DNA of 64,000 nt from a virus. The notes below the pieces were generated by a model. The model was given only the letters and a program-made list of their open reading frames with translations, did no database searches and had not been told where the DNA came from. A program made the translations under genes and the position numbers. The DNA lies in the IMG/VR virus record IMGVR_UViG_3300022227_000002, positions 1 through 64,000 of that record; one strand, 5' to 3'. This document shows, one piece after another, positions 1 to 64,000 of this stretch; the first letter of the stretch is position 1, and each line of letters starts with the position of its first letter.

Positions 1-247
1 CTCTGTCTACTCTGACTCCAGCTTGATTAAGTGTTACACCTACACCATTTTCACCACTATTAACTTCTATAATATTATCTTTAACAGTTAGTTCATTTGA
101 TGTTACTTGAGTTTGAGTTCCTTCAACAATTAAATTTCCTGTTACTCTAGTATTACCTACACCAACTCCAGTGTCTAGTTTTATTTCTCCACCAGATTGA
201 ACTTTTACTTTATAATCACCATTTGGTACTGTAACAAATCTTGACAT
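1..247 (-). CDS. Tail-fibre-like structural protein, C-terminus beyond the window
   Basis: An open frame runs from an ATG at 247 (minus) off the left edge; only the first 82 or so residues are visible. The product begins MSRFVTVPNGDYKVKVQSGG and then carries a stretch with 'GNLIVEGTQTQVTSNELTVKDN', which is closely similar to a block in the fibre protein at 45835-48117 ('GNLTVSGTQTNISVTNLQVKDK'). That block recurs in beta-rich phage fibre or whisker proteins, so a virion fibre or fibre-associated role is inferred. It follows the two small paralogues at 258-635 and 717-1082 on the same strand, 10 bases downstream of the first. Its length and C-terminal domain cannot be judged. Confidence 0.6.
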   Translation of the reverse strand, partial: MSRFVTVPNGDYKVKVQSGGEIKLDTGVGVGNTRVTGNLIVEGTQTQVTSNELTVKDNIIEVNSGENGVGVTLNQAGVRVDR

Positions 248-257
248 TTATAAATCC

Positions 258-635
258 CTATACCGCAGTTAAAACCATTTGGCTAGAAGTTGAGTCATCT
301 GTAACTGACCACTTATAACGGACTCCAGAAAAGTCAATTGCGGTTTTATTAAACACTTTTCTAAGTCTAACTCCGTCACCAGCTCCGCCTATGTAACCTG
401 TTAAAGACATTTCATTATCATTTAAACTATTAATGTCTTTATCAACTAACCTACATACTCCTTCATTTCCGGAATCATCATTAGCATCATCTACCATAAA
501 TTTATTAGATCCACGCTGTCTTTTAATGATTCCAACTGCCGAAACTGCGTTTGTACCCACTTTCACAGTAACAACAAAATTGTTGTCTGAACCACTAACG
601 ATCCCAAAATGCTTCTTATTAACTGGTCTACCCAT
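258..635 (-). CDS. Small virion-associated protein candidate, paralogue of 717-1082
   Basis: 125 residues with an N-terminus (MGRPVNKKHFG) nearly the same as that of the neighbour at 717-1082 (MGRPINKRNFG). Both share a later IVRQR/IIKRQRGS-N-KF block and a C-terminal 'KYxxSD' strand region, so they are duplicated genes. I recognise the MGRP-N-K family as a recurrent small uncharacterised protein of marine T4-like phages but know of no demonstrated function. Position among late genes, a preceding late-type promoter (655-662) and small size suggest an abundant structural or decoration protein; this is inference. The sequence is soluble-looking, without signal peptide or membrane segment. Confidence 0.7.
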   Translation of the reverse strand: MGRPVNKKHFGIVSGSDNNFVVTVKVGTNAVSAVGIIKRQRGSNKFMVDDANDDSGNEGVCRLVDKDINSLNDNEMSLTGYIGGAGDGVRLRKVFNKTAIDFSGVRYKWSVTDDSTSSQMVLTAV

Positions 636-654
636 ATTCTTATTATATTATACT

Positions 655-662
655 TATTTATG
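655..662 (-). promoter_or_regulatory. Late promoter candidate CATAAATA
   Basis: The minus strand reads CATAAATA, one mismatch from the T4 late promoter TATAAATA recognised by gp55. It lies about 20 bases upstream of the ATG at 635 and directly downstream of a terminator (664-692), so the 258-635 gene would have its own transcript. Assigned by motif and position only. Confidence 0.5.
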
Positions 663-663
663 C

Positions 664-692
664 AAAAAGGGGAAGCGTGAAAACTTCCCCTT
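664..692 (-). terminator. Rho-independent terminator after 717-1082
   Basis: Perfect 9-bp stem AAGGGGAAG / CTTCCCCTT (67-75 paired with 84-92 of the 600s) with an 8-base loop, followed on the minus strand by a run of five T. It ends the gene at 717-1082, whose stop lies about 25 bases upstream. Confidence 0.85.
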
Positions 693-716
693 ACAATGCG
701 TTACTAGTTTATATTA

Positions 717-1082
717 TTAAATTACGTCTACAGTTCTAACTGCTGAAGTAGCCGCATTAGCGTCGCTTAACGTATATTTGAAATTAGCTGTTCCTTCTGT
801 TTGAACAGTTCTGTTACGAAGTTTTGTAACTTGCGTAGCAGTTCCACTATCGTCTTTAGCATTGATTATGAATTCACTCGCCGCTAAAGCACCTTGTGCC
901 TTATTAACTAGAGTCATTACTTCTTCTGCACCATTGGCATTAACAAGAAATTTTCTAGTTGATCTTTGTCTAACGATTGAACCAGCTGTTTGTGACTCCG
1001 CACCAGCGGCTTTTCTCCAAGATGTAACTTGAATATTGCCTGCACCAGTTCCGAAGTTTCTTTTGTTGATAGGTCTTCCCAT
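717..1082 (-). CDS. Small virion-associated protein candidate, paralogue of 258-635
   Basis: 121 residues beginning MGRPINKRNFG, with a basic N-terminal half (SWRKAAG, RQRSTRKF) and a C-terminal beta-like half. It is a paralogue of the adjacent 258-635 product. The start is supported by an AAAGGGAG ribosome site eight bases before the ATG. It is bracketed by a late-type promoter candidate (1160-1167) and a strong terminator (664-692), so it is probably expressed alone and abundantly, as expected for a decoration or other major virion protein. No function is established for the family as far as I know. Confidence 0.75.
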   Translation of the reverse strand: MGRPINKRNFGTGAGNIQVTSWRKAAGAESQTAGSIVRQRSTRKFLVNANGAEEVMTLVNKAQGALAASEFIINAKDDSGTATQVTKLRNRTVQTEGTANFKYTLSDANAATSAVRTVDVI

Positions 1083-1133
1083 TTTTTTTCTCCCTTTAAC
1101 GTTCTATGTTATACGCAGTTGTGTCTGCATAAG

Positions 1134-1152
1134 ACTAGACAAGGTGTCTAGT
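1134..1152. repeat. Perfect inverted repeat with triloop
   Basis: ACTAGACA-AGG-TGTCTAGT, an 8-bp perfect stem with a 3-base loop between the stop at 1163 and the start at 1082. There is no T-run on either side, so it is not an obvious terminator; it would lie in the 5' leader of the 717-1082 message and could stabilise it. Confidence 0.6.
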
Positions 1153-1159
1153 TCAATGG

Positions 1160-1167
1160 TATTTATC
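1160..1167 (-). promoter_or_regulatory. Late promoter candidate GATAAATA
   Basis: The minus strand reads GATAAATA, one mismatch from TATAAATA, 78 bases before the start of the 717-1082 gene. It overlaps the TAA stop of the upstream gene (GGA TAA ATA), so part of the match is dictated by the stop codon; hence moderate confidence. Confidence 0.4.
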
Positions 1168-1444
1168 CTTTTGAGAGGGAAGTCAAAAGCTCTATTTTAC
1201 TGAAATATTTTAAGGAATTAATTGCTTGTTGTAGTTTTAGATCAGCACGTTCTTGGTAAATTTGTCTTTTAGTTTGTCTTAACATTATTAATTCATCTAA
1301 TCTTTCATTTAATAATGCATCTACTGTTCGTTCTAATTTTTGAATATCTTTGATAAAAATGCCATGATTTTTCTTCCAAACATCTAGTCTACTTCTGTAT
1401 TCTAAATATTCATTATACAGTTCATTTGAAGTTATTTCTATCAT
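1163..1444 (-). CDS. Small coiled-coil protein of unknown function
   Basis: 93 residues, highly charged and almost entirely predicted helical by eye: heptad-like Leu/Ile spacing from about residue 12 to 85 (e.g. DIQKLERTVDALLNERLDEL). No cysteine, signal peptide or membrane segment. It sits 23 bases after the HemB-like gene on the same strand. I do not recognise a family. Size and helix content would suit a virion accessory or an assembly chaperone, but nothing in the sequence decides this. Confidence 0.65.
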   Translation of the reverse strand: MIEITSNELYNEYLEYRSRLDVWKKNHGIFIKDIQKLERTVDALLNERLDELIMLRQTKRQIYQERADLKLQQAINSLKYFSKIELLTSLSKG

Positions 1445-1467
1445 ACAAATATTTACAAGTAATAAAA

Positions 1468-2271
1468 TTATTCTAGCTTATTCACCAGGTTTCTAGCGCC
1501 ATATGTCACTAAAAAGGACGCATTGGCTCTTTTGTATATGGTTGCAATTTCTAATTGATGTTGAATAGTTGGTAGTCCTATATATTCATCTGATACTTGA
1601 AACAATCCAACTTGTTTATATGTTCCTGCTTTAACTAATCCAAATACATCCATACTGTGACTTGCAGGCTTTAATAATAATGCATCTGCACCATCGGCCA
1701 CATATTGATGTGATCGTGATGTCATACCCCATTCATTTTTAACATTTAATTGATAAGTTCTTTCACTAGAAGGTTTACTATCTGATACATCTCTAAATGT
1801 ACTATAAAATACACTTCTCCATTTTACATATGCCATTATTAATTTAGATGTTTCTACTTTAAGATTTTTAACTGTATTTTTTCCCATGTCACTTGGTGCT
1901 AAAACATCTGCTCCTGCAGATTCTAATTGTTTTCCTAAATTTACTAATAATTGTTCACTGGTATCTGGTTTATCTAATACGCAACAATGACCATCTGGTA
2001 GTGTTGAACATAAACATACATCTACACTTAATTGTATTTTTGGGAATTTTGTTTTAATTTTGTTTACAACTTCTGCTTGGAATTTCCAATCAGGTGTCCA
2101 AGTTTTTTTATTAGGTGTTATGAATAATAGAAAATCTTCTAGACCAGAGTCTATGTCTGTTTGAATTCTGTTGTTAATGTCTTTAAGACTATAACTTGAA
2201 TTGTCTGGGCCTAATCCAGCTTCATATGTTTCACCAGACTGGTTGACAAAGATTGGCTGGAGTAAGTCCAT
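1468..2271 (-). CDS. hemB: Porphobilinogen synthase (delta-aminolevulinate dehydratase) homologue
   Basis: 267 residues. HemB condenses two 5-aminolevulinate molecules to porphobilinogen, the second committed step of haem/chlorophyll synthesis. The family's key motifs are all visible: the metal-binding DVCLC-x7-C motif (Cys86, Cys88, Cys96, with canonical spacing), AGADVLAPSDM (119-129), the first active-site lysine in AYVKWRSVFYSTFRD (Lys150), the Schiff-base lysine in GADALLLKPA (Lys201), and FQVSDEY (224-230). The C-terminus (ASFLVTYGAR) matches the end of the barrel. It is shorter than typical HemB (about 320-330): the N-terminal arm, which builds the octamer in cellular enzymes, is mostly missing, and there are internal deletions. 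The gene lies among late minus-strand genes, seven bases after the lipoprotein gene, with codon and base composition like its neighbours. Activity is inferred from the retained residues. Confidence 0.88.
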   Translation of the reverse strand: MDLLQPIFVNQSGETYEAGLGPDNSSYSLKDINNRIQTDIDSGLEDFLLFITPNKKTWTPDWKFQAEVVNKIKTKFPKIQLSVDVCLCSTLPDGHCCVLDKPDTSEQLLVNLGKQLESAGADVLAPSDMGKNTVKNLKVETSKLIMAYVKWRSVFYSTFRDVSDSKPSSERTYQLNVKNEWGMTSRSHQYVADGADALLLKPASHSMDVFGLVKAGTYKQVGLFQVSDEYIGLPTIQHQLEIATIYKRANASFLVTYGARNLVNKLE

Positions 2272-2277
2272 TTATGT

Positions 2278-2469
2278 TTATTCTGCGATTTGATCGCACA
2301 TTTCTTTTGTTGCTTTGTTTCCAGCTTCTTTGTCATAAACCCAAAGGTAAGAATATACAATTTGGTCACCTTTTTGCATACATCTTTTACCTAAATCTAA
2401 TGCAGGATTTTTTACTGAACAAGCTGTTAATACTAACAACGAAAGAAAAAATATAGCTATTGTTTTCAT
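2278..2469 (-). CDS. Small lipoprotein
   Basis: 63 residues. N-terminal Met-Lys, a hydrophobic core (IAIFFLSLLVL) and the lipobox LTAC make a clear signal-peptidase II signal, with lipidation expected on Cys17. The mature part is about 46 residues with two further cysteines (Cys30, Cys58) that could form a disulphide in the periplasm. Small phage lipoproteins act as outer spanins or as superinfection-exclusion factors; no partner inner-membrane spanin overlaps this gene, so neither role is shown. It precedes the HemB gene by seven bases and probably shares its transcript. Confidence 0.75.
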   Translation of the reverse strand: MKTIAIFFLSLLVLTACSVKNPALDLGKRCMQKGDQIVYSYLWVYDKEAGNKATKEMCDQIAE

Positions 2470-2511
2470 ACTAACATTATAGCGTATTTTGGTAAAAAGT
2501 CAAGTTTTGAT

Positions 2512-2613
2512 TTACCAAAAAGTAAACCCTAATATGCTAGATAATATGTTGGTGAATAGTACGATTAAAGATATTTGAATTCCAAGTTTTGATAAAATGA
2601 ATAGTGTAATCAT
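2512..2613 (-). CDS. Possible 33-residue membrane peptide
   Basis: A short frame from an ATG at 2613 encodes about 33 mostly hydrophobic residues (MITLFILSKLGIQ... ending GFTFW), compatible with one membrane span. There is no clear ribosome-binding site, and the A/T-rich DNA makes chance hydrophobic frames common. It lies between the hairpin at 2628-2656 and the lipoprotein gene. Listed as a weak candidate only. Confidence 0.25.
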   Translation of the reverse strand: MITLFILSKLGIQISLIVLFTNILSSILGFTFW

Positions 2614-2627
2614 AGTTATAGTTATTG

Positions 2628-2656
2628 CTTAGGTGGCACCATAAGTACCACCCAAG
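2628..2656 (-). repeat. Stable hairpin downstream of 2683-2916
   Basis: The minus strand reads CTTGGGTGG-TAC-TTATG-GTG-CCACCTAAG: a 12-bp stem with G-T wobbles and a 5-base loop. No T-run follows, so it may be a message-stabilising or processing structure rather than a terminator for the gene at 2683-2916. Confidence 0.55.
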
Positions 2657-2682
2657 ATTAGGTTAAGTTATCTAAATCTATA

Positions 2683-2916
2683 TTATTTTCTATTGAAGAT
2701 ATGATATAGTATCCAAACCGCTACTAAACCTAGTAATCCTTGATCACTAAATCCAGAGAGTACGCCCTGTACATTTCCTATCACAGAAACATTTGGCCAG
2801 AACGGAATACCTTGACCGTTGAAAAGAATTTCTAAAACGATTCCTAATGCGATGAAAGATACACCAACATCAGCAATTCCTTTTGCCCATCCTTTAACTT
2901 TTTGTAAAATATCCAT
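2683..2916 (-). CDS. Small membrane protein, two hydrophobic segments
   Basis: 77 residues: a short amphipathic N-terminus, a first hydrophobic segment (about 17-33, VGVSFIALGIVLEILF), a glycine/asparagine-rich linker, and a second segment (about 59-73, GLLGLVAVWILYHIF) ending in a basic tail. It has a strong ribosome site (AAAGGAGGT) and a CTAAATA-type late promoter 57 bases upstream. A holin would fit the size and late position, but small two-span proteins in phages are varied, and no lysis gene is adjacent. Function unknown. Confidence 0.65.
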   Translation of the reverse strand: MDILQKVKGWAKGIADVGVSFIALGIVLEILFNGQGIPFWPNVSVIGNVQGVLSGFSDQGLLGLVAVWILYHIFNRK

Positions 2917-2972
2917 TGTGGACCTCCTTTACAAATTTAAATTACATTCCTCTAAACTTGGGAACGTGACAT

Positions 2973-2979
2973 TATTTAG
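2973..2979 (-). promoter_or_regulatory. Late promoter candidate CTAAATA
   Basis: CTAAATA on the minus strand, 57 bases before the start at 2916 and downstream of the gp23 terminator (3090-3117). The same heptamer occurs upstream of gp48 at 18711-18717, which supports it as this phage's late motif. Confidence 0.5.
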
Positions 2980-3089
2980 GTAAAGGTATTCTGAAAGATA
3001 AAACTACACATTTTTGACAGACATCAAAAATACTGGTTTAATTTATTAAGTGTGTAGATATTAAAGGTTGTAAGGTAGTTTAATCGTGA

Positions 3090-3117
3090 AAAAAGGCGAC
3101 CCGAAAGCCGCCTTTTC
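3090..3117 (-). terminator. Rho-independent terminator after gp23
   Basis: Minus strand AAAAGGCG...CGCCTTTTTT: an 8-bp perfect stem extended by G-T and C-G pairs around a TTTCGG loop, with a T-run. It lies 23 bases after the gp23 stop and is the natural end of the head-gene transcript. Confidence 0.85.
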
Positions 3118-3139
3118 TCGTATTTTGTTCTACTCGCGA

Positions 3140-4312
3140 TTACGCAAAAGTTACGTTCGCAACAGAGATCTCTCCCAAGTAGTCAGCCGCATTACCTAAA
3201 GATGATGCAGTGTTTGACAATTCTACGTAGCCGTATCTAGTCATAAAAGATACAACTGGTTCGAAAGTACCTGGATCAAGAACAACACCACTTGACATTA
3301 ACGGTATGTATGGGCAGTAGAATGCCGCCGCGTCTGCTTCAGACGAGCCTTTATATCCTACTAATACAGCCGTTCCGTCAGCCGCGTATGTGTCAGCGTA
3401 CACTTTCATTGAACCATTTAAAGTACCAACCATTTTTTGGTTAGTAGGTGCTTCGAAAGTTCCTTCAGTTGTTCTTGCGAACGCTGAAGTTGTTGCTGAT
3501 TGAAGAACTGTTAAAGCGTGAGGGCTTACTACAGTCCAGTTACCAGCACCACGTCTTGTACGTTGAGCTATCTTGTTTGCTACTCTGTTAATCATTACAG
3601 CCAAAGCCGCGTGTTCATCACCAACGAATGTAGCAGTTCCTGATACCGCCGCTTGGTCATATGCTTCTTCTGTAGGTGCTAGAGATCTTAAAGAATTAAT
3701 TACTTCTTGATCAATTTCAGCAGTAATTTCTTGGGCTAATGCCGCCATAATTTCTGCTTCTACGTCTACACCTTGCTGTGCTTGAGCATCTTGAGCAGAT
3801 TCAAAAGTCCATCTAGCTGATAATTTTCTAGTTTTGGCTTCTACAACCTGTTTCAAGATTTGAATTGATAGTCTGTTACCACCAGTGCCTTCTAAGCCGG
3901 CTGTTCCGCCACCTTTTCCAACTGTTTTGTCTCCAGAATAGGCTTGACCTATTTTGAATGGTGATAATGCCTCTTCGCCTGCAGTTACATCATTATCTGT
4001 ATTTGTGGCGTCGTTGGCATCAGCATATCTAACTCTTAGTGTGTGGATTTGACCAACTGGGCCAGTCATCGGTTGAACTCCAACCAATTCGTTAGCTATT
4101 ACAGTCGGCATAACCCGTCTAATCACCGGTAGGATCACTCTGTTTAAAGTAGCCACGTTACCAGCCGAAGTTGCTCCAGCTGTTGCCGCCTCTGCCAAAT
4201 ACTTTCTAGTATTTTCGAGAGTTGCTTCCATTACAGACTTCTTATTGCCTGCTAGGCCTTCAAGTAACGCACTCTTTGTATCCTGCCAGCGTGTTTCTGT
4301 TAGTTCTGACAT
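3140..4312 (-). CDS. 23: Major capsid protein, T4 gp23 type
   Basis: 390 residues forming the icosahedral shell. Recognised from the N-terminal region, the VQPMTGPVGQIHTLRVRYAD block (about 79-98) typical of gp23, and the genome order gp22-gp23. T4 gp21 cuts after Leu/Ile-x-Glu; here residues 39-41 are LAE followed by AATAGAT, the likely maturation site, so the mature protein would be about 349 residues. It is clearly shorter than T4 gp23 (521) because the insertion regions are reduced. The start has an AAAGGAG ribosome site. A strong terminator follows, and scaffold gp22 lies 17 bases upstream. Confidence 0.95.
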   Translation of the reverse strand: MSELTETRWQDTKSALLEGLAGNKKSVMEATLENTRKYLAEAATAGATSAGNVATLNRVILPVIRRVMPTVIANELVGVQPMTGPVGQIHTLRVRYADANDATNTDNDVTAGEEALSPFKIGQAYSGDKTVGKGGGTAGLEGTGGNRLSIQILKQVVEAKTRKLSARWTFESAQDAQAQQGVDVEAEIMAALAQEITAEIDQEVINSLRSLAPTEEAYDQAAVSGTATFVGDEHAALAVMINRVANKIAQRTRRGAGNWTVVSPHALTVLQSATTSAFARTTEGTFEAPTNQKMVGTLNGSMKVYADTYAADGTAVLVGYKGSSEADAAAFYCPYIPLMSSGVVLDPGTFEPVVSFMTRYGYVELSNTASSLGNAADYLGEISVANVTFA

Positions 4313-4329
4313 TGTGTTTTTCTCCTTTT

Positions 4330-5421
4330 TTAGATTCCTGCGAGTCTTTTTATATCTACAATATTTCTATTGAATTGACTCACATTACCAATGTTATTTT
4401 CAATTTTATCGCCTGTTATTTCTGTGCCTGTACTTGAGCTTGCCTTTTTCGCTGGCGTCCTACCGTTTATTACAGCGGGCATATATTTGTCAAATTGCTT
4501 ACGCAATTTTCCAGTTTCTACGCTCTCCAGTAAATTCGTCATTATTTCTTTTTGTTCTGTGTTTAATGGAGTAATTAACTCATTAACTACAGATTCTCTT
4601 TCAGCTTTGTTTTTAAGACCATCGATTTCTGATTGTTTAGACTCGACTATCTTTTCTTTCTCATCAGCTGATTTCTTCGCGTCTTCTAATTGTTGTTTAG
4701 TTAAATCAACAACTTTTAAAAGTTTAGACGTTTCAGATTTGCTATTCAAGAATGAATTAGTATATTCTTGTGCATAAACCTCAAACAATCTACGACCAAA
4801 GTCGTTTTTACGTGATGCATCAATATCGTCTTTTAATTGGCTTATTTCTTTTTTCAAGTGTTTACCAACTACTTCAGATACTTTTTCAGCACCTTTTTTA
4901 ATAAAGTTTTGTCTTACTTTTTCAAAATGTGCCTTTGCTTCACGAATTAGACGTACTTTTGTTTCAGCAACGTCTTTCTTATCTTCGTGGAATTCCGCGA
5001 TTTCTTTAGATAAAGCGTCAACCACAAATTCCTCAAGTTTAGCAAAATTAGTTGCCATAACTTTTTGGTCTTCGTGTAATTCAGCAATTTCAGATTTAAG
5101 TTGTTCAAAAACAAATTTTTTCAAATTATCTGAATGTTCTTTCATATGAACCGCATACTTGGCTTTTTGCTCTGCAAGTTGTTTACGGTCATCGGCGAAC
5201 TCTGCGATCTCTTGTTCAAGTTTTTCTTGAACCATGGCATTTACAGCATCAGTTAATGTTGCTTTATCGTGCTCATACTTCTTTGCAAACTCTTCTCTAA
5301 GTTCCGCAGTAACTTCAAGACGGTTTTCACCAATCTTTTTGTTCCATGCTGACTCTATTTCCGCTCTGATCTCTTTCGAAATTGCGTCGTTCTCAAAAAG
5401 TGATTTCAGTGCATCTAACAT
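4330..5421 (-). CDS. 22: Prohead scaffold protein, gp22 type
   Basis: 363 residues, extremely charged and almost wholly helical, with long coiled-coil stretches (roughly residues 40-290) and a less structured C-terminus. Its place between protease gp21 and capsid gp23 is the T4 order and identifies it as the internal scaffold core, assembled first and then digested by gp21. It is longer than T4 gp22 (269). Repeating EIAEFxxDxK units near residues 73, 112 and 140 suggest the rod grew by internal duplication. The start has an AAGGAG site. Confidence 0.9.
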   Translation of the reverse strand: MLDALKSLFENDAISKEIRAEIESAWNKKIGENRLEVTAELREEFAKKYEHDKATLTDAVNAMVQEKLEQEIAEFADDRKQLAEQKAKYAVHMKEHSDNLKKFVFEQLKSEIAELHEDQKVMATNFAKLEEFVVDALSKEIAEFHEDKKDVAETKVRLIREAKAHFEKVRQNFIKKGAEKVSEVVGKHLKKEISQLKDDIDASRKNDFGRRLFEVYAQEYTNSFLNSKSETSKLLKVVDLTKQQLEDAKKSADEKEKIVESKQSEIDGLKNKAERESVVNELITPLNTEQKEIMTNLLESVETGKLRKQFDKYMPAVINGRTPAKKASSSTGTEITGDKIENNIGNVSQFNRNIVDIKRLAGI

Positions 5422-5438
5422 TATGTTTTCTCCTTATG

Positions 5439-6071
5439 TTATTGGAGTTTGTTAATTATATTAATTAACGAATCCTTTAAATAATTTTCTGCCTGTCCTT
5501 CTTTTGCCATGTTTAAAGCCTTATATCCACCTCTTTGGTTTAACAAGTGTTCATAAATGGGAGTTGGATAAGCCCCCGGAGCACTTGGTTGAGCTACGAT
5601 ATCAACGGTAATTATTTCAAAATCTTTAACTTCACCTGAACCATAAGGTCCCATGCCGTCTTCATGAACATTACCACTACCACGCGATGAGACTCCTAAT
5701 TTAACTCCGCTGTTAAGCATTGTTTCTACTAGTTTTCCCATCGGCGTTGGTAATACTTTTAGTTTTCCGTAACCATTAGGTCCGTCCATCCACATACTTG
5801 ATAACATATGGGACACACGGTCCAAATTTATTGTAAGACCTTCAGGATGATCAACTTCACCTAGAACTGAATATCCGCCTTCAATTTGATCGTTGAGTGT
5901 ACTGACAGCCCGTTGGATTTCACTAACAGGATATACCCGTTGGTTAGCGTTTTTAACGCCACCTTGGATACAAATGCCCTTCATATATAAGGACTTCCCG
6001 CTCTTTTCATCTTTGGACTCAACGACAATTTTTGCTTGGTCGAAGGTCAGTGTCTCACGTAAAGATATCAT
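5439..6071 (-). CDS. 21: Prohead maturation protease, gp21 type
   Basis: 210 residues. Gp21 is a serine protease of the herpesvirus-assemblin/HK97-protease fold that processes scaffold and capsid. The GEVDHPEG motif (His75) and the LGVSSRGSG motif (Ser128/Ser129) are the catalytic His and Ser regions. It is near the T4 length (212). It lies between the gp67-like gene and gp22, as in T4. The C-terminal third, after the protease core, is short and would be the self-cleaved tail. Confidence 0.93.
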   Translation of the reverse strand: MISLRETLTFDQAKIVVESKDEKSGKSLYMKGICIQGGVKNANQRVYPVSEIQRAVSTLNDQIEGGYSVLGEVDHPEGLTINLDRVSHMLSSMWMDGPNGYGKLKVLPTPMGKLVETMLNSGVKLGVSSRGSGNVHEDGMGPYGSGEVKDFEIITVDIVAQPSAPGAYPTPIYEHLLNQRGGYKALNMAKEGQAENYLKDSLINIINKLQ

Positions 6072-6098
6072 CTATACTATGTCCTACTTTTCTTATTA

Positions 6099-7181
6099 TT
6101 AACTGCCAATAGCTGATTTCTTAGCAGAACCATCAGTTCCGTCAGCTTTGTTAGCCTTTGCTGGTTTTAATTTAGAACCATCTTTTGAGCCAGGTGTGTT
6201 GATGTTTCCACCAGATAGATCTCCTGCTTTAGGAGCCTTTCCACCTTTTTCTTCAGAAGTAGAAGTACTTACTGCTGGCGCTGATGCTGTTGCACCTTTA
6301 CCACCGTCAGCATTAACTGGAGATTTGCTATTATCAGTACCATCTGTATTAGATGCTGTTACTTTATTAACATATTCTCTCATTTGCTCTCTAGGTGATT
6401 GAGTTGCTGTAGCTTTTGCTTCAACTGTTTTACTTTCAACTTTTGGTTGCTCTATTTCCTGCTCTTTTCCAGCAAGTTCGGAAGTAGCTTCTGCTTCTCC
6501 CTCTGCATCATCGTCGCCTTCTGCGTCATCACCAGCTTCGTCGTCTGCTGGAGCTTCTGCATCGCCACCATCTGACATCATTGCGTCAAATTCAGCTTTA
6601 AGTTCGTCGATTGCATCTTCTAAGTCAACTACACGATCTTCAAGGTCTTCACCATCTGAAGGCGCTTCGTCGCCATTATCTTTGTCACCGTCTACTTCAA
6701 TATCACCGACCATGTCGTCTGTTGCGTCACCGCCAATACCTATTTCTGAAGTTGGTGTTGTTGCTACTTCTGGAGCCGGTTGTTCAACTGGCTGTATGTC
6801 AACAAGTGTTTCTTTAGTTACTTCGTCTTTTTTATCATCTTCTTTAGCAACTTCTTCAACTTTTTCTTCCTTGTCGTCTTCTTTTGTAGCTTCTTTTGTA
6901 TCTTCATCAGCTTCTGCTTTGTCATCTTCTTTTTTATCTTCAGATGTTACAGCTTCAGCTGTTTTTACGTCCTTACTAGCCTCTGGAGTTTCGATTTCTT
7001 TAATATCATCTTCCAATAGGTCTTCGTAAATGCTTCTTGATTTTTCTACCACTATCTCGTGGAATAGATCATCCGCGCCTGCTCTGTCATCAGCAACTAG
7101 TTTTTCAAGCATTTGCTCAAATTTACTAGGGGCTTCCACAGATTCAGCTTTTACAGATGTGTTTTCTTTTTTATCTGACAT
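6099..7181 (-). CDS. Acidic prohead core protein, gp67-like, enlarged
   Basis: 360 residues. The first 60 or so (a helix with KLVADDRAGADDLFHEIVVE and EDLLEDDI) resemble the N-terminus of T4 prohead core protein gp67, which likewise is followed by a very acidic tail. Here the tail is huge: alternating Asp/Glu/Lys runs (about 60-150), an Asp/Gly/Glu segment (155-245), then a Ser/Gly/Lys-rich end. It lies in the T4 position between gp20 and gp21. T4 gp67 is only 80 residues, so this is a greatly extended version, probably cut into internal peptides by gp21. Start supported by an AGGAG site. Confidence 0.65.
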   Translation of the reverse strand: MSDKKENTSVKAESVEAPSKFEQMLEKLVADDRAGADDLFHEIVVEKSRSIYEDLLEDDIKEIETPEASKDVKTAEAVTSEDKKEDDKAEADEDTKEATKEDDKEEKVEEVAKEDDKKDEVTKETLVDIQPVEQPAPEVATTPTSEIGIGGDATDDMVGDIEVDGDKDNGDEAPSDGEDLEDRVVDLEDAIDELKAEFDAMMSDGGDAEAPADDEAGDDAEGDDDAEGEAEATSELAGKEQEIEQPKVESKTVEAKATATQSPREQMREYVNKVTASNTDGTDNSKSPVNADGGKGATASAPAVSTSTSEEKGGKAPKAGDLSGGNINTPGSKDGSKLKPAKANKADGTDGSAKKSAIGS

Positions 7182-7286
7182 TTTTATCTCCTGTTATGTG
7201 TATTCTAGACTGTCCGTCAATTTATTTACACAAAATCGTTATTTTTTAGTCGAAATAGGCCCAACAGGACCTTTTTTGAACAAATT

Positions 7287-7883
7287 TTATAGATTGTATC
7301 TTTGTTTGAACTCAGAAACTTTTAATTCATGATAATTTGTAAATTTCTTAAGATCTACAGCCTTAAATGTAGGATCTGTTCGGTCGGCAATTACACGAAT
7401 ATAAGTTTTGGAAGGATTTTTTTGTAAGATAATGCAACATTGTCTATTCCAATTACCATGGTACGTTGCAACATCAGAGCTTTTTTTATAATTTTTACTA
7501 TCAGAGTATAAGTTGTTATGTTTACCTTCGGGTGTACCCATAAAATCAAAGCCTAAAATATAGATAAGTTTGTGTCTATGTATACTAGCCAGGTGTAAAG
7601 CAGTTGGACCTGAGCTCCAACCTAAACTAGGTTCAAAGAAATTTAAATGTTGAAACTTTTTATATGATCTATTAGGGTTTGTCCAAACTGGAGTTTTATT
7701 AGGTATGTTATTTTCAACTAATTCAAAGACCATTTTAGAATCTACAGCAATAATATGATTGCATAAGCCAGGGTAATCTCTATATATGGCATTACACCCG
7801 TAAATTTTACCTTTTTCTTTTAATGGTTCTAGTGGAATTACTTTTCTACTGATACCATTGCCTAATACAAAAGCAACGGACAT
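7287..7883 (-). CDS. Rossmann-like protein resembling DUF115/sialyltransferase-type enzymes
   Basis: 198 residues. The N-terminus VAFVLGNGISRKVIPLEPL...GCNAIYRDY follows the 'GNGPS...NxxY' pattern of DUF115/MAF-flag10 and GT42-like proteins, and SSGPTALHLASIHRHKLIYILGFDF is the matching second motif of those families (nucleotide-sugar or pterin-pyrophosphate related Rossmann folds). The combination is convincing for the fold but not for the substrate. It is unusual in lying inside the head-assembly operon, three bases after the 79-residue gene and before the gp67-like gene. It could glycosylate a virion protein or be an unrelated passenger. Confidence 0.6.
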   Translation of the reverse strand: MSVAFVLGNGISRKVIPLEPLKEKGKIYGCNAIYRDYPGLCNHIIAVDSKMVFELVENNIPNKTPVWTNPNRSYKKFQHLNFFEPSLGWSSGPTALHLASIHRHKLIYILGFDFMGTPEGKHNNLYSDSKNYKKSSDVATYHGNWNRQCCIILQKNPSKTYIRVIADRTDPTFKAVDLKKFTNYHELKVSEFKQRYNL

Positions 7884-7886
7884 AGA

Positions 7887-8126
7887 TTACATCTCTGGTT
7901 GATTAGCGGCACCGTACATTGTTCTCACAAGTTCTAATTCTTTTGATTGTTCTTCCTTATGAAACTCTCCGGCTTTTCTTGCTCTGTTGATTTGTCGTAA
8001 AGATAGTCTAGTTTTTCTAGTATCATCTATGTTTATTACAGATTCGTCACTTCCAGCATCGTAGTTTTTAATGTCTACTGGTTGCATACTGTCTTTATCA
8101 AAATAAAATAGTTCACGTAATATCAT
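7887..8126 (-). CDS. Small conserved-context head-module protein
   Basis: 79 residues, no cysteine, strongly charged. The first half is beta-like (ELFYFDKDSMQPVDIKNYD), the second a basic helix (RLSLRQINRARKAGEFHKEEQSKELELVRTMY shortened here by description). It lies immediately after portal gp20, where T4 has the short prohead genes 67 and 68. I cannot assign it to either by sequence; a core or portal-associated role is inferred from position alone. Confidence 0.55.
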   Translation of the reverse strand: MILRELFYFDKDSMQPVDIKNYDAGSDESVINIDDTRKTRLSLRQINRARKAGEFHKEEQSKELELVRTMYGAANQPEM

Positions 8127-8137
8127 TGTATCAATAT

Positions 8138-9871
8138 TTATGCTCCTGGCGTAGGAGTTCCACCTGGTGGTGTTACCGGTGCTCCACCTTGTTGAGGTGT
8201 TGGTGATGCTCCTCCTGTAGGTGCTTCGGGTTCAGCCTCTGCTTCTGCTCCTGCTAAATCCTGTTCTATACCTGCTGTACTAATTCCTTGTGTTCTTAAC
8301 TCTCCTGAAGAAGCTGTAGGTTTAATTTGTGCGTCTGCATCGTTTTCTTCACGCCATAATCTTTCATTTTCAGCCATTTCTTCTGGTGTTAAACCTAAAA
8401 ATCTTGATAATGCATATCTTTTAGATATAAAAGGAATATTTGTTAACTGTGAATATGTAGCTATTCTACTATTGTCTACTTCTGCTTGTCTATAACTTGC
8501 AAAATTGATAGGTTCTTGAAATTTAAGATCAAACATAGCTATATCTATATTAACACCTTTTTCTAATAGATATTTTTTAAACTCTTGATTAAAATCATCT
8601 GAAAGTAAATTTTGTAGTCTTTCACAGTACTTGTTAAATCTTAATTCTTGAATATATGCTGTTCCTACTCTACCATCATTGTGTTGTGCTTGACTATCGT
8701 CAGGACCTGTTGGCAAATATGAGCTAGGAATACGTAAACCTCTTACAAGTTTGTTTGTAAAGTATTTTAAATCGTCTATTTCACCTAAATTAGTACCACC
8801 TGGTAGTGTTTCTACTTTAGATCCTCTTCCTTCTGCTGTTTGTGGGAAGAAATAATCCTCATTTATTGATAAAGGATTGTATGCACTATCAATGACGTTC
8901 TGCCCGCCACCTGTTGCTGATGGAATTCTTCGTTGATGAATTTCAGTCTTAACTCTTTCAACGAATTGCATTGCAAGGTGACTTGGCATATTACCTACGT
9001 CAATATAGAATACCCGTCTTTCCGGTGCTCTCTGTACTCTATAAATTATAATTGCATCTTCTAGTAATTCTTTTTGTTTGTAAACTTTGAATATTGATTC
9101 AAGTAAGCTATTTCCAAATGGAAAGTTATTATCTAAACCTTCACTTAATGATAAGTGTAAAATATGTGAGGCATCTACAGCAATTTCTCTTTGCCCATGG
9201 GCAAATCTTGTTCCTGAAGACTCTTGGAAGTTTGCTCCAACCATTCCTCTAACACCACCAGTTAAATATCCACTACCTCCTCCAGTAATATTACCTGTAG
9301 TTTGAAAAGGTGTTGTTGCAACTAAATGTTTAAAGTTAAAATTAATATCTCTAACAATATATTGTTCAGGTTCTTTACCTGTACTTTCATTTACAATTAT
9401 TTTACTAACTTTTGCTGGGTCAACGTGAAACAATTTTTTAGTTTCAGGGTCTCTAATAAAAAATGAATCACCATATTTGAATACATTTCTTAATATTTTA
9501 AACATTCTTTTGTTAAAGTTGTTTAATTTACACCATTGTTGTAGGTATTGTTTTATAATTTGAATTTCTGTGCTTGTTGCTTTTTGTTTAAAGTGAAATA
9601 TAAATGGAGCATCATTGGATTTGTTTAGTTGTGAGCAAAATTCTGCTAAAATATCTAAAGCCGCATTAACTTCAGAGTCAAGATCCATTACATTGTATTG
9701 TCCATATCTCTCAATTCTGTTAGGTGCACCACTATAAACATCAGGTAAAAAAGATGAATAGTTAGTTTTTGCAGGACCAGATGGCATACCTGAAGAACTA
9801 CCGACAGGACTTAACTGTCCTGTTTGATTATTTCTAACTGGTACTTGCGTAAAATATTTTTTCCAACTCAT
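8138..9871 (-). CDS. 20: Portal vertex protein, gp20 type
   Basis: 577 residues; T4 gp20 is 524. It forms the dodecameric portal at the head-tail vertex, the starting point of prohead assembly. The body (about 40-500) has the portal-family layout: MDLDSEVNAALDILAEFC near residue 52, the APERRVFYIDVGNMP motif near 289, and a long C-terminal clip/crown region. The last 50 residues are Pro/Gly/Ala-rich (PTPQQGGAPVTPPGG) and probably disordered. First gene of the head operon, transcribed toward gp21-gp22-gp23; a GATAAAAATG start context with AGGA upstream supports the start. Confidence 0.93.
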   Translation of the reverse strand: MSWKKYFTQVPVRNNQTGQLSPVGSSSGMPSGPAKTNYSSFLPDVYSGAPNRIERYGQYNVMDLDSEVNAALDILAEFCSQLNKSNDAPFIFHFKQKATSTEIQIIKQYLQQWCKLNNFNKRMFKILRNVFKYGDSFFIRDPETKKLFHVDPAKVSKIIVNESTGKEPEQYIVRDINFNFKHLVATTPFQTTGNITGGGSGYLTGGVRGMVGANFQESSGTRFAHGQREIAVDASHILHLSLSEGLDNNFPFGNSLLESIFKVYKQKELLEDAIIIYRVQRAPERRVFYIDVGNMPSHLAMQFVERVKTEIHQRRIPSATGGGQNVIDSAYNPLSINEDYFFPQTAEGRGSKVETLPGGTNLGEIDDLKYFTNKLVRGLRIPSSYLPTGPDDSQAQHNDGRVGTAYIQELRFNKYCERLQNLLSDDFNQEFKKYLLEKGVNIDIAMFDLKFQEPINFASYRQAEVDNSRIATYSQLTNIPFISKRYALSRFLGLTPEEMAENERLWREENDADAQIKPTASSGELRTQGISTAGIEQDLAGAEAEAEPEAPTGGASPTPQQGGAPVTPPGGTPTPGA

Positions 9872-9892
9872 TTTTATCTAATCCTATGTTAA

Positions 9893-12001
9893 CTACTCAA
9901 TACTCGCCTGTAAATTACCTGTATGATCTTTACCAGAAGTAATTTTTGCAAACCTTGTGTTAAGTTCTAATTCTAATAAAATTTGCATTAGAGTACTATT
10001 TAACGTATCTATCTTATCTCCTGTAGACTTCCCGGAGGCCGATATTGCTCCACCCATATTATTTTTTAGGTTACCGAATGCGTCTCCTAATCCATCTATA
10101 GCATTAGCATACTTTACAATGGCTCCTGTGTCAATCTCTTTCATTCCTTTTTTCAAACCTTTAGCAAATTTTGGCATATCTTTTGCCAAAATGGCAAATT
10201 GACCTTTAACTGCCATACCAGTAACAGCGTTTGTCATATCCCAAATAGAACTTGCAACTTTTTTCATATTGTCTGCATTAATATCATTAAATGTTTGTAA
10301 TCCTGTTCCTACTGATTTTAAACCTTTACCAGCCAACCAAGCACCAGCTCCTACTCCTGCACCAGCTAAGGCGGCCCCTGCACCGACACCAGCTCCGATA
10401 GCCGCTCCACCTGCCGCAACTCGTACTGGTGCCGCTCCGGCAGTTCTCATTGCACCAACCATACCCATACTGCCTACGCCACCGCCACCACCTATCATTC
10501 TCGCGGCGGCTAGTGTTCCTTTGAAAGCTATCATGGCAAGTTTCATTGATCCATATAAAACAATGATACCTCCTAATGCTATACCTAATGCACTGAGTTG
10601 TGATTTAAATTCTGGCATTTCACCTCTAGTTAATTTTTCTATTCCTGTCGCCATGTCGTCTATCCAACCTGACACTTTTTCTATAGCAGGAATTAACATA
10701 TCAATCAACATATTTTTTAATCTTTGCCATGATTGGTTTAAACCAGCCATTGCTTTATCATTAGACTCAACCATTTTTTGTTGTTCAAGTTGTGTTTCAT
10801 TAAATTTTGTACCAAACTCTGTATATCTTGCCATTTGAGTTGTTGCTGATAAAATACTATTTCCTTGAACATCTAAGATAGATGCTAACCATTTATCTTG
10901 TTTGCCTCGTGCTTGGGCCAGTTCAGCTGTTCTTTGTATTTCTTGTGCAAATTGTGATGCATTTATTTCACCATTTCTAGCCTGTTCAGCCATTGCACCT
11001 AAGGCTGGATTCAATAGCATTAAAGATTTTCCAAAATCAGTCATTGGTACTCCGCCTGTAGCAATCAAATCTTTTAATCCTTGTTGCATATCTGCGTCTT
11101 CAATTCCTTGAATTGCTCCTATAACTCCTTTTAAGTTATCATTAGCACCTGCCTCTAAGGCTTGGAATAATCCAGAAAGTCTTTTGCTAGACACATCTTG
11201 TTTCAGTTGTTCGGAAATCATTTTTCTATGTTTACCAGTTATTGTGGCTAATTGATCTAATTGAAGAATATAATTTGTAGTACCGTCAGCTAATTGTCTG
11301 TCGGTCATAGTTTGGGATCTACCCATTCTTGTTTGAATATCTAAATAGTCTCCAAGATATTCTATTTGAGTTTCAAATGCAATACCCAGTCTATTCATTG
11401 CTGGCCCAAATTCTTTTTGAATTATACCACTAATATTTGCAAATCTTTTAGCTCCGGCAGTAACACTTCCACCAAACAATGCAAGAATGTCTGATGAAGA
11501 AGCTACAGCATCTTTAAAAACGTTAAGTCCGACGCCGGCAGTTATTGCCATTTCTCTATATCTTACTAAACTTCCAGAAAATTGTAAACCTGCACCACTT
11601 AATTCATGGAACATAGCAATTTGTTTAGTAAGCTCATCCATGAGTAGTCGAATAGTTGTTCCAAGAGCTTGAAAGGCTATATTAGAATCTCTTGTTGAAG
11701 CTTCTATGGCGTCTCCAAAATCTGATAACCTAGTTCCACTATTAGTGAGCATTCCGCCCCACTGCATAATGCCTTGACCTAGGCTACGAAGTGAATTACC
11801 AAACGTGTCGGCTTGTTCGCCGGCATCGCCTACTGCGTCCCCTAAACCTGATAGATTTTTATTAAACTCAGCAAAATTGACCCCCATCTTTAGAGCAAGT
11901 GCTTTTAATGTGGTTTCTTGAGCCGCACCTACTACTTCTATAGCCTTACCACCCCAACCTTCTGGTAAGTCTGACGGTAATCTGATTTCTACTTTAGCCA
12001 T
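9893..12001 (-). CDS. Tail tape-measure protein candidate
   Basis: 702 residues. The N-terminal 200 are helical and Gly/Ala/Ser-rich with Gln-Ala-Leu heptads; the middle holds an amphipathic helical rod; around 470-560 there are hydrophobic segments (ALGIALGGIIVLYG, then repeated GAGVGAGA), as in tape-measure proteins that insert into the host membrane. The C-terminus is helical. The divergent neighbour is a gp26-like chaperone with a frameshifted partner, and such chaperones normally sit beside the tape measure. T4 gp29, the tape measure, is 590 residues. No lysozyme or peptidase motif is visible. Preceded by a perfect TATAAATA late promoter. Confidence 0.65.
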   Translation of the reverse strand: MAKVEIRLPSDLPEGWGGKAIEVVGAAQETTLKALALKMGVNFAEFNKNLSGLGDAVGDAGEQADTFGNSLRSLGQGIMQWGGMLTNSGTRLSDFGDAIEASTRDSNIAFQALGTTIRLLMDELTKQIAMFHELSGAGLQFSGSLVRYREMAITAGVGLNVFKDAVASSSDILALFGGSVTAGAKRFANISGIIQKEFGPAMNRLGIAFETQIEYLGDYLDIQTRMGRSQTMTDRQLADGTTNYILQLDQLATITGKHRKMISEQLKQDVSSKRLSGLFQALEAGANDNLKGVIGAIQGIEDADMQQGLKDLIATGGVPMTDFGKSLMLLNPALGAMAEQARNGEINASQFAQEIQRTAELAQARGKQDKWLASILDVQGNSILSATTQMARYTEFGTKFNETQLEQQKMVESNDKAMAGLNQSWQRLKNMLIDMLIPAIEKVSGWIDDMATGIEKLTRGEMPEFKSQLSALGIALGGIIVLYGSMKLAMIAFKGTLAAARMIGGGGGVGSMGMVGAMRTAGAAPVRVAAGGAAIGAGVGAGAALAGAGVGAGAWLAGKGLKSVGTGLQTFNDINADNMKKVASSIWDMTNAVTGMAVKGQFAILAKDMPKFAKGLKKGMKEIDTGAIVKYANAIDGLGDAFGNLKNNMGGAISASGKSTGDKIDTLNSTLMQILLELELNTRFAKITSGKDHTGNLQASIE

Positions 12002-12027
12002 TCGTTAAAACCCTAGTTAATTGCTCT

Positions 12028-12035
12028 CATAAATA
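12028..12035 (+). promoter_or_regulatory. Late promoter candidate CATAAATA (plus)
   Basis: CATAAATA, one mismatch from TATAAATA, 55 bases before the gp26-like start at 12090. With the minus-strand site at 12072-12079 it makes an overlapping divergent late promoter pair in the 88-base gap. Confidence 0.45.
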
Positions 12036-12071
12036 TATGTGTATATTACTATTATTGTTAAACATTAGTAA

Positions 12072-12079
12072 TATTTATA
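12072..12079 (-). promoter_or_regulatory. Late promoter TATAAATA (minus)
   Basis: Perfect match to the T4 late promoter octamer on the minus strand, 71 bases before the start of the tape-measure candidate at 12001. A gp55 homologue is encoded at 17807-18658. Confidence 0.7.
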
Positions 12080-12089
12080 CGGAGAAAAT

Positions 12090-12956
12090 ATGCCAAAAAA
12101 AACAACAAGCGGAAAATCTAATCCATTAGAGAAATATTTTAGACAACCTAAAATATACTTAAAATTACCCAGTGGTGGAGAATTTTACCAAGATGGTACA
12201 TTGGATTTGCCCTCAAATGGTGAAGTACCTGTGTATCCTATGACGGCAAAAGACGAACTTACATTTAAAACGCCTGATGCCCTAATTAGTGGTCAAGCTA
12301 CTGTTGAAGTTATTAAAAGTTGTGTTCCTAATATTAAAGATCCTTGGTTAATGCCTAGTATTGATTTAGATGCGGTATTAATAGGAATTAGATTAGCAAC
12401 ATACGGAGAAAAAATGACTTTAAGTGTTAAAGTTCCTGGAACTGGAAGTGATAGAGACTTCGAAGTAGATCTAAGAACTTTATTAGACAGGTTGATTAGT
12501 GCAAAATATAATGATGTTTGCTTCTATAATAATATGGAAGTAACAATTAAACCAATAACTTATAAAGAGTTTACTAATAATGCTCTTAAGACTTTTGAAG
12601 AACAAAAAATCTTTAGTTTAGTAAATGATAAAACTATACCAGACGAGCAAAAGATGGATATGTTTAACAAAAGTTTTATAAAACTTACAGCATTAACAGT
12701 TTCATTGGTTTCGGAAAGCATTGTTAGTATAAAAGTAGACGGTGAAGTTGTTACTGATTCTAAAATGATAGATGAATTTATGAAGAACGCAGAAAAAGGA
12801 TTTTATCAAACAGTATTAGATCATATAACAGCACAACGTGAAGAATTTGCTATTAAACCTTTTAAAGCTACAACCTCTGAGGAGGATCAAGAAGCAGGTG
12901 CACCTAAAGAATTTGACGTTCCAATAACTTTTGACCAATCAAATTTTTTCGCGTAA
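12090..12956 (+). CDS. 26: Baseplate hub / tail-assembly chaperone, T4 gp26 type
   Basis: 288 residues. It fits the T4 gp26 (T4-type baseplate hub assembly chaperone) family: KIYLKLPSGGEFYQ near residue 20, the VYPMTAKDELTFKTPDAL motif (about 48-66), and a long helical C-terminal half. Such proteins help assemble the hub and tape measure and leave the final tail. The start has a CGGAGAA site. Near its C-terminus the message contains A-AAT-TTT-TTC, two overlapping canonical -1 slippery heptamers, and the downstream ORF is in the -1 frame with no stop between, so a longer fused product is likely (see 12941-12950). Confidence 0.85.
   Translation: MPKKTTSGKSNPLEKYFRQPKIYLKLPSGGEFYQDGTLDLPSNGEVPVYPMTAKDELTFKTPDALISGQATVEVIKSCVPNIKDPWLMPSIDLDAVLIGIRLATYGEKMTLSVKVPGTGSDRDFEVDLRTLLDRLISAKYNDVCFYNNMEVTIKPITYKEFTNNALKTFEEQKIFSLVNDKTIPDEQKMDMFNKSFIKLTALTVSLVSESIVSIKVDGEVVTDSKMIDEFMKNAEKGFYQTVLDHITAQREEFAIKPFKATTSEEDQEAGAPKEFDVPITFDQSNFFA
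12941..12950 (+). other. Canonical -1 ribosomal frameshift site joining 12090-12956 to 12962-13180
   Basis: In the gp26-like frame the bases read A-AAT-TTT (12941-12947) and T-TTT-TTC (12944-12950), both of the X-XXY-YYZ slippery form. The -1 frame is closed by TGA at 12932-12934 just upstream and then stays open through the slippery site, past the zero-frame TAA (12954-12956) and on to 13180. A slip gives ...QSNFFRVRILTKTLPEIL.... This is the arrangement of the G/G-T chaperone pair known from phage lambda and many other tailed phages. No strong downstream stem was found by eye. Confidence 0.7.
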
Positions 12957-12961
12957 GGATA

Positions 12962-13180
12962 TTGACAAAAACTCTCCCTGAGATTCTTAAGGAAGTTGAT
13001 GTCCTAGATAGTGAGAGTAAACAACTTAAAGCTGATTTATTCAGATTAGCTTGGTATATGCGGGGAGGTGTGACTTTAAATGAAGCATTTAATACAACCT
13101 ACGAAGACCGTGAAATTATGTCAACAATTATAAAAGAAAACCTTGATACAACCAAAAAATCCGGATTACCATTCTTTTAA
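12962..13180 (+). CDS. T-like second chaperone segment (gp51 position), probably made by frameshift
   Basis: 72 residues from a TTG. The GGA before the TTG is only two bases away, too close for a good independent start, whereas the -1 frame is continuous with the upstream gene's slippery site. The LAWYMRGG...AFNTTYEDREI...IKENLDTTKKSGLPFF pattern is typical of the second part of tail-assembly chaperones in many phages. In T4 the corresponding small hub-assembly protein next to gp26 is gp51; equivalence is positional. The biological product is most likely a gp26-T fusion that engages the tape measure. Confidence 0.7.
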   Translation: MTKTLPEILKEVDVLDSESKQLKADLFRLAWYMRGGVTLNEAFNTTYEDREIMSTIIKENLDTTKKSGLPFF

Positions 13181-13244
13181 TCCACAATTTTGATACCTAT
13201 AACATTATATGAATACTTAATTCTGTGAGAATACCGTTCTAAAT

Positions 13245-13817
13245 ATGTCTGTAATGGAAATTTACACACAAATTAACAAGCCCGACTGGGTGCATCAAGA
13301 CGACTCCTGGTTGCCTTGCTTAAAGTCCACGACAGTGGACCACAAAGAAGCAAAAAAACAAGCCTTGTTAATAACTCACATCAAAGCCATCGAGCATTAC
13401 AAGTATCCCCTTGAGTCGTTGTTCGATCAAAAGATTATATGCGTAGGTTCTAAAACTTACGATAGACTTCATGAGATGGGATTCAAACATATAGACTGGC
13501 GCCCCCGCGCCGAAGAAATTCGGATCGTGTCGCGAGACACAGGAGATATTACATGGTTAAGGGGAGACAAATGGGCACGAGATTTTTCACACATACAAAA
13601 AGTTACAACAATCCAAACATACAAAAGCGAACCGCACAAAACTAACATTAAAAAAATATTAAAGATGAGTCCAGACATATTGCACGTATACAGCAATACA
13701 GTATTAAAAGAATTTGAAATAAGAAGTTGGCCTACAACACTTTTAAACCACACTCAGAGTTGTGATCCAGATCGAGCACTGTGGGAAGAAACAAAAGTAT
13801 TTGATCCTAATGTATAG
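13245..13817 (+). CDS. Uroporphyrinogen-III synthase (HemD)-like protein
   Basis: 190 residues. The segments line up in order with HemD: LPCLKS (23-28), LLITHIKAIEHY (41-52), IICVGSKTYDRLHEMGF (64-80, like the 'vGxxTAxaLxxxG' motif), TWLRGDKWARDF (103-114, like 'LLPRG..areeL'), IQTYKSEP (123-130, the conserved Tyr of 'VYxTxP'), and ILHVYSNTVLKEF (145-157, like 'VTFTSPSAV..F'). HemD closes hydroxymethylbilane to uroporphyrinogen III. The protein is shorter than HemD (about 250): the last return to domain 1 is lacking, so it may be inactive or altered. Parts of the gene are clearly GC-richer (26 of 40 bases at 13501-13540) and packed with hairpins, unlike its neighbours. No good ribosome site; a CTAAATA overlaps the start. 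Confidence 0.55.
   Translation: MSVMEIYTQINKPDWVHQDDSWLPCLKSTTVDHKEAKKQALLITHIKAIEHYKYPLESLFDQKIICVGSKTYDRLHEMGFKHIDWRPRAEEIRIVSRDTGDITWLRGDKWARDFSHIQKVTTIQTYKSEPHKTNIKKILKMSPDILHVYSNTVLKEFEIRSWPTTLLNHTQSCDPDRALWEETKVFDPNV
13325..13540. repeat. Cluster of short perfect hairpins inside the HemD-like gene
   Basis: Perfect or near-perfect small hairpins, in order: GTCCAC-GACA-GTGGAC (13325-13340), AACAA-GCC-TTGTT (13357-13369), a CGTAGGTT/AACTTACG stem with one wobble (13442-13461), GGCGC-CCCC-GCGCC (13498-13511), CCGAA-GAAA-TTCGG (13510-13523) and GTGTC-GCGA-GACAC (13527-13540). Loops are 3-4 bases, two of them GNRA. The local base composition is far richer in G+C than in the surrounding genes. 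Confidence 0.7.
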
Positions 13818-14178
13818 TGAATGAACTTCGTTCATTCAAGTTGGTCTTCGACCCACTGTTTATCCTATTAATTTGTTACGAAGTAACTTGCATCATGCAG
13901 ATAGTTCAACCATACTTCTCCCAAAACGGGAGAAGCACAGTCATCATGCGAGATGAGCCTGCCATTTTGTGCAAAGAGATTTTTTACGGAGGCGGTAACC
14001 CGACAACCCCCTACTCAGAACTTCTATAGTTACGGGAGATTATTAATTCTACACAAATCAAACTAATAATCTTGGTGTTGTATCTTTTTCACAGAGCACC
14101 TTCTTTATGTAATGTGCAACACATCAGTATCTAACCGCACAAATTGACGGCTTCAAGATGAATCGAGCTCCCTCGATT
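13818..14178. repeat. Hairpin-rich stretch without a convincing gene
   Basis: The roughly 390 bases between the HemD-like gene and the nuclease hold no gene I can support, only a run of hairpins: TGAATGAAC-TTC-GTTCATTCA (13818-13838), GGTC-TTC-GACC extended to 13839-13857, GTTAC-GAA-GTAAC (13875-13887), TGCA-TCA-TGCA (13889-13899), CTTCTCCC-AAAAC-GGGAGAAG (13915-13935), TCATC-ATGCGA-GATGA (13941-13956), a 9-bp stem at 14037-14072 and AATCGAG-CTCC-CTCGATT (14161-14178). Three share the apex C-TTC-G or its complement C-GAA-G, a known very stable DNA mini-hairpin. A 70-codon frame (13817-14029) crosses it but looks incidental. Confidence 0.75.
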
Positions 14179-14206
14179 AAACGGAGTTGCTATATTGTTA
14201 TTTTGG

Positions 14207-14749
14207 TTATATGCCTTGAGTTGATAATTGTGCAACCTGTGATTTATTAAGTTGCCAAAAGGAATCAAATTCTGTAAAAACCCAGTGTGTATTAGATTTA
14301 TTATGAGTATAAAGAACATGACTACCCATAGTTAACCTAACCTGACGTTCTGGTGCCGTCAATTTGGTTTCGAAGCACACATACCTACCTTTACGGTTGA
14401 ATTTCATTGCTAGGATGTTGAAATCTTTATCTTGTGCTGAATCTAATGTTTGTTCTAACCATTCATCTAGTTTAAGAACAGGTTTATTCCATATAAGCTG
14501 ATGAAAAGGAAATTCAGAATAGTTTTTACATTCCATATTGAAATGATTCCACGTGTCAGGAGGTATTATGTCGCTTTTCGCTCCGCGGATTTGTCCTTCG
14601 GACAAAGTGTCCTTACGGACCGCGTTGGCTCCGCCAACGAACGCACCACTTGCCGGTACCCGGATGAAAGACAGCTGATATAAATCAGACAAGAAATTTG
14701 CCATTTCTCTTTCAAATCCTTTTCCTTTATTTTTACTCTTGCTTGCCAT
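14207..14749 (-). CDS. PD-(D/E)XK-type nuclease, Holliday-junction-resolvase-like
   Basis: 180 residues. Motifs in order: GKGFEREMANFL (Glu14 helix), GAKSDIIPPD (Asp60) and NMECKNY (Glu73-x-Lys75), the catalytic pattern of resolvase/VRR-NUC-type PD-(D/E)XK nucleases. It is last in the gp55-gp47-gp46 recombination operon, so branched DNA processing is a reasonable role. It overlaps the end of the 14733-14972 gene by 17 bases. The piece coding for residues 30-56, between Glu14 and Asp60, is GC-rich (36 of 60 bases at 14581-14640) and consists of back-to-back hairpins, unlike the rest of the gene, as if a palindromic element had been inserted in frame. Confidence 0.7.
   Translation of the reverse strand: MASKSKNKGKGFEREMANFLSDLYQLSFIRVPASGAFVGGANAVRKDTLSEGQIRGAKSDIIPPDTWNHFNMECKNYSEFPFHQLIWNKPVLKLDEWLEQTLDSAQDKDFNILAMKFNRKGRYVCFETKLTAPERQVRLTMGSHVLYTHNKSNTHWVFTEFDSFWQLNKSQVAQLSTQGI
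14585..14663. repeat. Back-to-back palindromes inside the nuclease gene
   Basis: TTTGTCC-TTC-GGACAAA (14590-14606), GTCC-TTAC-GGAC (14609-14620), CGTTGGC-TCC-GCCAACG (14623-14639) and CCGG-TAC-CCGG (14653-14663). CGCG at 14584-14587 and 14621-14624 can pair outside the first two, giving a small cruciform. The frame of the nuclease is kept throughout. Confidence 0.75.
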
Positions 14750-14972
14750 TGTTAATTGTTTTTAATAACTTCCTATCTTTTTTTGCTTTTATATATTCAT
14801 CATGAAGTTCTTTTCTTCGTTTCCTTGCTAATATACGTATCTTTCCAAGTGCTCTTCTGGCATCTATTTTTGGAATTTTACTTTTCTTTTTAGCAAACAA
14901 CTCATTAGCTTTAAAGTAATCTAAGTATGCTTTAGTTAGTTTGTCGTGCGTATCATCTTCCAGTTGGCTCAT
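14733..14972 (-). CDS. Small basic helical protein downstream of gp46
   Basis: Starting at the ATG at 14972, which has GGAGG three bases upstream, the product is 79 residues (MSQLEDDTHDKLTKAYLDYF...). A longer frame opens at 15008 but without such a site. The second half is very basic (RRALGKIRILARKRRKELHDEY), suggesting nucleic-acid binding. It overlaps the gp46 end by 20 bases and the nuclease start by 17, so it is translated with them. I do not know a function; a DNA-recombination accessory role is inferred from context. Confidence 0.65.
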   Translation of the reverse strand: MSQLEDDTHDKLTKAYLDYFKANELFAKKKSKIPKIDARRALGKIRILARKRRKELHDEYIKAKKDRKLLKTINNGKQE

Positions 14973-16740
14973 AAACCTCCATATCGTTAGCGTATGACGT
15001 AAATCCATTTTCTTTTATTACTTTAAGTACATTATTCACACGTCCTATTAATTCATCTTTGTGACTTATAAGGAATATGTTTTTACTTCTTTCTCTACTC
15101 ATCTTTTTAAGAATTGCTAAAGAACTTTCTACTCCTGCTACATCCATACCACTATCTATTAATTCATCTATAAACAATAAATTAATTTGTTGATATAAAT
15201 TTTCCCAAACATCTCTAAATGCAAAACTTAATCCTAATATTAATCTGTTTCTTTCACCTCTACTTAAATTATCAAAGTCTAAATCTTGTCCTAATTGTGT
15301 TATTTCTACAGTTAAATCGTTTTTAAATGTAACAATATGAGGTAAACCTAATTGATCCAAATATTTCATTAATCTACTATTAAGGAATCCTAGATTTTGA
15401 TCTATAATTTTCTTTCTAATAAAACTGTCTTTGTTAGTTAATAACTTCATTAAAAACTCTTGGTGTTCTTTTAGTGTTTGCATTGTATTAACATTATCCC
15501 ATTTAATTTCTTGTACTGCTTGATTTTTAAGTTCATTAACTTGGTCAGTGTAAGGATTTTCATCTAAATATTTTGTTTTAAGATTTGATTTTAAATTATC
15601 TAAATGGTTTTTATGTTCATATGCATCTGTAACTGTATCATAAAATGTTTCAGGTTTGGTTCCAAGTTTTCCTAATTTTCCTATTTCATTTTCAACTTTA
15701 CTTAATTTTATACTTAAATCTATAACATAACTATTTGCTTCGCCATATTCTTCTTCTAATGTTCTTTGCATACCTCTTATTTTTTCTATTGGTAAATCTT
15801 GACCACAAGCATAACATATAGCTTCTTTATGTAAACCTTCTAAATCTATATCTATTTTCTTTGCAACTTTGTCGGATTGTTCAATTGTAGATTCATAATT
15901 TTCTACATCTGTTTGTAATTGCATTATTTTGTCATTAAGTTTATTCCAAGATTCTAATTCTTTATGTAATTTTAATTCTTTTTCAATATCTACAGATTCT
16001 AATTTTTTAATAGTGTCTTGCATATCTTTTAAATCTACTTGTTTTTGTGTTTCCCATGCTTTTGATTTATTTGTAAGTGATACTATTGTTTCTTCAATTC
16101 TATCATTGCTAATTTTAATTTGTTCTAATCTTGCAGTTTCTAATGCAATTTCTTCTTTCATTCCTTTAATTTTTTCTTTAAGTATTGCCGCCTTTTCAGA
16201 TAATAATGTTATACCCAATAATTGTTCAATTATATCCTGTTGTTCTGTATGATGTAAACTTAAAAAAGGTTGTGTATATGTGTTTAAAGCAACAATATGT
16301 TTAAACATCCTTGAACTTATACCCAGCATACGGCTTATATCTTCTTGTGTTTTTCTGCTGTCTCCTTGGGCATCTTCGGACATTTCTTGTTCTTGATCAT
16401 TTACATAATACTTCAATATGTTTGGTTTTCGTCCACGTTCTATTCTATATTTTGTTGATGCTTTTTCAAAAGTTATTGTAACCATCATATTTTTATTATT
16501 GGTTTTGTTAACTAAATTATCTCTTTTAATTTTGGTTAATGCTTCACCAAATAATGCATAACTTAAAGCATTTATAATGGTTGTTTTACCTGTACCATTT
16601 CTACTTCCAGCGTCATCACCACCCATATCAAGATTTTCTCCTAATACTAATGTTAGTAATTGTTGTTGGAAATTTATTGCTTGGGTTTGTTGTCCCACGC
16701 TCATGAAATTTTTTACTGTCAGGTTATTAATTTTAATCAT
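14953..16740 (-). CDS. 46: Recombination endonuclease ATPase subunit, gp46 (Rad50/SbcC type)
   Basis: 595 residues. Walker A SRNGTGKTT (46-54), a long coiled coil (about 180-470) bearing the zinc-hook Cys309-x-x-Cys312 (CYACGQ), the ABC signature LSRGERNRL and Walker B LLFIDELID near the end. With gp47 it makes the Mre11/Rad50-like nuclease that resects DNA ends for recombination-dependent replication and degrades host DNA. It overlaps the gp47 stop by one base, indicating coupled translation, and is near the T4 length (560). Confidence 0.95.
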   Translation of the reverse strand: MIKINNLTVKNFMSVGQQTQAINFQQQLLTLVLGENLDMGGDDAGSRNGTGKTTIINALSYALFGEALTKIKRDNLVNKTNNKNMMVTITFEKASTKYRIERGRKPNILKYYVNDQEQEMSEDAQGDSRKTQEDISRMLGISSRMFKHIVALNTYTQPFLSLHHTEQQDIIEQLLGITLLSEKAAILKEKIKGMKEEIALETARLEQIKISNDRIEETIVSLTNKSKAWETQKQVDLKDMQDTIKKLESVDIEKELKLHKELESWNKLNDKIMQLQTDVENYESTIEQSDKVAKKIDIDLEGLHKEAICYACGQDLPIEKIRGMQRTLEEEYGEANSYVIDLSIKLSKVENEIGKLGKLGTKPETFYDTVTDAYEHKNHLDNLKSNLKTKYLDENPYTDQVNELKNQAVQEIKWDNVNTMQTLKEHQEFLMKLLTNKDSFIRKKIIDQNLGFLNSRLMKYLDQLGLPHIVTFKNDLTVEITQLGQDLDFDNLSRGERNRLILGLSFAFRDVWENLYQQINLLFIDELIDSGMDVAGVESSLAILKKMSRERSKNIFLISHKDELIGRVNNVLKVIKENGFTSYANDMEVYEPTGR

Positions 16741-17744
16741 TACAAGTCTCTATAAATTGACAACAATACTTTTTTATCGTAGTTGTCAGAATCAATTGCT
16801 TCTATTTCTTTTGAAACAATTTGATCCACAGATTCAAATTTTGTAACATCCAAATCTGTATGAATTTCTTCATCTTTCTTACTAGGTATTAATACAATTT
16901 CTCTACAATTATACTCCTTCATGAAATTTTCTTTAATAAAACTTGCTTCTTCATAACTAATATCTACATCCAAAGTTACTCTTAAATGCATTTTTGGTTT
17001 CATTATTTCTTTTGTTTTATCTAGTAATTCACTTAATTTAACATTTTTATATTTTGGACAGTTCCACCAATTAATATATTCAGGTTCTTTGCCCCATTCT
17101 AAAAACATCATTCCTCTTTCATTGTCATCAACATCTGCGTAATTGTGTGGCATAGCATTACCAATATAAGTTATATTTTTAGCTGTTTGTCTTTTATGAA
17201 AGTGTCCAGAAAATACATACTCTTGATTTTTAAAATTAGCAGGCATTAATTCTCCAGTATCTGGCATTTCTATCATAGCGTTCATTAAGAAATGTGGTAA
17301 TTCAAAATGTCCAAACATATATTTGGCTTTTATTTTGGTTACTTTTTTCCATTCATCACCAATCATCCATGGAACCATAGTTACCTCTCCTATAGTAGTG
17401 ACTTCATTAACAATAGTAATACCTGGAATAAATTTTCCAAATTCTACAGAATGAATATCTCGTTTATCTTTAAAGTATAAATCGTGATTACCCGGAAAAA
17501 AATAAAAATTTTTAAAAGCCTTACCTAATTTTTCTAAACTTCTTAAAGAAGCGTCCATAGTTGTTAAATTTAATGAATTTCTATTATGATGCCAATCACC
17601 GCAAAACATTCCTGTTTCACAACCTCGTTCTTTGGCTTGTTCTATATACCAATCTATAAATTCTTCGCAATCGTTATTATGAATTTTTGAATTTGATTTT
17701 AGTCCAAAATGAATGTCCGTGAATACTGCTAATTTTTTAAACAA
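16740..17744 (-). CDS. 47: Recombination endonuclease nuclease subunit, gp47 (Mre11/SbcD type)
   Basis: 334 residues, calcineurin-like phosphoesterase. Metal-binding motifs: FTDIHFG (8-14), GDWHH (49-53), PGNHD (about 84-88), GHFE and GHFHKRQ. T4 gp47 is 339. The start is TTG at 17744 with AGGAG seven bases upstream; an ATG two bases after the AGGAG is out of frame and short. Located between gp55 and gp46 in the recombination operon. Confidence 0.95.
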   Translation of the reverse strand: MFKKLAVFTDIHFGLKSNSKIHNNDCEEFIDWYIEQAKERGCETGMFCGDWHHNRNSLNLTTMDASLRSLEKLGKAFKNFYFFPGNHDLYFKDKRDIHSVEFGKFIPGITIVNEVTTIGEVTMVPWMIGDEWKKVTKIKAKYMFGHFELPHFLMNAMIEMPDTGELMPANFKNQEYVFSGHFHKRQTAKNITYIGNAMPHNYADVDDNERGMMFLEWGKEPEYINWWNCPKYKNVKLSELLDKTKEIMKPKMHLRVTLDVDISYEEASFIKENFMKEYNCREIVLIPSKKDEEIHTDLDVTKFESVDQIVSKEIEAIDSDNYDKKVLLSIYRDL

Positions 17745-17772
17745 GTCATATCTCCTGTATTTTAGTTTGCTC

Positions 17773-17788
17773 TTTAGTTTAAACTAAA
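17773..17788. repeat. 16-base perfect palindrome between gp55 and gp47
   Basis: TTTAGTTT-AAACTAAA, a perfect dyad in the 62-base gap between the gp55 stop and gp47 start. No T-run on the minus strand, so not a classical terminator; it might be an operator or chance in A/T-rich DNA. Confidence 0.4.
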
Positions 17789-17806
17789 TTTATTTTTATG
17801 TCAACC

Positions 17807-18658
17807 TTAACGGCTTTTTTTCTTAACCGGTTTCTTTGTAGGAGTTGGTGGAGGTGGTGTTCCGGGTGCTGTATTGGAAGCCTGAGCTTGTCTGGTGCTA
17901 CTAGGCATCATATCATTCATTTCCAATATATCATCTCTAATATTTTGATTTCTTTTTTCGATATTAATAATTCGAACAAATGAATTTGTAACTGCCGCTG
18001 TATAGTATGCAAAAGGGTTATTAGATTTTGATTCATCAAATTGTAAACCAATTTGTGCTAATTGTAATATAGCTTGACCTTGCATTTCATCGTTGTAAGT
18101 ATATCCTCTTACATTACCTCTAGTAGAATAACGTTCACAAAGTTTCATCCACATTTGTGCTAATCTTGTAGTAACTTGACCGATGTCTTTATTAAATTTA
18201 CCATTATGTAATCCACCTTCCCAATGACTTTTTCCTACACATACCAAATTACCAGCTTCGTTATATTTCCAATGTTGAAATGGTGGAAAATTTACTTTAA
18301 TTTTTGTATCTGCAATGGTTCTAGGATTTCTTCTACGTCCAGGCTCATCTGGAATATGATTGTATGTCATTACTCTGAATACTAAATCATTTTTAGGAAT
18401 TTTTTGATATCTTATTTCACAATCACTATATCTTATTTTTGGATTAAGTTTCTTTTGCTTTTCATAGTCTCGTTGGGATATTCTTTTAGCTTGATTACGT
18501 TTAGCTTGGGCTATGGTTCTTACGTTAATTTTCTCTATAAATGGTACTATTAAATCGTATTGGGAGTCGGTTTCGTCAGGAAAACTGCAATAACTGACCT
18601 TGGATCTGTGTATTTCTAACAATAAGTCTTTATTATTTAGGTAATTTACTTTTTTCAT
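17807..18658 (-). CDS. 55: Late-transcription sigma factor, gp55 type
   Basis: 283 residues; T4 gp55 is 185. The block from about 155 to 250 (TTRLAQMWMKLCERYSTRGNVRGY..., LQLAQIGLQFDESKSNNPFAYYTAAVTNSF, EKRNQNIRDD) is the conserved sigma-region-2-like core that binds RNA polymerase and reads the TATAAATA element. The N-terminal 130 residues are a basic extension, and the C-terminus is Pro-rich then Lys-rich (PPPPTPTKKPVKKKSR). First gene of the minus-strand recombination operon behind a perfect sigma70 promoter, so host polymerase would make it before late genes are switched on. Confidence 0.92.
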   Translation of the reverse strand: MKKVNYLNNKDLLLEIHRSKVSYCSFPDETDSQYDLIVPFIEKINVRTIAQAKRNQAKRISQRDYEKQKKLNPKIRYSDCEIRYQKIPKNDLVFRVMTYNHIPDEPGRRRNPRTIADTKIKVNFPPFQHWKYNEAGNLVCVGKSHWEGGLHNGKFNKDIGQVTTRLAQMWMKLCERYSTRGNVRGYTYNDEMQGQAILQLAQIGLQFDESKSNNPFAYYTAAVTNSFVRIINIEKRNQNIRDDILEMNDMMPSSTRQAQASNTAPGTPPPPTPTKKPVKKKSR

Positions 18659-18681
18659 AGAATACTTTGTAATTAGTCTAC

Positions 18682-18710
18682 ATTATAAACAGAGCACTTA
18701 ATTTTGTCAA
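18682..18710 (-). promoter_or_regulatory. Perfect sigma70 promoter for the gp55-gp47-gp46 operon
   Basis: Minus strand TTGACA (18710-18705), a 17-base spacer and TATAAT (18687-18682): both hexamers and spacing match the bacterial consensus exactly. The expected start of transcription near 18675 leaves about 17 bases to the gp55 ATG at 18658. Confidence 0.85.
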
Positions 18711-18717
18711 CTAAATA
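18711..18717 (+). promoter_or_regulatory. Late promoter candidate CTAAATA for the baseplate operon
   Basis: CTAAATA on the plus strand, 16 bases before the gp48-like ATG (18734) and directly abutting the -35 box of the divergent gp55 promoter. The gp55-dependent polymerase and host holoenzyme would compete here. Confidence 0.5.
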
Positions 18718-18733
18718 TTTGCATAGGAGTATT

Positions 18734-19660
18734 ATGGCATTCAGTAGTGATAACATAACAAATAAGGTTAAACAAAATGCAGAGTCTTATGCTAAAGGAT
18801 TCAACAAAGGAGCTAACCTAAAAAAAACAGCTAACCTACTTGCGTCCAATGTTAAAGACGGTTTATCTAGTGCTGTGGGTAAATTTAAAAGAACAACCAA
18901 TTCTATAATTTCAAAATTAATGGATGGAATACCAGATAACTTATTGGCTAAAAAAATGACTGAAGCCAAATTGATTACTAAATCTGGAGAACAAGATTGG
19001 CGAGTAAGATTAAGTTTACCAGCAGATTATCAAAGAATGACAGGTCAAGATGATCTTTTGGCTCCTTTATTAGATACAGCAGGATTAGTATTTCCTACAA
19101 ACCCAACAGTACTTGTTTCACATGAAGCAAATTATAATTCATTACACCCTGTTCATACAAACTATCCTTTTTGGGCTTATCAAAATAGTGCAATAGGACA
19201 AATTACAATTACTGCAAATTTTCCTGTACAAAATTCTTTAGAAGCTAGATATTGGGTAGCTTGTATTCATTATTTGAGAAGTGTAACAAAAATGAATTAT
19301 GGACAAGGACCTAATGCAGGTTCTCCCCCACCAGTAGTAAGATTTAATGGATATGGTGATTATGTTTTTAAAAATGTACCAGTTATAGTTACAAGTTTTC
19401 AATTTGATATGCCACAAGATGTAGATTATATTAGCTGTGGCTTTAAAGAAGACGCGGCTTCTAATAATCCAATTCATAATAGTGAACAGTTCCAAGAAGC
19501 AAGTGGAAAACCAGAATCAGGTCCATCATCTTGGGCACCGTCAACAAGTTTATTAACAGTATCAGTTGTTCCTCAATACAGCAGAAGAGATGTTTCTAAA
19601 TTTGATATGAAGAGTTTTGTTAAAGGTGAATATGGATCAGGAGATACAGGATTTATTTAA
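18734..19660 (+). CDS. 48: Baseplate tail-tube cap protein, gp48 type
   Basis: 308 residues from the ATG at 18734 (AGGAG five bases upstream; the earlier TTG has none). It resembles the gp48/gp54 family of tail-tube-like baseplate proteins that terminate the baseplate and start tube polymerisation. The core (about 85-260, WRVRLSLPADYQRM..., GQITITANFPVQNS..., PVIVTSFQFDMPQDVDYISC) has the tube-protein beta-barrel look. It heads the plus-strand baseplate operon, followed two bases later by gp53. Gp54 is closely related in fold, so the exact number is less certain than the role. Confidence 0.8.
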   Translation: MAFSSDNITNKVKQNAESYAKGFNKGANLKKTANLLASNVKDGLSSAVGKFKRTTNSIISKLMDGIPDNLLAKKMTEAKLITKSGEQDWRVRLSLPADYQRMTGQDDLLAPLLDTAGLVFPTNPTVLVSHEANYNSLHPVHTNYPFWAYQNSAIGQITITANFPVQNSLEARYWVACIHYLRSVTKMNYGQGPNAGSPPPVVRFNGYGDYVFKNVPVIVTSFQFDMPQDVDYISCGFKEDAASNNPIHNSEQFQEASGKPESGPSSWAPSTSLLTVSVVPQYSRRDVSKFDMKSFVKGEYGSGDTGFI

Positions 19661-19662
19661 TT

Positions 19663-19968
19663 ATGGCAAATAAAGTTTATTCAAAAACTAGTCCTTGGCA
19701 TTCAACAGATATGGAACCAACTCGTTTAGGACATTTTAAAATAAGACCTGTTCCTGAAAGTGGTGATGATTTTTTATATACAGTAGAACCTCAATATAAT
19801 CATAGACCAGATTTATTAGCTTATGACATTTACGATAATCCTAAATTATGGTGGGTGTTTGCTCAAAGAAATATGAACGTCTTAAAAGATCCAGTATTTG
19901 ATTTAGAACCTGGTGTAGAAATTTATATTCCACAAGGACCTAGATTAAGAGAATTATTGGGATTATAA
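19663..19968 (+). CDS. 53: Baseplate wedge protein, gp53 type
   Basis: 101 residues. The LDIYDNPKLWWVFAQRNM-like segment (here YDIYDNPKLWWVFAQRNMNV) and DPVFDLEPGVEIYIP are the typical gp53 motifs, the latter a LysM-like end. T4 gp53 is 196, so this is a short version. It joins wedges to the central hub. Coupled to its neighbours by gaps of two and one bases. Confidence 0.88.
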   Translation: MANKVYSKTSPWHSTDMEPTRLGHFKIRPVPESGDDFLYTVEPQYNHRPDLLAYDIYDNPKLWWVFAQRNMNVLKDPVFDLEPGVEIYIPQGPRLRELLGL

Positions 19969-19969
19969 A

Positions 19970-22600
19970 ATGACAGGAGCAAAAGTACTTAAAGCACAGT
20001 CTAAAAAGATTGAAAACAAAGTCAATGCTGTCACAACTAAAGTAGCAAAAGATGCCTTTCATGGAAAAATCTCACAGGCTGATATGACAACTCAAATGAG
20101 AGCCTATAATGGCGCAGATGCAGGTTTTGAAGTATCAAATAATATCAAAAAATCTGTTACCCAAGTAGATGTAGGAGAAGTAACAGCCGATGGTGGTTAT
20201 TCTGCAATTAAAAAAACAGAAGAAGCTAGAAAAATTTCTTTTCTAGAAGAAAACGCTCTTAACAAATATAGATCATTTAATACAATTTTTACTTTAGCGG
20301 CTTTAAATTTTTATGAAGTTAATTTTCCTGAAATTTTATTAGAAAAAGGACCTGCTCATATTGTTGCTAAATCCGGTGGAGGTGGAAAAAGAGTTACAAG
20401 TGCTGTAGGAATGGGCATGGACGGCGATTTAGAACTTTTTATAGATAGTGTTAATATTGATGCCATAGTTGCACCAAGTCCTAAAAATAAACATACTCAA
20501 GCGACAGGAGTATCTTTTACTGTAAAAGAACCTTATAGTATGGGAAAATTTTTAGAAACGTTGCATTTAGCCGCAATGGTAGCCAATGATGATGATGGGA
20601 CAAAATCTACAAATTATTATAATTCTCCTTATGCTCTTATTATAGATTTTAAAGGTGAAAATGATGCAGGACAATTAGGTTATGGAAAAGATGAAGGTGC
20701 ATTAAGAAGAATAGTTCCTATAAGAATTACTGCGGCCGATTTTAATGTTACTGCTGGAGGAGCCACATATGAAGTTTCAGCAATACCTTGGAATGAAGCG
20801 GCATTTTCAAGTAATGTAGAAAAAATTCCACATGATATTACATTAGATGGTACAACTGTTCATGAAGTTTTACAATCGGGTGAGTATAGTTTAATGAATC
20901 AACTTAATTTTAGAGGAATTCCTAAACCTGAAGTAGCAACATCAGGACGTAGTGCAGGACTCTTGAATATGTATGACGATATCTATCTTACAATGAAAGA
21001 AAGAAAAGCAAATGATTATGTTATATGGTTTCCTACAGATAATGAATTAATTACACAAAGAACTGCTCCAGATATAGGAGAAATTCAAGTAGAACAAGCA
21101 ACATTAAAATATAAAGGCAAGGGAAAAACAGAATGGCAGAATAATATGTCAAAAGTTCCAACTAGAAATAAAACAATAGAAACAATATTCGGTGGCAAAT
21201 TAAATGTTAGTCAAAGTTTAGGTAATGGAATTCAAGTAACTCAAGCAAGAGGTCGATCTGATTTTGGAGTTGCGGCATTTACAGGTAATAACATAGGAAA
21301 AGCTAAAATGGTTACCGATGATAGTTTTTATGAAGCTTTAGGAAAAGCATTCCCAGATCCTGAATCTGAAAATCAATCGGTTGATGTTGGAGGTTTAAAT
21401 TATTTGTATGATAAAAAGAATAAACTTTATCATAGAAATAAAGTTATTTTTGATGCTTCTTCAAAACATTTTACTTTTTTAGGAGGAACACCAATTAGTG
21501 ATATTATAGAACAAGTAATATTGTTAAGTGATTATGGTCATAGTATTGCTAAAAAAGAATCAGAGCCAGGAAAAACTGATTGGTTTAGAGTACAACCTAA
21601 AGTATTTCAAATGCAAGATTCTGCTATAGCTCAAGCTACTGGTCGACATCCACAAATATTTGCTTATACTTTAATAGTATACAAAGTTATATCTGATATA
21701 TTTTTATCACCAACTGATCAAGCAAATGCTGTTGCAACATTAGACAACCAAGTTAAAAAAGCATACAATTATTATTATACAGGACAAAATTTAGATGTAT
21801 TAGATTTTGATCTTTCATTTAAGTTTGCATTCTATCAACCTGTGCCTGCGGATAAAGGAGATACTCCTGCCAATCAAACATCAATGTCTAAAGGTGGAGT
21901 ACTACAAAGTAAAGGTACATATGAAACTGGTACTGGCTCTTCAATGGATAAAGCTGTCATTGGAGAAGGGTTTGCAACACAACAAGGAGAATCTAAGGAA
22001 GGGTATGGCTCTCAAGATGAAACGCCAGCGGCAAGAGTTGCTAGACACTTTAATGATGTTATTATCAATAGTAGTGTTGATTTAGTATCTTGTGACTTAA
22101 CTATAATGGGAGATACATATTGGTTGCCTAATAGTGGACTAGGTAATTATACTCAACCATCAGGTTACGTATCTATAAACGACGAAGGCACAGTAAAAGG
22201 ATTTGCAGATGCAGATGGTGATGCACCTTTTACAACTAGTCAAGTTTTATGTAAATTAAATTTTAGAACTCCATTTGATTATGCAATGGATGAAACAGGA
22301 GGTCAAATGGCATTTCCTACAGCATCAGCAAAAGATAAAACTCAAAAAATAGGAGCATTCAGTGGCTTGTATAGAGTTTGGCAAGTTAAAAATGAATTTA
22401 ATTCAGGAAAATTTGTTCAAATTTTATCAATGTTAAGAGTTAGAAATCAAGAAGTTAAAGTTAAAAGAGGAACAAAAGCCAATATCAAAAAAGCTGATAA
22501 GCCAAATCCTCACGCTGGCTGGAGTACAAATATAAAAACGTCAACAGGAGATGTGTATGCTGTAGGCGATGAATCGCTAGAAGAGAAAAAAGATTATTAG
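19970..22600 (+). CDS. Large baseplate/hub structural protein, possible gp27 counterpart
   Basis: 876 residues, beta-rich, no signal peptide. The middle has a hub-like region (about 180-300: EPYSMGKFLETLH, SPYALIIDFKGEN, RRIVPIRITAADFNV, ATYEVSAIPWNEAAF), and the C-terminus ends with GLYRVWQVKNEFNSGKFVQIL, a 'V..V...F..G.F.Q.L...R' pattern common in tail-hub proteins. It lies between gp53 and gp5, where the gp27 hub ring would be needed to hold gp5, and no other gp27 is visible. Identity with gp27 is inferred from position and size-independent motifs, not shown. Confidence 0.55.
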   Translation: MTGAKVLKAQSKKIENKVNAVTTKVAKDAFHGKISQADMTTQMRAYNGADAGFEVSNNIKKSVTQVDVGEVTADGGYSAIKKTEEARKISFLEENALNKYRSFNTIFTLAALNFYEVNFPEILLEKGPAHIVAKSGGGGKRVTSAVGMGMDGDLELFIDSVNIDAIVAPSPKNKHTQATGVSFTVKEPYSMGKFLETLHLAAMVANDDDGTKSTNYYNSPYALIIDFKGENDAGQLGYGKDEGALRRIVPIRITAADFNVTAGGATYEVSAIPWNEAAFSSNVEKIPHDITLDGTTVHEVLQSGEYSLMNQLNFRGIPKPEVATSGRSAGLLNMYDDIYLTMKERKANDYVIWFPTDNELITQRTAPDIGEIQVEQATLKYKGKGKTEWQNNMSKVPTRNKTIETIFGGKLNVSQSLGNGIQVTQARGRSDFGVAAFTGNNIGKAKMVTDDSFYEALGKAFPDPESENQSVDVGGLNYLYDKKNKLYHRNKVIFDASSKHFTFLGGTPISDIIEQVILLSDYGHSIAKKESEPGKTDWFRVQPKVFQMQDSAIAQATGRHPQIFAYTLIVYKVISDIFLSPTDQANAVATLDNQVKKAYNYYYTGQNLDVLDFDLSFKFAFYQPVPADKGDTPANQTSMSKGGVLQSKGTYETGTGSSMDKAVIGEGFATQQGESKEGYGSQDETPAARVARHFNDVIINSSVDLVSCDLTIMGDTYWLPNSGLGNYTQPSGYVSINDEGTVKGFADADGDAPFTTSQVLCKLNFRTPFDYAMDETGGQMAFPTASAKDKTQKIGAFSGLYRVWQVKNEFNSGKFVQILSMLRVRNQEVKVKRGTKANIKKADKPNPHAGWSTNIKTSTGDVYAVGDESLEEKKDY

Positions 22601-22638
22601 CAAAAACCTTTTAAAGGCAAAAGTAGGATGAGTAGATA

Positions 22639-24153
22639 ATGGGAAAAATAGATAGAAGATCATCAAAGCAAATGAACGTAGGACTTAATCCAGGTCCATA
22701 TGAAGCTATTGTTAGAAATGTTTTAGATCCTAAATATAATGGATCTCTTGAAGTAGAATTGTTAAAAAGCACTGGATCAGGAAATGTTTCTAAAGCTTCG
22801 GGTCAAAGAGTAACTGCAAAATATTTGTATCCTTTTTATGGTGCAACATCTCCTAGTTCTGTATCTAATAATGTAGGTTATAAACATAGTCAACAAAGTT
22901 ATGGAATGTGGTTTGTTCCACCTGACGTAGGAAATATTGTTATGGTTATATTTGTTGAAGGTCATATTAACAAAGCATATTGGTTTGGATGTGTACAACA
23001 AGAGTTAATGAATTTTATGATTCCTGGACATTCAGCAACTACTAATACAGATATAGATCCAGAGGAAAGAGCAGGTGGCGAAAAGGTTCCTGTTGTAGAA
23101 CATAATAAAGTTCGTTGGGGCACTCAAACAACAAATAAAGCTAATATGGTTAATTTGAAAAAACCTGTTAATGAAGATTTAGAAAATGTTTTAAAAACTC
23201 AAGGACTGTTAGCAGATGAAACAAGAGGAATAACAACAAGTAGTGCTAGAAGAGAAGTTCCTTCTTCTGTATTTGGGATTAGTACTCCTGGACCTTTAGA
23301 TAAAAAGACTGCTTCGTCAAATTTATCGAGATTAGGTGGAAGTACTTTTGTAATGGATGATGGGGACGATAAATTTATTAGAAAAACTAGTGCAAGTGAA
23401 GGTCCTTCAGATTATTCTAATTTAGAGTTAGGAGATGATGACGGAGATACAGGTTTACCTCATAATGAATTAATTAGATTAAGAACTAGAACAGGTCATC
23501 AACTTTTATTTCACAATACAGAAGATTTAATTTATATAGGTAATGCAAAAGGAACTTCCTGGGTAGAATTAAGTTCTGATGGAAAAGTAGATGTATATGC
23601 AGAAGATAGTATAAGTTTTCATACAAAAAATGATTTTAACTTAACAGCAGATAGAGATATTACTATGGAAGCAGGTGGAAATATAAACATTAAAGCAAGT
23701 GGACAAACTACTGCTGAAAAAGATACAAAAGGAAAAATTCAAATTGAATCTGCTTCAAAAACTAGTCTTGTAGTAGGTGAAGGAACATATATTACAACAA
23801 CAGGAAATTTAGAAGTTAATTCAACAGGTGAAACAAAAATTACATCAGGAGGAGGATCACATATTAACTCAGGTGGTAATCATTTAGAGACTGCACCAGA
23901 AATTCATATGAATGGTCCTGCGGCGGGTATAGCCATACAGGCTGTAGAACTTCCTACGCATAAATTACCTGGACATGAAGAATTACCTATATTAGCACAA
24001 CGTTCACCACAGCATGAACCGTGGATACAACACGAAAATTTAAACCCTGTAGCATTTAAAAGTACATTAACAGATAGAGATAAAACAGAAACAGTTAAAA
24101 ATGATCTAGAGATTACACCTATACCAGATACATTTAAAAACGCAAGGACTTAA
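22639..24153 (+). CDS. 5: Baseplate hub spike protein, gp5 type without lysozyme
   Basis: 504 residues. The N-terminal OB-fold part (about 12-130: PGPYEAIVRNVLDPKYNGSL, GMWFVPPDVGNIVMVIFVEG, KAYWFGCVQ) is the gp5/VgrG-type hub domain; the C-terminal part (about 295-430) has the short repeats of the triple-stranded beta-helix needle (DGKVDVYAEDSISFHTKNDF, AGGNINIKASG). The T4 lysozyme insert is absent, as in other phages that use a separate lysozyme or none. The PAAR tip follows five bases later. Confidence 0.88.
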   Translation: MGKIDRRSSKQMNVGLNPGPYEAIVRNVLDPKYNGSLEVELLKSTGSGNVSKASGQRVTAKYLYPFYGATSPSSVSNNVGYKHSQQSYGMWFVPPDVGNIVMVIFVEGHINKAYWFGCVQQELMNFMIPGHSATTNTDIDPEERAGGEKVPVVEHNKVRWGTQTTNKANMVNLKKPVNEDLENVLKTQGLLADETRGITTSSARREVPSSVFGISTPGPLDKKTASSNLSRLGGSTFVMDDGDDKFIRKTSASEGPSDYSNLELGDDDGDTGLPHNELIRLRTRTGHQLLFHNTEDLIYIGNAKGTSWVELSSDGKVDVYAEDSISFHTKNDFNLTADRDITMEAGGNINIKASGQTTAEKDTKGKIQIESASKTSLVVGEGTYITTTGNLEVNSTGETKITSGGGSHINSGGNHLETAPEIHMNGPAAGIAIQAVELPTHKLPGHEELPILAQRSPQHEPWIQHENLNPVAFKSTLTDRDKTETVKNDLEITPIPDTFKNART

Positions 24154-24157
24154 TATT

Positions 24158-24445
24158 ATGACTATACCAGTACATAGAGATACAGATTCACGTGTTTGTG
24201 GAGCATCTACAACTGTTGCAGGTAATACAACTGTATTTGCTAATACTTTATTAGTATCAGTTGATAGTGATCCAAACAGTCATGGTGGAGGATCTTTAAC
24301 AGCAACAAGTAATGCTGTTTTTGCCAATAATAAATTAGTGGTACATAACGCACCAGATTCTGCTTCACCAGATGCATTATGTCCTATCCCACCGCATTGT
24401 GGGCCTGATACTTCACAAGGATCACCTGATGTATTCACGGGTTAA
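24158..24445 (+). CDS. PAAR-type spike-tip protein
   Basis: 95 residues. The repeats with GxSxTVAGNTTVFAN, GGGSLTATSNAVFANNKLVV and the histidine/cysteine residues (His6, Cys14, His55 region, Cys87, His91) fit a PAAR cone that caps the gp5 needle and binds a metal at its tip (gp5.4 in T4). Directly after gp5. Confidence 0.82.
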   Translation: MTIPVHRDTDSRVCGASTTVAGNTTVFANTLLVSVDSDPNSHGGGSLTATSNAVFANNKLVVHNAPDSASPDALCPIPPHCGPDTSQGSPDVFTG

Positions 24446-24465
24446 TTTGAAGGTTAAATAATTAT

Positions 24466-24912
24466 ATGAGCACAAAAGAAAAAGCATTGTACAAACAAAT
24501 TGAAGTTAAGTCTAAAAACAAAGATAAGGCTTTAACTACCCAAAAATCTTATAAAGGAATTAGTACTGCTAATCCAGATAATACTAGTTTTACACTTCAT
24601 AATATTGCTTTAATTAAGCAAGACATAATTAATCATTTTCATATTACTCAAGGGGAAAAATTAGAAAATCCAGAGTTTGGAACAATTATTTGGGACGCAA
24701 TTCATGAGCCATTAACGGATGATTTAAAAGAAGCATTAACAAAAAATGTTACTGAAATAATCAATTATGACCCTAGAGTAAAAGTTAATGATGTGGTTAT
24801 AACTCAATACGAAAGCGGACTTCAAATTGAATGTGATTTAACTTATCTTGCTTACAACATATCTGAAGCAATGATGATGAAATTTGATGAGGAGGCTGGG
24901 TTAATAAATTAA
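24466..24912 (+). CDS. 25: Baseplate wedge protein, gp25 type
   Basis: 148 residues. LIKQDIINHFHITQGEKLENPEFGTIIWDAIHEPL (shown here only in part as a motif region, about residues 42-77) and the NYDPRVKVNDV motif are diagnostic for gp25, the lysozyme-like wedge component shared with type VI secretion. T4 gp25 is 132. Its wedge partners gp6 and gp7 follow. Confidence 0.92.
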   Translation: MSTKEKALYKQIEVKSKNKDKALTTQKSYKGISTANPDNTSFTLHNIALIKQDIINHFHITQGEKLENPEFGTIIWDAIHEPLTDDLKEALTKNVTEIINYDPRVKVNDVVITQYESGLQIECDLTYLAYNISEAMMMKFDEEAGLIN

Positions 24913-24961
24913 CAGAGCAGTTAACTAACACAAATAAATATGTTTAAAACAGGATAAAACA

Positions 24962-25072
24962 ATGATAGCAAGTTTTGTATATACAGCGTCAAATAGTTAT
25001 ATTACTACAATAATAACCCATACCGATGGTACAGTCCATACGGTTGTTAAACCTAAACCTAAAGGAAAATAA
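24962..25072 (+). CDS. 36-residue peptide gene coupled to gp6
   Basis: ATG at 24962 with AGGA seven bases upstream; 36 residues (MIASFVYTASNSYITTIITH... PKPKGK). Its TAA stop overlaps the gp6 ATG (TAATG), the same TAATG junction used between gp6 and gp7, and the gap after gp25 contains no other start. The beta-like sequence ends in a Lys/Pro tail. No family recognised. Either a real small baseplate-operon protein or a leader whose translation opens gp6. Confidence 0.5.
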   Translation: MIASFVYTASNSYITTIITHTDGTVHTVVKPKPKGK

Positions 25073-28000
25073 TGTCATCTACAAATAGACAAAATAGATT
25101 GTTATTAGCAGAAGATTGGGAGAGAGTTTATCAATCTTATAGAAATGCAGAGTTTAAAAGTTACGATTTTGATACAATTCGTAGAACGCTTATTAATTAC
25201 ATAAGACAAAATTATCCAGAAGATTTTAACGATTATATAGAATCAAGTGAGTATCTTGCATTAATAGATATGATTGCGTTTTTAGGTCAAAATATTGCTT
25301 ACAGAATAGACTTAAATGCAAGAGAAAATTTTATAGAATTATCTGAACGAAGAGAATCAGTTTTAAGATTAGCTAGACTATTAAGTTATAATGCTAGAAG
25401 AAATCAAGCGGCAAATGGAATTATTAAAGTAGAAACAGTTTCTACTACAGAAAATATAATGGATAGTAATAATTTAAATCTATCAGGACAAACTGTTACT
25501 TGGAATGATCCTGGTAATGTAAATTGGTATGAACAATTTGTAAAAGTTTTAAATTCTGCATTACCAGTTAATGAAAAATTTGGGAAACCAGTTAAAAAAG
25601 ATACGATAGATGGTATACCTACAAATACATATAGATTTGCTTCTATAGGAACAGATGTTCCAGTGTTTAATTTTTCAAAACAAGTAGATGGAAGAAATAC
25701 AGATTTTGAAATAGTATCAACTACTACAGAAAATTCATCTATTATAGAAGAAGTACCATTGGCAGGTAGAGCAGTATCTATGATTCACAGAGATGACGGT
25801 AAAGGTAGTGGTAGTAATAATACTGGATTTTTTATGCATTTTAGACAAGGTATAATGGATGTAGGTAATTTTAATGTTACTACTCCAAGTTCTAATCAAG
25901 CAATTAATATTGATGCTACAAATATTAATGATACAGATGTTTGGTTATATTCTACAAATGCTAATGGCATTGAAACTAATCTTTGGACAAAACTTTCAGC
26001 AACAGAAGGAAATAATGTAGTTTACAATAGTACAATTAAATCAATTAAAAACATTTATTCTGCAGTTACTAAAACAGACGATAGAGTATCATTACAATTT
26101 TCTGATGGAACTTTTGGAAATTTACCTCAAGGATCTTTTAAAGTTTATTATAGAACAAGTGATAACAGATCATTTAGAATAGTTCCAGATGATATGCAAA
26201 ATGTTGAAATAGATATTCCATATATTAGTGAAAATGGAAAATCGGAAACATTAACAATGGCATTTTCATTAAAATATACTGTAGACAATGCTACTATAAG
26301 TGAAACAAATGACAACATACGAGCTAATGCACCTTCTACGTATTACACACAAAATAGAATGGTTACAGCAGAAGATTATAATATTTCTCCTATGGCAGTT
26401 AATCAAGAAATTTTAAAAGTTAAATCAGTAAACAGAGTATCAAGCGGTGTGTCTAGATATTTTGATTTAATTGATAGCACAGGAAAGTATAGTAATACTA
26501 ATTTATATGGTAATGATGGAATAATTTATAAAGAAGAATTAGACGATTTAGGTACATTTACTTTTACTACAAGAACAGACATTGAAGGAAATCTTATTAA
26601 TACAATTGAACCAGGATTGTCAACTAAAAGAGTTTATAACTTTTATACTGATAAATTTCCAAAAATTTTATTAACTGATATTAATCCAGTATGGACTCAA
26701 GTATCTAAAGCAACAAATCAAAGTACAGGTAATTTACAAGATGCAAATTCAACAAAATATCAAGTAGGAACATATACAGCAAGTCAATTAAAATATATTG
26801 AAGCTGGTGCTCTTTGTAAATTTGAAGCACCAACAGGCTATCATATTATGTCTGATGGAACATTAATGGCGGGTGCGGCGGACCATGCCGGAGCATCTAC
26901 TTATAAATGGACAGGAGTAGTTAGTGTTTCTACAGATGGTACAACTGACCTTGCAGATGGTTCAGGTGCAATTAAATTTAATGATATTATACCAAGTACT
27001 GCAATATTAACACAAATTATTCCTAAATTTAACAAGTATCTAAGTACTGATGTTAAAACACAAATAATTGATCAAATATTTGCATATAAAACTTTTGGAT
27101 TAAGATATGATTTGTCTACTAGAAAATGGAAACTTGTAGATGAAAATAATTTAAATCTTTTTGGTGCGTTTAGTACAGGAAAAACAGGAGATACTAGTAA
27201 TGCACAATTAGATGCAAGTTGGCTTCTTAAATTTACTAACAATGGAGAAACGTATACTATGACATCAAGAGGTATGCGTTATGTATTTGAAAGTGATAAA
27301 GAAATTAGATTCTTTTATGATAGTGCAGATAGAAATTTTGATTATAAATCAGGAAAAATATTACAAGACAGAATTTCTGTATTAAGCATAAACACTGCTC
27401 CAGATGTAATAACACCTATGAATAATGAAGTTGCATTTGATATTACAAAAGAATATAGAAATACAGATGGCTATGTAGACAGTAAAAAAATAGAATTAAC
27501 GCATTATGATTCAGATCAAGATGGTATTGTAGATAACCCAACTGCATTTGATGACGTCGTTGCTTCTTCTGTAAACAGTTCTACGAAATATATTTTCCAA
27601 AAGAAATATACTTCTAATAATATAGAAGAATGGAGATATATTAATGCTACGGCAGAACTTATTTTTGTAAGACAAAATAATAGCTCTATAGGAGCATATA
27701 GTACCTATACTGATGATAGTATAATTTATTTGATAGATGATGATGCATTTAAAATAGTAAATGGTACTAATAATACACTTACAGATACAACAAATTATAA
27801 AGTTCATGTAGGTCGAGACAAACTTAAATTTCAATATGTACATACTGTAGATAGTAATACACGATTAGATGCTAGTTCAACTAATATTATGGATTTATAT
27901 ATGGTAACTAAAACATTTGATATAAATTTTAGACAATGGTTAAACGGTACACTTACTACAAAACCTTTACCACCTAGTAGTGATGCATTGTATACTAGTT

Positions 28001-28515
28001 ACAGCACACAACTTAATTCTATAAAATCAATTAGTGATGAAATTATATATCATCCTGTAAAATATAAAATTTTATTTGGGTCTCAAGCTGAAACAGATTT
28101 ACAAGCCTCATTTAAAATTGTTAAAAATGCTTTAGAAGTTACAAATGATAGTGATATTAAAAGTAGAGTACTAACAGCTATTGGTCAATTCTTTGAATTA
28201 GACCATTGGGATTTTGGTGATACATTTTATTTTTCAGAATTGAGTACATATGTAATGAATGAACTAGCTCCAGATATTTCAACTTTCATTATTGTCCCTA
28301 ATGAATCTACACAAAGTTTTGGTAGTCTTTATGAAGTTAAATCAGAAAATGATGAAATCTTTGTTAGTGGGGCAACCTTAGACAATATAGAAATTATAGA
28401 TGCCGTGACGGCGGCTAAAATTAAAGCATCTGGCAAAGTTGTGTCAACTACATCCTCAACCAGTACTGGAGTGACAAGTAATACAACTGGGACCAGCACT
28501 GGAAGTGGATACTAA
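25072..28515 (+). CDS. 6: Baseplate wedge protein, gp6 type, enlarged
   Basis: 1147 residues against 660 in T4. The first 130 (WERVYQSYRNAEFKSYDFDTIRRTLINYIRQNYPEDFNDYIESSEYLALIDMIAFLGQ, here a motif region, about 15-72) and the EIVSTTTENSSI..., AEDYNISPMAVN parts are the gp6/J-like conserved regions of the wedge. The extra length is in inserted beta-rich domains in the middle and C-terminus. The end is Ser/Thr/Gly-rich. Starts at TAATG with the small 24962 gene and ends at TAATG with gp7, so the three are translationally coupled. Confidence 0.9.
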   Translation: MSSTNRQNRLLLAEDWERVYQSYRNAEFKSYDFDTIRRTLINYIRQNYPEDFNDYIESSEYLALIDMIAFLGQNIAYRIDLNARENFIELSERRESVLRLARLLSYNARRNQAANGIIKVETVSTTENIMDSNNLNLSGQTVTWNDPGNVNWYEQFVKVLNSALPVNEKFGKPVKKDTIDGIPTNTYRFASIGTDVPVFNFSKQVDGRNTDFEIVSTTTENSSIIEEVPLAGRAVSMIHRDDGKGSGSNNTGFFMHFRQGIMDVGNFNVTTPSSNQAINIDATNINDTDVWLYSTNANGIETNLWTKLSATEGNNVVYNSTIKSIKNIYSAVTKTDDRVSLQFSDGTFGNLPQGSFKVYYRTSDNRSFRIVPDDMQNVEIDIPYISENGKSETLTMAFSLKYTVDNATISETNDNIRANAPSTYYTQNRMVTAEDYNISPMAVNQEILKVKSVNRVSSGVSRYFDLIDSTGKYSNTNLYGNDGIIYKEELDDLGTFTFTTRTDIEGNLINTIEPGLSTKRVYNFYTDKFPKILLTDINPVWTQVSKATNQSTGNLQDANSTKYQVGTYTASQLKYIEAGALCKFEAPTGYHIMSDGTLMAGAADHAGASTYKWTGVVSVSTDGTTDLADGSGAIKFNDIIPSTAILTQIIPKFNKYLSTDVKTQIIDQIFAYKTFGLRYDLSTRKWKLVDENNLNLFGAFSTGKTGDTSNAQLDASWLLKFTNNGETYTMTSRGMRYVFESDKEIRFFYDSADRNFDYKSGKILQDRISVLSINTAPDVITPMNNEVAFDITKEYRNTDGYVDSKKIELTHYDSDQDGIVDNPTAFDDVVASSVNSSTKYIFQKKYTSNNIEEWRYINATAELIFVRQNNSSIGAYSTYTDDSIIYLIDDDAFKIVNGTNNTLTDTTNYKVHVGRDKLKFQYVHTVDSNTRLDASSTNIMDLYMVTKTFDINFRQWLNGTLTTKPLPPSSDALYTSYSTQLNSIKSISDEIIYHPVKYKILFGSQAETDLQASFKIVKNALEVTNDSDIKSRVLTAIGQFFELDHWDFGDTFYFSELSTYVMNELAPDISTFIIVPNESTQSFGSLYEVKSENDEIFVSGATLDNIEIIDAVTAAKIKASGKVVSTTSSTSTGVTSNTTGTSTGSGY

Positions 28516-31500
28516 TGGCATACGATAAAGATCAAAAAGAATTTCCATTACCCGCAGGAGATGAGTCAAACTCTTTACGCAAGACGTCTGAGTTTTTACC
28601 CAGGTATTTTAGAACACCGGTAAATGAAAAATTCCTTCATAGTACTTTAGATCAATTATTATCTCCTGGATCGGTCCAAAAATTAACTGCTTATTATGGT
28701 AGAAAATCTAGTAAAGCACATACTACTAGTGATGTTTATGTACCTGAAGTTTCAGCTGATAGAGAAAATTACAAATTAGAGCCTTCTACATTAATTAAAG
28801 ATAATTTAGAACAAACAGTATTTCATAAAGATTATATTGACTATATTAATCAAATTAAAGCATTAGGTGGTAATGCAGATGATCATAGTATTCTTAATAA
28901 ACAAGAATTCTATGCTTGGTCTCCACATATTTGTTGGGACAAGTTTTATAATTTTAGAGAATATTATTGGATGCCTTATGGTCCACTAACTATTTCAATT
29001 GCCGGACAACAACAAAATATTACAAGTACCTATACTGTAGAAGTTAAAAATAATGTAGATAGCTATGCGTATTTGTTTACACCTGATGGATTAACTCAAA
29101 ATCCAAATTTAAAATTATATAGAGGTCAAACTTATATTTTTGATGTATCTACAGCTGGTTTACCTTTTACAATTAAAACTGTTAGATCATTAAGTGATGA
29201 TTATCTTTATACTAACGGTGTTTCAGCACAAAAAGTAGAATCAGGATTAGTTGCTTTTCAAGTTCCAGAATCAGCTCCAGATTTATTGTATTATGGTGCA
29301 AGTAATGACATTAATGTATTTGGAGAATTAAGAATTCATAATATAAGTGAAAATACTTACATAAACGTAGATACAGATGTTATAGGTAAAAAAACTTATA
29401 CTCTTACTGATGGAACAGAACTTTCAAATGGAATGAAAGTTCATTTTACTGGTAATGTAACGCCAACAAAATATGCATCGGATGATTGGTATGTTGAAGG
29501 TGTAGGTACTGCTATTCAATTAATAAATGAAAAAGATTTAGAAATTTCAAGCATTTATTCTCAAACTTTTGACGTTCCATTTGATACACAAAAATTTGAC
29601 AGAGTAGGTTTTGGAACAGCAACAACTTATGCAATTGCAAAAGACTATGTTGTAATTAATAAAGGATCTTTAGATAAAAATCCTTGGTCACGTTATAATA
29701 GATGGACTCATAAATCAGTAATAGAATCAAGTGCAAAAGTTAATCAAGAAATCCCTACATTTGATGAAAGTTTAAGAGCTAAACGTCCTGTTATAGAATT
29801 TGAAGCGGGATTAAAATTACATGAATACGGAACTAAAGCTAAAGATAGTATTGACTTAATAGATACAGCAACAACAGATGTAATGTCAACTATTGAAGGT
29901 TCTATAGGATACTATGTAGATGGAACTTTACTTGTAGAAGGTATGCGAGTATTGTTTACTGCTGACACAGATTTAACTGTTAATAATAAAATTTATACTG
30001 TAAAAATTATAACCATAACTTCAAATGGTGTTGCTACAAAACAAATTGCTCTTCAAGAAGCCGCAGATACTACACCAAATACTAATGATGTTGTTTTAAT
30101 TAAAAATGGAACAAAAAACATTGGTAAAATGTATTATTATGATGGTTCAAAATGGAAAATAACACAATCAAAAACTAAAGTAAATCAATCTCCATTATTT
30201 GATTTATTTGATAGTAATGGTATAAGTTATGCAAATACAACAACTTATACAAGTACAAATTTTCCTGGAAATAAAATTTTTAGTTATAAAGAAGGAACAG
30301 GAACTAATGATACAGAATTAGGATTTCCTTTAACATATCAAAGTGTCACTAATATGGGGGACATTGTTTTTAATTTTAATTTAATAAATGAAACATTTTC
30401 TTATCAAACAGCAGATACATTAACAACAATTGATACTAATACGGGTTTGTTAAGAAAATATTCTGATTTAGCTACTTTTAAAGTTATATCTGGCTGGGAA
30501 ACTGCAGATGTTAAAAGCAGTCAAAGAGTTATTAGACAATATGATGTGTCTACGCAAGTAAATGATTTTGCAGTAGATGTATATGAAAGAAGTGGCGATA
30601 TAAATGATTTAAGTGTTAAAGTTTTTGTTAATCATAAAATTAAAAGAGATACAATTGATTATGCTATTAATAGAATTAATGGTATTGCATATATTAGATT
30701 TACAAAAGATTTAATAGCAGGTGATATAGTTATTTTAAAAACTAAAAGTGCTACAAAGAAAAATACAAATGGATATTATGAATTTCCTAAAAATCTTGAA
30801 TCTAATCCATTAAACAACAAAGTATCTACATTTACTTTAGGACAAGTAGGAGATCACGTTAATTCAATTGTAGAAGAAGTTCCAGGATTTATTGGGGTTT
30901 CACCAGGTAGTAATAATTTAAGAGATTTAGGTATTATTTCTAAATATGGTAGAAAATTTTTACAGCATTCAGGATTAACAAATCTTGCTATATATCATCT
31001 TTGCAACAAAGAGAATAATATAGTTAAAGCAATAAGATATTCTCAAAATGAATATGGTAAATTTAAAAGACAATTTATAGAACAAGCTAAAAATTTAGGA
31101 ATGGATGGAACACCAGCTAATATGGTGGATGAAGTTCTTAGAAGAATTAATAAAGATAAAACTAAAAGTATGCCTTTTTATTTTACCGATATGGTGGGTG
31201 CAGGCGGTTCTAAAAAAACATCAATTACAGTAGGAGATCCGGGTAATCCATATTACGCATTAACAAATACATTTTCGTTAAGTGAATTAAGTGATAAGTC
31301 AGTATTAGTTTATAAAAATGATGTACAATTATTACATGATACTGATTATGTGTTTAATAGTGAAGGCTTTATTCAAATAAAAACAACTTTATTAAAAAAT
31401 GATAAACTTGCTATTGTAGAATATGACACAACAAATGGTTCATATATTCCTGCAACTCCAACTAAATTAGGTTTATATCCTAAATCTGTACCTTCAATAT

Positions 31501-34500
31501 ATAGTGATACTACAGCAATAACTCCAATTAATGTAATACAAGGACATGATGGTAGTATAGAAGTAGCTTACAATGATTATAGAGATGATATATTATTAGA
31601 ATTAGAAAAAAGAATTTATAATAATCTTAAAGTTGCTTATGATGATGAAGTATTTGACCTTCATGATTTTATTCCAGGACATTATAGAAAAACAGATTAT
31701 TCTTTAGACGCTATTAACAAGAGTTTATTAGTAGACTTTACTAATTGGTTAAGTTTTGTAGGCAATATTGATTATACAGAAAATACATACCAAACAACAC
31801 ACGGTAGTGATCCTTTTGTTTTTAATTATGGATCTATGTCTAGTTATGATAGTAAACCACTATTAGGTTGGTGGAGAGGAATTTATAAACAAGCATATGA
31901 TACAGATAGACCACATAGTCATCCTTGGGAAATATTGGGTTTTGCAGAAAAACCAACTTGGTTTGATACTGTTTATGGATCGGCTCCTTATACTAGTGAC
32001 AACTTAATTTTATGGCAAGATTTACAAGATGGTGCTATTCGAGAACCTAATAAAAATGTTGTAATTAAAGACAATTATAAAAGACCTGACTTACTTAAAC
32101 ATATACCTGTTAATTCTTTGGGCCTTTTAATAAGTCCACACGATAGTAATTTTTCACAAGAATATGTTGCTCATTTAACTAGAGATCCATTTAAATTTGG
32201 TGATCACGCACCAGTAGAAAATGCATGGCGAAGAAGTTCTGATTATCCTTTTGCTGTTATGACATCTTGGATATTAAATCAACCTAGTCATGCTATTACA
32301 GTAGGTTGGGATAGATCAAGAGTTATAAGAAATACTGCAAAACAACTTGTATATAAAGATACAGGATCAAGAATTAAATTAGCTGATCTTAAATTTCCAA
32401 ATTCTATTAGTGATGAAAATAAAGTTTTAACAGCAGGATTTGTAAATTATATTTACGAATATGTTGAAACAGATTTATTAACAAATTATTCTGATTATAG
32501 AGATAATGTTAAAAAAATTATTAACCAATTAGCATTTAAAGTTCGTGGTTATACTAAAAAAGACAAATTTAAATTACTATTAGATAGTAGAACTCCTTTA
32601 AACACTAGTAACGTGTTTGTTCCTGATGAAAATTATGATGTAATACTTAATACAAGTTCTCCTATAGATGTAGTAACTTATAGTGGAATAATTATAGAAA
32701 AATTAGCGGCGGGATTTACAATTAAAGGTTATGATAAAAATGCTCCAACTTTAAAATATTTTGCACCTATTAAAAAACAAGCCGACCCAGTTATTAGAAT
32801 AGGTGGAATAAGTTCATCTTTTGTAAATTGGGGAGAAAATAAAAGATATGATGTAGGAATGATTGCAAAATTTGGTGATGATTATTATTCTACAAAAGAT
32901 CAACACATATCTAGTACAACATTTGATGGTACAAAATTTATTAAATTACAAGAATTACCTATTGAAGGTGGTGCTTCTGCATACTTACGTAACAATTTCG
33001 AAACTACTATTTCTGAAATTGCATATGGCTCTTTGTTTAGAGAAATTCAAGATGTTTTTGATTTTATTCTTGGTTATGGAAAATACCTTGAGTCTTTAGG
33101 ATTTATATTTGACGAATTTAACAAAGATATAAGAGCAGTTGCTAATTGGCAATTAAGTGCTAAAGAATTTTTATATTGGACAACACAAGGTTGGGCCGAA
33201 GGATCAATAATATCTTTAAGTCCATTAGCTAATAAATTAAAATTAAAAACAAAATATTGTGTGGGAGATAATGTATTTGATAATTTTTATGATTATACAT
33301 TATTTAAAGAAGACGGTACTAAACTTGATAAAGAATTTGTAAGAATAGTAAAACAGTATAATGATTATGAAATAATAACAAAAAATACTGTTAATGGAAT
33401 TTATTATGCAAAAATTCCATTAGTACAAAAAGAACACGTAGTATTAATGGATAATAAAACAATATTCAGCGATATAATTTATGATGTAGAATCTGGATAT
33501 AGACAAGATAGAATAAAAGTTCTTGGTTATGTTACAGCAGATTGGACTGGTGGATTAAGTATACCAGGATTCATTTATGATCAAGCTAATATAATTGAAT
33601 GGTCACCTTATACTGATTATGTGATGAGTGACATTGTAAAACATAAAGAATTTTATTATACTGCTAAAAATAAAATAAAAGGTAGTGCAACGTTTATTGA
33701 TGCAGACTGGGATAGATTAGATAACAAACCTAAACCAGATTTATTACCTAACTTCGAATATAAAACTAATCAATTTGCAGACTTTTTTGATTTAGATACA
33801 GATAATTTTGATTCAACTCAACAAAGAATGGCTCAACATTTAATAGGTTATCAAAAAAGACAATTTTTACAAAATATTATTAATGATGATGTTTCACAAT
33901 ATAAATTTTATCAAGGATACATTCAGGAAAAAGGAACTAAAAATGTATTAACTAAATTATTTGATGCATTATCGTCTGCAGATAAAGAAAGTGTAGACTT
34001 TTTTGAAGAGTGGGCAATTAGAAAAGGACACTATGGTGTAAGTCAAGGATTTGAAGAAGTAGAATATACTTTAGATGATAGTAAATTTAGATCTAATCCA
34101 CAACCTTTTGAATTAACAAATACTATAGATCCTTTAGCTACAGATTTAGTTATTAGACAGAAAGACAGTGATGTATATCTTAAACCTGAAAATTATACGC
34201 ATAAACCTTTCCCAACAAAATATGAAAGTATTCCATATTTGCCAACTGCTGGATATGTAGATCCTAGTGATGTTAAATTTATTGTGGCAAAATATGATGA
34301 CATATTAAATTTAGATGTAGCTGAATTAAAACAAGGACATTATGTATGGGTAGGAAATTATAAAAATGATTGGGAAGTATTTAAATTCTCCAATACTCAA
34401 GCCAAATTAAGTAAAATAGAAAAGTCAGGTGATTTAATTTTAGTTACTACACAAAATACTGCAAATGTAACCGTTGGAGAAGTTTTTGCTATACGAGTAG

Positions 34501-37500
34501 GAACTGTAACACATATTTTAAAAGCAAACAAAATAGAATTAAATGTTATTACTTGTGACAAAAAAGAAGGTGTTACTGCTGTAGATCCTGCAACAGGATA
34601 CATAAGTCAATTTAAAACATCTAGAATTGCAAGTATTACTGATGTAAATGCAAAAATTATGGATTCAGGTCTTCAGGATAATGAAAAATTCTGGGTTGAT
34701 AAAAACGACAATAATAAATGGTCCGTATTGAATAATAGTTTTGTATATAGTTCACATCAAGAAATTTCTAATCCCAACTCTATAGCAAATACAGAGTTTG
34801 GTAAAGTATTAGCTAGTAATGATGCAAATAATATTTTAGTTGTAGGTGCACCAAATGATTCAGACGGTAAAGTTTTTGTTTATAAAAGAGGAGGCGATAA
34901 TTCAACATTTAATTTATTTCAAGTTCTTGAAACACCACCAGAAGATCCTGCGTTAAACAAATTAGATGTATTTGATGCTGGTGCAAAATTTGGATCAAGT
35001 GTAGCAATAAGTCCAGATGGAAAATATATTTTAGTAGGTTCTCCACAAGCCTCTAATGTTAGAACTTATTATAAAGGAAATTATGCTGTAGGAACTCCAT
35101 ATACAATAGAAGATATTATAAAATACAAAGAACAATTGTGGAAAGTTGTAAATCCTATATTACCTGAAGATCCTTCAGTAGATTTTACAACATTTGATAG
35201 TCACGTGTTTGCTAAAGAATCAACATATGATTCTGTAACAGGAAATTATACACCATTAACACAAATAATTTTAGGAAATTATATTTTTACAAATGCTACT
35301 ACAGATCATTTATTAATTAGAGCATCATTAGATCAATACCAAGGTACTAAAATAGGAGACAAATTACAATTAGCTTGGAATGAATGGAATACTTTTGTTC
35401 CTCCATCAGGAACAGCATACGAACCATTTAATGGTTATAATGCTGATGTTACTAATGCACTTCAAGGTGAACAAACAATTACAGAAAAAGTAGATGAAAT
35501 ATTAAGCATAGATCAAACTCTTAATGATTTAACAGTAGGTGATGCTATTGCCACTGACAGTGCAGATGGTACAGTAGCTTGGGTAAACAAAGTAGGTACT
35601 CAGTCTTTAATTTATTTGAAAGATGTTAAAGGTAATTTTTCAGCTACAGGAGATTTATTATTAGGATCTATAAATGTTGGAACATACCAACGTGTATTCC
35701 AAGAAGATATAAACTATTTAGGTGGCTGGTGGAAAATTAGTATTGGTGCAACAGTTAATAATTGGCCATACATTTCAGAAACAAATCCATATCTAGTAAT
35801 ATATGATATTATTAGACAAGGAATTACTAGAACAGCATTATCATATTATAATGCTTTATCCGCAACTCAAAATGCAGTTTTACCAGGTGTTCCAAGAACA
35901 TCTGAAATAGGAATTTTATCTTATTACAAAACTTATAGTATTGCAGGACAACCAGTGTTCCAGGGTTTAGTTACTGATCAAAGATTCTTTTTTAGATTAG
36001 GCACTGCATTTAATACTAAAGTTGCTGGAAATACTATTAATGGTTGGTTAAACACAATAAGAGATTCAAATAATACAGTGTTTGATCCAGGTGTAATGGG
36101 GTTAAACTTTAGCGATATTAACAAAGAACTTACAATAAGCGGTATTTGGAATGGTTACATAACTGTAGATGCTGAAGCAGATAATTTAGGTAACTTTTAT
36201 ATACCAACAGTAGGCAGTACTGTTAGAGATCAAACGACAATGAAAACTGCTGAAGTTACTTTTGTTAAAACAATCGACTTTAACAAAATACAATTATTTT
36301 TAAAAGATGCCACAGGTGCTTTCAAAAAAGGACTTGATGCAGGTGAATCAAGTGACATTTATTTAATAGGTACTCCAGATAGAAAAATAGGAACTTTAAG
36401 AGACGCAAGATTAGATGTTAATGGTCAAAGTGGACCATACTTTGTATTTGACTCTGGTAAAACATTAATTTCAACAACTAATACAGATATAGAAGTAAGA
36501 CATTTTGATAAAGAATATTGGTTCTATGATGAACAAACATTAGATGGTATAGCTAGATCGGCTAACATTCCTGGAGGTACTAATAAAGATTATCTTCAAG
36601 TGTATAATATTTCTGCTGGAGAAGGAACACAAAGCGGTAATGTTAATGAAGGTGCATATTCAGTTTATGAAATAGGAACAAATAATTTATTTGCTCATGC
36701 AGGAACATTTATAGTACCTGATACTAAAGATAATTTAAAAGTAGGTAGTAAAATAGAAATAAGAAAAGTAGGAGATGAAACTGTTGCGTATGTAGGAGCT
36801 TCGGGAGATTTATCATCAGCTACTCCTGGGAAAATTTATTTTGTTAAAAGAAGTACTACTAAAAATTGGGCACTTTCAACAAATCCTTTGTATATGGGCG
36901 TATTTGATCCAGCTCTTTCATATGCTACAGGTGAATATACAATTTATAATTCAGAATTATATAAAGCAAAAACAAATCTTGTTGCCGGTGCATGGAATTC
37001 AAGTTACTGGGAAAAACAAAGTACAGGTACAGATTATTTAGGATATATTCCTAATGATTCAGGAATAACATTAGAAGGAGATTCAACTCTCAATCAAAGT
37101 AATTTAGTAATGTTTGGTGATCAATTTGATGTTAATTCTACAGGAACAATTCTTGTAACTAATTTATTATACAGTACTGATGCACAAAAAGTTGCTGTAT
37201 ATAGATTACAAGAAGGACATTATACATATTCACAAACAATTACATCACCTGAAGATTCATCTCCTAATATAAATTTTGCGAATAGCGTAGCTATTTCAGA
37301 AGATGGAAGTATGTTAGCTATTGGTAGTCCTTTAAAAGACTTTGCTAATGCTGTTGATGCCGGAGTAGTTTATACATATCTACAAGCAAGTGGTGTTTAT
37401 TCATTGAATCAAAATTTAAGAAGTCCTGATAGTGAAAATTCAGAAAACTTTGGACACCAATTAGGATTTGATGGAAATACATTGGCAGTTACAAGTCTTA

Positions 37501-40500
37501 AAGGAGATATAACAGTTACCACTGCATTTGATACAGAAACTACAATATTTGATACTGGAGCAACAACATTTTATAAAGTAATGTCAGATAGTGGTGCAGT
37601 ACATTTATTTGAAAGATCAGGTAATACTTTATTATATGCTGAAAAATTTGTATACACAAATGATGGTGCTGTAGAATTTGGACGTAATACATTAATAAAT
37701 GATAATCATGTTTATATAGGTTTACCTACACTTACATTGGCTAATAGTAATAAAGGAACAGTTGTTAATTTTAGAAAAACTAAAGGCAAATCAAGTTGGA
37801 TGCAAACAGTAGAAGGTGCTGACCATGTAGAAGTTGATAAAATTAAAAGTGTATTCATTTATAACAAGAAAAATAATTCTGTTGTTGCTAATTTAGATTA
37901 TATTGATCCTGTATTAGGAAAAATTGCAGGTACAGCCGAACAAGAATTATATTATAAAACACATTATGATCCAGCAATTTATAATTTAGGAACTTCATCA
38001 GTAACAGTAGATACAAATAATCACTGGGCAGAAGAACAAGTAGGAAGACTTTGGTGGGATTTAAGCACGGTAAGATATTATTATCCTTATCAAGGTAATA
38101 TTATATTCAATAACAATCATTGGAATAAACAATTTATTGGTTCATCTGTAGATGTATATGAATGGGTAGAAACAACATATAAGCCTAGTGTTTGGACTAA
38201 ACTTTCAGATAGTGGTGAAGGATTAGCTTTAGGAGTAAGTGGTGCACCTAAATATGATGATACTGTATATGTTACTAGAAATACTTACGATAAAATTGCT
38301 CAAGCCACAAAACCTAAATATTATTATTGGGTTAAAAATAAACAAACTACACCAGATGTAGAATTTAGAAGTTTAAGTTCGTTAGCAGTTTCACAACTTA
38401 TAGATGATCCTAAAGGACAAGGTTACAAATATATTACGTTCTTTGATTCAAATAAATTTGCGTTAGTTAATTGTGAATCATTGTTATCAAATTCAGATGC
38501 TATACTTAATGTTCGTTATTGGACAATAGAAAATAAAGAACTTAATATCCATAATGAATATCAAGTTATGACTGAAGGGTTGTCTACTAGTAAACCTTCT
38601 TCGGAAATAGAAAAAGTTTGGCATAATAGTTTAATAGGTTATGACGAACAAGGAAATGCTGTACCTGATCCAAATTTAAGTAACAAATTAAAGTATGGAA
38701 CTTTATATAAACCTAGACAAAGTTGGTTTGATAATCATCAAGAAGCATTAAAACAATTAGTAGAAAGAACTAATTCAGTATTGAAACTTAATTTAATTGT
38801 AGATAAAGTAGATTTAACTAACTTATCTAAAGCAGAAATACAACCTACAGCAAATACTAAACTTTTTGATAAAACTGTAGACGTAGTAGGAGATTTAGCT
38901 TTTGTTGGAACAAATACAATTAAAAAAGCAGAGCTATTGCCAACAATTGTAAATGGTAAAATTACTGCTGTAACTATTTTAAGTGGAGGTAAAGGCTATG
39001 CAACTGTACCTACATTTGAAATTTCAGGAGACAGCGGAAGTGGTGCTGTAATAGAATTAACAATTGATGCTTCAGGACAAGTTGATACTGCAATTGTAAA
39101 AGTTAATGGAGAAGGATATACATCAAATACAAAAGTTGTTGTTAGACCTTATAGTGTACTTGTAAAAAGTGATGCAGAGCTTGGAGGTAAATGGGCAATA
39201 TATGGTTACGATACAAGTTTAAGTACTTGGAGTAGAACAGCTTCACAAAAATATAATACTGATCTTTATTGGTCATATATTGATTGGTATGACGTAGGAT
39301 ATAATCAATTTACGTCAATAGATTATACTGTTAGTCAATCATACTTGTTAGATTCTTTAAGTGATGAAATAGGAGATATTGTAAAAATAGAAAATGTAGG
39401 TACAGGTGGTTGGCTATTATTAGAAAAAATAGATAATCAACTTAATGTAGATTATACTGTAAATTATAAAACTATTGGTAGAGAAAATGGAACAATTGCA
39501 TTTAAAAATACTTTATATGATTTTGGTTCTAATACTGTAGGTTATGCGTCAACTAGTTATGATACTGTATTGTATGATAGACAACCTGTTCAAGAAACAA
39601 GAATAATATTAGAAGCTTTAAGAGATAAAATTTTTATTAATGATTTAGAAGTACATTATAATGAACTTTTCTTTGCTAGTTTAAGATATGCATTAAGCGA
39701 AAATAAATTAACAGATTGGGCATTTAAAACAAGTTTCATCAAAATAAAACATAATGCGGGTGATCTTAAACAAAAAGTAACTTATAAAAATGATAATCTT
39801 TCTAATTTCGAAGATTATATTAAAGAAACTAAACCATATAAAACTAATATTAGAGAATATGTAAGTTCTTACGAAAATGTAACGCCATCTAGTTCAGTTA
39901 TAACGGACTTTGATTTACCTGCTAGTTATGATGATCAAAATAAAATAGTACCTAGTTCAGCAAAATTTGTAGGTACTGCTTTAACAGGAACAAGTACAAT
40001 TGTAAATTATCCTGATAAACATTGGTTAGAAAATGTAGGATTTAAAATTACTTCATTTAATATAGGAGATAAAGGTAGTGGTTATATTACGCCACCAGCT
40101 GTTTCAATAACTGGTGGCGGAGGTACTGGTGCTATAGCTCAAGCATATATTAGTAGCGGAAAAGTAACAGCAATTAAAATTGTTAATGAAGGATTAGGAT
40201 ATTTAACAGCGCCTACAGTAACTTTACAAGGAGGAATTAAAGATGTAACTACAGGAACAGTTGCTAAAGTTAGTGCTGTATTAGGTAAGTCTTTAGTTAA
40301 AGTAACTCATCTTACTGTTAAATTTGACAGAACATCTGGAACATATTTAATAACATCATTAGCAAGAACAGAAACGTTTGCAGGAAATAATTCTGTATTA
40401 GATTATTATTTAAAATGGCCGATAGATTTAAGAAGAAATACAATCAAAGTAACTGTTAATAATATTGAAAGTTTATCAAGTGAATACACTTATGTTAATA

Positions 40501-43187
40501 AATTAGATACAACTAAAGATTATAACAGATATATAGGACATATTAAATTTATTTCACCACCTGCTAATTTACATTCTATTAAAATAGAATATATGATAGA
40601 TGCATCTAAATTACAAGCACAAGATAGAATTAATCTTTTCTATACACCAGCGTCAGGAATGCCGGGTAAAGAATTAGCTCAAATTTTAGATGGAATAGAT
40701 TATGGTGGAGTTGAAGTTAGAAGTTTAGGGTTTGATACTGCAACTGGTTGGGACACAGAATCATACATGGCAGGTTCTTGGGATACCTATGATGCAACTT
40801 TTGAAGATGAAATTTTAAAAATGGATGGTAGTACTAATTCACTTACATTAAGCAAAGCACTAGAAGATGGTATAGTTTATAACATTTATAAAAATGCAAT
40901 AAGAATAGATGATCCTAACTATGGAACAGGAAATACTGTAACAAATAAAAATGCAATGATGCAAAGTGTTACAGGTGATGGTTCGACAATGACTATTACA
41001 TTTGATACTGTACCAACAGTAGCTGGTGATCTAATTGTAGTTAGAAAATCTACTAGTGATGGTAGCTTCTTACCTGATCCAGAAGCTTATGATACTTTAT
41101 TAACAGGCGGTGATTTAACTTATTCAACTGCATCAGGATTAAAAGCAGAAGACATTATAGTAGAAGGAGATGATTTTGTATCGCATACAACTTCAAAAGG
41201 TCCAGAAGAATTTATACCAGGACAAGTACTTGATACTTTAGACATTCAAGTATTTGACAAAGGTGGAGAATCAGGAAGTAGAATTAGTAGTTACAATCAT
41301 ACAGGAGATGGTGTTACTACAAATTATCCATTTAGCGAATATCCACAAAGTTCAGATGCAGTATTTGTTTCAGTAGGTAATGTTTTACAAGAATCTAATA
41401 CTTATGTTGTGGACTATCCAAATAAATTATTGAAATTTAATAGTGCTCCTATATTAAATTCTAAAATTAATTTTGTGACTATGAGTAATAATGGAGAAAA
41501 AGTTTTAGACTTTGATACATTTACAGGAGATGGAAGTACTTTAGATTATGTAACAAGAGCAACATGGATTAATAATAGTATAAACACGTTTGTAAGAGTA
41601 AATGGTTTATCTGCTTCATACACTATTTTAGAATCAGATAGTTCTTATGCTGTACAAGGCAAAGTTGTTGTAAGATTTGCAGATGCACCTCCGGCAGATT
41701 CAGTTGTTAATATAGTTGTATACGCAAGTGCTAGTCAAACATTTAGTGAAGTTACTGAAGATAATTTTACAGGAGATGGAAGTACGGCTTCATTCCAATT
41801 AAGTCAAACGCCATTTAATCAAAAACCTTTATCATTTAATACAGTTGTTAGAGTAGGCAGTGAAGTTTTAAATGCAGGATTTACTAAAACATTTACATTA
41901 GATAATAATAGAGAATATGAATTTGAAACTTGGCAAGAAATTCCGGGATCAATACTTCCTGCAGATGTAAGAGCATTTTTAAATGGAGTAGAATTAATAC
42001 AAAGTCAACAATATACTTGGAACTCAGGTACTACTAGTATAACACTTGTAACTGGAGTAGGTGTTCCTGGTGATATTTTAAAAGTATTTGCTATGAGTAA
42101 TGGTCAATATACTTTAAATGAAACAACAGGAATGATTACATTTAGTACTGCTCCAAGCCAAGGATTAACTATTTCAGTTTACCAATTTAGTAATCATGAT
42201 ATAGCAAAAATAGAAAGAATTAATTATGATGTTGTTGCAAGATTAACTGTAACTGTAGGTACAGATGATTATTATATGTACAAACAATTAACTAATGGAC
42301 TTATTAAATTAAGACAATTAGCCGAAGATGCTCAATATGTTTGGGTAACTCTTAATGGAGAATTATTAGCTCCTAGTGTAGACTACAAGGTTACAAATGA
42401 TCAAATGTATTTGAAAATAAACAGATCATTGGCTACAAATGATGTTATAGATATTATACACTTTACAGCACCTAAATTTGTATCTAAATTTGGTTATAGA
42501 CAATTTAAAGATATGATGAATAAAACTCACTACAAACGTTTAGGTAATAATAACAAATATCAATTAGCAACTTCGCTTAAATGGACAGATCAAGAATTAG
42601 AATTAACAGATGCAACAGGTATAACAGAACCTAGTATAGCAAATAATATTCCTGGAGTATTGTTTATTGATGGGGAAAGATTAGAATATTTTGTTAAAGT
42701 AGGTAATATACTTTCACAACTTAGACGAGGAACATATGGAACAGGAGTAAAAGATACGCATATTGTAGGTGAAGAAGTATTAGATCAAGGACAGTTTCAA
42801 AATGTACCTTATAAAGATGAATTTTTAACTGAACAATATACAGCAGATGGTAGCACTAATGCAATTACTATTGGATTTACTCCTAAATCTGCTAACGAAT
42901 TTGAACTATTTGTAGGTGGTAAAAGGATGAGAAAGAATGATATTTCTGTATATGACCCAACACAAGGTCAAGATAGTCCTGAAGCCGATGTTACTTCCCC
43001 TGCAGAATTTACTGTAGACGGTATAAGCCCAGTTGTAACACTTACAACAACACCTATAGCTGGCACAAAAATAATAACTATAAGAAAACAAGGTAAAAAA
43101 TGGCAATCTGGCATTAAACCATTAAGTCAATCAGACAATGATATTGCTAGATTCTTGCGACAAAAAGAACTGGCTTTGCCGCAATAA
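28515..43187 (+). CDS. 7: Giant baseplate wedge protein, gp7-type head with many added domains
   Basis: 4890 residues (about 14.7 kb, 23% of the window); T4 gp7 is 1032. The first 160 (EFLPRYFRTPVNEKFLHSTLD...; HICWDKFYNFREYYWMPYGP) match the gp7 start. Downstream are modules visible by eye: four chitin-binding-like patches (residues about 1438, 1696, 2190, 2798; e.g. SPYTDYVMSDIVKHKEFYY), two sets of FG-GAP-like propeller repeats (about 2090-2180 and 2920-3060; FGSSVAISPDGKYILVGSP), two Gly-rich GYxTPPxxxIxGGxGxGA repeats (about 3490 and 3850), and five GDGST units (4153, 4262, 4336, 4418, 4776). The extra parts may bind glycans or form a baseplate-attached fibre. No separate gp8 is visible, so part may replace it. 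Confidence 0.85.
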   Translation: MAYDKDQKEFPLPAGDESNSLRKTSEFLPRYFRTPVNEKFLHSTLDQLLSPGSVQKLTAYYGRKSSKAHTTSDVYVPEVSADRENYKLEPSTLIKDNLEQTVFHKDYIDYINQIKALGGNADDHSILNKQEFYAWSPHICWDKFYNFREYYWMPYGPLTISIAGQQQNITSTYTVEVKNNVDSYAYLFTPDGLTQNPNLKLYRGQTYIFDVSTAGLPFTIKTVRSLSDDYLYTNGVSAQKVESGLVAFQVPESAPDLLYYGASNDINVFGELRIHNISENTYINVDTDVIGKKTYTLTDGTELSNGMKVHFTGNVTPTKYASDDWYVEGVGTAIQLINEKDLEISSIYSQTFDVPFDTQKFDRVGFGTATTYAIAKDYVVINKGSLDKNPWSRYNRWTHKSVIESSAKVNQEIPTFDESLRAKRPVIEFEAGLKLHEYGTKAKDSIDLIDTATTDVMSTIEGSIGYYVDGTLLVEGMRVLFTADTDLTVNNKIYTVKIITITSNGVATKQIALQEAADTTPNTNDVVLIKNGTKNIGKMYYYDGSKWKITQSKTKVNQSPLFDLFDSNGISYANTTTYTSTNFPGNKIFSYKEGTGTNDTELGFPLTYQSVTNMGDIVFNFNLINETFSYQTADTLTTIDTNTGLLRKYSDLATFKVISGWETADVKSSQRVIRQYDVSTQVNDFAVDVYERSGDINDLSVKVFVNHKIKRDTIDYAINRINGIAYIRFTKDLIAGDIVILKTKSATKKNTNGYYEFPKNLESNPLNNKVSTFTLGQVGDHVNSIVEEVPGFIGVSPGSNNLRDLGIISKYGRKFLQHSGLTNLAIYHLCNKENNIVKAIRYSQNEYGKFKRQFIEQAKNLGMDGTPANMVDEVLRRINKDKTKSMPFYFTDMVGAGGSKKTSITVGDPGNPYYALTNTFSLSELSDKSVLVYKNDVQLLHDTDYVFNSEGFIQIKTTLLKNDKLAIVEYDTTNGSYIPATPTKLGLYPKSVPSIYSDTTAITPINVIQGHDGSIEVAYNDYRDDILLELEKRIYNNLKVAYDDEVFDLHDFIPGHYRKTDYSLDAINKSLLVDFTNWLSFVGNIDYTENTYQTTHGSDPFVFNYGSMSSYDSKPLLGWWRGIYKQAYDTDRPHSHPWEILGFAEKPTWFDTVYGSAPYTSDNLILWQDLQDGAIREPNKNVVIKDNYKRPDLLKHIPVNSLGLLISPHDSNFSQEYVAHLTRDPFKFGDHAPVENAWRRSSDYPFAVMTSWILNQPSHAITVGWDRSRVIRNTAKQLVYKDTGSRIKLADLKFPNSISDENKVLTAGFVNYIYEYVETDLLTNYSDYRDNVKKIINQLAFKVRGYTKKDKFKLLLDSRTPLNTSNVFVPDENYDVILNTSSPIDVVTYSGIIIEKLAAGFTIKGYDKNAPTLKYFAPIKKQADPVIRIGGISSSFVNWGENKRYDVGMIAKFGDDYYSTKDQHISSTTFDGTKFIKLQELPIEGGASAYLRNNFETTISEIAYGSLFREIQDVFDFILGYGKYLESLGFIFDEFNKDIRAVANWQLSAKEFLYWTTQGWAEGSIISLSPLANKLKLKTKYCVGDNVFDNFYDYTLFKEDGTKLDKEFVRIVKQYNDYEIITKNTVNGIYYAKIPLVQKEHVVLMDNKTIFSDIIYDVESGYRQDRIKVLGYVTADWTGGLSIPGFIYDQANIIEWSPYTDYVMSDIVKHKEFYYTAKNKIKGSATFIDADWDRLDNKPKPDLLPNFEYKTNQFADFFDLDTDNFDSTQQRMAQHLIGYQKRQFLQNIINDDVSQYKFYQGYIQEKGTKNVLTKLFDALSSADKESVDFFEEWAIRKGHYGVSQGFEEVEYTLDDSKFRSNPQPFELTNTIDPLATDLVIRQKDSDVYLKPENYTHKPFPTKYESIPYLPTAGYVDPSDVKFIVAKYDDILNLDVAELKQGHYVWVGNYKNDWEVFKFSNTQAKLSKIEKSGDLILVTTQNTANVTVGEVFAIRVGTVTHILKANKIELNVITCDKKEGVTAVDPATGYISQFKTSRIASITDVNAKIMDSGLQDNEKFWVDKNDNNKWSVLNNSFVYSSHQEISNPNSIANTEFGKVLASNDANNILVVGAPNDSDGKVFVYKRGGDNSTFNLFQVLETPPEDPALNKLDVFDAGAKFGSSVAISPDGKYILVGSPQASNVRTYYKGNYAVGTPYTIEDIIKYKEQLWKVVNPILPEDPSVDFTTFDSHVFAKESTYDSVTGNYTPLTQIILGNYIFTNATTDHLLIRASLDQYQGTKIGDKLQLAWNEWNTFVPPSGTAYEPFNGYNADVTNALQGEQTITEKVDEILSIDQTLNDLTVGDAIATDSADGTVAWVNKVGTQSLIYLKDVKGNFSATGDLLLGSINVGTYQRVFQEDINYLGGWWKISIGATVNNWPYISETNPYLVIYDIIRQGITRTALSYYNALSATQNAVLPGVPRTSEIGILSYYKTYSIAGQPVFQGLVTDQRFFFRLGTAFNTKVAGNTINGWLNTIRDSNNTVFDPGVMGLNFSDINKELTISGIWNGYITVDAEADNLGNFYIPTVGSTVRDQTTMKTAEVTFVKTIDFNKIQLFLKDATGAFKKGLDAGESSDIYLIGTPDRKIGTLRDARLDVNGQSGPYFVFDSGKTLISTTNTDIEVRHFDKEYWFYDEQTLDGIARSANIPGGTNKDYLQVYNISAGEGTQSGNVNEGAYSVYEIGTNNLFAHAGTFIVPDTKDNLKVGSKIEIRKVGDETVAYVGASGDLSSATPGKIYFVKRSTTKNWALSTNPLYMGVFDPALSYATGEYTIYNSELYKAKTNLVAGAWNSSYWEKQSTGTDYLGYIPNDSGITLEGDSTLNQSNLVMFGDQFDVNSTGTILVTNLLYSTDAQKVAVYRLQEGHYTYSQTITSPEDSSPNINFANSVAISEDGSMLAIGSPLKDFANAVDAGVVYTYLQASGVYSLNQNLRSPDSENSENFGHQLGFDGNTLAVTSLKGDITVTTAFDTETTIFDTGATTFYKVMSDSGAVHLFERSGNTLLYAEKFVYTNDGAVEFGRNTLINDNHVYIGLPTLTLANSNKGTVVNFRKTKGKSSWMQTVEGADHVEVDKIKSVFIYNKKNNSVVANLDYIDPVLGKIAGTAEQELYYKTHYDPAIYNLGTSSVTVDTNNHWAEEQVGRLWWDLSTVRYYYPYQGNIIFNNNHWNKQFIGSSVDVYEWVETTYKPSVWTKLSDSGEGLALGVSGAPKYDDTVYVTRNTYDKIAQATKPKYYYWVKNKQTTPDVEFRSLSSLAVSQLIDDPKGQGYKYITFFDSNKFALVNCESLLSNSDAILNVRYWTIENKELNIHNEYQVMTEGLSTSKPSSEIEKVWHNSLIGYDEQGNAVPDPNLSNKLKYGTLYKPRQSWFDNHQEALKQLVERTNSVLKLNLIVDKVDLTNLSKAEIQPTANTKLFDKTVDVVGDLAFVGTNTIKKAELLPTIVNGKITAVTILSGGKGYATVPTFEISGDSGSGAVIELTIDASGQVDTAIVKVNGEGYTSNTKVVVRPYSVLVKSDAELGGKWAIYGYDTSLSTWSRTASQKYNTDLYWSYIDWYDVGYNQFTSIDYTVSQSYLLDSLSDEIGDIVKIENVGTGGWLLLEKIDNQLNVDYTVNYKTIGRENGTIAFKNTLYDFGSNTVGYASTSYDTVLYDRQPVQETRIILEALRDKIFINDLEVHYNELFFASLRYALSENKLTDWAFKTSFIKIKHNAGDLKQKVTYKNDNLSNFEDYIKETKPYKTNIREYVSSYENVTPSSSVITDFDLPASYDDQNKIVPSSAKFVGTALTGTSTIVNYPDKHWLENVGFKITSFNIGDKGSGYITPPAVSITGGGGTGAIAQAYISSGKVTAIKIVNEGLGYLTAPTVTLQGGIKDVTTGTVAKVSAVLGKSLVKVTHLTVKFDRTSGTYLITSLARTETFAGNNSVLDYYLKWPIDLRRNTIKVTVNNIESLSSEYTYVNKLDTTKDYNRYIGHIKFISPPANLHSIKIEYMIDASKLQAQDRINLFYTPASGMPGKELAQILDGIDYGGVEVRSLGFDTATGWDTESYMAGSWDTYDATFEDEILKMDGSTNSLTLSKALEDGIVYNIYKNAIRIDDPNYGTGNTVTNKNAMMQSVTGDGSTMTITFDTVPTVAGDLIVVRKSTSDGSFLPDPEAYDTLLTGGDLTYSTASGLKAEDIIVEGDDFVSHTTSKGPEEFIPGQVLDTLDIQVFDKGGESGSRISSYNHTGDGVTTNYPFSEYPQSSDAVFVSVGNVLQESNTYVVDYPNKLLKFNSAPILNSKINFVTMSNNGEKVLDFDTFTGDGSTLDYVTRATWINNSINTFVRVNGLSASYTILESDSSYAVQGKVVVRFADAPPADSVVNIVVYASASQTFSEVTEDNFTGDGSTASFQLSQTPFNQKPLSFNTVVRVGSEVLNAGFTKTFTLDNNREYEFETWQEIPGSILPADVRAFLNGVELIQSQQYTWNSGTTSITLVTGVGVPGDILKVFAMSNGQYTLNETTGMITFSTAPSQGLTISVYQFSNHDIAKIERINYDVVARLTVTVGTDDYYMYKQLTNGLIKLRQLAEDAQYVWVTLNGELLAPSVDYKVTNDQMYLKINRSLATNDVIDIIHFTAPKFVSKFGYRQFKDMMNKTHYKRLGNNNKYQLATSLKWTDQELELTDATGITEPSIANNIPGVLFIDGERLEYFVKVGNILSQLRRGTYGTGVKDTHIVGEEVLDQGQFQNVPYKDEFLTEQYTADGSTNAITIGFTPKSANEFELFVGGKRMRKNDISVYDPTQGQDSPEADVTSPAEFTVDGISPVVTLTTTPIAGTKIITIRKQGKKWQSGIKPLSQSDNDIARFLRQKELALPQ

Positions 43188-43211
43188 ATACACATAAGAA
43201 CTGGAGCGTAA

Positions 43212-43823
43212 ATGAACAATATTAAAGAAAACAGCGGCGTACTACTTCAAGGACATATTAAGATCCATGATCCGGAATCGGGCCATGTATTTGTTAGTAA
43301 AAGAAACGCCATACACTATGAAAATATGAGTCAAGCCTTAGCAGATAGTCTTGCTAATGCTGGACAAGGATTTATAAATTCTATGGTATTTGGTAATGGA
43401 GGAACGTCCATCGATCCAACTGGTATTATTACATATCTAACGCCTAATTCAACAGGAACTAATGCTAGTCTATATAATCAAACATTTACTAAAATAGTTG
43501 ATGATAGATCAGTATCAAATCTTGATCCATTAAGAAATAAACTTGAAACAAGACACGTTAATGGAACAAATTATACAGATGTATTGGTTACTTGTTTGTT
43601 AGATTATGGTGAACCAAGTGGACAAGATGCAGTAGATAATTCTAGTAATGTAGACGGATTATACGTATTTGACGAATTAGGTTTAGTAAGTTACTCCCCT
43701 AGTGGTACTGGAAATCTACTTACTCATGTAATATTCCATCCTGTCCAAAAAAGTTTAAACAGATTAATCCAAATAGATTATACTGTTAGAGTACAAAGTT
43801 TGACAGGATTTAACGAGGGGTAA
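43212..43823 (+). CDS. Baseplate/fibre-attachment structural protein
   Basis: 203 residues, beta-rich, no signal. Features: QGHIKIHDPESGHVFVSKRNAIHYENMS at the start (about 14-41), FGNGGTSIDPTGIITYLTP in the middle, and DYTVRVQSLTGF at the end. It sits between the giant gp7-like gene and the first fibre and is four bases before that fibre, so it probably links fibres to the baseplate (gp8-to-gp10 zone in T4). I recognise it as a recurrent gene in T4-like marine phages without a demonstrated role. Confidence 0.6.
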   Translation: MNNIKENSGVLLQGHIKIHDPESGHVFVSKRNAIHYENMSQALADSLANAGQGFINSMVFGNGGTSIDPTGIITYLTPNSTGTNASLYNQTFTKIVDDRSVSNLDPLRNKLETRHVNGTNYTDVLVTCLLDYGEPSGQDAVDNSSNVDGLYVFDELGLVSYSPSGTGNLLTHVIFHPVQKSLNRLIQIDYTVRVQSLTGFNEG

Positions 43824-43826
43824 TAG

Positions 43827-45833
43827 ATGTCATATACTGTTAATTTTTCTGATAGCGTAAGCAAAGGCAGTATTACTGTAGAAGATAATACGGTCAATCA
43901 AGAAACGAGTATATCGTTACCGGGAAAATCCACGACTTCATATGGAACTGTAATAGCTGAAAACTTTTTACATTTATTAGAAAATTTTGCAAAAAGTTCT
44001 GCTCCAGTAAGACCTATCGAAGGTCAATTATGGTTTGATACTACAGTTGGAACTAATCAATTAAAAGTTTATGATGGAACTAATTGGGTAGCAAGTGGAG
44101 GTTTAAAAAAAGCATTAAACCAACCAGCGGCTAGTGAAAGTATTACAGGCGATCTTTGGGTTGATACAGATAATCAACAATTATATCTTTTTACAGGAAC
44201 AGGTTGGATTTTAATAGGTCCAGATTATAGTTCAGGTTTATCAACAGGAGCAAAACCTTTAACTATTACAGGTACCGATGACGTTTCACATACAGTTGTA
44301 CAATTAGAAGTTAATGCTAAACCAATTGCCATTATAGCAACAGATTCATTTACACCTAAGTCAACTATTACTGGATTTTCAATGGTATTTCCAGGATTCA
44401 ATTTAAGTACAGCAGATATTACAGGTGCAGGTGTAGGAAAATTTTATGGAACTGCCGAGAAGGCAGAAAATCTTATAGTAGGTACAACATCAGTTGCCGC
44501 AAGTAATTTTTTAAGAGCGGACACAACTAATATTGCAAATTTCCAACTTAAAGTTAAAAATGATTCAGGAATTGAAGTAGGCTCTAGCGGAACGTTTTCT
44601 GTAGGAGTTGAAGGACAAGCAGGAATAGTAGAACATAAAACATCAGGTTCACATATAGATTTTAGAGTTAATAATCAAGGCACAACAACTGCTATAATGA
44701 GATTAGACTCTTCTTCTAACGTAGGAATTAATAATTTAGCTCCAACAGAAGCATTAGATGTAATAGGTAATATTAAATCAAGTGCTAATGTACTTGCAGA
44801 TGGTACTACAGATGCAACGTCAATAGGAACAGGTTCTTTAATTGTTAAAGGAGGAGCCGGTGTTGCCAAAAGTCTTTACGTAGGTACTGATCTTAATGTT
44901 GCAGGAGGAGTTACAGCAGGTTCAATTGTACCAACTGCTAATAATACAGATAGTTTAGGAGCAACTAACAATCAATATTTAAATGTTTATGCTAATAATT
45001 TTGTAGGAAATTTTACAGGTAACGTTAGTGGTACAGTTAGCGGAACTGCAGGTTCATCTAATAAATTATCTACAGCAACTACTTTTGCAATGACTGGAGA
45101 TGTTTCAGCAACATCATTATCTTTTGATGGTCAAACAGGTGGAACTACAAAAACTTTTAATACTACAGTAAGCAATAGTTTTATTGCAGATAAAACATTA
45201 ACAACTACACCACAATCAACAGATGAAATTATAATTAATCGAACTACAGGATCAACAGGTGTCTATAAAATTTCAGCAGATCAATTTTTATCTTTTGTAG
45301 CAACACCACCAGTAGGATCTATTATGTCTTACGGAGGAGCTAATGCTCCAACAGGTTGGGTATTATGTGATGGTAACGAAATTTCTAGATCAACATATGC
45401 ATCTTTATATGCAGTAATAGGAACTCAATTTGGAACACCTAGTAATGCTAGTTTGTTTAAAGTTCCAGATTTAAGAGGAAGATTCCCATTAGGTGCAGAT
45501 AACATGGGTGGTACAAGTGCTGGGCGTGTAACTGATATGACAGCAGATAATTTAGCAGGATACAGTGGTACTGAAACAAAAACACTTATTTCTGATAATT
45601 TACCAGATCACCAACACGATATGAAATCAACTAATAATGATCAATTTTATGGAATTAGAAATATAACAGCAACGCCTTCAGATCCAGCAGTAATTGTATA
45701 TGACGGACCAACAGGTTCTAATACAGCTCAAGCAATGCCTAATTCAGGCGGAGTAGATGGAACTGTAGGACAGTCGTTTAGTGTTATGAATCCATACTTA
45801 ACAATTAACTATATAATTTTTACAGGAGTTTAG
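43827..45833 (+). CDS. Tail fibre with collar domain (fibre 1 of 3)
   Basis: 668 residues. The N-terminal 100 share with the next two genes the block ENFLHLLENFA...GQLWFDT...LKVYDGTNWVASGG, a common baseplate-binding domain. The central part is beta-repetitive. The C-terminal 180 (PPVGSIMSYGGANAPTGWVLCDGNEISR, LFKVPDLRGRFPLGAD) is a phage tail-collar domain, which usually ends short fibres. The start is five bases after the previous stop. It is likely part of host recognition. Confidence 0.85.
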   Translation: MSYTVNFSDSVSKGSITVEDNTVNQETSISLPGKSTTSYGTVIAENFLHLLENFAKSSAPVRPIEGQLWFDTTVGTNQLKVYDGTNWVASGGLKKALNQPAASESITGDLWVDTDNQQLYLFTGTGWILIGPDYSSGLSTGAKPLTITGTDDVSHTVVQLEVNAKPIAIIATDSFTPKSTITGFSMVFPGFNLSTADITGAGVGKFYGTAEKAENLIVGTTSVAASNFLRADTTNIANFQLKVKNDSGIEVGSSGTFSVGVEGQAGIVEHKTSGSHIDFRVNNQGTTTAIMRLDSSSNVGINNLAPTEALDVIGNIKSSANVLADGTTDATSIGTGSLIVKGGAGVAKSLYVGTDLNVAGGVTAGSIVPTANNTDSLGATNNQYLNVYANNFVGNFTGNVSGTVSGTAGSSNKLSTATTFAMTGDVSATSLSFDGQTGGTTKTFNTTVSNSFIADKTLTTTPQSTDEIIINRTTGSTGVYKISADQFLSFVATPPVGSIMSYGGANAPTGWVLCDGNEISRSTYASLYAVIGTQFGTPSNASLFKVPDLRGRFPLGADNMGGTSAGRVTDMTADNLAGYSGTETKTLISDNLPDHQHDMKSTNNDQFYGIRNITATPSDPAVIVYDGPTGSNTAQAMPNSGGVDGTVGQSFSVMNPYLTINYIIFTGV

Positions 45834-45834
45834 G

Positions 45835-48117
45835 ATGGGGTATAAACTTAATAAAACAGATGGAAGTTTATTAGTAGATCTAATCGATGGTCAAATCGAT
45901 ACTACATCTAGCGACTTAACTTTAATTGGCAGAAATTATACTGGCTTTGGTGAAGTATTAAATGAAAACTTTATCAAAGTATTAGAAAATTTTGCTAATA
46001 CAACTGCTCCTGCAAATCCTATCAAAGGACAACTTTGGTATGACTCTTCAGAAAATAAATTAAAAATTTATAATGGAACAGCTTTTGTATCCGGTGGTGG
46101 AACAACTGTTGCAACTACACAACCTAATATGATTGCAGGTGATCTATGGATTGATAGTTCTAAGCAACAAATGTATTTCTTTGATGGAACAGCTCTTAAA
46201 TTAGTTGGTCCAGATTATTCACTTGCACAAGGTACATCGGGTTGGGAAGTAATATCAGTTTTAGATACACAAAATCAAACAAGAACTGTTATTAAGTTTT
46301 CTATTCAAGGTTCACTTGTAGGTGCTTGGGCTAATGTAGATTTTACACCAGTACCAACACAACAAATAACAGAACTAGTTAATGCAAGTACTAATCCTAA
46401 TGGTGCAATATACAAAGGCTTTAATGCTGTACAAGATTCTTTTATATATAGAGGCGTAGTTTCTAAAGCACAAAATTTAACTAATGCGGCAGGTACAGCA
46501 AGAACCGGTGATCAATATTTGTTTGCAGATGTTGATGATACAACAACAGGTTCAATAACTGTTCAAAATAATGCAGGAGTTATTGTTGGTTTAAACAATA
46601 ACACTCAATTAAAATTTGATTTAAACGCATTTACTATAGAAAACGTATTAACTAATCAAGATTTTAATTTTAAAGTACGTAATCCTACATCAACATCTGC
46701 AATTAAAGTAGATGCCACAAATAGCTATGTAGGAATATTTCAAGCAACGCCAACTAAAACACTTGACGTAGGTGGTGACGTAAACATTTCAGGAAACCTA
46801 ACAGTAAGCGGAACACAAACTAATATTTCTGTTACTAATTTACAAGTTAAAGATAAAAATATTGAATTAGCAATAGATGATGCAGGAGTTTTTGGAGATG
46901 ACACTGCGGCAAATGAAGGTGGAATAATTCTTAAATCCACTGGAGGTGATAAACAATTTATTTGGTCAGATGGTACAGATAGTTGGACGTCAACAGAAAA
47001 TATAGATTTAGCAGTAGGAAAAACATTTAAAGTTAATACAAATATTGTATTATCAGAAACTACATTAGGATCTCAAGTAGCAAATTCATCTTTAACAAAT
47101 TTAGGAACGTTAACTGCACTTCAAGTTGATGAAATAATAATAGATGGTTTAACTATTGAAGCAGATAGTAGTAATGCATCAAACAAAATTCAACTTAAAA
47201 GTCCTCAACCTATTACAATTATGGATAGCCAAAGAATTACAGGACTTGGCACACCAGCAGATCCATCCGATGCAGTAACTAAAGCATATGTAGACGGAAG
47301 TGTATCTGTTGGAATAGAATTAGATATTTCTGGACAAGGTTCAGGAACTACTTTATGGAATTGGATATGTAAAGTATTAGAAGATTTATATCCTGCAAAA
47401 GGATATTCAGCATTGAGTAACCCTAATGCTTGGGCCACTTATGCTCAACCAAACGGTGAACCACCTTTAAACACAAATGTTACGGCGGCTAATGCCGTTC
47501 CAATTGGATCTAAATCTCATGGAGTATTAGCAAGAGTTCGTACAGTTGATTATGGATCAGGCGGAGCAGTATCGGGTATTAATGTAGAAGGTGTAAAATT
47601 AATAGACTATTCACCAGTTGATCAAACAGTTACAGCCGCACAAAGAACTATTAATGCAGTTGTAACAGGAGTAGATGATAATAGTTTGTTACAAACAACT
47701 AAACTTACTATGACAGTCTCTCACTATTATGAGGCAGGTCAGGCAGTTGTAGTTACAGGAACAACGTTTGGAGCGGGCCCTGTTGCAAACATTGATGGTA
47801 ATTATACTGTAATAGCGGCAGAATTTATTGCAGAAGCACCTAATTACATTTCACTGACTATTGATTTAGATAGTAGTGCTACTACAGGATTAAACTTTGC
47901 AGGTGGTAATTATAATGCTAATAGTGGAACAATTGAAAGAACACCTGTTGTAGGTAACGCAAATAAACAAGTTGTAGAAGATATTACATTTTCAACTGCT
48001 TCAGGAAACATAGGATTTACACCAACAAGAGCTTTATTACAGTTTATAGTTAATGACCCTAATGGTAATGGTACAGGAGCATGGGAATACGATAGAACAC
48101 TTACACACTCTACGTAA
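45835..48117 (+). CDS. Tail fibre (fibre 2 of 3)
   Basis: 760 residues. N-terminal domain shared with its two neighbours (GQLWYDSSENKLKIYNGT). A middle block 'GNLTVSGTQTNISVTNLQVKDKN' also occurs in the incomplete gene at 1-247. Residues about 470-490 (GLGTPADPSDAVTKAYVDG) are the 'coiled-coil linker' pattern seen in many fibres. C-terminal part has no collar domain and carries different beta-rich modules, so it may bind a different receptor. Starts two bases after fibre 1's stop. Confidence 0.82.
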   Translation: MGYKLNKTDGSLLVDLIDGQIDTTSSDLTLIGRNYTGFGEVLNENFIKVLENFANTTAPANPIKGQLWYDSSENKLKIYNGTAFVSGGGTTVATTQPNMIAGDLWIDSSKQQMYFFDGTALKLVGPDYSLAQGTSGWEVISVLDTQNQTRTVIKFSIQGSLVGAWANVDFTPVPTQQITELVNASTNPNGAIYKGFNAVQDSFIYRGVVSKAQNLTNAAGTARTGDQYLFADVDDTTTGSITVQNNAGVIVGLNNNTQLKFDLNAFTIENVLTNQDFNFKVRNPTSTSAIKVDATNSYVGIFQATPTKTLDVGGDVNISGNLTVSGTQTNISVTNLQVKDKNIELAIDDAGVFGDDTAANEGGIILKSTGGDKQFIWSDGTDSWTSTENIDLAVGKTFKVNTNIVLSETTLGSQVANSSLTNLGTLTALQVDEIIIDGLTIEADSSNASNKIQLKSPQPITIMDSQRITGLGTPADPSDAVTKAYVDGSVSVGIELDISGQGSGTTLWNWICKVLEDLYPAKGYSALSNPNAWATYAQPNGEPPLNTNVTAANAVPIGSKSHGVLARVRTVDYGSGGAVSGINVEGVKLIDYSPVDQTVTAAQRTINAVVTGVDDNSLLQTTKLTMTVSHYYEAGQAVVVTGTTFGAGPVANIDGNYTVIAAEFIAEAPNYISLTIDLDSSATTGLNFAGGNYNANSGTIERTPVVGNANKQVVEDITFSTASGNIGFTPTRALLQFIVNDPNGNGTGAWEYDRTLTHST

Positions 48118-48136
48118 AAAAGGATAAATATTTAAA

Positions 48137-49600
48137 ATGGCATATTTAGTTAACAAATACGACGGGACTTTACTTACAACTGTAGCAGATGGTACTATAG
48201 ACCAGACTACAGACATCAAATTTATAGGTAAAAACTACGCTGGATACGGTGAAATTCAAAATGAGAACTTCTTACATATGTTGGAAAACTTCTCAGGAGC
48301 GACTTCACCATCAAAAGCGGTTAGTGGACAACTTTGGTTTGATAGTGCAAATAGCAAATTAAAGTTTTATGATGGTACAAAATTTAGAACAACAGGTGGA
48401 GCAGAAGTAGATGCCTCAGCTCCTACAGGTTTAACTACTGGAGATTTTTGGTGGGATACTGGAAATGATCAATTATATGCTTGGAACGGAGCAGGATTTG
48501 TTTTAGTAGGTCCACAAGGTGTAGGATCAGTTGTTACTCAGTTCAAAAGTAGAACTGTTAAAGATACATTAAACGCAAATCATTTAATTATAGAAGGTGT
48601 TGTTAATGACAAAACAATAATTGCTATAAGTCAAACAGAATTTACACTAGGTACTTCAGATCCAAATAATTTAATTACAGGTTTTGATAAAATTAGAAAA
48701 GGAATTACTCTTGTAGACACAAAAGACGCTACAAACGGTACTACATCAACAGATCATTATTTCTGGGGTAGTGCATCTAACTCTTTAAGATTAGGTGGAA
48801 AACTTGCCAGCGATTATCTAACTACCGGTAGTGGAACAACAACGTTTAGTGGAATTGCATCTTTTGTAGATGCTGGTTTTACAGTAGGTGATAGTAATGA
48901 CCTTAGAGTATCAATTGTAAACGGTAATGAAGCTAATATATCAAACGAAGTAGGATCAAAAATAGATTTAAAAGTAAATGTTACTGGACAAGTTACTACA
49001 ATTGCAGAAGTAACAACTACAGGTATTAATCCAGGAACTGGAAATAGAAATTTAGGTGATGCGGCAGATAAATGGTTTGAAGTTCATGCAACAAGTTTCA
49101 AAGGAAATGCAGATTCGGCATCAGGAATTTATTTTAATAATTCAACATATGCAGGAGCAACTACGGCAAGTGCATCTACAACAGCATTAAGAGATGTCAG
49201 TGGTAATATTACTGCAAATCTTTTTGATGGTACAGCGACAAAGGCTCAATATGCTGATTTGGCAGAAATTTATGAAACTGACGAAGAATATTCAGTAGGT
49301 ACAGTTATGAGAGTAGGAGGAGATAAAGAAGTAACAGCAGATGATGGTTCAAGCCCAATGGGTGTTATTTCCGAAAATCCAGCATACTTAATGAATAGTG
49401 AAGGCACAGGACAAGCTGTTGCTTTTGTTGGTAAGGTACCTGTTAGAGTTTTAGGCGCTATCTCCAAAGGAGATAAAGTCTATTCTGGCGAAAATGGCGT
49501 AGGAATTGGTCATGGAACCCCTGGTAATGTAATAGGAATTGCTTTAGAAACCAATCAAGAGATATCAGAAAAACTAGTCCAGTGCGTTTTAAAAGTGTAA
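48137..49600 (+). CDS. Tail fibre with knob-like C-terminus (fibre 3 of 3)
   Basis: 487 residues. Shared N-terminal domain (GQLWFDSANSKLKFYDGT), a central block, then a C-terminal domain from about 375 (DLAEIYETDEEYSVGTVMRV, GVISENPAYLMNSEG, VPVRVLGAISKGDKVYSG) that recurs at the ends of many marine phage fibres. The three fibres look like products of gene duplication followed by exchange of distal ends. Confidence 0.82.
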   Translation: MAYLVNKYDGTLLTTVADGTIDQTTDIKFIGKNYAGYGEIQNENFLHMLENFSGATSPSKAVSGQLWFDSANSKLKFYDGTKFRTTGGAEVDASAPTGLTTGDFWWDTGNDQLYAWNGAGFVLVGPQGVGSVVTQFKSRTVKDTLNANHLIIEGVVNDKTIIAISQTEFTLGTSDPNNLITGFDKIRKGITLVDTKDATNGTTSTDHYFWGSASNSLRLGGKLASDYLTTGSGTTTFSGIASFVDAGFTVGDSNDLRVSIVNGNEANISNEVGSKIDLKVNVTGQVTTIAEVTTTGINPGTGNRNLGDAADKWFEVHATSFKGNADSASGIYFNNSTYAGATTASASTTALRDVSGNITANLFDGTATKAQYADLAEIYETDEEYSVGTVMRVGGDKEVTADDGSSPMGVISENPAYLMNSEGTGQAVAFVGKVPVRVLGAISKGDKVYSGENGVGIGHGTPGNVIGIALETNQEISEKLVQCVLKV

Positions 49601-49619
49601 ATAATTCAAAGGAATACAA

Positions 49620-50507
49620 ATGGCACTAGTAACAGCTGAAAGATACAATAATTTAAGACAAAGCGTGTTTTCTGTTTTATCAACAGGAGCAGGCGATTCT
49701 GGTTACGGACAAACTTTAACAAGTTCTACGGTATCATCAGGAAATCTAGTCCAAGCAAGTCATATCAATAACATTTACGAAGATATTAGAAAATGTTACA
49801 AACACCAAAATGGTGGCAATCCAACAGCAGGGCAACTTCAAGAAGTTCTTACTACAGATTTAGTTACAGACGACGATCAAACAAATTATAAAGGTTGGGA
49901 TCAATACGAAGCACTTGCAACAAACATATCAACAAATAGACTTACAGCTCACGTAAATCAAATAGCAGTAAACGCCTCGGCGGCTACTAAAACTAGAAGC
50001 TCGTCTTGGAATGGTACAATTGTCCACGTTTTTACTGTTACATTTACTGATGAAGATGCTAGAAGATACTTTTTTAATTCAGGAGGTACAATAAGAATAT
50101 CAGGAAGTGTGAATACGGGTAGTGCAAAAGACAACGATTGGAATACTATGTTGTCAAGTTGTGGTACTATAGGTTTTGGTGCTAATGGCACAACTCAAAC
50201 TTCAGGCAATCCGATAGGAACAGTAGCTACTGGCATGGGAAATTATCAATTAACAGCATCTTATCAAGATATATTTTCGGCAATAGATGCTGGAGGCGGA
50301 TCATATTCAGCAAACGATTTTAAAATCGAAGCCAAACTAGATGGAACTAATAAAATTTGGTTCACAATGACCTATTCAGATGATGCAGGAGGTAATATCG
50401 ACGAAAATGTTGCCGATGCTACAGCTACAATTGATTATGGTTTGGCACAAACTGATGTAATTGGTATTGCTCCAGGTTTTGCAATTGACGGAACTAGCAC
50501 TCTTTAA
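49620..50507 (+). CDS. Virion structural protein, putative tail-associated
   Basis: 295 residues. N-terminal helical part (about 1-65: RYNNLRQSVFSVLST, ASHINNIYEDIRKCYKH) followed by a beta-rich Ser/Thr/Gly/Asn segment. It is the last gene of the fibre operon, with AAAGGA before its ATG, and no gene follows for about 57 bases. I know such proteins as recurrent neighbours of fibres in marine T4-like phages; function not established. It may be a fibre tip or fibre-assembly protein. Confidence 0.6.
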   Translation: MALVTAERYNNLRQSVFSVLSTGAGDSGYGQTLTSSTVSSGNLVQASHINNIYEDIRKCYKHQNGGNPTAGQLQEVLTTDLVTDDDQTNYKGWDQYEALATNISTNRLTAHVNQIAVNASAATKTRSSSWNGTIVHVFTVTFTDEDARRYFFNSGGTIRISGSVNTGSAKDNDWNTMLSSCGTIGFGANGTTQTSGNPIGTVATGMGNYQLTASYQDIFSAIDAGGGSYSANDFKIEAKLDGTNKIWFTMTYSDDAGGNIDENVADATATIDYGLAQTDVIGIAPGFAIDGTSTL

Positions 50508-50521
50508 TACCAAAATCCTAC

Positions 50522-50550
50522 TTGATTAAATTCATAAATCCTGTTATAAT
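50522..50550 (+). promoter_or_regulatory. Sigma70-type promoter of the modification island
   Basis: TTGATT (50522-50527), a 17-base spacer, then TATAAT (50545-50550). The -10 is perfect and the -35 matches in four of six. The expected transcript start near 50557 leaves only a leader of about eight bases before the ATG at 50565, so the first gene would be nearly leaderless. It separates the island from the late fibre operon. Confidence 0.65.
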
Positions 50551-50564
50551 CGCAAAGAAAACGT

Positions 50565-50909
50565 ATGGAAGAAATACAACAAAAAACCTTGCGACTTGCG
50601 GATAGATTAAAAGTCCACAATAACCAAACTAGAATACTGAAAGAAAAGTTTGTGGATTCTAATATTCATTTCCTTAAAGGTCATCAATTTACAGTTGATT
50701 TAACATTAATCAACTATTGTAAAGGATTAATAGATTTAAACAAAATTGACGTTATTATATTAGATGATTACAAAATTCCTGTTAAAATAGATAACGTTCA
50801 GGACTTTTTTGACGACATTTCCGACTTATATCAAAGGAATCTTAATTCTTATTGGGTAGAATACAATAAGTTAGAAAAGTCAAAAGGGGAAATATTAAAG
50901 GATGACTAA
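50565..50909 (+). CDS. Unknown protein, first gene of the island
   Basis: 114 residues, no signal or membrane segment. Helix-rich ends with KLRVH-like N-terminus (LADRLKVHNNQTRILKEKF), a central beta-like stretch (IDVIILDDYKIPVKID) and a C-terminal helix (DISDLYQRNLNSYWVEYNKLEKSK). It overlaps the start of the 50902 gene by eight bases and lies right after the promoter at 50522-50550. No family recognised. Confidence 0.6.
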   Translation: MEEIQQKTLRLADRLKVHNNQTRILKEKFVDSNIHFLKGHQFTVDLTLINYCKGLIDLNKIDVIILDDYKIPVKIDNVQDFFDDISDLYQRNLNSYWVEYNKLEKSKGEILKDD

Positions 50910-51759
50910 AGGTGTATTACTATTTGCTCATAACAATAGCCTAATAGATTATGTATCGCAGGCAATCTTTTGTTGTGAACAAATTAAAAAACATTTAAAC
51001 ATACCAGTAAGTCTGGTAACATCAAATAAAGTACCTCCTGATAGTATTTCCTTGTTTGACAAAATCATTCCTATTAAAAACACTAATACAAACCAAACAA
51101 AATCATTTCTAGACGGTTCTACAAACAAATATAATGCTTTATGGCATAACTTTTCAAGGCCTGATTGTTATGATTTAACACCTTACGATGAAACTATTGT
51201 TATGGACACAGATTATATTGTAGGTAATGATCATCTATTAAAATGTTTTCAATCAAATGCGGACTTTTTAATTAATAAAGATGCAGAATATATCAATTAT
51301 CAACATAGAGAGGATTTATTAGATGTAGATGTAAGTGATCCTAGTATTCCTATGTATTGGGCTACTGTATTTTATTTTAAAAAGACTGATAAAATGAAAA
51401 CGTTCTTTGAATTAATTAAACATATTAAAGATAATTGGTCATTTTATAGATTCACATATCAAATAATAGGACAGAATTACAGAAATGATCATTCCTTTAG
51501 TATTGCTATTCATATGTTTAATGATTTTCAAGAAACTAATTGGCCCATGAAGCTACCAAGTAAGTTGTATTACATAACTGATAGAGATGAAGTTATACAT
51601 TTTGATGGAGATTGGGAATTAAAGTTGTCAGTTGATACAAAAGAATATTATCCGTGTAAAATTAATGGTATGAATTTACATATTATGAATAAGTTGGCGT
51701 TGGGACGTGCAATAATGTATGATCGCTGGATTAAGGAGGATCAACATGATAAAAAATAA
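50902..51759 (+). CDS. Putative glycosyltransferase (GT-A-like fold), paralogue of 51746
   Basis: 285 residues. VLLFAHNNSLIDYVSQAIFCCEQIKKHLNIPVSLVTS is a Rossmann-like nucleotide-sugar binding start (about 4-40, described), and MDTDYIVG (residues about 101-108) supplies an Asp-x-Asp metal/sugar-nucleotide motif. The RNDHSFSIAIHMF segment (about 191-203) resembles the later catalytic part of GT-A enzymes. The substrate is unknown. Similar in layout to the following gene (VLDADMLVLENLDH). It overlaps the previous gene by eight bases and the next by 14. Confidence 0.55.
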   Translation: MTKGVLLFAHNNSLIDYVSQAIFCCEQIKKHLNIPVSLVTSNKVPPDSISLFDKIIPIKNTNTNQTKSFLDGSTNKYNALWHNFSRPDCYDLTPYDETIVMDTDYIVGNDHLLKCFQSNADFLINKDAEYINYQHREDLLDVDVSDPSIPMYWATVFYFKKTDKMKTFFELIKHIKDNWSFYRFTYQIIGQNYRNDHSFSIAIHMFNDFQETNWPMKLPSKLYYITDRDEVIHFDGDWELKLSVDTKEYYPCKINGMNLHIMNKLALGRAIMYDRWIKEDQHDKK

Positions 51760-52594
51760 AGGGTATCTTATTTTTGTGCAGTCGAATAAAAGCACAGACT
51801 ACTTTAAACAAGCAGTTGCATTGTCTATGAGTATAAAATTACATAATAAAAATGCAAATGTGTGTTTGATGACTAATATTAATGTACCTGATGAGTTAAA
51901 AAAGTATTTTAATAGTATTATAGGTATACCTGGGGACGATTATGCGGAAGAAAGCATTTGGAAAGTAGAAAATAGGTGTAAAATTTATAATGCATCACCG
52001 TATGATGAAACAATAGTACTAGATGCTGATATGTTGGTCTTAGAAAACCTGGATCACCGGTGGAAATTTTTAGATAACTTTGATTTATACTTTACATCGC
52101 AAGTAAAAACTTATAAAAACAAAATTGCATCATCAGACTTTTATAGAAAAGCATTTACAAAGAATAATTTACCAAATTTATATTGTGGTATGCATTATTT
52201 TAAAAAAACAAAAAATAACTTTAATTTTTTTGCTTTAGTAGAACATATAATAAAAAATTATGACATATATTACAAAAGATATACACCTATGAATACACAA
52301 AGATGGTGTAGTATGGATTTATCGGTAGCAATAGCAAGTCAATTAATTAATAATGCTAATAATATAACTTCTAAAGTAAATTTTTTAACATTTACACATA
52401 TGAAACCAAATATACAAAATTGGAAATACAAACCCAATGCTTGGATGTCTTATGTAAACTCTTATTTTGATGATGACTGTAATTTAAAAATAGGAAATTA
52501 TAAACAAAACGGAATATTTCATTATGTAGATCCTGGATTTTTAACAAATGAACTATTTGATAAGTTGGAGAATAAATGCAAAGACCTGATTTAA
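51746..52594 (+). CDS. Putative glycosyltransferase (GT-A-like fold)
   Basis: 282 residues from the ATG at 51746 (AGGAGGA five bases before; the earlier ATG in frame at 51719 lacks this). Layout as in 50902: an N-terminal Rossmann-like part (GYLIFVQSNKSTDYFKQAVALS), VLDADMLVLE with the Asp-x-Asp motif, and YCGMHYFKK, then a mid-C-terminal SMDLSVAIASQ block. Overlaps both neighbours by 14 and 19 bases. The pair probably arose by duplication and may act on consecutive steps. Confidence 0.55.
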   Translation: MIKNKGYLIFVQSNKSTDYFKQAVALSMSIKLHNKNANVCLMTNINVPDELKKYFNSIIGIPGDDYAEESIWKVENRCKIYNASPYDETIVLDADMLVLENLDHRWKFLDNFDLYFTSQVKTYKNKIASSDFYRKAFTKNNLPNLYCGMHYFKKTKNNFNFFALVEHIIKNYDIYYKRYTPMNTQRWCSMDLSVAIASQLINNANNITSKVNFLTFTHMKPNIQNWKYKPNAWMSYVNSYFDDDCNLKIGNYKQNGIFHYVDPGFLTNELFDKLENKCKDLI

Positions 52595-53175
52595 CATTTA
52601 CGCCTGATATAAAAGAACAAAAATGGTATTTTAATTTTAATAAAGATACTGGACAAGTTCTTAATTGTAGTGTCATTAAAAAAGGAAATTCTGTAGAAGT
52701 TCCAGAGTCTTTAGGACATGATATTGCTAATGGAGTAAAAAATTTATCGCAATACGTTATAATTTTACAAGACGGAAAGTATATTGTTAAATCTAAAACT
52801 GATATGGATGGGATAGCGTATGAAGTTACGTCTTCTAAAAAGACAGAAAATAGAAATGTATACAAAATAGAGTCTAATGATATAAATGATAAAATTTCAT
52901 TTAAACTAGATATGAAAAATAAACAGTGGAATATAGGTATTAATGATAATTTGGGGCAAGAGATACAAAATACTTTAGATATGTCGGAAGATATAGTTTT
53001 AGACTTTTATGTTACTAAAAAAGATGATGCTAATATATTAGATTATATATTACCAGTCAATTTAAACAATTTAATTAAACAAAAAACACTTACAATAGAA
53101 CATAAAAGTAATAATGTCCCTTCTTTGTATTGTAGAAAACTTTATGATTATAGTTATGAGGTAGTTAATGGATAG
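52576..53175 (+). CDS. Unknown protein with internal duplication
   Basis: 199 residues, beta-rich, with two cysteines. Two related halves are visible: FTPDIKEQKWYFNFNKDTGQVL near residue 7 and FKLDMKNKQWNIGINDNLGQEI near residue 114, pointing to an old internal duplication and possibly two similar domains. It overlaps the previous and following genes (19 and eight bases), so it belongs to the operon. Family and function unknown; a carrier, scaffold or binding partner of the enzymes is possible. Confidence 0.55.
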   Translation: MQRPDLTFTPDIKEQKWYFNFNKDTGQVLNCSVIKKGNSVEVPESLGHDIANGVKNLSQYVIILQDGKYIVKSKTDMDGIAYEVTSSKKTENRNVYKIESNDINDKISFKLDMKNKQWNIGINDNLGQEIQNTLDMSEDIVLDFYVTKKDDANILDYILPVNLNNLIKQKTLTIEHKSNNVPSLYCRKLYDYSYEVVNG

Positions 53176-54115
53176 AATTAAAATTCAAGATTCTGATTTA
53201 GTATTTTTAAGCTATGACGAACCTAATGCTGAAAGAAATTATGCGGATTTAAAGAAAAAATTTCCTTGGGCTAAAAGAGTTCATGGTGTACAAGGATTAG
53301 ATGCGGCTCATAAAGCCTGTGCAGATGTATCTGATGCAGAAAGATTTGTTACAATAGACGGTGATACTATTGTAGATAAAGATTTTCTTGATGTAGAAAT
53401 AGATTTAAAAGCATTAGGCGTCGACAATACGTATATGTTTAGCTGGTGTGGCAATATTAACTTAAATGGGTTAAAATATGGCAATGGTAGTTTAAAATTA
53501 TGGACAAAAGACTTTGTTAAAAATATGAAAACTCATGAAAACCATGATGGTAAAGATAAAAATTCAGTAGAGTTTTGTCATTTTCCAAACTATTATCAGT
53601 TTAATGAAAATTATTCTACAAGTTATATTAATGCTAGTCCTTTACAAGCCTGGAGATCAGGTTTTAGAGAAGGAGTAAAAATGAGCATCGACAGAAATGC
53701 TAGAGCTCCAAGATTAAAAGAGTTGTGGTGGCAAAATTATCATAGATTGTTAGTGTGGATGTCTGTAGGTGCAGATGTAGAAAATGGATTATGGTCAATA
53801 TACGGAGCAAGAATGGGCTGTCATAAAGTTGTTTGTACTGACTGGGATATAAATCAAGTAAGAGATTTTGAATATCTTTTATCTGAATGGCACCCAAACA
53901 AAATGGGAAGAGGAGATAATTTAAGAAAAAGTGGGCCTAAACATTCTAAGTTAAATGAAGTAGAATTAATGGCTGAAATAATAAAATTAGGACACGAAAT
54001 TAGAAATAGAGAAGAAATAGATTTACCTGTATTACCTTTGTCTACAGAACAAAGTAAGTTTTTTAAATCTGTTTATATGAATAGTCCAAGAATTTTTAAA
54101 AAAAGGAAACTATAA
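53168..54115 (+). CDS. Glycosyltransferase-like protein (GT-A type), paralogue of 54115
   Basis: 315 residues. VFLSYDEPNAERNYADLKKKFPWAKRVHGVQGLDAAHKAC (shown as a motif region, about 11-51) followed by ERFVTIDGDTIV (Asp-Gly-Asp at about residues 64-66) is the GT-A style sugar-nucleotide pattern. Later INASPLQAWRSGFREGVKM and a Trp-rich section complete the domain. Shared with 54115: 'HGVQGxxxAHK' and 'DGD'. It overlaps the next gene by one base (ATG/TAA). Substrate unknown; the spread of GT-type genes in this operon suggests a multi-sugar product. Confidence 0.6.
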   Translation: MDRIKIQDSDLVFLSYDEPNAERNYADLKKKFPWAKRVHGVQGLDAAHKACADVSDAERFVTIDGDTIVDKDFLDVEIDLKALGVDNTYMFSWCGNINLNGLKYGNGSLKLWTKDFVKNMKTHENHDGKDKNSVEFCHFPNYYQFNENYSTSYINASPLQAWRSGFREGVKMSIDRNARAPRLKELWWQNYHRLLVWMSVGADVENGLWSIYGARMGCHKVVCTDWDINQVRDFEYLLSEWHPNKMGRGDNLRKSGPKHSKLNEVELMAEIIKLGHEIRNREEIDLPVLPLSTEQSKFFKSVYMNSPRIFKKRKL

Positions 54116-54822
54116 TGTATGATATTGTTTTTATAAGCTATAAAGAAGTTAATGCTGACAAGCACTTTAATGAATTATATAAAAGATTTCCTATAGTTCA
54201 ACGGGTAGATGGTGTACAAGGAATTCATAAAGCACATAAAACAGCCGCAAGTAAATGTTTGACAAAAATGTTTTGGGTCGTTGATGGTGATGCTAAAGTA
54301 TTAGATGATTTTAATTTTGATTTTATGCCTGAAAAAAGAAATGAAAATGTAGTACACGTCTGGAGAAGTAAAAATCCAATTAATAATTTAGAATATGGGT
54401 ACGGTGGTGTAAAACTTTTACCTCGTAGATTAACATTAGAAATGAAAGAAGATACTACAGATATGACAACTAGTATTAGTAACAGATTTAGAGCAATGGA
54501 ACAAGTTTCTAATATTAGCGTATTCAATACAAATGCGTTTAATACTTTTAAATCGGCATTTAGAGAGTGTGTAAAATTAAGTAGTAAAGTAATTGATAGA
54601 GGTGATGATAAAGAAACAGATAGTAGATTAAATGTATGGTGCACTGTAGGTAAAGATAAACTTTATGGTGAATATGCAATTAAAGGAGCGTTAGCAGGAA
54701 AAGAATACGGATCTGAAAGTAAAGATTTACCAAGTAAATTAAAATTAATTAATAATTTTACGTGGTTAGAAGAATATTACAAATATAAAATGAAGGATAG
54801 TGTTTGTGGATTATCAAAATAA
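54115..54822 (+). CDS. Glycosyltransferase-like protein, shorter paralogue of 53168
   Basis: 235 residues. DIVFISYKEVNADKHFNELYKRFP and RVDGVQGIHKAHKTAASKC (about 3-50) and FWVVDGDAKVLDDF (Asp-Gly-Asp) match the preceding protein, then NTNAFNTFKSAFRECVKL replaces the second block. It lacks the long C-terminal tail of its neighbour. The end overlaps the following radical SAM gene by 23 bases. Confidence 0.55.
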   Translation: MYDIVFISYKEVNADKHFNELYKRFPIVQRVDGVQGIHKAHKTAASKCLTKMFWVVDGDAKVLDDFNFDFMPEKRNENVVHVWRSKNPINNLEYGYGGVKLLPRRLTLEMKEDTTDMTTSISNRFRAMEQVSNISVFNTNAFNTFKSAFRECVKLSSKVIDRGDDKETDSRLNVWCTVGKDKLYGEYAIKGALAGKEYGSESKDLPSKLKLINNFTWLEEYYKYKMKDSVCGLSK

Positions 54823-55792
54823 TATACCATTTAATGATATAGTCAAATTCGGACAAAGAACTATGTTGGAACAAAACGTGTTCTCCGTTAGTTGGATACT
54901 TGGAAGATTTTGTAATTATGATTGTAGCTATTGTTGGCCTTATGCTAAAAGTAAAGTTTTAGATCATAGACCTTTAGAACAATATCAAAATACTATGAAA
55001 GAAATTAAAAGACAAGCAGAAGAAAATGGATTTAGTAAATTTCATTTTAGTTTTAGTGGGGGAGAACCAACAACATATAAAGGTTTAATAGAATTATTAG
55101 AATATTATGCAGATCCTACTAGCGAATATCTTAGTGTTCATATGACTAGTAATTGTAGTCCAGGTCTTAAATGGTGGAGTCGTTGGTTAGATGCAACTTA
55201 TCCATTGGATCGTAGAGGTATTACAGCAAGTTACCATGCAGAATTTTCTAATGAAGAAGAATTTGGAAATAAACTTAAATTTTTACAAGAACAAGGTGTA
55301 TTAATAACAATTAATCAAGTTATGGTGCCTGATAGATGGGATGAGTATTTTGATAGATGTAAAAGATTTAGAGATAAAGGATTACACGTTACTCTTAAAC
55401 CCCAAAGTGACACTACAGCAAGTTTTATTGTACAAGGATATACAAAAGAACAAGTTAATATATTACAAAATGAAATGAACCATGAAGCAAAACAATTAAT
55501 ATTGTTTGATAATTTAGGAAAACAATATGAAATAGACCAAGCAGAAAGACTTAATGCATTTGGATTTAATAAATTTAAAGGTTGGAGTTGTAGTGCTGGA
55601 TATCAAAGTTGTATTATAAGAGAACCGGGAGGAGAAATTAAAAGAGGCTACAGTTGTCATGACGAGCCATTAGGAACAATAGAAGGTGGTTTTAAATTAT
55701 TTGATAAGCCTAAAGTTTGTATTACACCAACGTGTGTAAGTTCGGCTGATTCTAAAATACCAAAGGAAAAAAATGAAACTAGACAATTATAA
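54800..55792 (+). CDS. Radical SAM protein, class A (CNYDCSYC)
   Basis: 330 residues; start GTG at 54800 (an in-frame GTG at 54806 is equally plausible). RFCNYDCSYCW holds the CX3CX2C cluster motif at Cys38, Cys42 and Cys45, followed by FSGGEPTTYKG (SAM-binding GGEP). The C-terminal part has the auxiliary-cluster pattern GWSCSAGYQSC...YSCHDE...VCITPTCVSSAD. Paralogues are at 60192 and 61084 with the same 'G-W/Y-x-C-x-A-G...C...VC....C..AD' end. Such enzymes use SAM and iron-sulphur clusters to do radical chemistry on peptides or sugars. Substrate unknown. Operon overlap: 23 bases with the gene before, 20 with the next. Confidence 0.85.
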   Translation: MFVDYQNNIPFNDIVKFGQRTMLEQNVFSVSWILGRFCNYDCSYCWPYAKSKVLDHRPLEQYQNTMKEIKRQAEENGFSKFHFSFSGGEPTTYKGLIELLEYYADPTSEYLSVHMTSNCSPGLKWWSRWLDATYPLDRRGITASYHAEFSNEEEFGNKLKFLQEQGVLITINQVMVPDRWDEYFDRCKRFRDKGLHVTLKPQSDTTASFIVQGYTKEQVNILQNEMNHEAKQLILFDNLGKQYEIDQAERLNAFGFNKFKGWSCSAGYQSCIIREPGGEIKRGYSCHDEPLGTIEGGFKLFDKPKVCITPTCVSSADSKIPKEKNETRQL

Positions 55793-55964
55793 GTGTATAG
55801 TGACAAAGGGTAAAAAGGAAGTGGTGTGGCATTATAGTCTACCATATAAAATGATATTAGAAGAAGTTGATGAACACTACAAAGAAGGTGCTGATGCAGT
55901 AGAATTAGAAATGATTACGCAACAAGAGTTTGATGATCTTTTACCAAAGGAAGAAGATGTATAA
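55773..55964 (+). CDS. Small acidic protein between two radical SAM genes
   Basis: 63 residues (MKLDNYKCIVTKGKKEVVWHYS...), with a beta-like N-terminus, a helical middle and an acidic Glu/Asp-rich end (EFDDLLPKEEDV), one cysteine (Cys8). It overlaps both the preceding radical SAM gene (20 bases) and the start of the next (8 bases), so it is always translated with them. A small partner, maturation scaffold or substrate peptide could be imagined; there is no leader/core layout typical of modified peptides, so I claim none. Confidence 0.6.
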   Translation: MKLDNYKCIVTKGKKEVVWHYSLPYKMILEEVDEHYKEGADAVELEMITQQEFDDLLPKEEDV

Positions 55965-56946
55965 TTATACAGAAATAAAAGATGTGCATTTAGAAATTAC
56001 TAGCAAATGTCAAGCTAGATGTCCTATGTGTCCTAGAAGAATAGGTGGAGGTCCTTTAAATCCATTGATACATCTTGTAGAAATTAATTTAGATACATTT
56101 AAAAAATGGTTTCCTACAGAATTTTTAATTCAATTAGATAGTTTATTCATGTGTGGTAATTTAGGAGATCCTATAATTGCTCAAGATACTTTAGAAATTT
56201 ATCAGTATATTAGAACTGTTAATCCAAAAATTAGATTAGCTATGCATACAAACGGTAGTGCTAGAGATACAGATTGGTGGGAGGCGTTAGCTAAAGAAAA
56301 AGTAAAAATAACTTTTGGTATAGACGGTTTGGTAGATACTCATCATCTTTATCGTGTTTCTACTAATTGGGAAAAAATAATTACAAATGCTAAAGCATTT
56401 ATTAAAGCAGGTGGTTTTGCAAAATGGCATATGTTAGTTTTTAAACATAATGAACACCAAGTAGAAGAATGCCAAACAATGAGTAGGGAATTAGGTTTTA
56501 AATCTTTTAGTTATAAACACACATCAAGATTTAAAAGTGATAAATTTCATGTTATAGATGAAATGGGAAGAACAACACACATATTAGAACCAAGTAAAAA
56601 GAGTTTTGAAATGATAGATAAAATAAAAGAAGCAAAAATAACTCCTTGTGCAATAGATTGTAAAGCTAAAAAATATAGTCAAATATATATTTCTGCAGAT
56701 GGTACTGTTAGTCCTTGTTGTTGGTTAGACTTGCGATGGACAATACCTACATCAGATGCAAGAGTAGATTATATGGATCAAATAGGAGAATTTGCTAATT
56801 TACATAATAAATCTTTAAAGGAAATTTTTGATTCACAATTTTTTAGAAAAATAGAAGCCACATGGACAGATAAACCTTTAATAGAATGTTCAAAACAATG
56901 TGGAAAATTTGATAGATTAGGAGAACAATTTGAAACTCAATATTAA
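55957..56946 (+). CDS. Radical SAM/SPASM-like protein (CQARCPMC)
   Basis: 329 residues from the ATG at 55957, which has AAAGGA five bases before; the longer TTG frame lacks a site. Cluster motif SKCQARCPMCPRR (Cys18, Cys22, Cys25), then MCGNLGDPI in place of GGEP, and IDGL. The C-terminus has SPASM-like cysteines (TPCAIDCKAKK..., DGTVSPCCWLD, CSKQCGKF) for auxiliary clusters. It resembles the family that works on peptides or tRNA. Its 3' end overlaps the methyltransferase by 17 bases. Confidence 0.82.
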   Translation: MYNYTEIKDVHLEITSKCQARCPMCPRRIGGGPLNPLIHLVEINLDTFKKWFPTEFLIQLDSLFMCGNLGDPIIAQDTLEIYQYIRTVNPKIRLAMHTNGSARDTDWWEALAKEKVKITFGIDGLVDTHHLYRVSTNWEKIITNAKAFIKAGGFAKWHMLVFKHNEHQVEECQTMSRELGFKSFSYKHTSRFKSDKFHVIDEMGRTTHILEPSKKSFEMIDKIKEAKITPCAIDCKAKKYSQIYISADGTVSPCCWLDLRWTIPTSDARVDYMDQIGEFANLHNKSLKEIFDSQFFRKIEATWTDKPLIECSKQCGKFDRLGEQFETQY

Positions 56947-57598
56947 AGATGTAATGTACTGGATGGATGCTATTAGGGGATCCGATGACAAGTATAAAAC
57001 ATTAGAAAGTTTTTGGAAAGGACAAATATCTAGTAAAGTTTGGTTAACTGAACAACTTAATGAAATAGTTAGACCTGCTAATGCAAATGTTCTTATATGC
57101 GGAGGATGGTATGGTGTAATGGCTACATTATTATTTAATAGCAATATTAAAGTTAATAATATTAGAAGTATAGATATTGATCCAGGGTGTAAACCAATCG
57201 CACTTAATATGAATAAACATTATGAAATTAATGGAAAATTTAAAGCAGATACTTGTGATATGTTAGACTTTAAAAATTATAAAGATTATGATATTATTAT
57301 TAATACAGTGTGCGAGCATATGTCTTGGGATCAATATTATAAATGGTTAGAGAATATACCTGAAGATAAATTAATAATTTTACAAAGTAACAATTTTATA
57401 GAACATAAAGAACATATTAGTTGTGTGCTTTCTGAAGAAGCTTTTAAAAAGAAATGTGAATTAACAAATATTTTGTATTCAGGTACATTAGAGTTACCTA
57501 AGTATGAAAGATATATGGTGATAGGAAAAAAGAAAAGAATTTACAGATTTAATTGCAAGGAGTTGGGACAAGTATGGCGTACAAATTTGAAGCATTAA
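56930..57598 (+). CDS. SAM-dependent methyltransferase-like protein
   Basis: 222 residues. Motifs: VLICGGWYGVMATLLF (motif I, about 73-88), SIDIDPGC (acidic motif II), DTCDMLDF, and DIIINTVCEHMSWDQY (post-motif with a catalytic-type 'NTVCEHM'). This matches class I Rossmann methyltransferases. It overlaps the preceding radical SAM gene by 17 bases and the following gene by about 25. Substrate unknown; in context a methylation step of the same pathway. Confidence 0.7.
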   Translation: MKLNIKDVMYWMDAIRGSDDKYKTLESFWKGQISSKVWLTEQLNEIVRPANANVLICGGWYGVMATLLFNSNIKVNNIRSIDIDPGCKPIALNMNKHYEINGKFKADTCDMLDFKNYKDYDIIINTVCEHMSWDQYYKWLENIPEDKLIILQSNNFIEHKEHISCVLSEEAFKKKCELTNILYSGTLELPKYERYMVIGKKKRIYRFNCKELGQVWRTNLKH

Positions 57599-58944
57599 CA
57601 AAAGAGAAATCTAAAATTGTGTTTATTTGTTTAGACACTATGTATAAGATCCAAAGAACTTGGACTAAAGAGTTAATTAAAAATATTGCAGATTATCAAG
57701 TGCAAAATATTACTAGTAGTGGTTATGATTTATTAACTGCGGTAACAGAAGAAAATGGTTTAAAACAATGTGAAAAAGATTATACTCACGCAGTAGTTTA
57801 TACAGTAGATACAGAATTTGAGGGAGATAAATTTTTCACATATTTAGAAGAATTAGTTAAAACAGATTTCTTTATAGCAGGACATATATTAGATAGAAAA
57901 GAAGGATACTATGAACTTCATGAACAATGTTATGTTATCAATTTAAAAAAATGGGTTGAATATGATTATCCAGATATGGGTGCAGAAGTAGAAAACGAAA
58001 AACACTTAAAAGCTGTGCCTATTAGAAGTGAAGAAAATTATCATGATAATCATACACCACTTTGGATTAAACCTGGTAATGAAATGATAGAGTATAAGGA
58101 TAAATGGCATGGTTGGAATATACTTAATATTGCTTTAGATAATGATGAGGATATAGTAATATTTGATCAGAAAATAAGAGATAGTAAAAAATGTTATTAT
58201 GCTGAATATGATTCAGACTTTCAAGAAAATAGTCAAAGCATATATCAAAAATATAATTTTGCCGCGAACAGACTTTATTATCCTACTAATACAAAAAAAT
58301 TACAAGATGTTAATATAAAAGGACCTATTTCACAATTAATTGTTCCTGCCAGTGGATTTAATTGGTTGTTATATTTAGACAAGTACGGACATGATGAAAA
58401 TACAGAAGTTATATTTTATGATTATAATCCTAATGCATTATGGTATATGAAAGAAACAATTAATAAATTTAATGGGCATGATTATCATAAATTCTTAAAA
58501 GGTCTTATAAAAGATAAAGCACCTGATTGGTTTCAAAGTAAACAAGAAATTATTACTAATTTTAGCAAAGTTGCTAAATTGTGGCATTTAAAAGATGATA
58601 TAAAAATGCAATTTGTTCAATGCGATTTATTAAATGAATTTAATATAGATATTAATAATGATGAAAATACAATTTTTAATATTAGTAATATTTTTGCTTA
58701 TGAACCTACAGTAGCTTTTATTACTGTTAAACAAAGATTAGAAAAAGAAAACAAATTATTGCGTATATTAAAAGAGAAAAGTCCTAAAATACAATTAGTA
58801 GTTTCAGTTCATGCTTGGAGTGGCTTGTCAGAATACAAACGACACACAGGCCCAGCAGAAAAATTTGACGAAATGGATCTTGAAGATTTAAAAGCTCCGC
58901 TATGGAGATTTGGGGAAGATTGGAAAAATTTAAATGAAAAATAA
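57574..58944 (+). CDS. Two-part unknown protein with methyltransferase-like C-terminal half
   Basis: 456 residues from the ATG at 57574 (AAGGAG 11 bases before). The N-terminal half (about 1-240) begins with IVFICLDTMYKIQR and has a beta/alpha, glycosyltransferase-like look (YTVDTEFEG, LKKWVEYDYPDMG). The C-terminal half (PASGFNWLLYLDKYG..., VIFYDYNPNALWYMKE, MQFVQCDLL, and IFNISNIFAYEP) resembles a Rossmann methyltransferase. No close family is recalled with certainty. Overlaps the following radical SAM gene by 11 bases. Confidence 0.55.
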   Translation: MAYKFEALTKEKSKIVFICLDTMYKIQRTWTKELIKNIADYQVQNITSSGYDLLTAVTEENGLKQCEKDYTHAVVYTVDTEFEGDKFFTYLEELVKTDFFIAGHILDRKEGYYELHEQCYVINLKKWVEYDYPDMGAEVENEKHLKAVPIRSEENYHDNHTPLWIKPGNEMIEYKDKWHGWNILNIALDNDEDIVIFDQKIRDSKKCYYAEYDSDFQENSQSIYQKYNFAANRLYYPTNTKKLQDVNIKGPISQLIVPASGFNWLLYLDKYGHDENTEVIFYDYNPNALWYMKETINKFNGHDYHKFLKGLIKDKAPDWFQSKQEIITNFSKVAKLWHLKDDIKMQFVQCDLLNEFNIDINNDENTIFNISNIFAYEPTVAFITVKQRLEKENKLLRILKEKSPKIQLVVSVHAWSGLSEYKRHTGPAEKFDEMDLEDLKAPLWRFGEDWKNLNEK

Positions 58945-60199
58945 AAGTTGTACGTTTTGTATGCATCCATTTACTGGTCTTGCTACTAGAGAAGATGGCG
59001 CAATTAAGATATGTTGTAGAAGTCTTCCTATTGGTAATATTAAAAATGAAAGTTTAGAATTTGCTTGGAATAGTGAAAAAATGCGAGAAGTAAGACGGCA
59101 AGTATTAAATGGAGAACGTCCTGATGTTTGTGCACCTTGTTTTGATTTAGAAGATCAAGGAGTACAAAGTTTAAGACAAAGACATATTGCAGATAATATA
59201 CCGGAATCAAGAGTTAACCTTTATCCTAATGCACTTGATAGTCTTTCTAAAGATATGACAATGCCATTTGAACTTCCTACGATGGAAATTAAAATTAATA
59301 ATTTATGTAATTTAAAATGTCGTATGTGTAATCCATTAGATAGTACACAATGGAAAGATTGGAATAGCATTGTAGAACATTATAAAAAAGAAGACAACTA
59401 TCTTGTTAAAGCAGTAGAAGATTTAGGACTTACAAAAGCACCATATGTTGGATTGTTTGACGATAAAAAAGAATGGTGGGATAGCTTAAGAAAACTATTA
59501 CCTCATTTTAAAAGAGTAGAATTTGCAGGAGGCGAGCCTTTGATGGACCCTCAACATTATAAAATTTTAGATCTTCTCAGTGAGAATGGGAAAAATATAG
59601 AAATAAAATATGCAACAAATGGTACAGTGTTAGGAATAAAAGGAAGATGGATTAAAGACTATTGGCCCAAATTTAAAAGTGTAGCTGTTAATGTTAGTAT
59701 TGATGGGATAGATGAAGTATATGAATATGTTAGATCCAATGGAAAGTTTCAAGATGTTGTAGATAATGTTAGAATAATGAAAAATATACCTACAGTAAGT
59801 AGAATTGTAGGAGCATTTACAGTACAATCTAATAATATAATGCAAATAGACAAGGTAATAGACTATTTTTTAAACAAATTAGAAATTGTATTTTATAGTC
59901 ATAGGGTACAATATCCTAGAGCCTTGAGTGCCCAAGTATTACCAAAGGAATTAAAAGATAAAGTTATAGCAAAATTAGAATTAATGAAGGACAAAGTTAA
60001 AGAATATAGGTTAGTTAAGGAACATCCAATATTAGAAAAAATTACATTACAACAAATTCAGGATAATATTAATTTTCTTAAAGCAAGAGATCTAAACAAG
60101 TATTGGAAAGATTGTGTAGATTTTAATCATAAGTTAGATAAAACAAGAAATCAAGGTCCTTTTGAAAAAATTATTCCGGAGTTTGCTCCATATGTATAG
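58934..60199 (+). CDS. Twitch-type radical SAM protein, auxiliary domain first
   Basis: 421 residues. The N-terminal 70 carry an auxiliary-cluster domain: CTFCMHPF, IKICCRS and DVCAPCFD (Cys6, Cys9, Cys27-28, Cys66, Cys69). The radical SAM core follows with NNLCNLKCRMCNP (Cys125, Cys129, Cys132) and FAGGEPL. The order is the reverse of the class A enzymes here. The same order occurs in the opposite-strand gene at 62686. Proteins named twitch-domain radical SAM are common in marine phages with no known function. It overlaps the gene before by 11 bases and the one after by eight. Confidence 0.85.
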   Translation: MKNKSCTFCMHPFTGLATREDGAIKICCRSLPIGNIKNESLEFAWNSEKMREVRRQVLNGERPDVCAPCFDLEDQGVQSLRQRHIADNIPESRVNLYPNALDSLSKDMTMPFELPTMEIKINNLCNLKCRMCNPLDSTQWKDWNSIVEHYKKEDNYLVKAVEDLGLTKAPYVGLFDDKKEWWDSLRKLLPHFKRVEFAGGEPLMDPQHYKILDLLSENGKNIEIKYATNGTVLGIKGRWIKDYWPKFKSVAVNVSIDGIDEVYEYVRSNGKFQDVVDNVRIMKNIPTVSRIVGAFTVQSNNIMQIDKVIDYFLNKLEIVFYSHRVQYPRALSAQVLPKELKDKVIAKLELMKDKVKEYRLVKEHPILEKITLQQIQDNINFLKARDLNKYWKDCVDFNHKLDKTRNQGPFEKIIPEFAPYV

Positions 60200-61109
60200 A
60201 GTAGAACATTTATATGAAGATGTACGACAAAGTACTAAAATAGAATGGAACATAGGTAAAAGATGTAACTATGATTGCAGTTATTGTCCTGCAGAAATTC
60301 ATGATAATTTTAGTGAACATACTGATATTGAAATACTTAAAAATACTGTAGATATTATTTCTAAAATGAATAAACCTAGAATAAGTTTTACAGGAGGTGA
60401 ACCTTGTGTGCATCCAAAATTTACAGAACTTTTAGAATATGCAAAACCAAAAGTTACATGGATAAATGTAACCACTAACGGTACCAGAACAGCCGAGTAT
60501 TACCAAAATCTTTTGGACAATTATCTTAACCATATTGTGTTTAGTTTACACTTCGAATATGACTGGAATAAAGTTGTAGAAACAATAATAAGGGCAGTTA
60601 ACAGCTCAGTTAATAAGAATGCTCTTGTACACGTAATGATGCTTCCAGGCTCGTTAAATGACGTGCAAGACGCTTGTAGACGCCTTTTAAATGGTAATAT
60701 AAAGTATAGTTTGCGTCCAATTCGGTGGACCAAAAAGCATGATGATTTTGAAGATATGAATCGGTATAGCGAAGAAGAAATAAAGTTTTTGAAAATCCAA
60801 AATCATAATCCACCACATAATACTTTGGTAGACAAATCCAAAACTTGTAATGTAAATGATATGTTAATTTTGAAAACTAATAAATTTAAAGGATGGCTTT
60901 GTAATGCAGGTTTAGAAAGTTTAATGATTAATTGGGATGGTGATGTACATAGAGCAACTTGTAGAGTAGGAGGAAGTATAGGTAACATTTATAATGGTAC
61001 GTTTGAAATTCCAAAAGATCCTATTGTGTGTACAAGAGAATGGTGTACGTGTGCCGCGGATATAAATTTAACAAAAATAAAAAATGAAAATACACAAAAT
61101 AACTTATAA
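60192..61109 (+). CDS. Radical SAM protein, class A
   Basis: 305 residues from the ATG at 60192, eight bases inside the previous gene and with a GGAG nearby; the longer frame from 60162 is unlikely. GKRCNYDCSYC (Cys25, Cys29, Cys32), FTGGEPCV, and the C-terminus WLCNAGLES...ATCRVGGS...IVCTREWCTCAAD match the other two class A enzymes. Middle base composition is a little richer in G+C (about 60480-60740), with normal-looking codons. It overlaps the next gene by 26 bases. Confidence 0.85.
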   Translation: MYRVEHLYEDVRQSTKIEWNIGKRCNYDCSYCPAEIHDNFSEHTDIEILKNTVDIISKMNKPRISFTGGEPCVHPKFTELLEYAKPKVTWINVTTNGTRTAEYYQNLLDNYLNHIVFSLHFEYDWNKVVETIIRAVNSSVNKNALVHVMMLPGSLNDVQDACRRLLNGNIKYSLRPIRWTKKHDDFEDMNRYSEEEIKFLKIQNHNPPHNTLVDKSKTCNVNDMLILKTNKFKGWLCNAGLESLMINWDGDVHRATCRVGGSIGNIYNGTFEIPKDPIVCTREWCTCAADINLTKIKNENTQNNL

Positions 61110-62064
61110 ATTTCCTGAATTAAACAATGTTTTACAAATTGAATGGACTTTAGGTAATACTTGCAATTATAATTGTTCATATTGTTTACCTATATTACAT
61201 GATAATTCTTTTCCTTGGATTAATTTAGAAAAAAGTAAAAAATTTATAGACAAATTACATAATCATTATACTGATATGGGTATTACACATTTTATTTGGA
61301 AGTTTGGTGGAGGTGAACCTACTCTTTATAAAGATTTTGCAAAACTATGTGAATATATTAATCAAAAAGAAAATAATTTAATAATACCTATGACAAATGG
61401 TAGTAGAAAAATGGATTGGTGGAAAGATAATTATAAAAATTTTTTTGCAGTGCATTTTAGTATTCATCCAGAATTTACAAAACCAGAACATATTAGAGAT
61501 GTATGTGACTTTTTAATAGAAAATAAAGTAGATAATATTTGTCATATAATGATGAAACCCGATGAATGGTCTAAATGTATGGATATAATAGATGTATTAA
61601 AAAATAGCAACAGAACTGAATGGGGGATTCAAGCTAAACCATTACATCAAGTTTGGGACACCGATACTGTAAGTGAAAGAGACTTATATCCTTATACAGA
61701 AGAACAAAAACAGATATTTAAAGGTACAATTAGAGCTCAAGAAAGAGTTAATGAAAAAATAGATACTAGATTTAATAGAGATATGTATATGGTAGAAGAT
61801 GATCAAACATATGACTTTGATCCATATTGGACAGTAGCAAATGATATTGTTGATTGGCGTGGTTATACTTGTAATGCTGGTATAAACAGAATTTATATTA
61901 ATTATGACAAAAGAATGTATTTAGGAGCAGGTTGCAGAGTTTTATCTGAAGGTTTTACAGGTAAAAAATATGATGAAGATTTTAATTTTCCAACAACTAG
62001 TGTTATTTGTAATCAAGAAAGGTGTGTATGTATAGCGGACATTCAGGTGCCAAAAACAAAATAG
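61084..62064 (+). CDS. Radical SAM protein, class A
   Basis: 326 residues. TLGNTCNYNCSYCLP (Cys27, Cys31, Cys34), KFGGGEPTLY (GGEP), MTNGS, and the C-terminus GYTCNAGINRIY...GCRVLSEG...VICNQERCVCIADI. Closest in layout to the 60192 and 54800 products, so the operon carries a three-member family. It overlaps the SGNH-type gene by 37 bases. Confidence 0.85.
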   Translation: MKIHKITYKFPELNNVLQIEWTLGNTCNYNCSYCLPILHDNSFPWINLEKSKKFIDKLHNHYTDMGITHFIWKFGGGEPTLYKDFAKLCEYINQKENNLIIPMTNGSRKMDWWKDNYKNFFAVHFSIHPEFTKPEHIRDVCDFLIENKVDNICHIMMKPDEWSKCMDIIDVLKNSNRTEWGIQAKPLHQVWDTDTVSERDLYPYTEEQKQIFKGTIRAQERVNEKIDTRFNRDMYMVEDDQTYDFDPYWTVANDIVDWRGYTCNAGINRIYINYDKRMYLGAGCRVLSEGFTGKKYDEDFNFPTTSVICNQERCVCIADIQVPKTK

Positions 62065-62723
62065 GTTTCTTCGGAGACAGTTTTATTGCTCACCCTCTTA
62101 AAGATAATTGGATGGGTCGAATGGCAGATTCATTAGATGCAGAAATTGTAAATACAGGAATTAGTGGTTCAAGTTATTGGACTGCCGTTATGCATTTTAC
62201 AAAAAACTTTCATAAATTTAAAGATTTAGATTATTGTGTATTTGCTTGGACTGATCCTTTTAGAATATATCATTCAAAAGGAGATTTTAGTCCACCTAGT
62301 GCTTATCAAGGTTCTAGTAAAAGACATAAAGCCGCTCAAATGTTTTTTGAAGAATTAGTAGAATGGAATAAAGAAAGATTAAATTTTCAGGCTGTTGCTT
62401 ATTGGTTAGACAATGAATACTTGTCTAAAATGAAAGGTAAAATTTTACACTTATGGAGTTTTGGAGATACTAGAGTAGAACCTTGGAGTGACGCAGAACT
62501 AGATCAAATTAAGTATTTGCATACTTGGAAACACGGAATAGAAATAAGAAAACCTTTGTATTATATTAGTTGTAGAACAGATCCAAAAAGAGCTTGGTGC
62601 GAAGAAAATTTAAGATTTTTACAAAGTATATTTGCTTTTAGAGTTAATCATATGGGACCAGATGGTGACAATGAAGTTTTTAATCTTATAAAAGATGTGA
62701 TAACTCGGGAAAAGTGGATTTAG
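62028..62723 (+). CDS. SGNH/GDSL-type hydrolase-like protein
   Basis: 231 residues from the ATG at 62028, 37 bases inside the previous gene. IGFFGDSFIAHPL supplies block I with the catalytic-type Ser, TGISGSSYW a block-II-like Gly-Asn/Ser area, and FRVNHMGPDGDNEVF near the C-terminus the block V His. SGNH enzymes hydrolyse or acetylate sugar and lipid esters. No signal peptide, so a cytoplasmic role; in context it could edit the sugar or acyl group of the pathway's product. The 3' end overlaps the convergent radical SAM gene by 38 bases. Confidence 0.6.
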   Translation: MYSGHSGAKNKIGFFGDSFIAHPLKDNWMGRMADSLDAEIVNTGISGSSYWTAVMHFTKNFHKFKDLDYCVFAWTDPFRIYHSKGDFSPPSAYQGSSKRHKAAQMFFEELVEWNKERLNFQAVAYWLDNEYLSKMKGKILHLWSFGDTRVEPWSDAELDQIKYLHTWKHGIEIRKPLYYISCRTDPKRAWCEENLRFLQSIFAFRVNHMGPDGDNEVFNLIKDVITREKWI

Positions 62724-64000
62724 CAGATAATTTTCTTATACCATCTAGTTTAGTAACGTATTCTTTAAATCCTGGAAGTAGATGACTATTATCTTTTTCA
62801 TCCATATGATCCATTACAGCCTCCCAACGTTTCCAGCCATAAGGATTGTGTTTCCAATATTCATCATCTTGTCTGTAGTTTTTCCATAACCATTCTTTAA
62901 ATTCTGTATAACGTTCACGAACTTCTTGTTTATCCTCTTTAGGTAATATTTGAATACTTAAAAATGTAGGTATGTAAAGCAAGTGCATATTAACTAATCC
63001 ACCTCCCATTTGTGTACCGCCGGGTACAGTTCCTAAATTAAGTTTTTTAAATTTAGATTCTACTTTCCATTTCATAAAGTCTGGCAAGTGTTTTACATTA
63101 AAAATTTGTATAGCAGTTGCTAAACTTGTTTGTATATTGTCGGGAGTGTTGTCTAACATACGAAGATTCTTTTCTACGGTATCCCAGTTAGTTGGAAAAC
63201 GTATATATTCATCTCGTTCATGACAAGCGTCCATGCTAATTGCAAATTTAACTTTCTTAAACTTGCTCCATAACTCAATTAAATCTTCGTCTACTAATAT
63301 ACCATTTGAATTATATCTTAATAAGATTTTATCTTGATATCCTTGTCGTACAATTTCTTCAATAAATGTTTTATGTTCTCTAATCATTAAAGGTTCACCA
63401 CCAGCAAAATAAACTTGTTTTAAATTAGGAATTTGTTTATTCATTTCTGCCCAAAATGTATCTTTTTCGTGCCACTTGTTATTAAATTCTTGTTTACCCC
63501 AAGACATTTGTTTTCTAACTGTAGGTATTGTTAGTTGAGGCATAAGTCGTTGCCAATCTGCAACCCATTTAGAACTGTCATGAGGAGAACACATAACACA
63601 CTTAATATTACAAGTATGGCCTAATCTTAAATCTAAATATCTTAATGTTTCAGGTACAGTTCCATCTTCTTGTGTTTGTTTTATTAATTCAGGAATATCT
63701 ACACCATCTTTGTGCCACGTACCCGTTTCCCAAATACGTTTACTAACTACTCCTACTTTTTCTTCATTGAAACATTTAGTACAACTAGCAGGTATTTTTC
63801 CAGCTAACATAGTTTTACGAACTGACTTCATATATTCATTGTTCCAAGCACTCATTGGTGTATCTTTTCCAAAGTTTGCTGGTGTGCCATCTTCTTTTTT
63901 AACAAGACCTACTTTGTGATCTTTTCCTGCTCCACTGGCGTTTGCACTACAACATAAACGCATATCTCCATTAGGGCGTGTAGCAAAGTGAATCCAAGGC
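62686..64000 (-). CDS. Twitch-type radical SAM protein, start beyond the window
   Basis: The frame stays open to the right edge, and the residues before the apparent ATG at 63963 (PWIHFATRPNGD then MRLCCSAN) are the usual beginning of the auxiliary-cluster domain, so the true start lies past 64000. At least 437 residues are present. An N-terminal CC...ASCTKCFN auxiliary cluster, then LGHTCNIKCVMCSP (CX3CX2C), FAGGEPLM and RYNSNG follow, in the same order as at 58934. It is transcribed toward the island and overlaps the SGNH-type gene by 38 bases at the 3' ends. Confidence 0.85.
   Translation of the reverse strand, partial: PWIHFATRPNGDMRLCCSANASGAGKDHKVGLVKKEDGTPANFGKDTPMSAWNNEYMKSVRKTMLAGKIPASCTKCFNEEKVGVVSKRIWETGTWHKDGVDIPELIKQTQEDGTVPETLRYLDLRLGHTCNIKCVMCSPHDSSKWVADWQRLMPQLTIPTVRKQMSWGKQEFNNKWHEKDTFWAEMNKQIPNLKQVYFAGGEPLMIREHKTFIEEIVRQGYQDKILLRYNSNGILVDEDLIELWSKFKKVKFAISMDACHERDEYIRFPTNWDTVEKNLRMLDNTPDNIQTSLATAIQIFNVKHLPDFMKWKVESKFKKLNLGTVPGGTQMGGGLVNMHLLYIPTFLSIQILPKEDKQEVRERYTEFKEWLWKNYRQDDEYWKHNPYGWKRWEAVMDHMDEKDNSHLLPGFKEYVTKLDGIRKLSAKSTFPELSHLL

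Follow-up and report, generated by a model that had tools for sequence, protein, structure and literature searches.

The window (the whole 64,000-nucleotide stretch of DNA that was analysed) belongs to a linear viral record of 104.7 kb with a GC content of 31.8% (G000), which may be a fragment, since no end repeats were found. The record encodes gp20, gp21 and gp23. The cultured phages closest to it in gp23 and DNA polymerase are large members of the T4 superfamily; Sinorhizobium phage Phosso is the best match, and Agrobacterium phage Atu_ph07 follows it in the DNA polymerase comparison. Behind gp23 lies a gene for a homologue of HemB (porphobilinogen synthase, PBGS), and the features of this locus are the following.

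1163..1444, minus strand: 93-aa gene downstream of hemB, its position conserved
1468..2271, minus strand: arm-less HemB (porphobilinogen synthase) homologue of 267 aa, recognised by Pfam, PDB sequence matches, AlphaFold and Foldseek
1669..1671, minus strand: K201, the second Schiff-base lysine (K247 in enterobacterial numbering), placed by alignment and invariant in viral HemBs
1822..1824, minus strand: K150, the first Schiff-base lysine (K195 in enterobacterial numbering), placed by alignment and invariant in viral HemBs
1984..2022, minus strand: D84 and the zinc-site cysteines C86, C88 and C96 (DVCLCSTLPDGHC), invariant in 17 distinct viral HemBs and in 38 viral and cellular sequences
2278..2469, minus strand: lipoprotein-like gene of 63 aa, immediately upstream of hemB, with homologues in the same place in most relatives
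2476..2503, minus strand: sigma70-type promoter TTGACT-16-TATAAT before lipoprotein-hemB, matching 11/12 consensus positions in the window and 10-12/12 in 13/13 relatives tested
3088..3119, minus strand: terminator-like hairpin and T run just after gp23, between the virion unit and the hemB unit (-21 kcal/mol, z -3.8)
3140..4312, minus strand: gp23 major capsid protein, the syntenic anchor, assigned by Pfam and synteny
12072..12079, minus strand: TATAAATA, a T4-type late-promoter-like site heading the virion block, from the gene at 9893-12001 to gp23

A preliminary description of this DNA had proposed a 267-residue HemB at 1468-2271, and the ORF was confirmed on the minus strand. Pfam family PF00490 (ALAD) covers its full length with an E-value of 1.5e-40 and 139.8 bits, far above the cut-off of 24.6, and a PDB sequence search returned solved HemB structures as matches. 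An AlphaFold (AF2) monomer predicted from an alignment of 38 relatives has a pLDDT of 91.5 and a pTM of 0.91. Using this model in Foldseek, the top 50 hits were all ALADs, with TM-scores (TMq) up to 0.91; the best PDB folds were the ALADs of human (TM 0.91), yeast, E. coli, Pyrobaculum and Pseudomonas, and the predicted protein has the ALAD TIM-barrel fold. At 126 bits, the window protein does not reach the 297-bit cut-off of the NCBIfam equivalog for porphobilinogen synthase, NF006762, and a cellular sister HemB of 307 aa also falls just under it (278.5 bits).

The oligomerisation arm had been described as missing, which stands, although the loss turned out to be wider. In the window protein the barrel is preceded by only 2 residues, compared with about 25-40 in the usual octamer arm, and the N-terminus pairs beside residue 29 of E. 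coli HemB in the alignment. The codon preceding the hemB ATG is an in-frame TAA; a farther-upstream start that would give back the arm is thereby ruled out, and the arm is genuinely absent. About 30 further residues are gone inside the barrel. Nine of them would follow QVSDEY; the others come from the loop leading into helix 2, part of the loop behind the third cysteine, the segment preceding IMAY, and the flap. A 302-aa reading of HemB in L042-L049 and L057 was discarded in favour of the shared MDLIQPLF start, because it extends the HemB frame back through the overlapping lipoprotein gene.

The alignment also bore out the reported C86, C88, C96, K150, K201, APSDM and QVS-EY motifs and C-terminus. 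Across the 17 distinct viral HemBs, which reach down to 40% identity, D84, C86, C88, C96, S127, K150, Y156, F159, R160, R171, Q174, K201, S227 and Y257 are invariant (17/17). The window protein has both Schiff-base lysines and the equivalents of S165, R205, Q220, S273 and Y312 in enterobacterial numbering. The claim that the catalytic and metal residues are kept is supported, with one departure to be read with caution, the place of the second substrate arginine. In the same numbering this is R216, four residues before Q220; in viral HemBs it is shifted one register to R171, an arginine invariant in all 17 that lies three residues before Q174, i.e. one nearer. The viral flap around R171 is 3-4 residues shorter, and the Y270 position is F in the window protein. 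The allosteric-Mg glutamate (E232, enterobacterial numbering) is replaced by R, T, S or H in viral HemBs and by S or A in a cellular group with a reduced arm (321-aa and 307-aa types), and is E in every ordinary HemB examined.

Searches for relatives found hemB at 97-100% identity in nine IMG/VR contigs. An alignment-based scan identified 32 viral contigs, including copies 58-67% identical, a count that leaves out a 33rd match (L058, 27% identical). A capsid search added two carriers, L194 (~70%) and L254 (~40% identity), and the total including the window's own record is 35 viral contigs at about 40-100% identity. In all 13 relatives compared, hemB lies behind gp23, usually preceded by the small lipoprotein gene and followed by the 93-aa gene. 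Two related small MGRP-start genes in the window, at 258-635 and 717-1082 (both minus strand), are variable among relatives and in some are swapped for another MGRP protein. Because the arm-less gene recurs in more than 30 viral contigs, behind gp23 wherever checked, hemB is neither a chance ORF nor an assembly artefact, and the view that it is phage-encoded, set among phage genes, is upheld.

In a quick gp23 tree, all hemB carriers except the outlier L254 group in a single clade (SH-aLRT 92) that includes no non-carrier, and no hemB lies downstream of gp23 in 36 related contigs whose sequence extends 2.2 kb or more past that gene. Since, L254 apart, the carriers form one gp23 clade and the hemB-free relatives fall outside it, hemB belongs to the core genes of that clade of marine tailed phages. 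Between the two main viral groups HemB is 62-66% identical, compared with 82-86% for gp23. The hemB frame is open in every viral copy read, and well-separated variants have a pS of 0.065-0.106, a pN of 0.005-0.017 and a pN/pS of about 0.07-0.19; viral hemB is under purifying selection. In L053 (5001-5810), the N-terminal 40 residues of HemB and the lipoprotein are near-identical to those of the window and the remainder is nearer the cellular type, which suggests a possible mosaic formed by recombination between phages inside hemB.

By position, hemB does stand among late virion genes, as had been stated, but its promoter and the hairpin suggest a different timing. Five genes of the record, that of DNA polymerase among them, have an intergenic sigma70-type site of this strength immediately before them; as the total number of matches in the record does not clearly exceed chance, the promoter argument is based on position and conservation. 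GC-rich hairpins followed by T runs occur at the same place after gp23 in L036, L041, L042, L050 and L254. The window contains the T4 late motif TATAAATA far less often than expected (1 site, with 17 expected from shuffling), and the record has four sites, every one placed 6-71 bases ahead of a gene; one stands at the head of the virion block. This avoidance suggests a working T4-type late promoter. Given the conserved sigma70-type promoter and the hairpin after gp23, lipoprotein-hemB is probably a separate transcription unit, read early from a host-type promoter and sited among the virion genes. Within the structural region, a single ORF of 4,890 aa spans 28515-43187 of the window (plus strand), and the 702-aa protein at 9893-12001 (minus strand), adjoining gp20, has no match in the GenBank phage collection.

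To place the viral proteins, an alignment query was run against GTDB genomes; a single-protein query against the same bacterial genome contigs gave no match. The best cellular match was a 307-aa HemB of the uncultured alphaproteobacterium AG-914-K13 (40% identity), the remaining cellular matches in that list being at 31% or less. The AG-914-K13 gene sits in a hemC-hemB-hemE-hemH operon with ALAS near by, and the genome has ALAS and ferrochelatase. This 307-aa type is present in about 50 genomes of the same order. In other genomes of that order (L175-L183, as against L059 and L140-L174) HemB is of the ordinary 334-aa kind and lacks Zn cysteines, so that one bacterial order contains two distantly related types, the 334-aa one and the short-armed 307-aa one, which has these cysteines; in the one 334-type genome checked, G118, which may be incomplete, neither ALAS nor ferrochelatase was matched.

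In a careful tree, the viral HemBs form one clade (100/100) within the HemB family, and their sister is the 307-aa cellular type (99/95), at about 38-45% identity. The next branches are the 321-aa and related cellular HemBs, and both the viral clade and its sister persist when L254 and L194 are added. The Pfam profile search and the phylogeny, both put forward as checks in the preliminary description, place the protein in the HemB family. Arm lengths are 35-39 residues in the 334-aa cellular types, 27 in the 321-aa type and 14-18 in the 307-aa type; among the phages, L254 has 13 and the rest have 2. The shortening does not proceed in strict steps, as L186, a relative of the 321-aa type, has an arm of 38. 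Judged from these alignments, arm reduction started in cells and is not a purely viral invention, because the sister HemBs are already short-armed (14-18 residues). Since these short-armed sisters come from haem operons, the missing arm bears on architecture and regulation, not on chemistry. The tree also indicates that the transfer to phages is old and places the donor at the level of a lineage, because the stems are long.

HemC, ALAS and ferrochelatase were not found in the phage records searched, which answers in the negative the earlier suggestion to look for hemA/ALAS or hemC. Pfam scans covered nearly all ORFs of the record, the 4,890-aa one and some small ones excepted, and revealed no other haem, bilin, haem-oxygenase or photosystem family. 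At and around 79552-81100 of the record (minus strand), genes for GTP cyclohydrolase I, a QueE-like radical SAM protein and a PTPS/QueD family protein are likely a 7-deazaguanine (PreQ0-type) pathway. A dense block from 50902-62061 of the window on to 70 kb of the record holds seven radical-SAM proteins (two with SPASM domains) together with glycosyltransferase-like, epimerase and short-chain dehydrogenase genes, perhaps for surface or tail-fibre modification. A ribosomal protein bL12 with both Pfam L12 domains is also phage-encoded (94186-94560 of the record, minus strand; 12690-13061 in L012); as a host marker it was uninformative, having roughly 43-55% identity to most alphaproteobacterial bL12.

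No HemB family was matched in PHROGs, and 50,697 GenBank phage records held no genuine phage HemB. The only hits there, phage-labelled OR851529, OR845814, OR847202, OR848617, OR847151, OR848524, OR844993, CAKLQH020000030 and CAKLQF020000028, carry an ordinary bacterial hemB and were set aside as apparent host contamination. No paper on a phage hemB was found in the literature searched, whose coverage is partial and does not prove absence. The chemistry is already known; the carrier and the architecture are new.

Compared with cellular Zn-type HemB (PF00490; E. coli, human), the phage protein has in common the TIM barrel, the three-cysteine Zn site, both lysines and the substrate-binding residues. 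It differs in lacking the N-terminal arm, the allosteric-Mg glutamate and some 30 internal residues, and in a second arginine shifted by one; identity is 25-33%. The 307-aa HemB of the AG-914-K13 type likewise has the Zn cysteines and has lost the Mg glutamate, and its arm is short (14-18 residues); unlike the phage protein, it is encoded in a cellular hemC-hemB-hemE-hemH operon and has a longer flap, longer internal loops and canonical arginine spacing. Rhodobacter capsulatus PBGS, a metal-independent hexamer, is a precedent for a highly active non-octamer without the allosteric Mg site, although it has the arm and no Zn cysteines, the reverse of the phage HemB (PMC535902). As in the auxiliary metabolic genes of marine T4-like phages, a host-derived enzyme under purifying selection is carried among phage genes in a phage of the T4 superfamily; unlike those known genes, HemB is absent from PHROGs and, genuinely, from the 50,697 GenBank phage records.

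From these data we infer the activity, oligomeric state, timing, host and benefit of the phage HemB. On balance we favour, with reasonable though not strong confidence, an active, non-octameric Zn porphobilinogen synthase, captured once and expressed early, that would supplement host tetrapyrrole synthesis. A marine alphaproteobacterial lineage with a degenerate arm and Mg2+ site would have supplied the gene in a single ancient transfer, after which it would have joined the core genes of one phage clade, transcribed early from a host-type promoter. The protein would be a catalytically competent Zn-type enzyme converting 5-aminolevulinate to porphobilinogen (PBG), as a dimer or otherwise small assembly without the Mg2+- and arm-controlled octamer-hexamer switch. 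Because HemC, ALAS and ferrochelatase were not found in the phage records searched, its PBG would feed the host HemC-HemE-HemH, so that supply of haem or another tetrapyrrole would go on during infection. Against this explanation, HemB is usually not considered rate-limiting for haem. The shifted R216, the short flap, the Y270-to-F change and the sub-cut-off NF006762 score were also counted against an active enzyme. Each PBGS protomer has a complete active site, and in known enzymes secure lid closure needs contacts present only in the octamer (PMC7729013); the arm-less enzyme may for that reason be weak. In R. capsulatus the hexamer is highly active and a smaller form is less active, not inactive (PMC535902).

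The fold may instead have been recruited elsewhere, for a different substrate, for a metal- or ALA-binding role, or as a virion-associated protein. The location of its gene, flanked in all relatives checked by gp23 and other virion-type genes, its faster evolution than gp23 between the two main groups and the failure to find other haem genes in the phages searched would fit, but substrate-binding and Schiff-base residues are all invariant and the host-type promoter sets hemB apart from the virion block, which makes such a role unlikely. Quite improbable, in our estimate, is a partner or modulator that forms mixed assemblies with the short-arm HemB of the host and releases or locks an activity state. 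PBGS assemblies do dissociate and re-form (PMC7729013, PMC535902), the arm and Mg2+ site, which govern assembly, are the parts lost from a kept barrel, and the cellular sister is short-armed too. A modulator would have no need of the catalytic residues, however, and these are kept in 17/17 viral proteins; a shared interface is also less likely because phage and sister are only about 38-45% identical. That the arm and some 30 internal residues have gone might point to a functionless passenger gene in decay, but the low pN/pS, the open frame in all viral copies read and the conserved promoter and position make this very doubtful. Although cyanophages have other tetrapyrrole genes, the cyanobacterial chlorophyll or bilin role raised in the preliminary description is scarcely credible, as the closest HemBs come from marine alphaproteobacteria with haem operons, phages of Sinorhizobium and Agrobacterium are among the cultured phages nearest in gp23 and polymerase, and no bilin, haem-oxygenase or photosystem family appeared in the Pfam scans of nearly all ORFs.

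With an active, non-octameric synthase as the preferred reading, we tentatively picture a HemB lineage that began in streamlined marine alphaproteobacteria and was completed in phages, yielding a minimal, always-on PBG synthase as an early phage gene. Such a lineage would have dropped the arm and the Mg2+ site, and hence the octamer-hexamer switch too. HemB is a textbook example of quaternary structure gating activity, in which the arm and the octamer are held necessary for lid closure. The natural series of arms (about 38, 27, 18, 13 and 2 residues) ends at an intact viral active site, and the lid-closure claim is therefore directly testable. For marine phages, the finding would add a step of the haem pathway to their gene repertoire, in a clade whose hemB derives from streamlined alphaproteobacteria of an abundant type.
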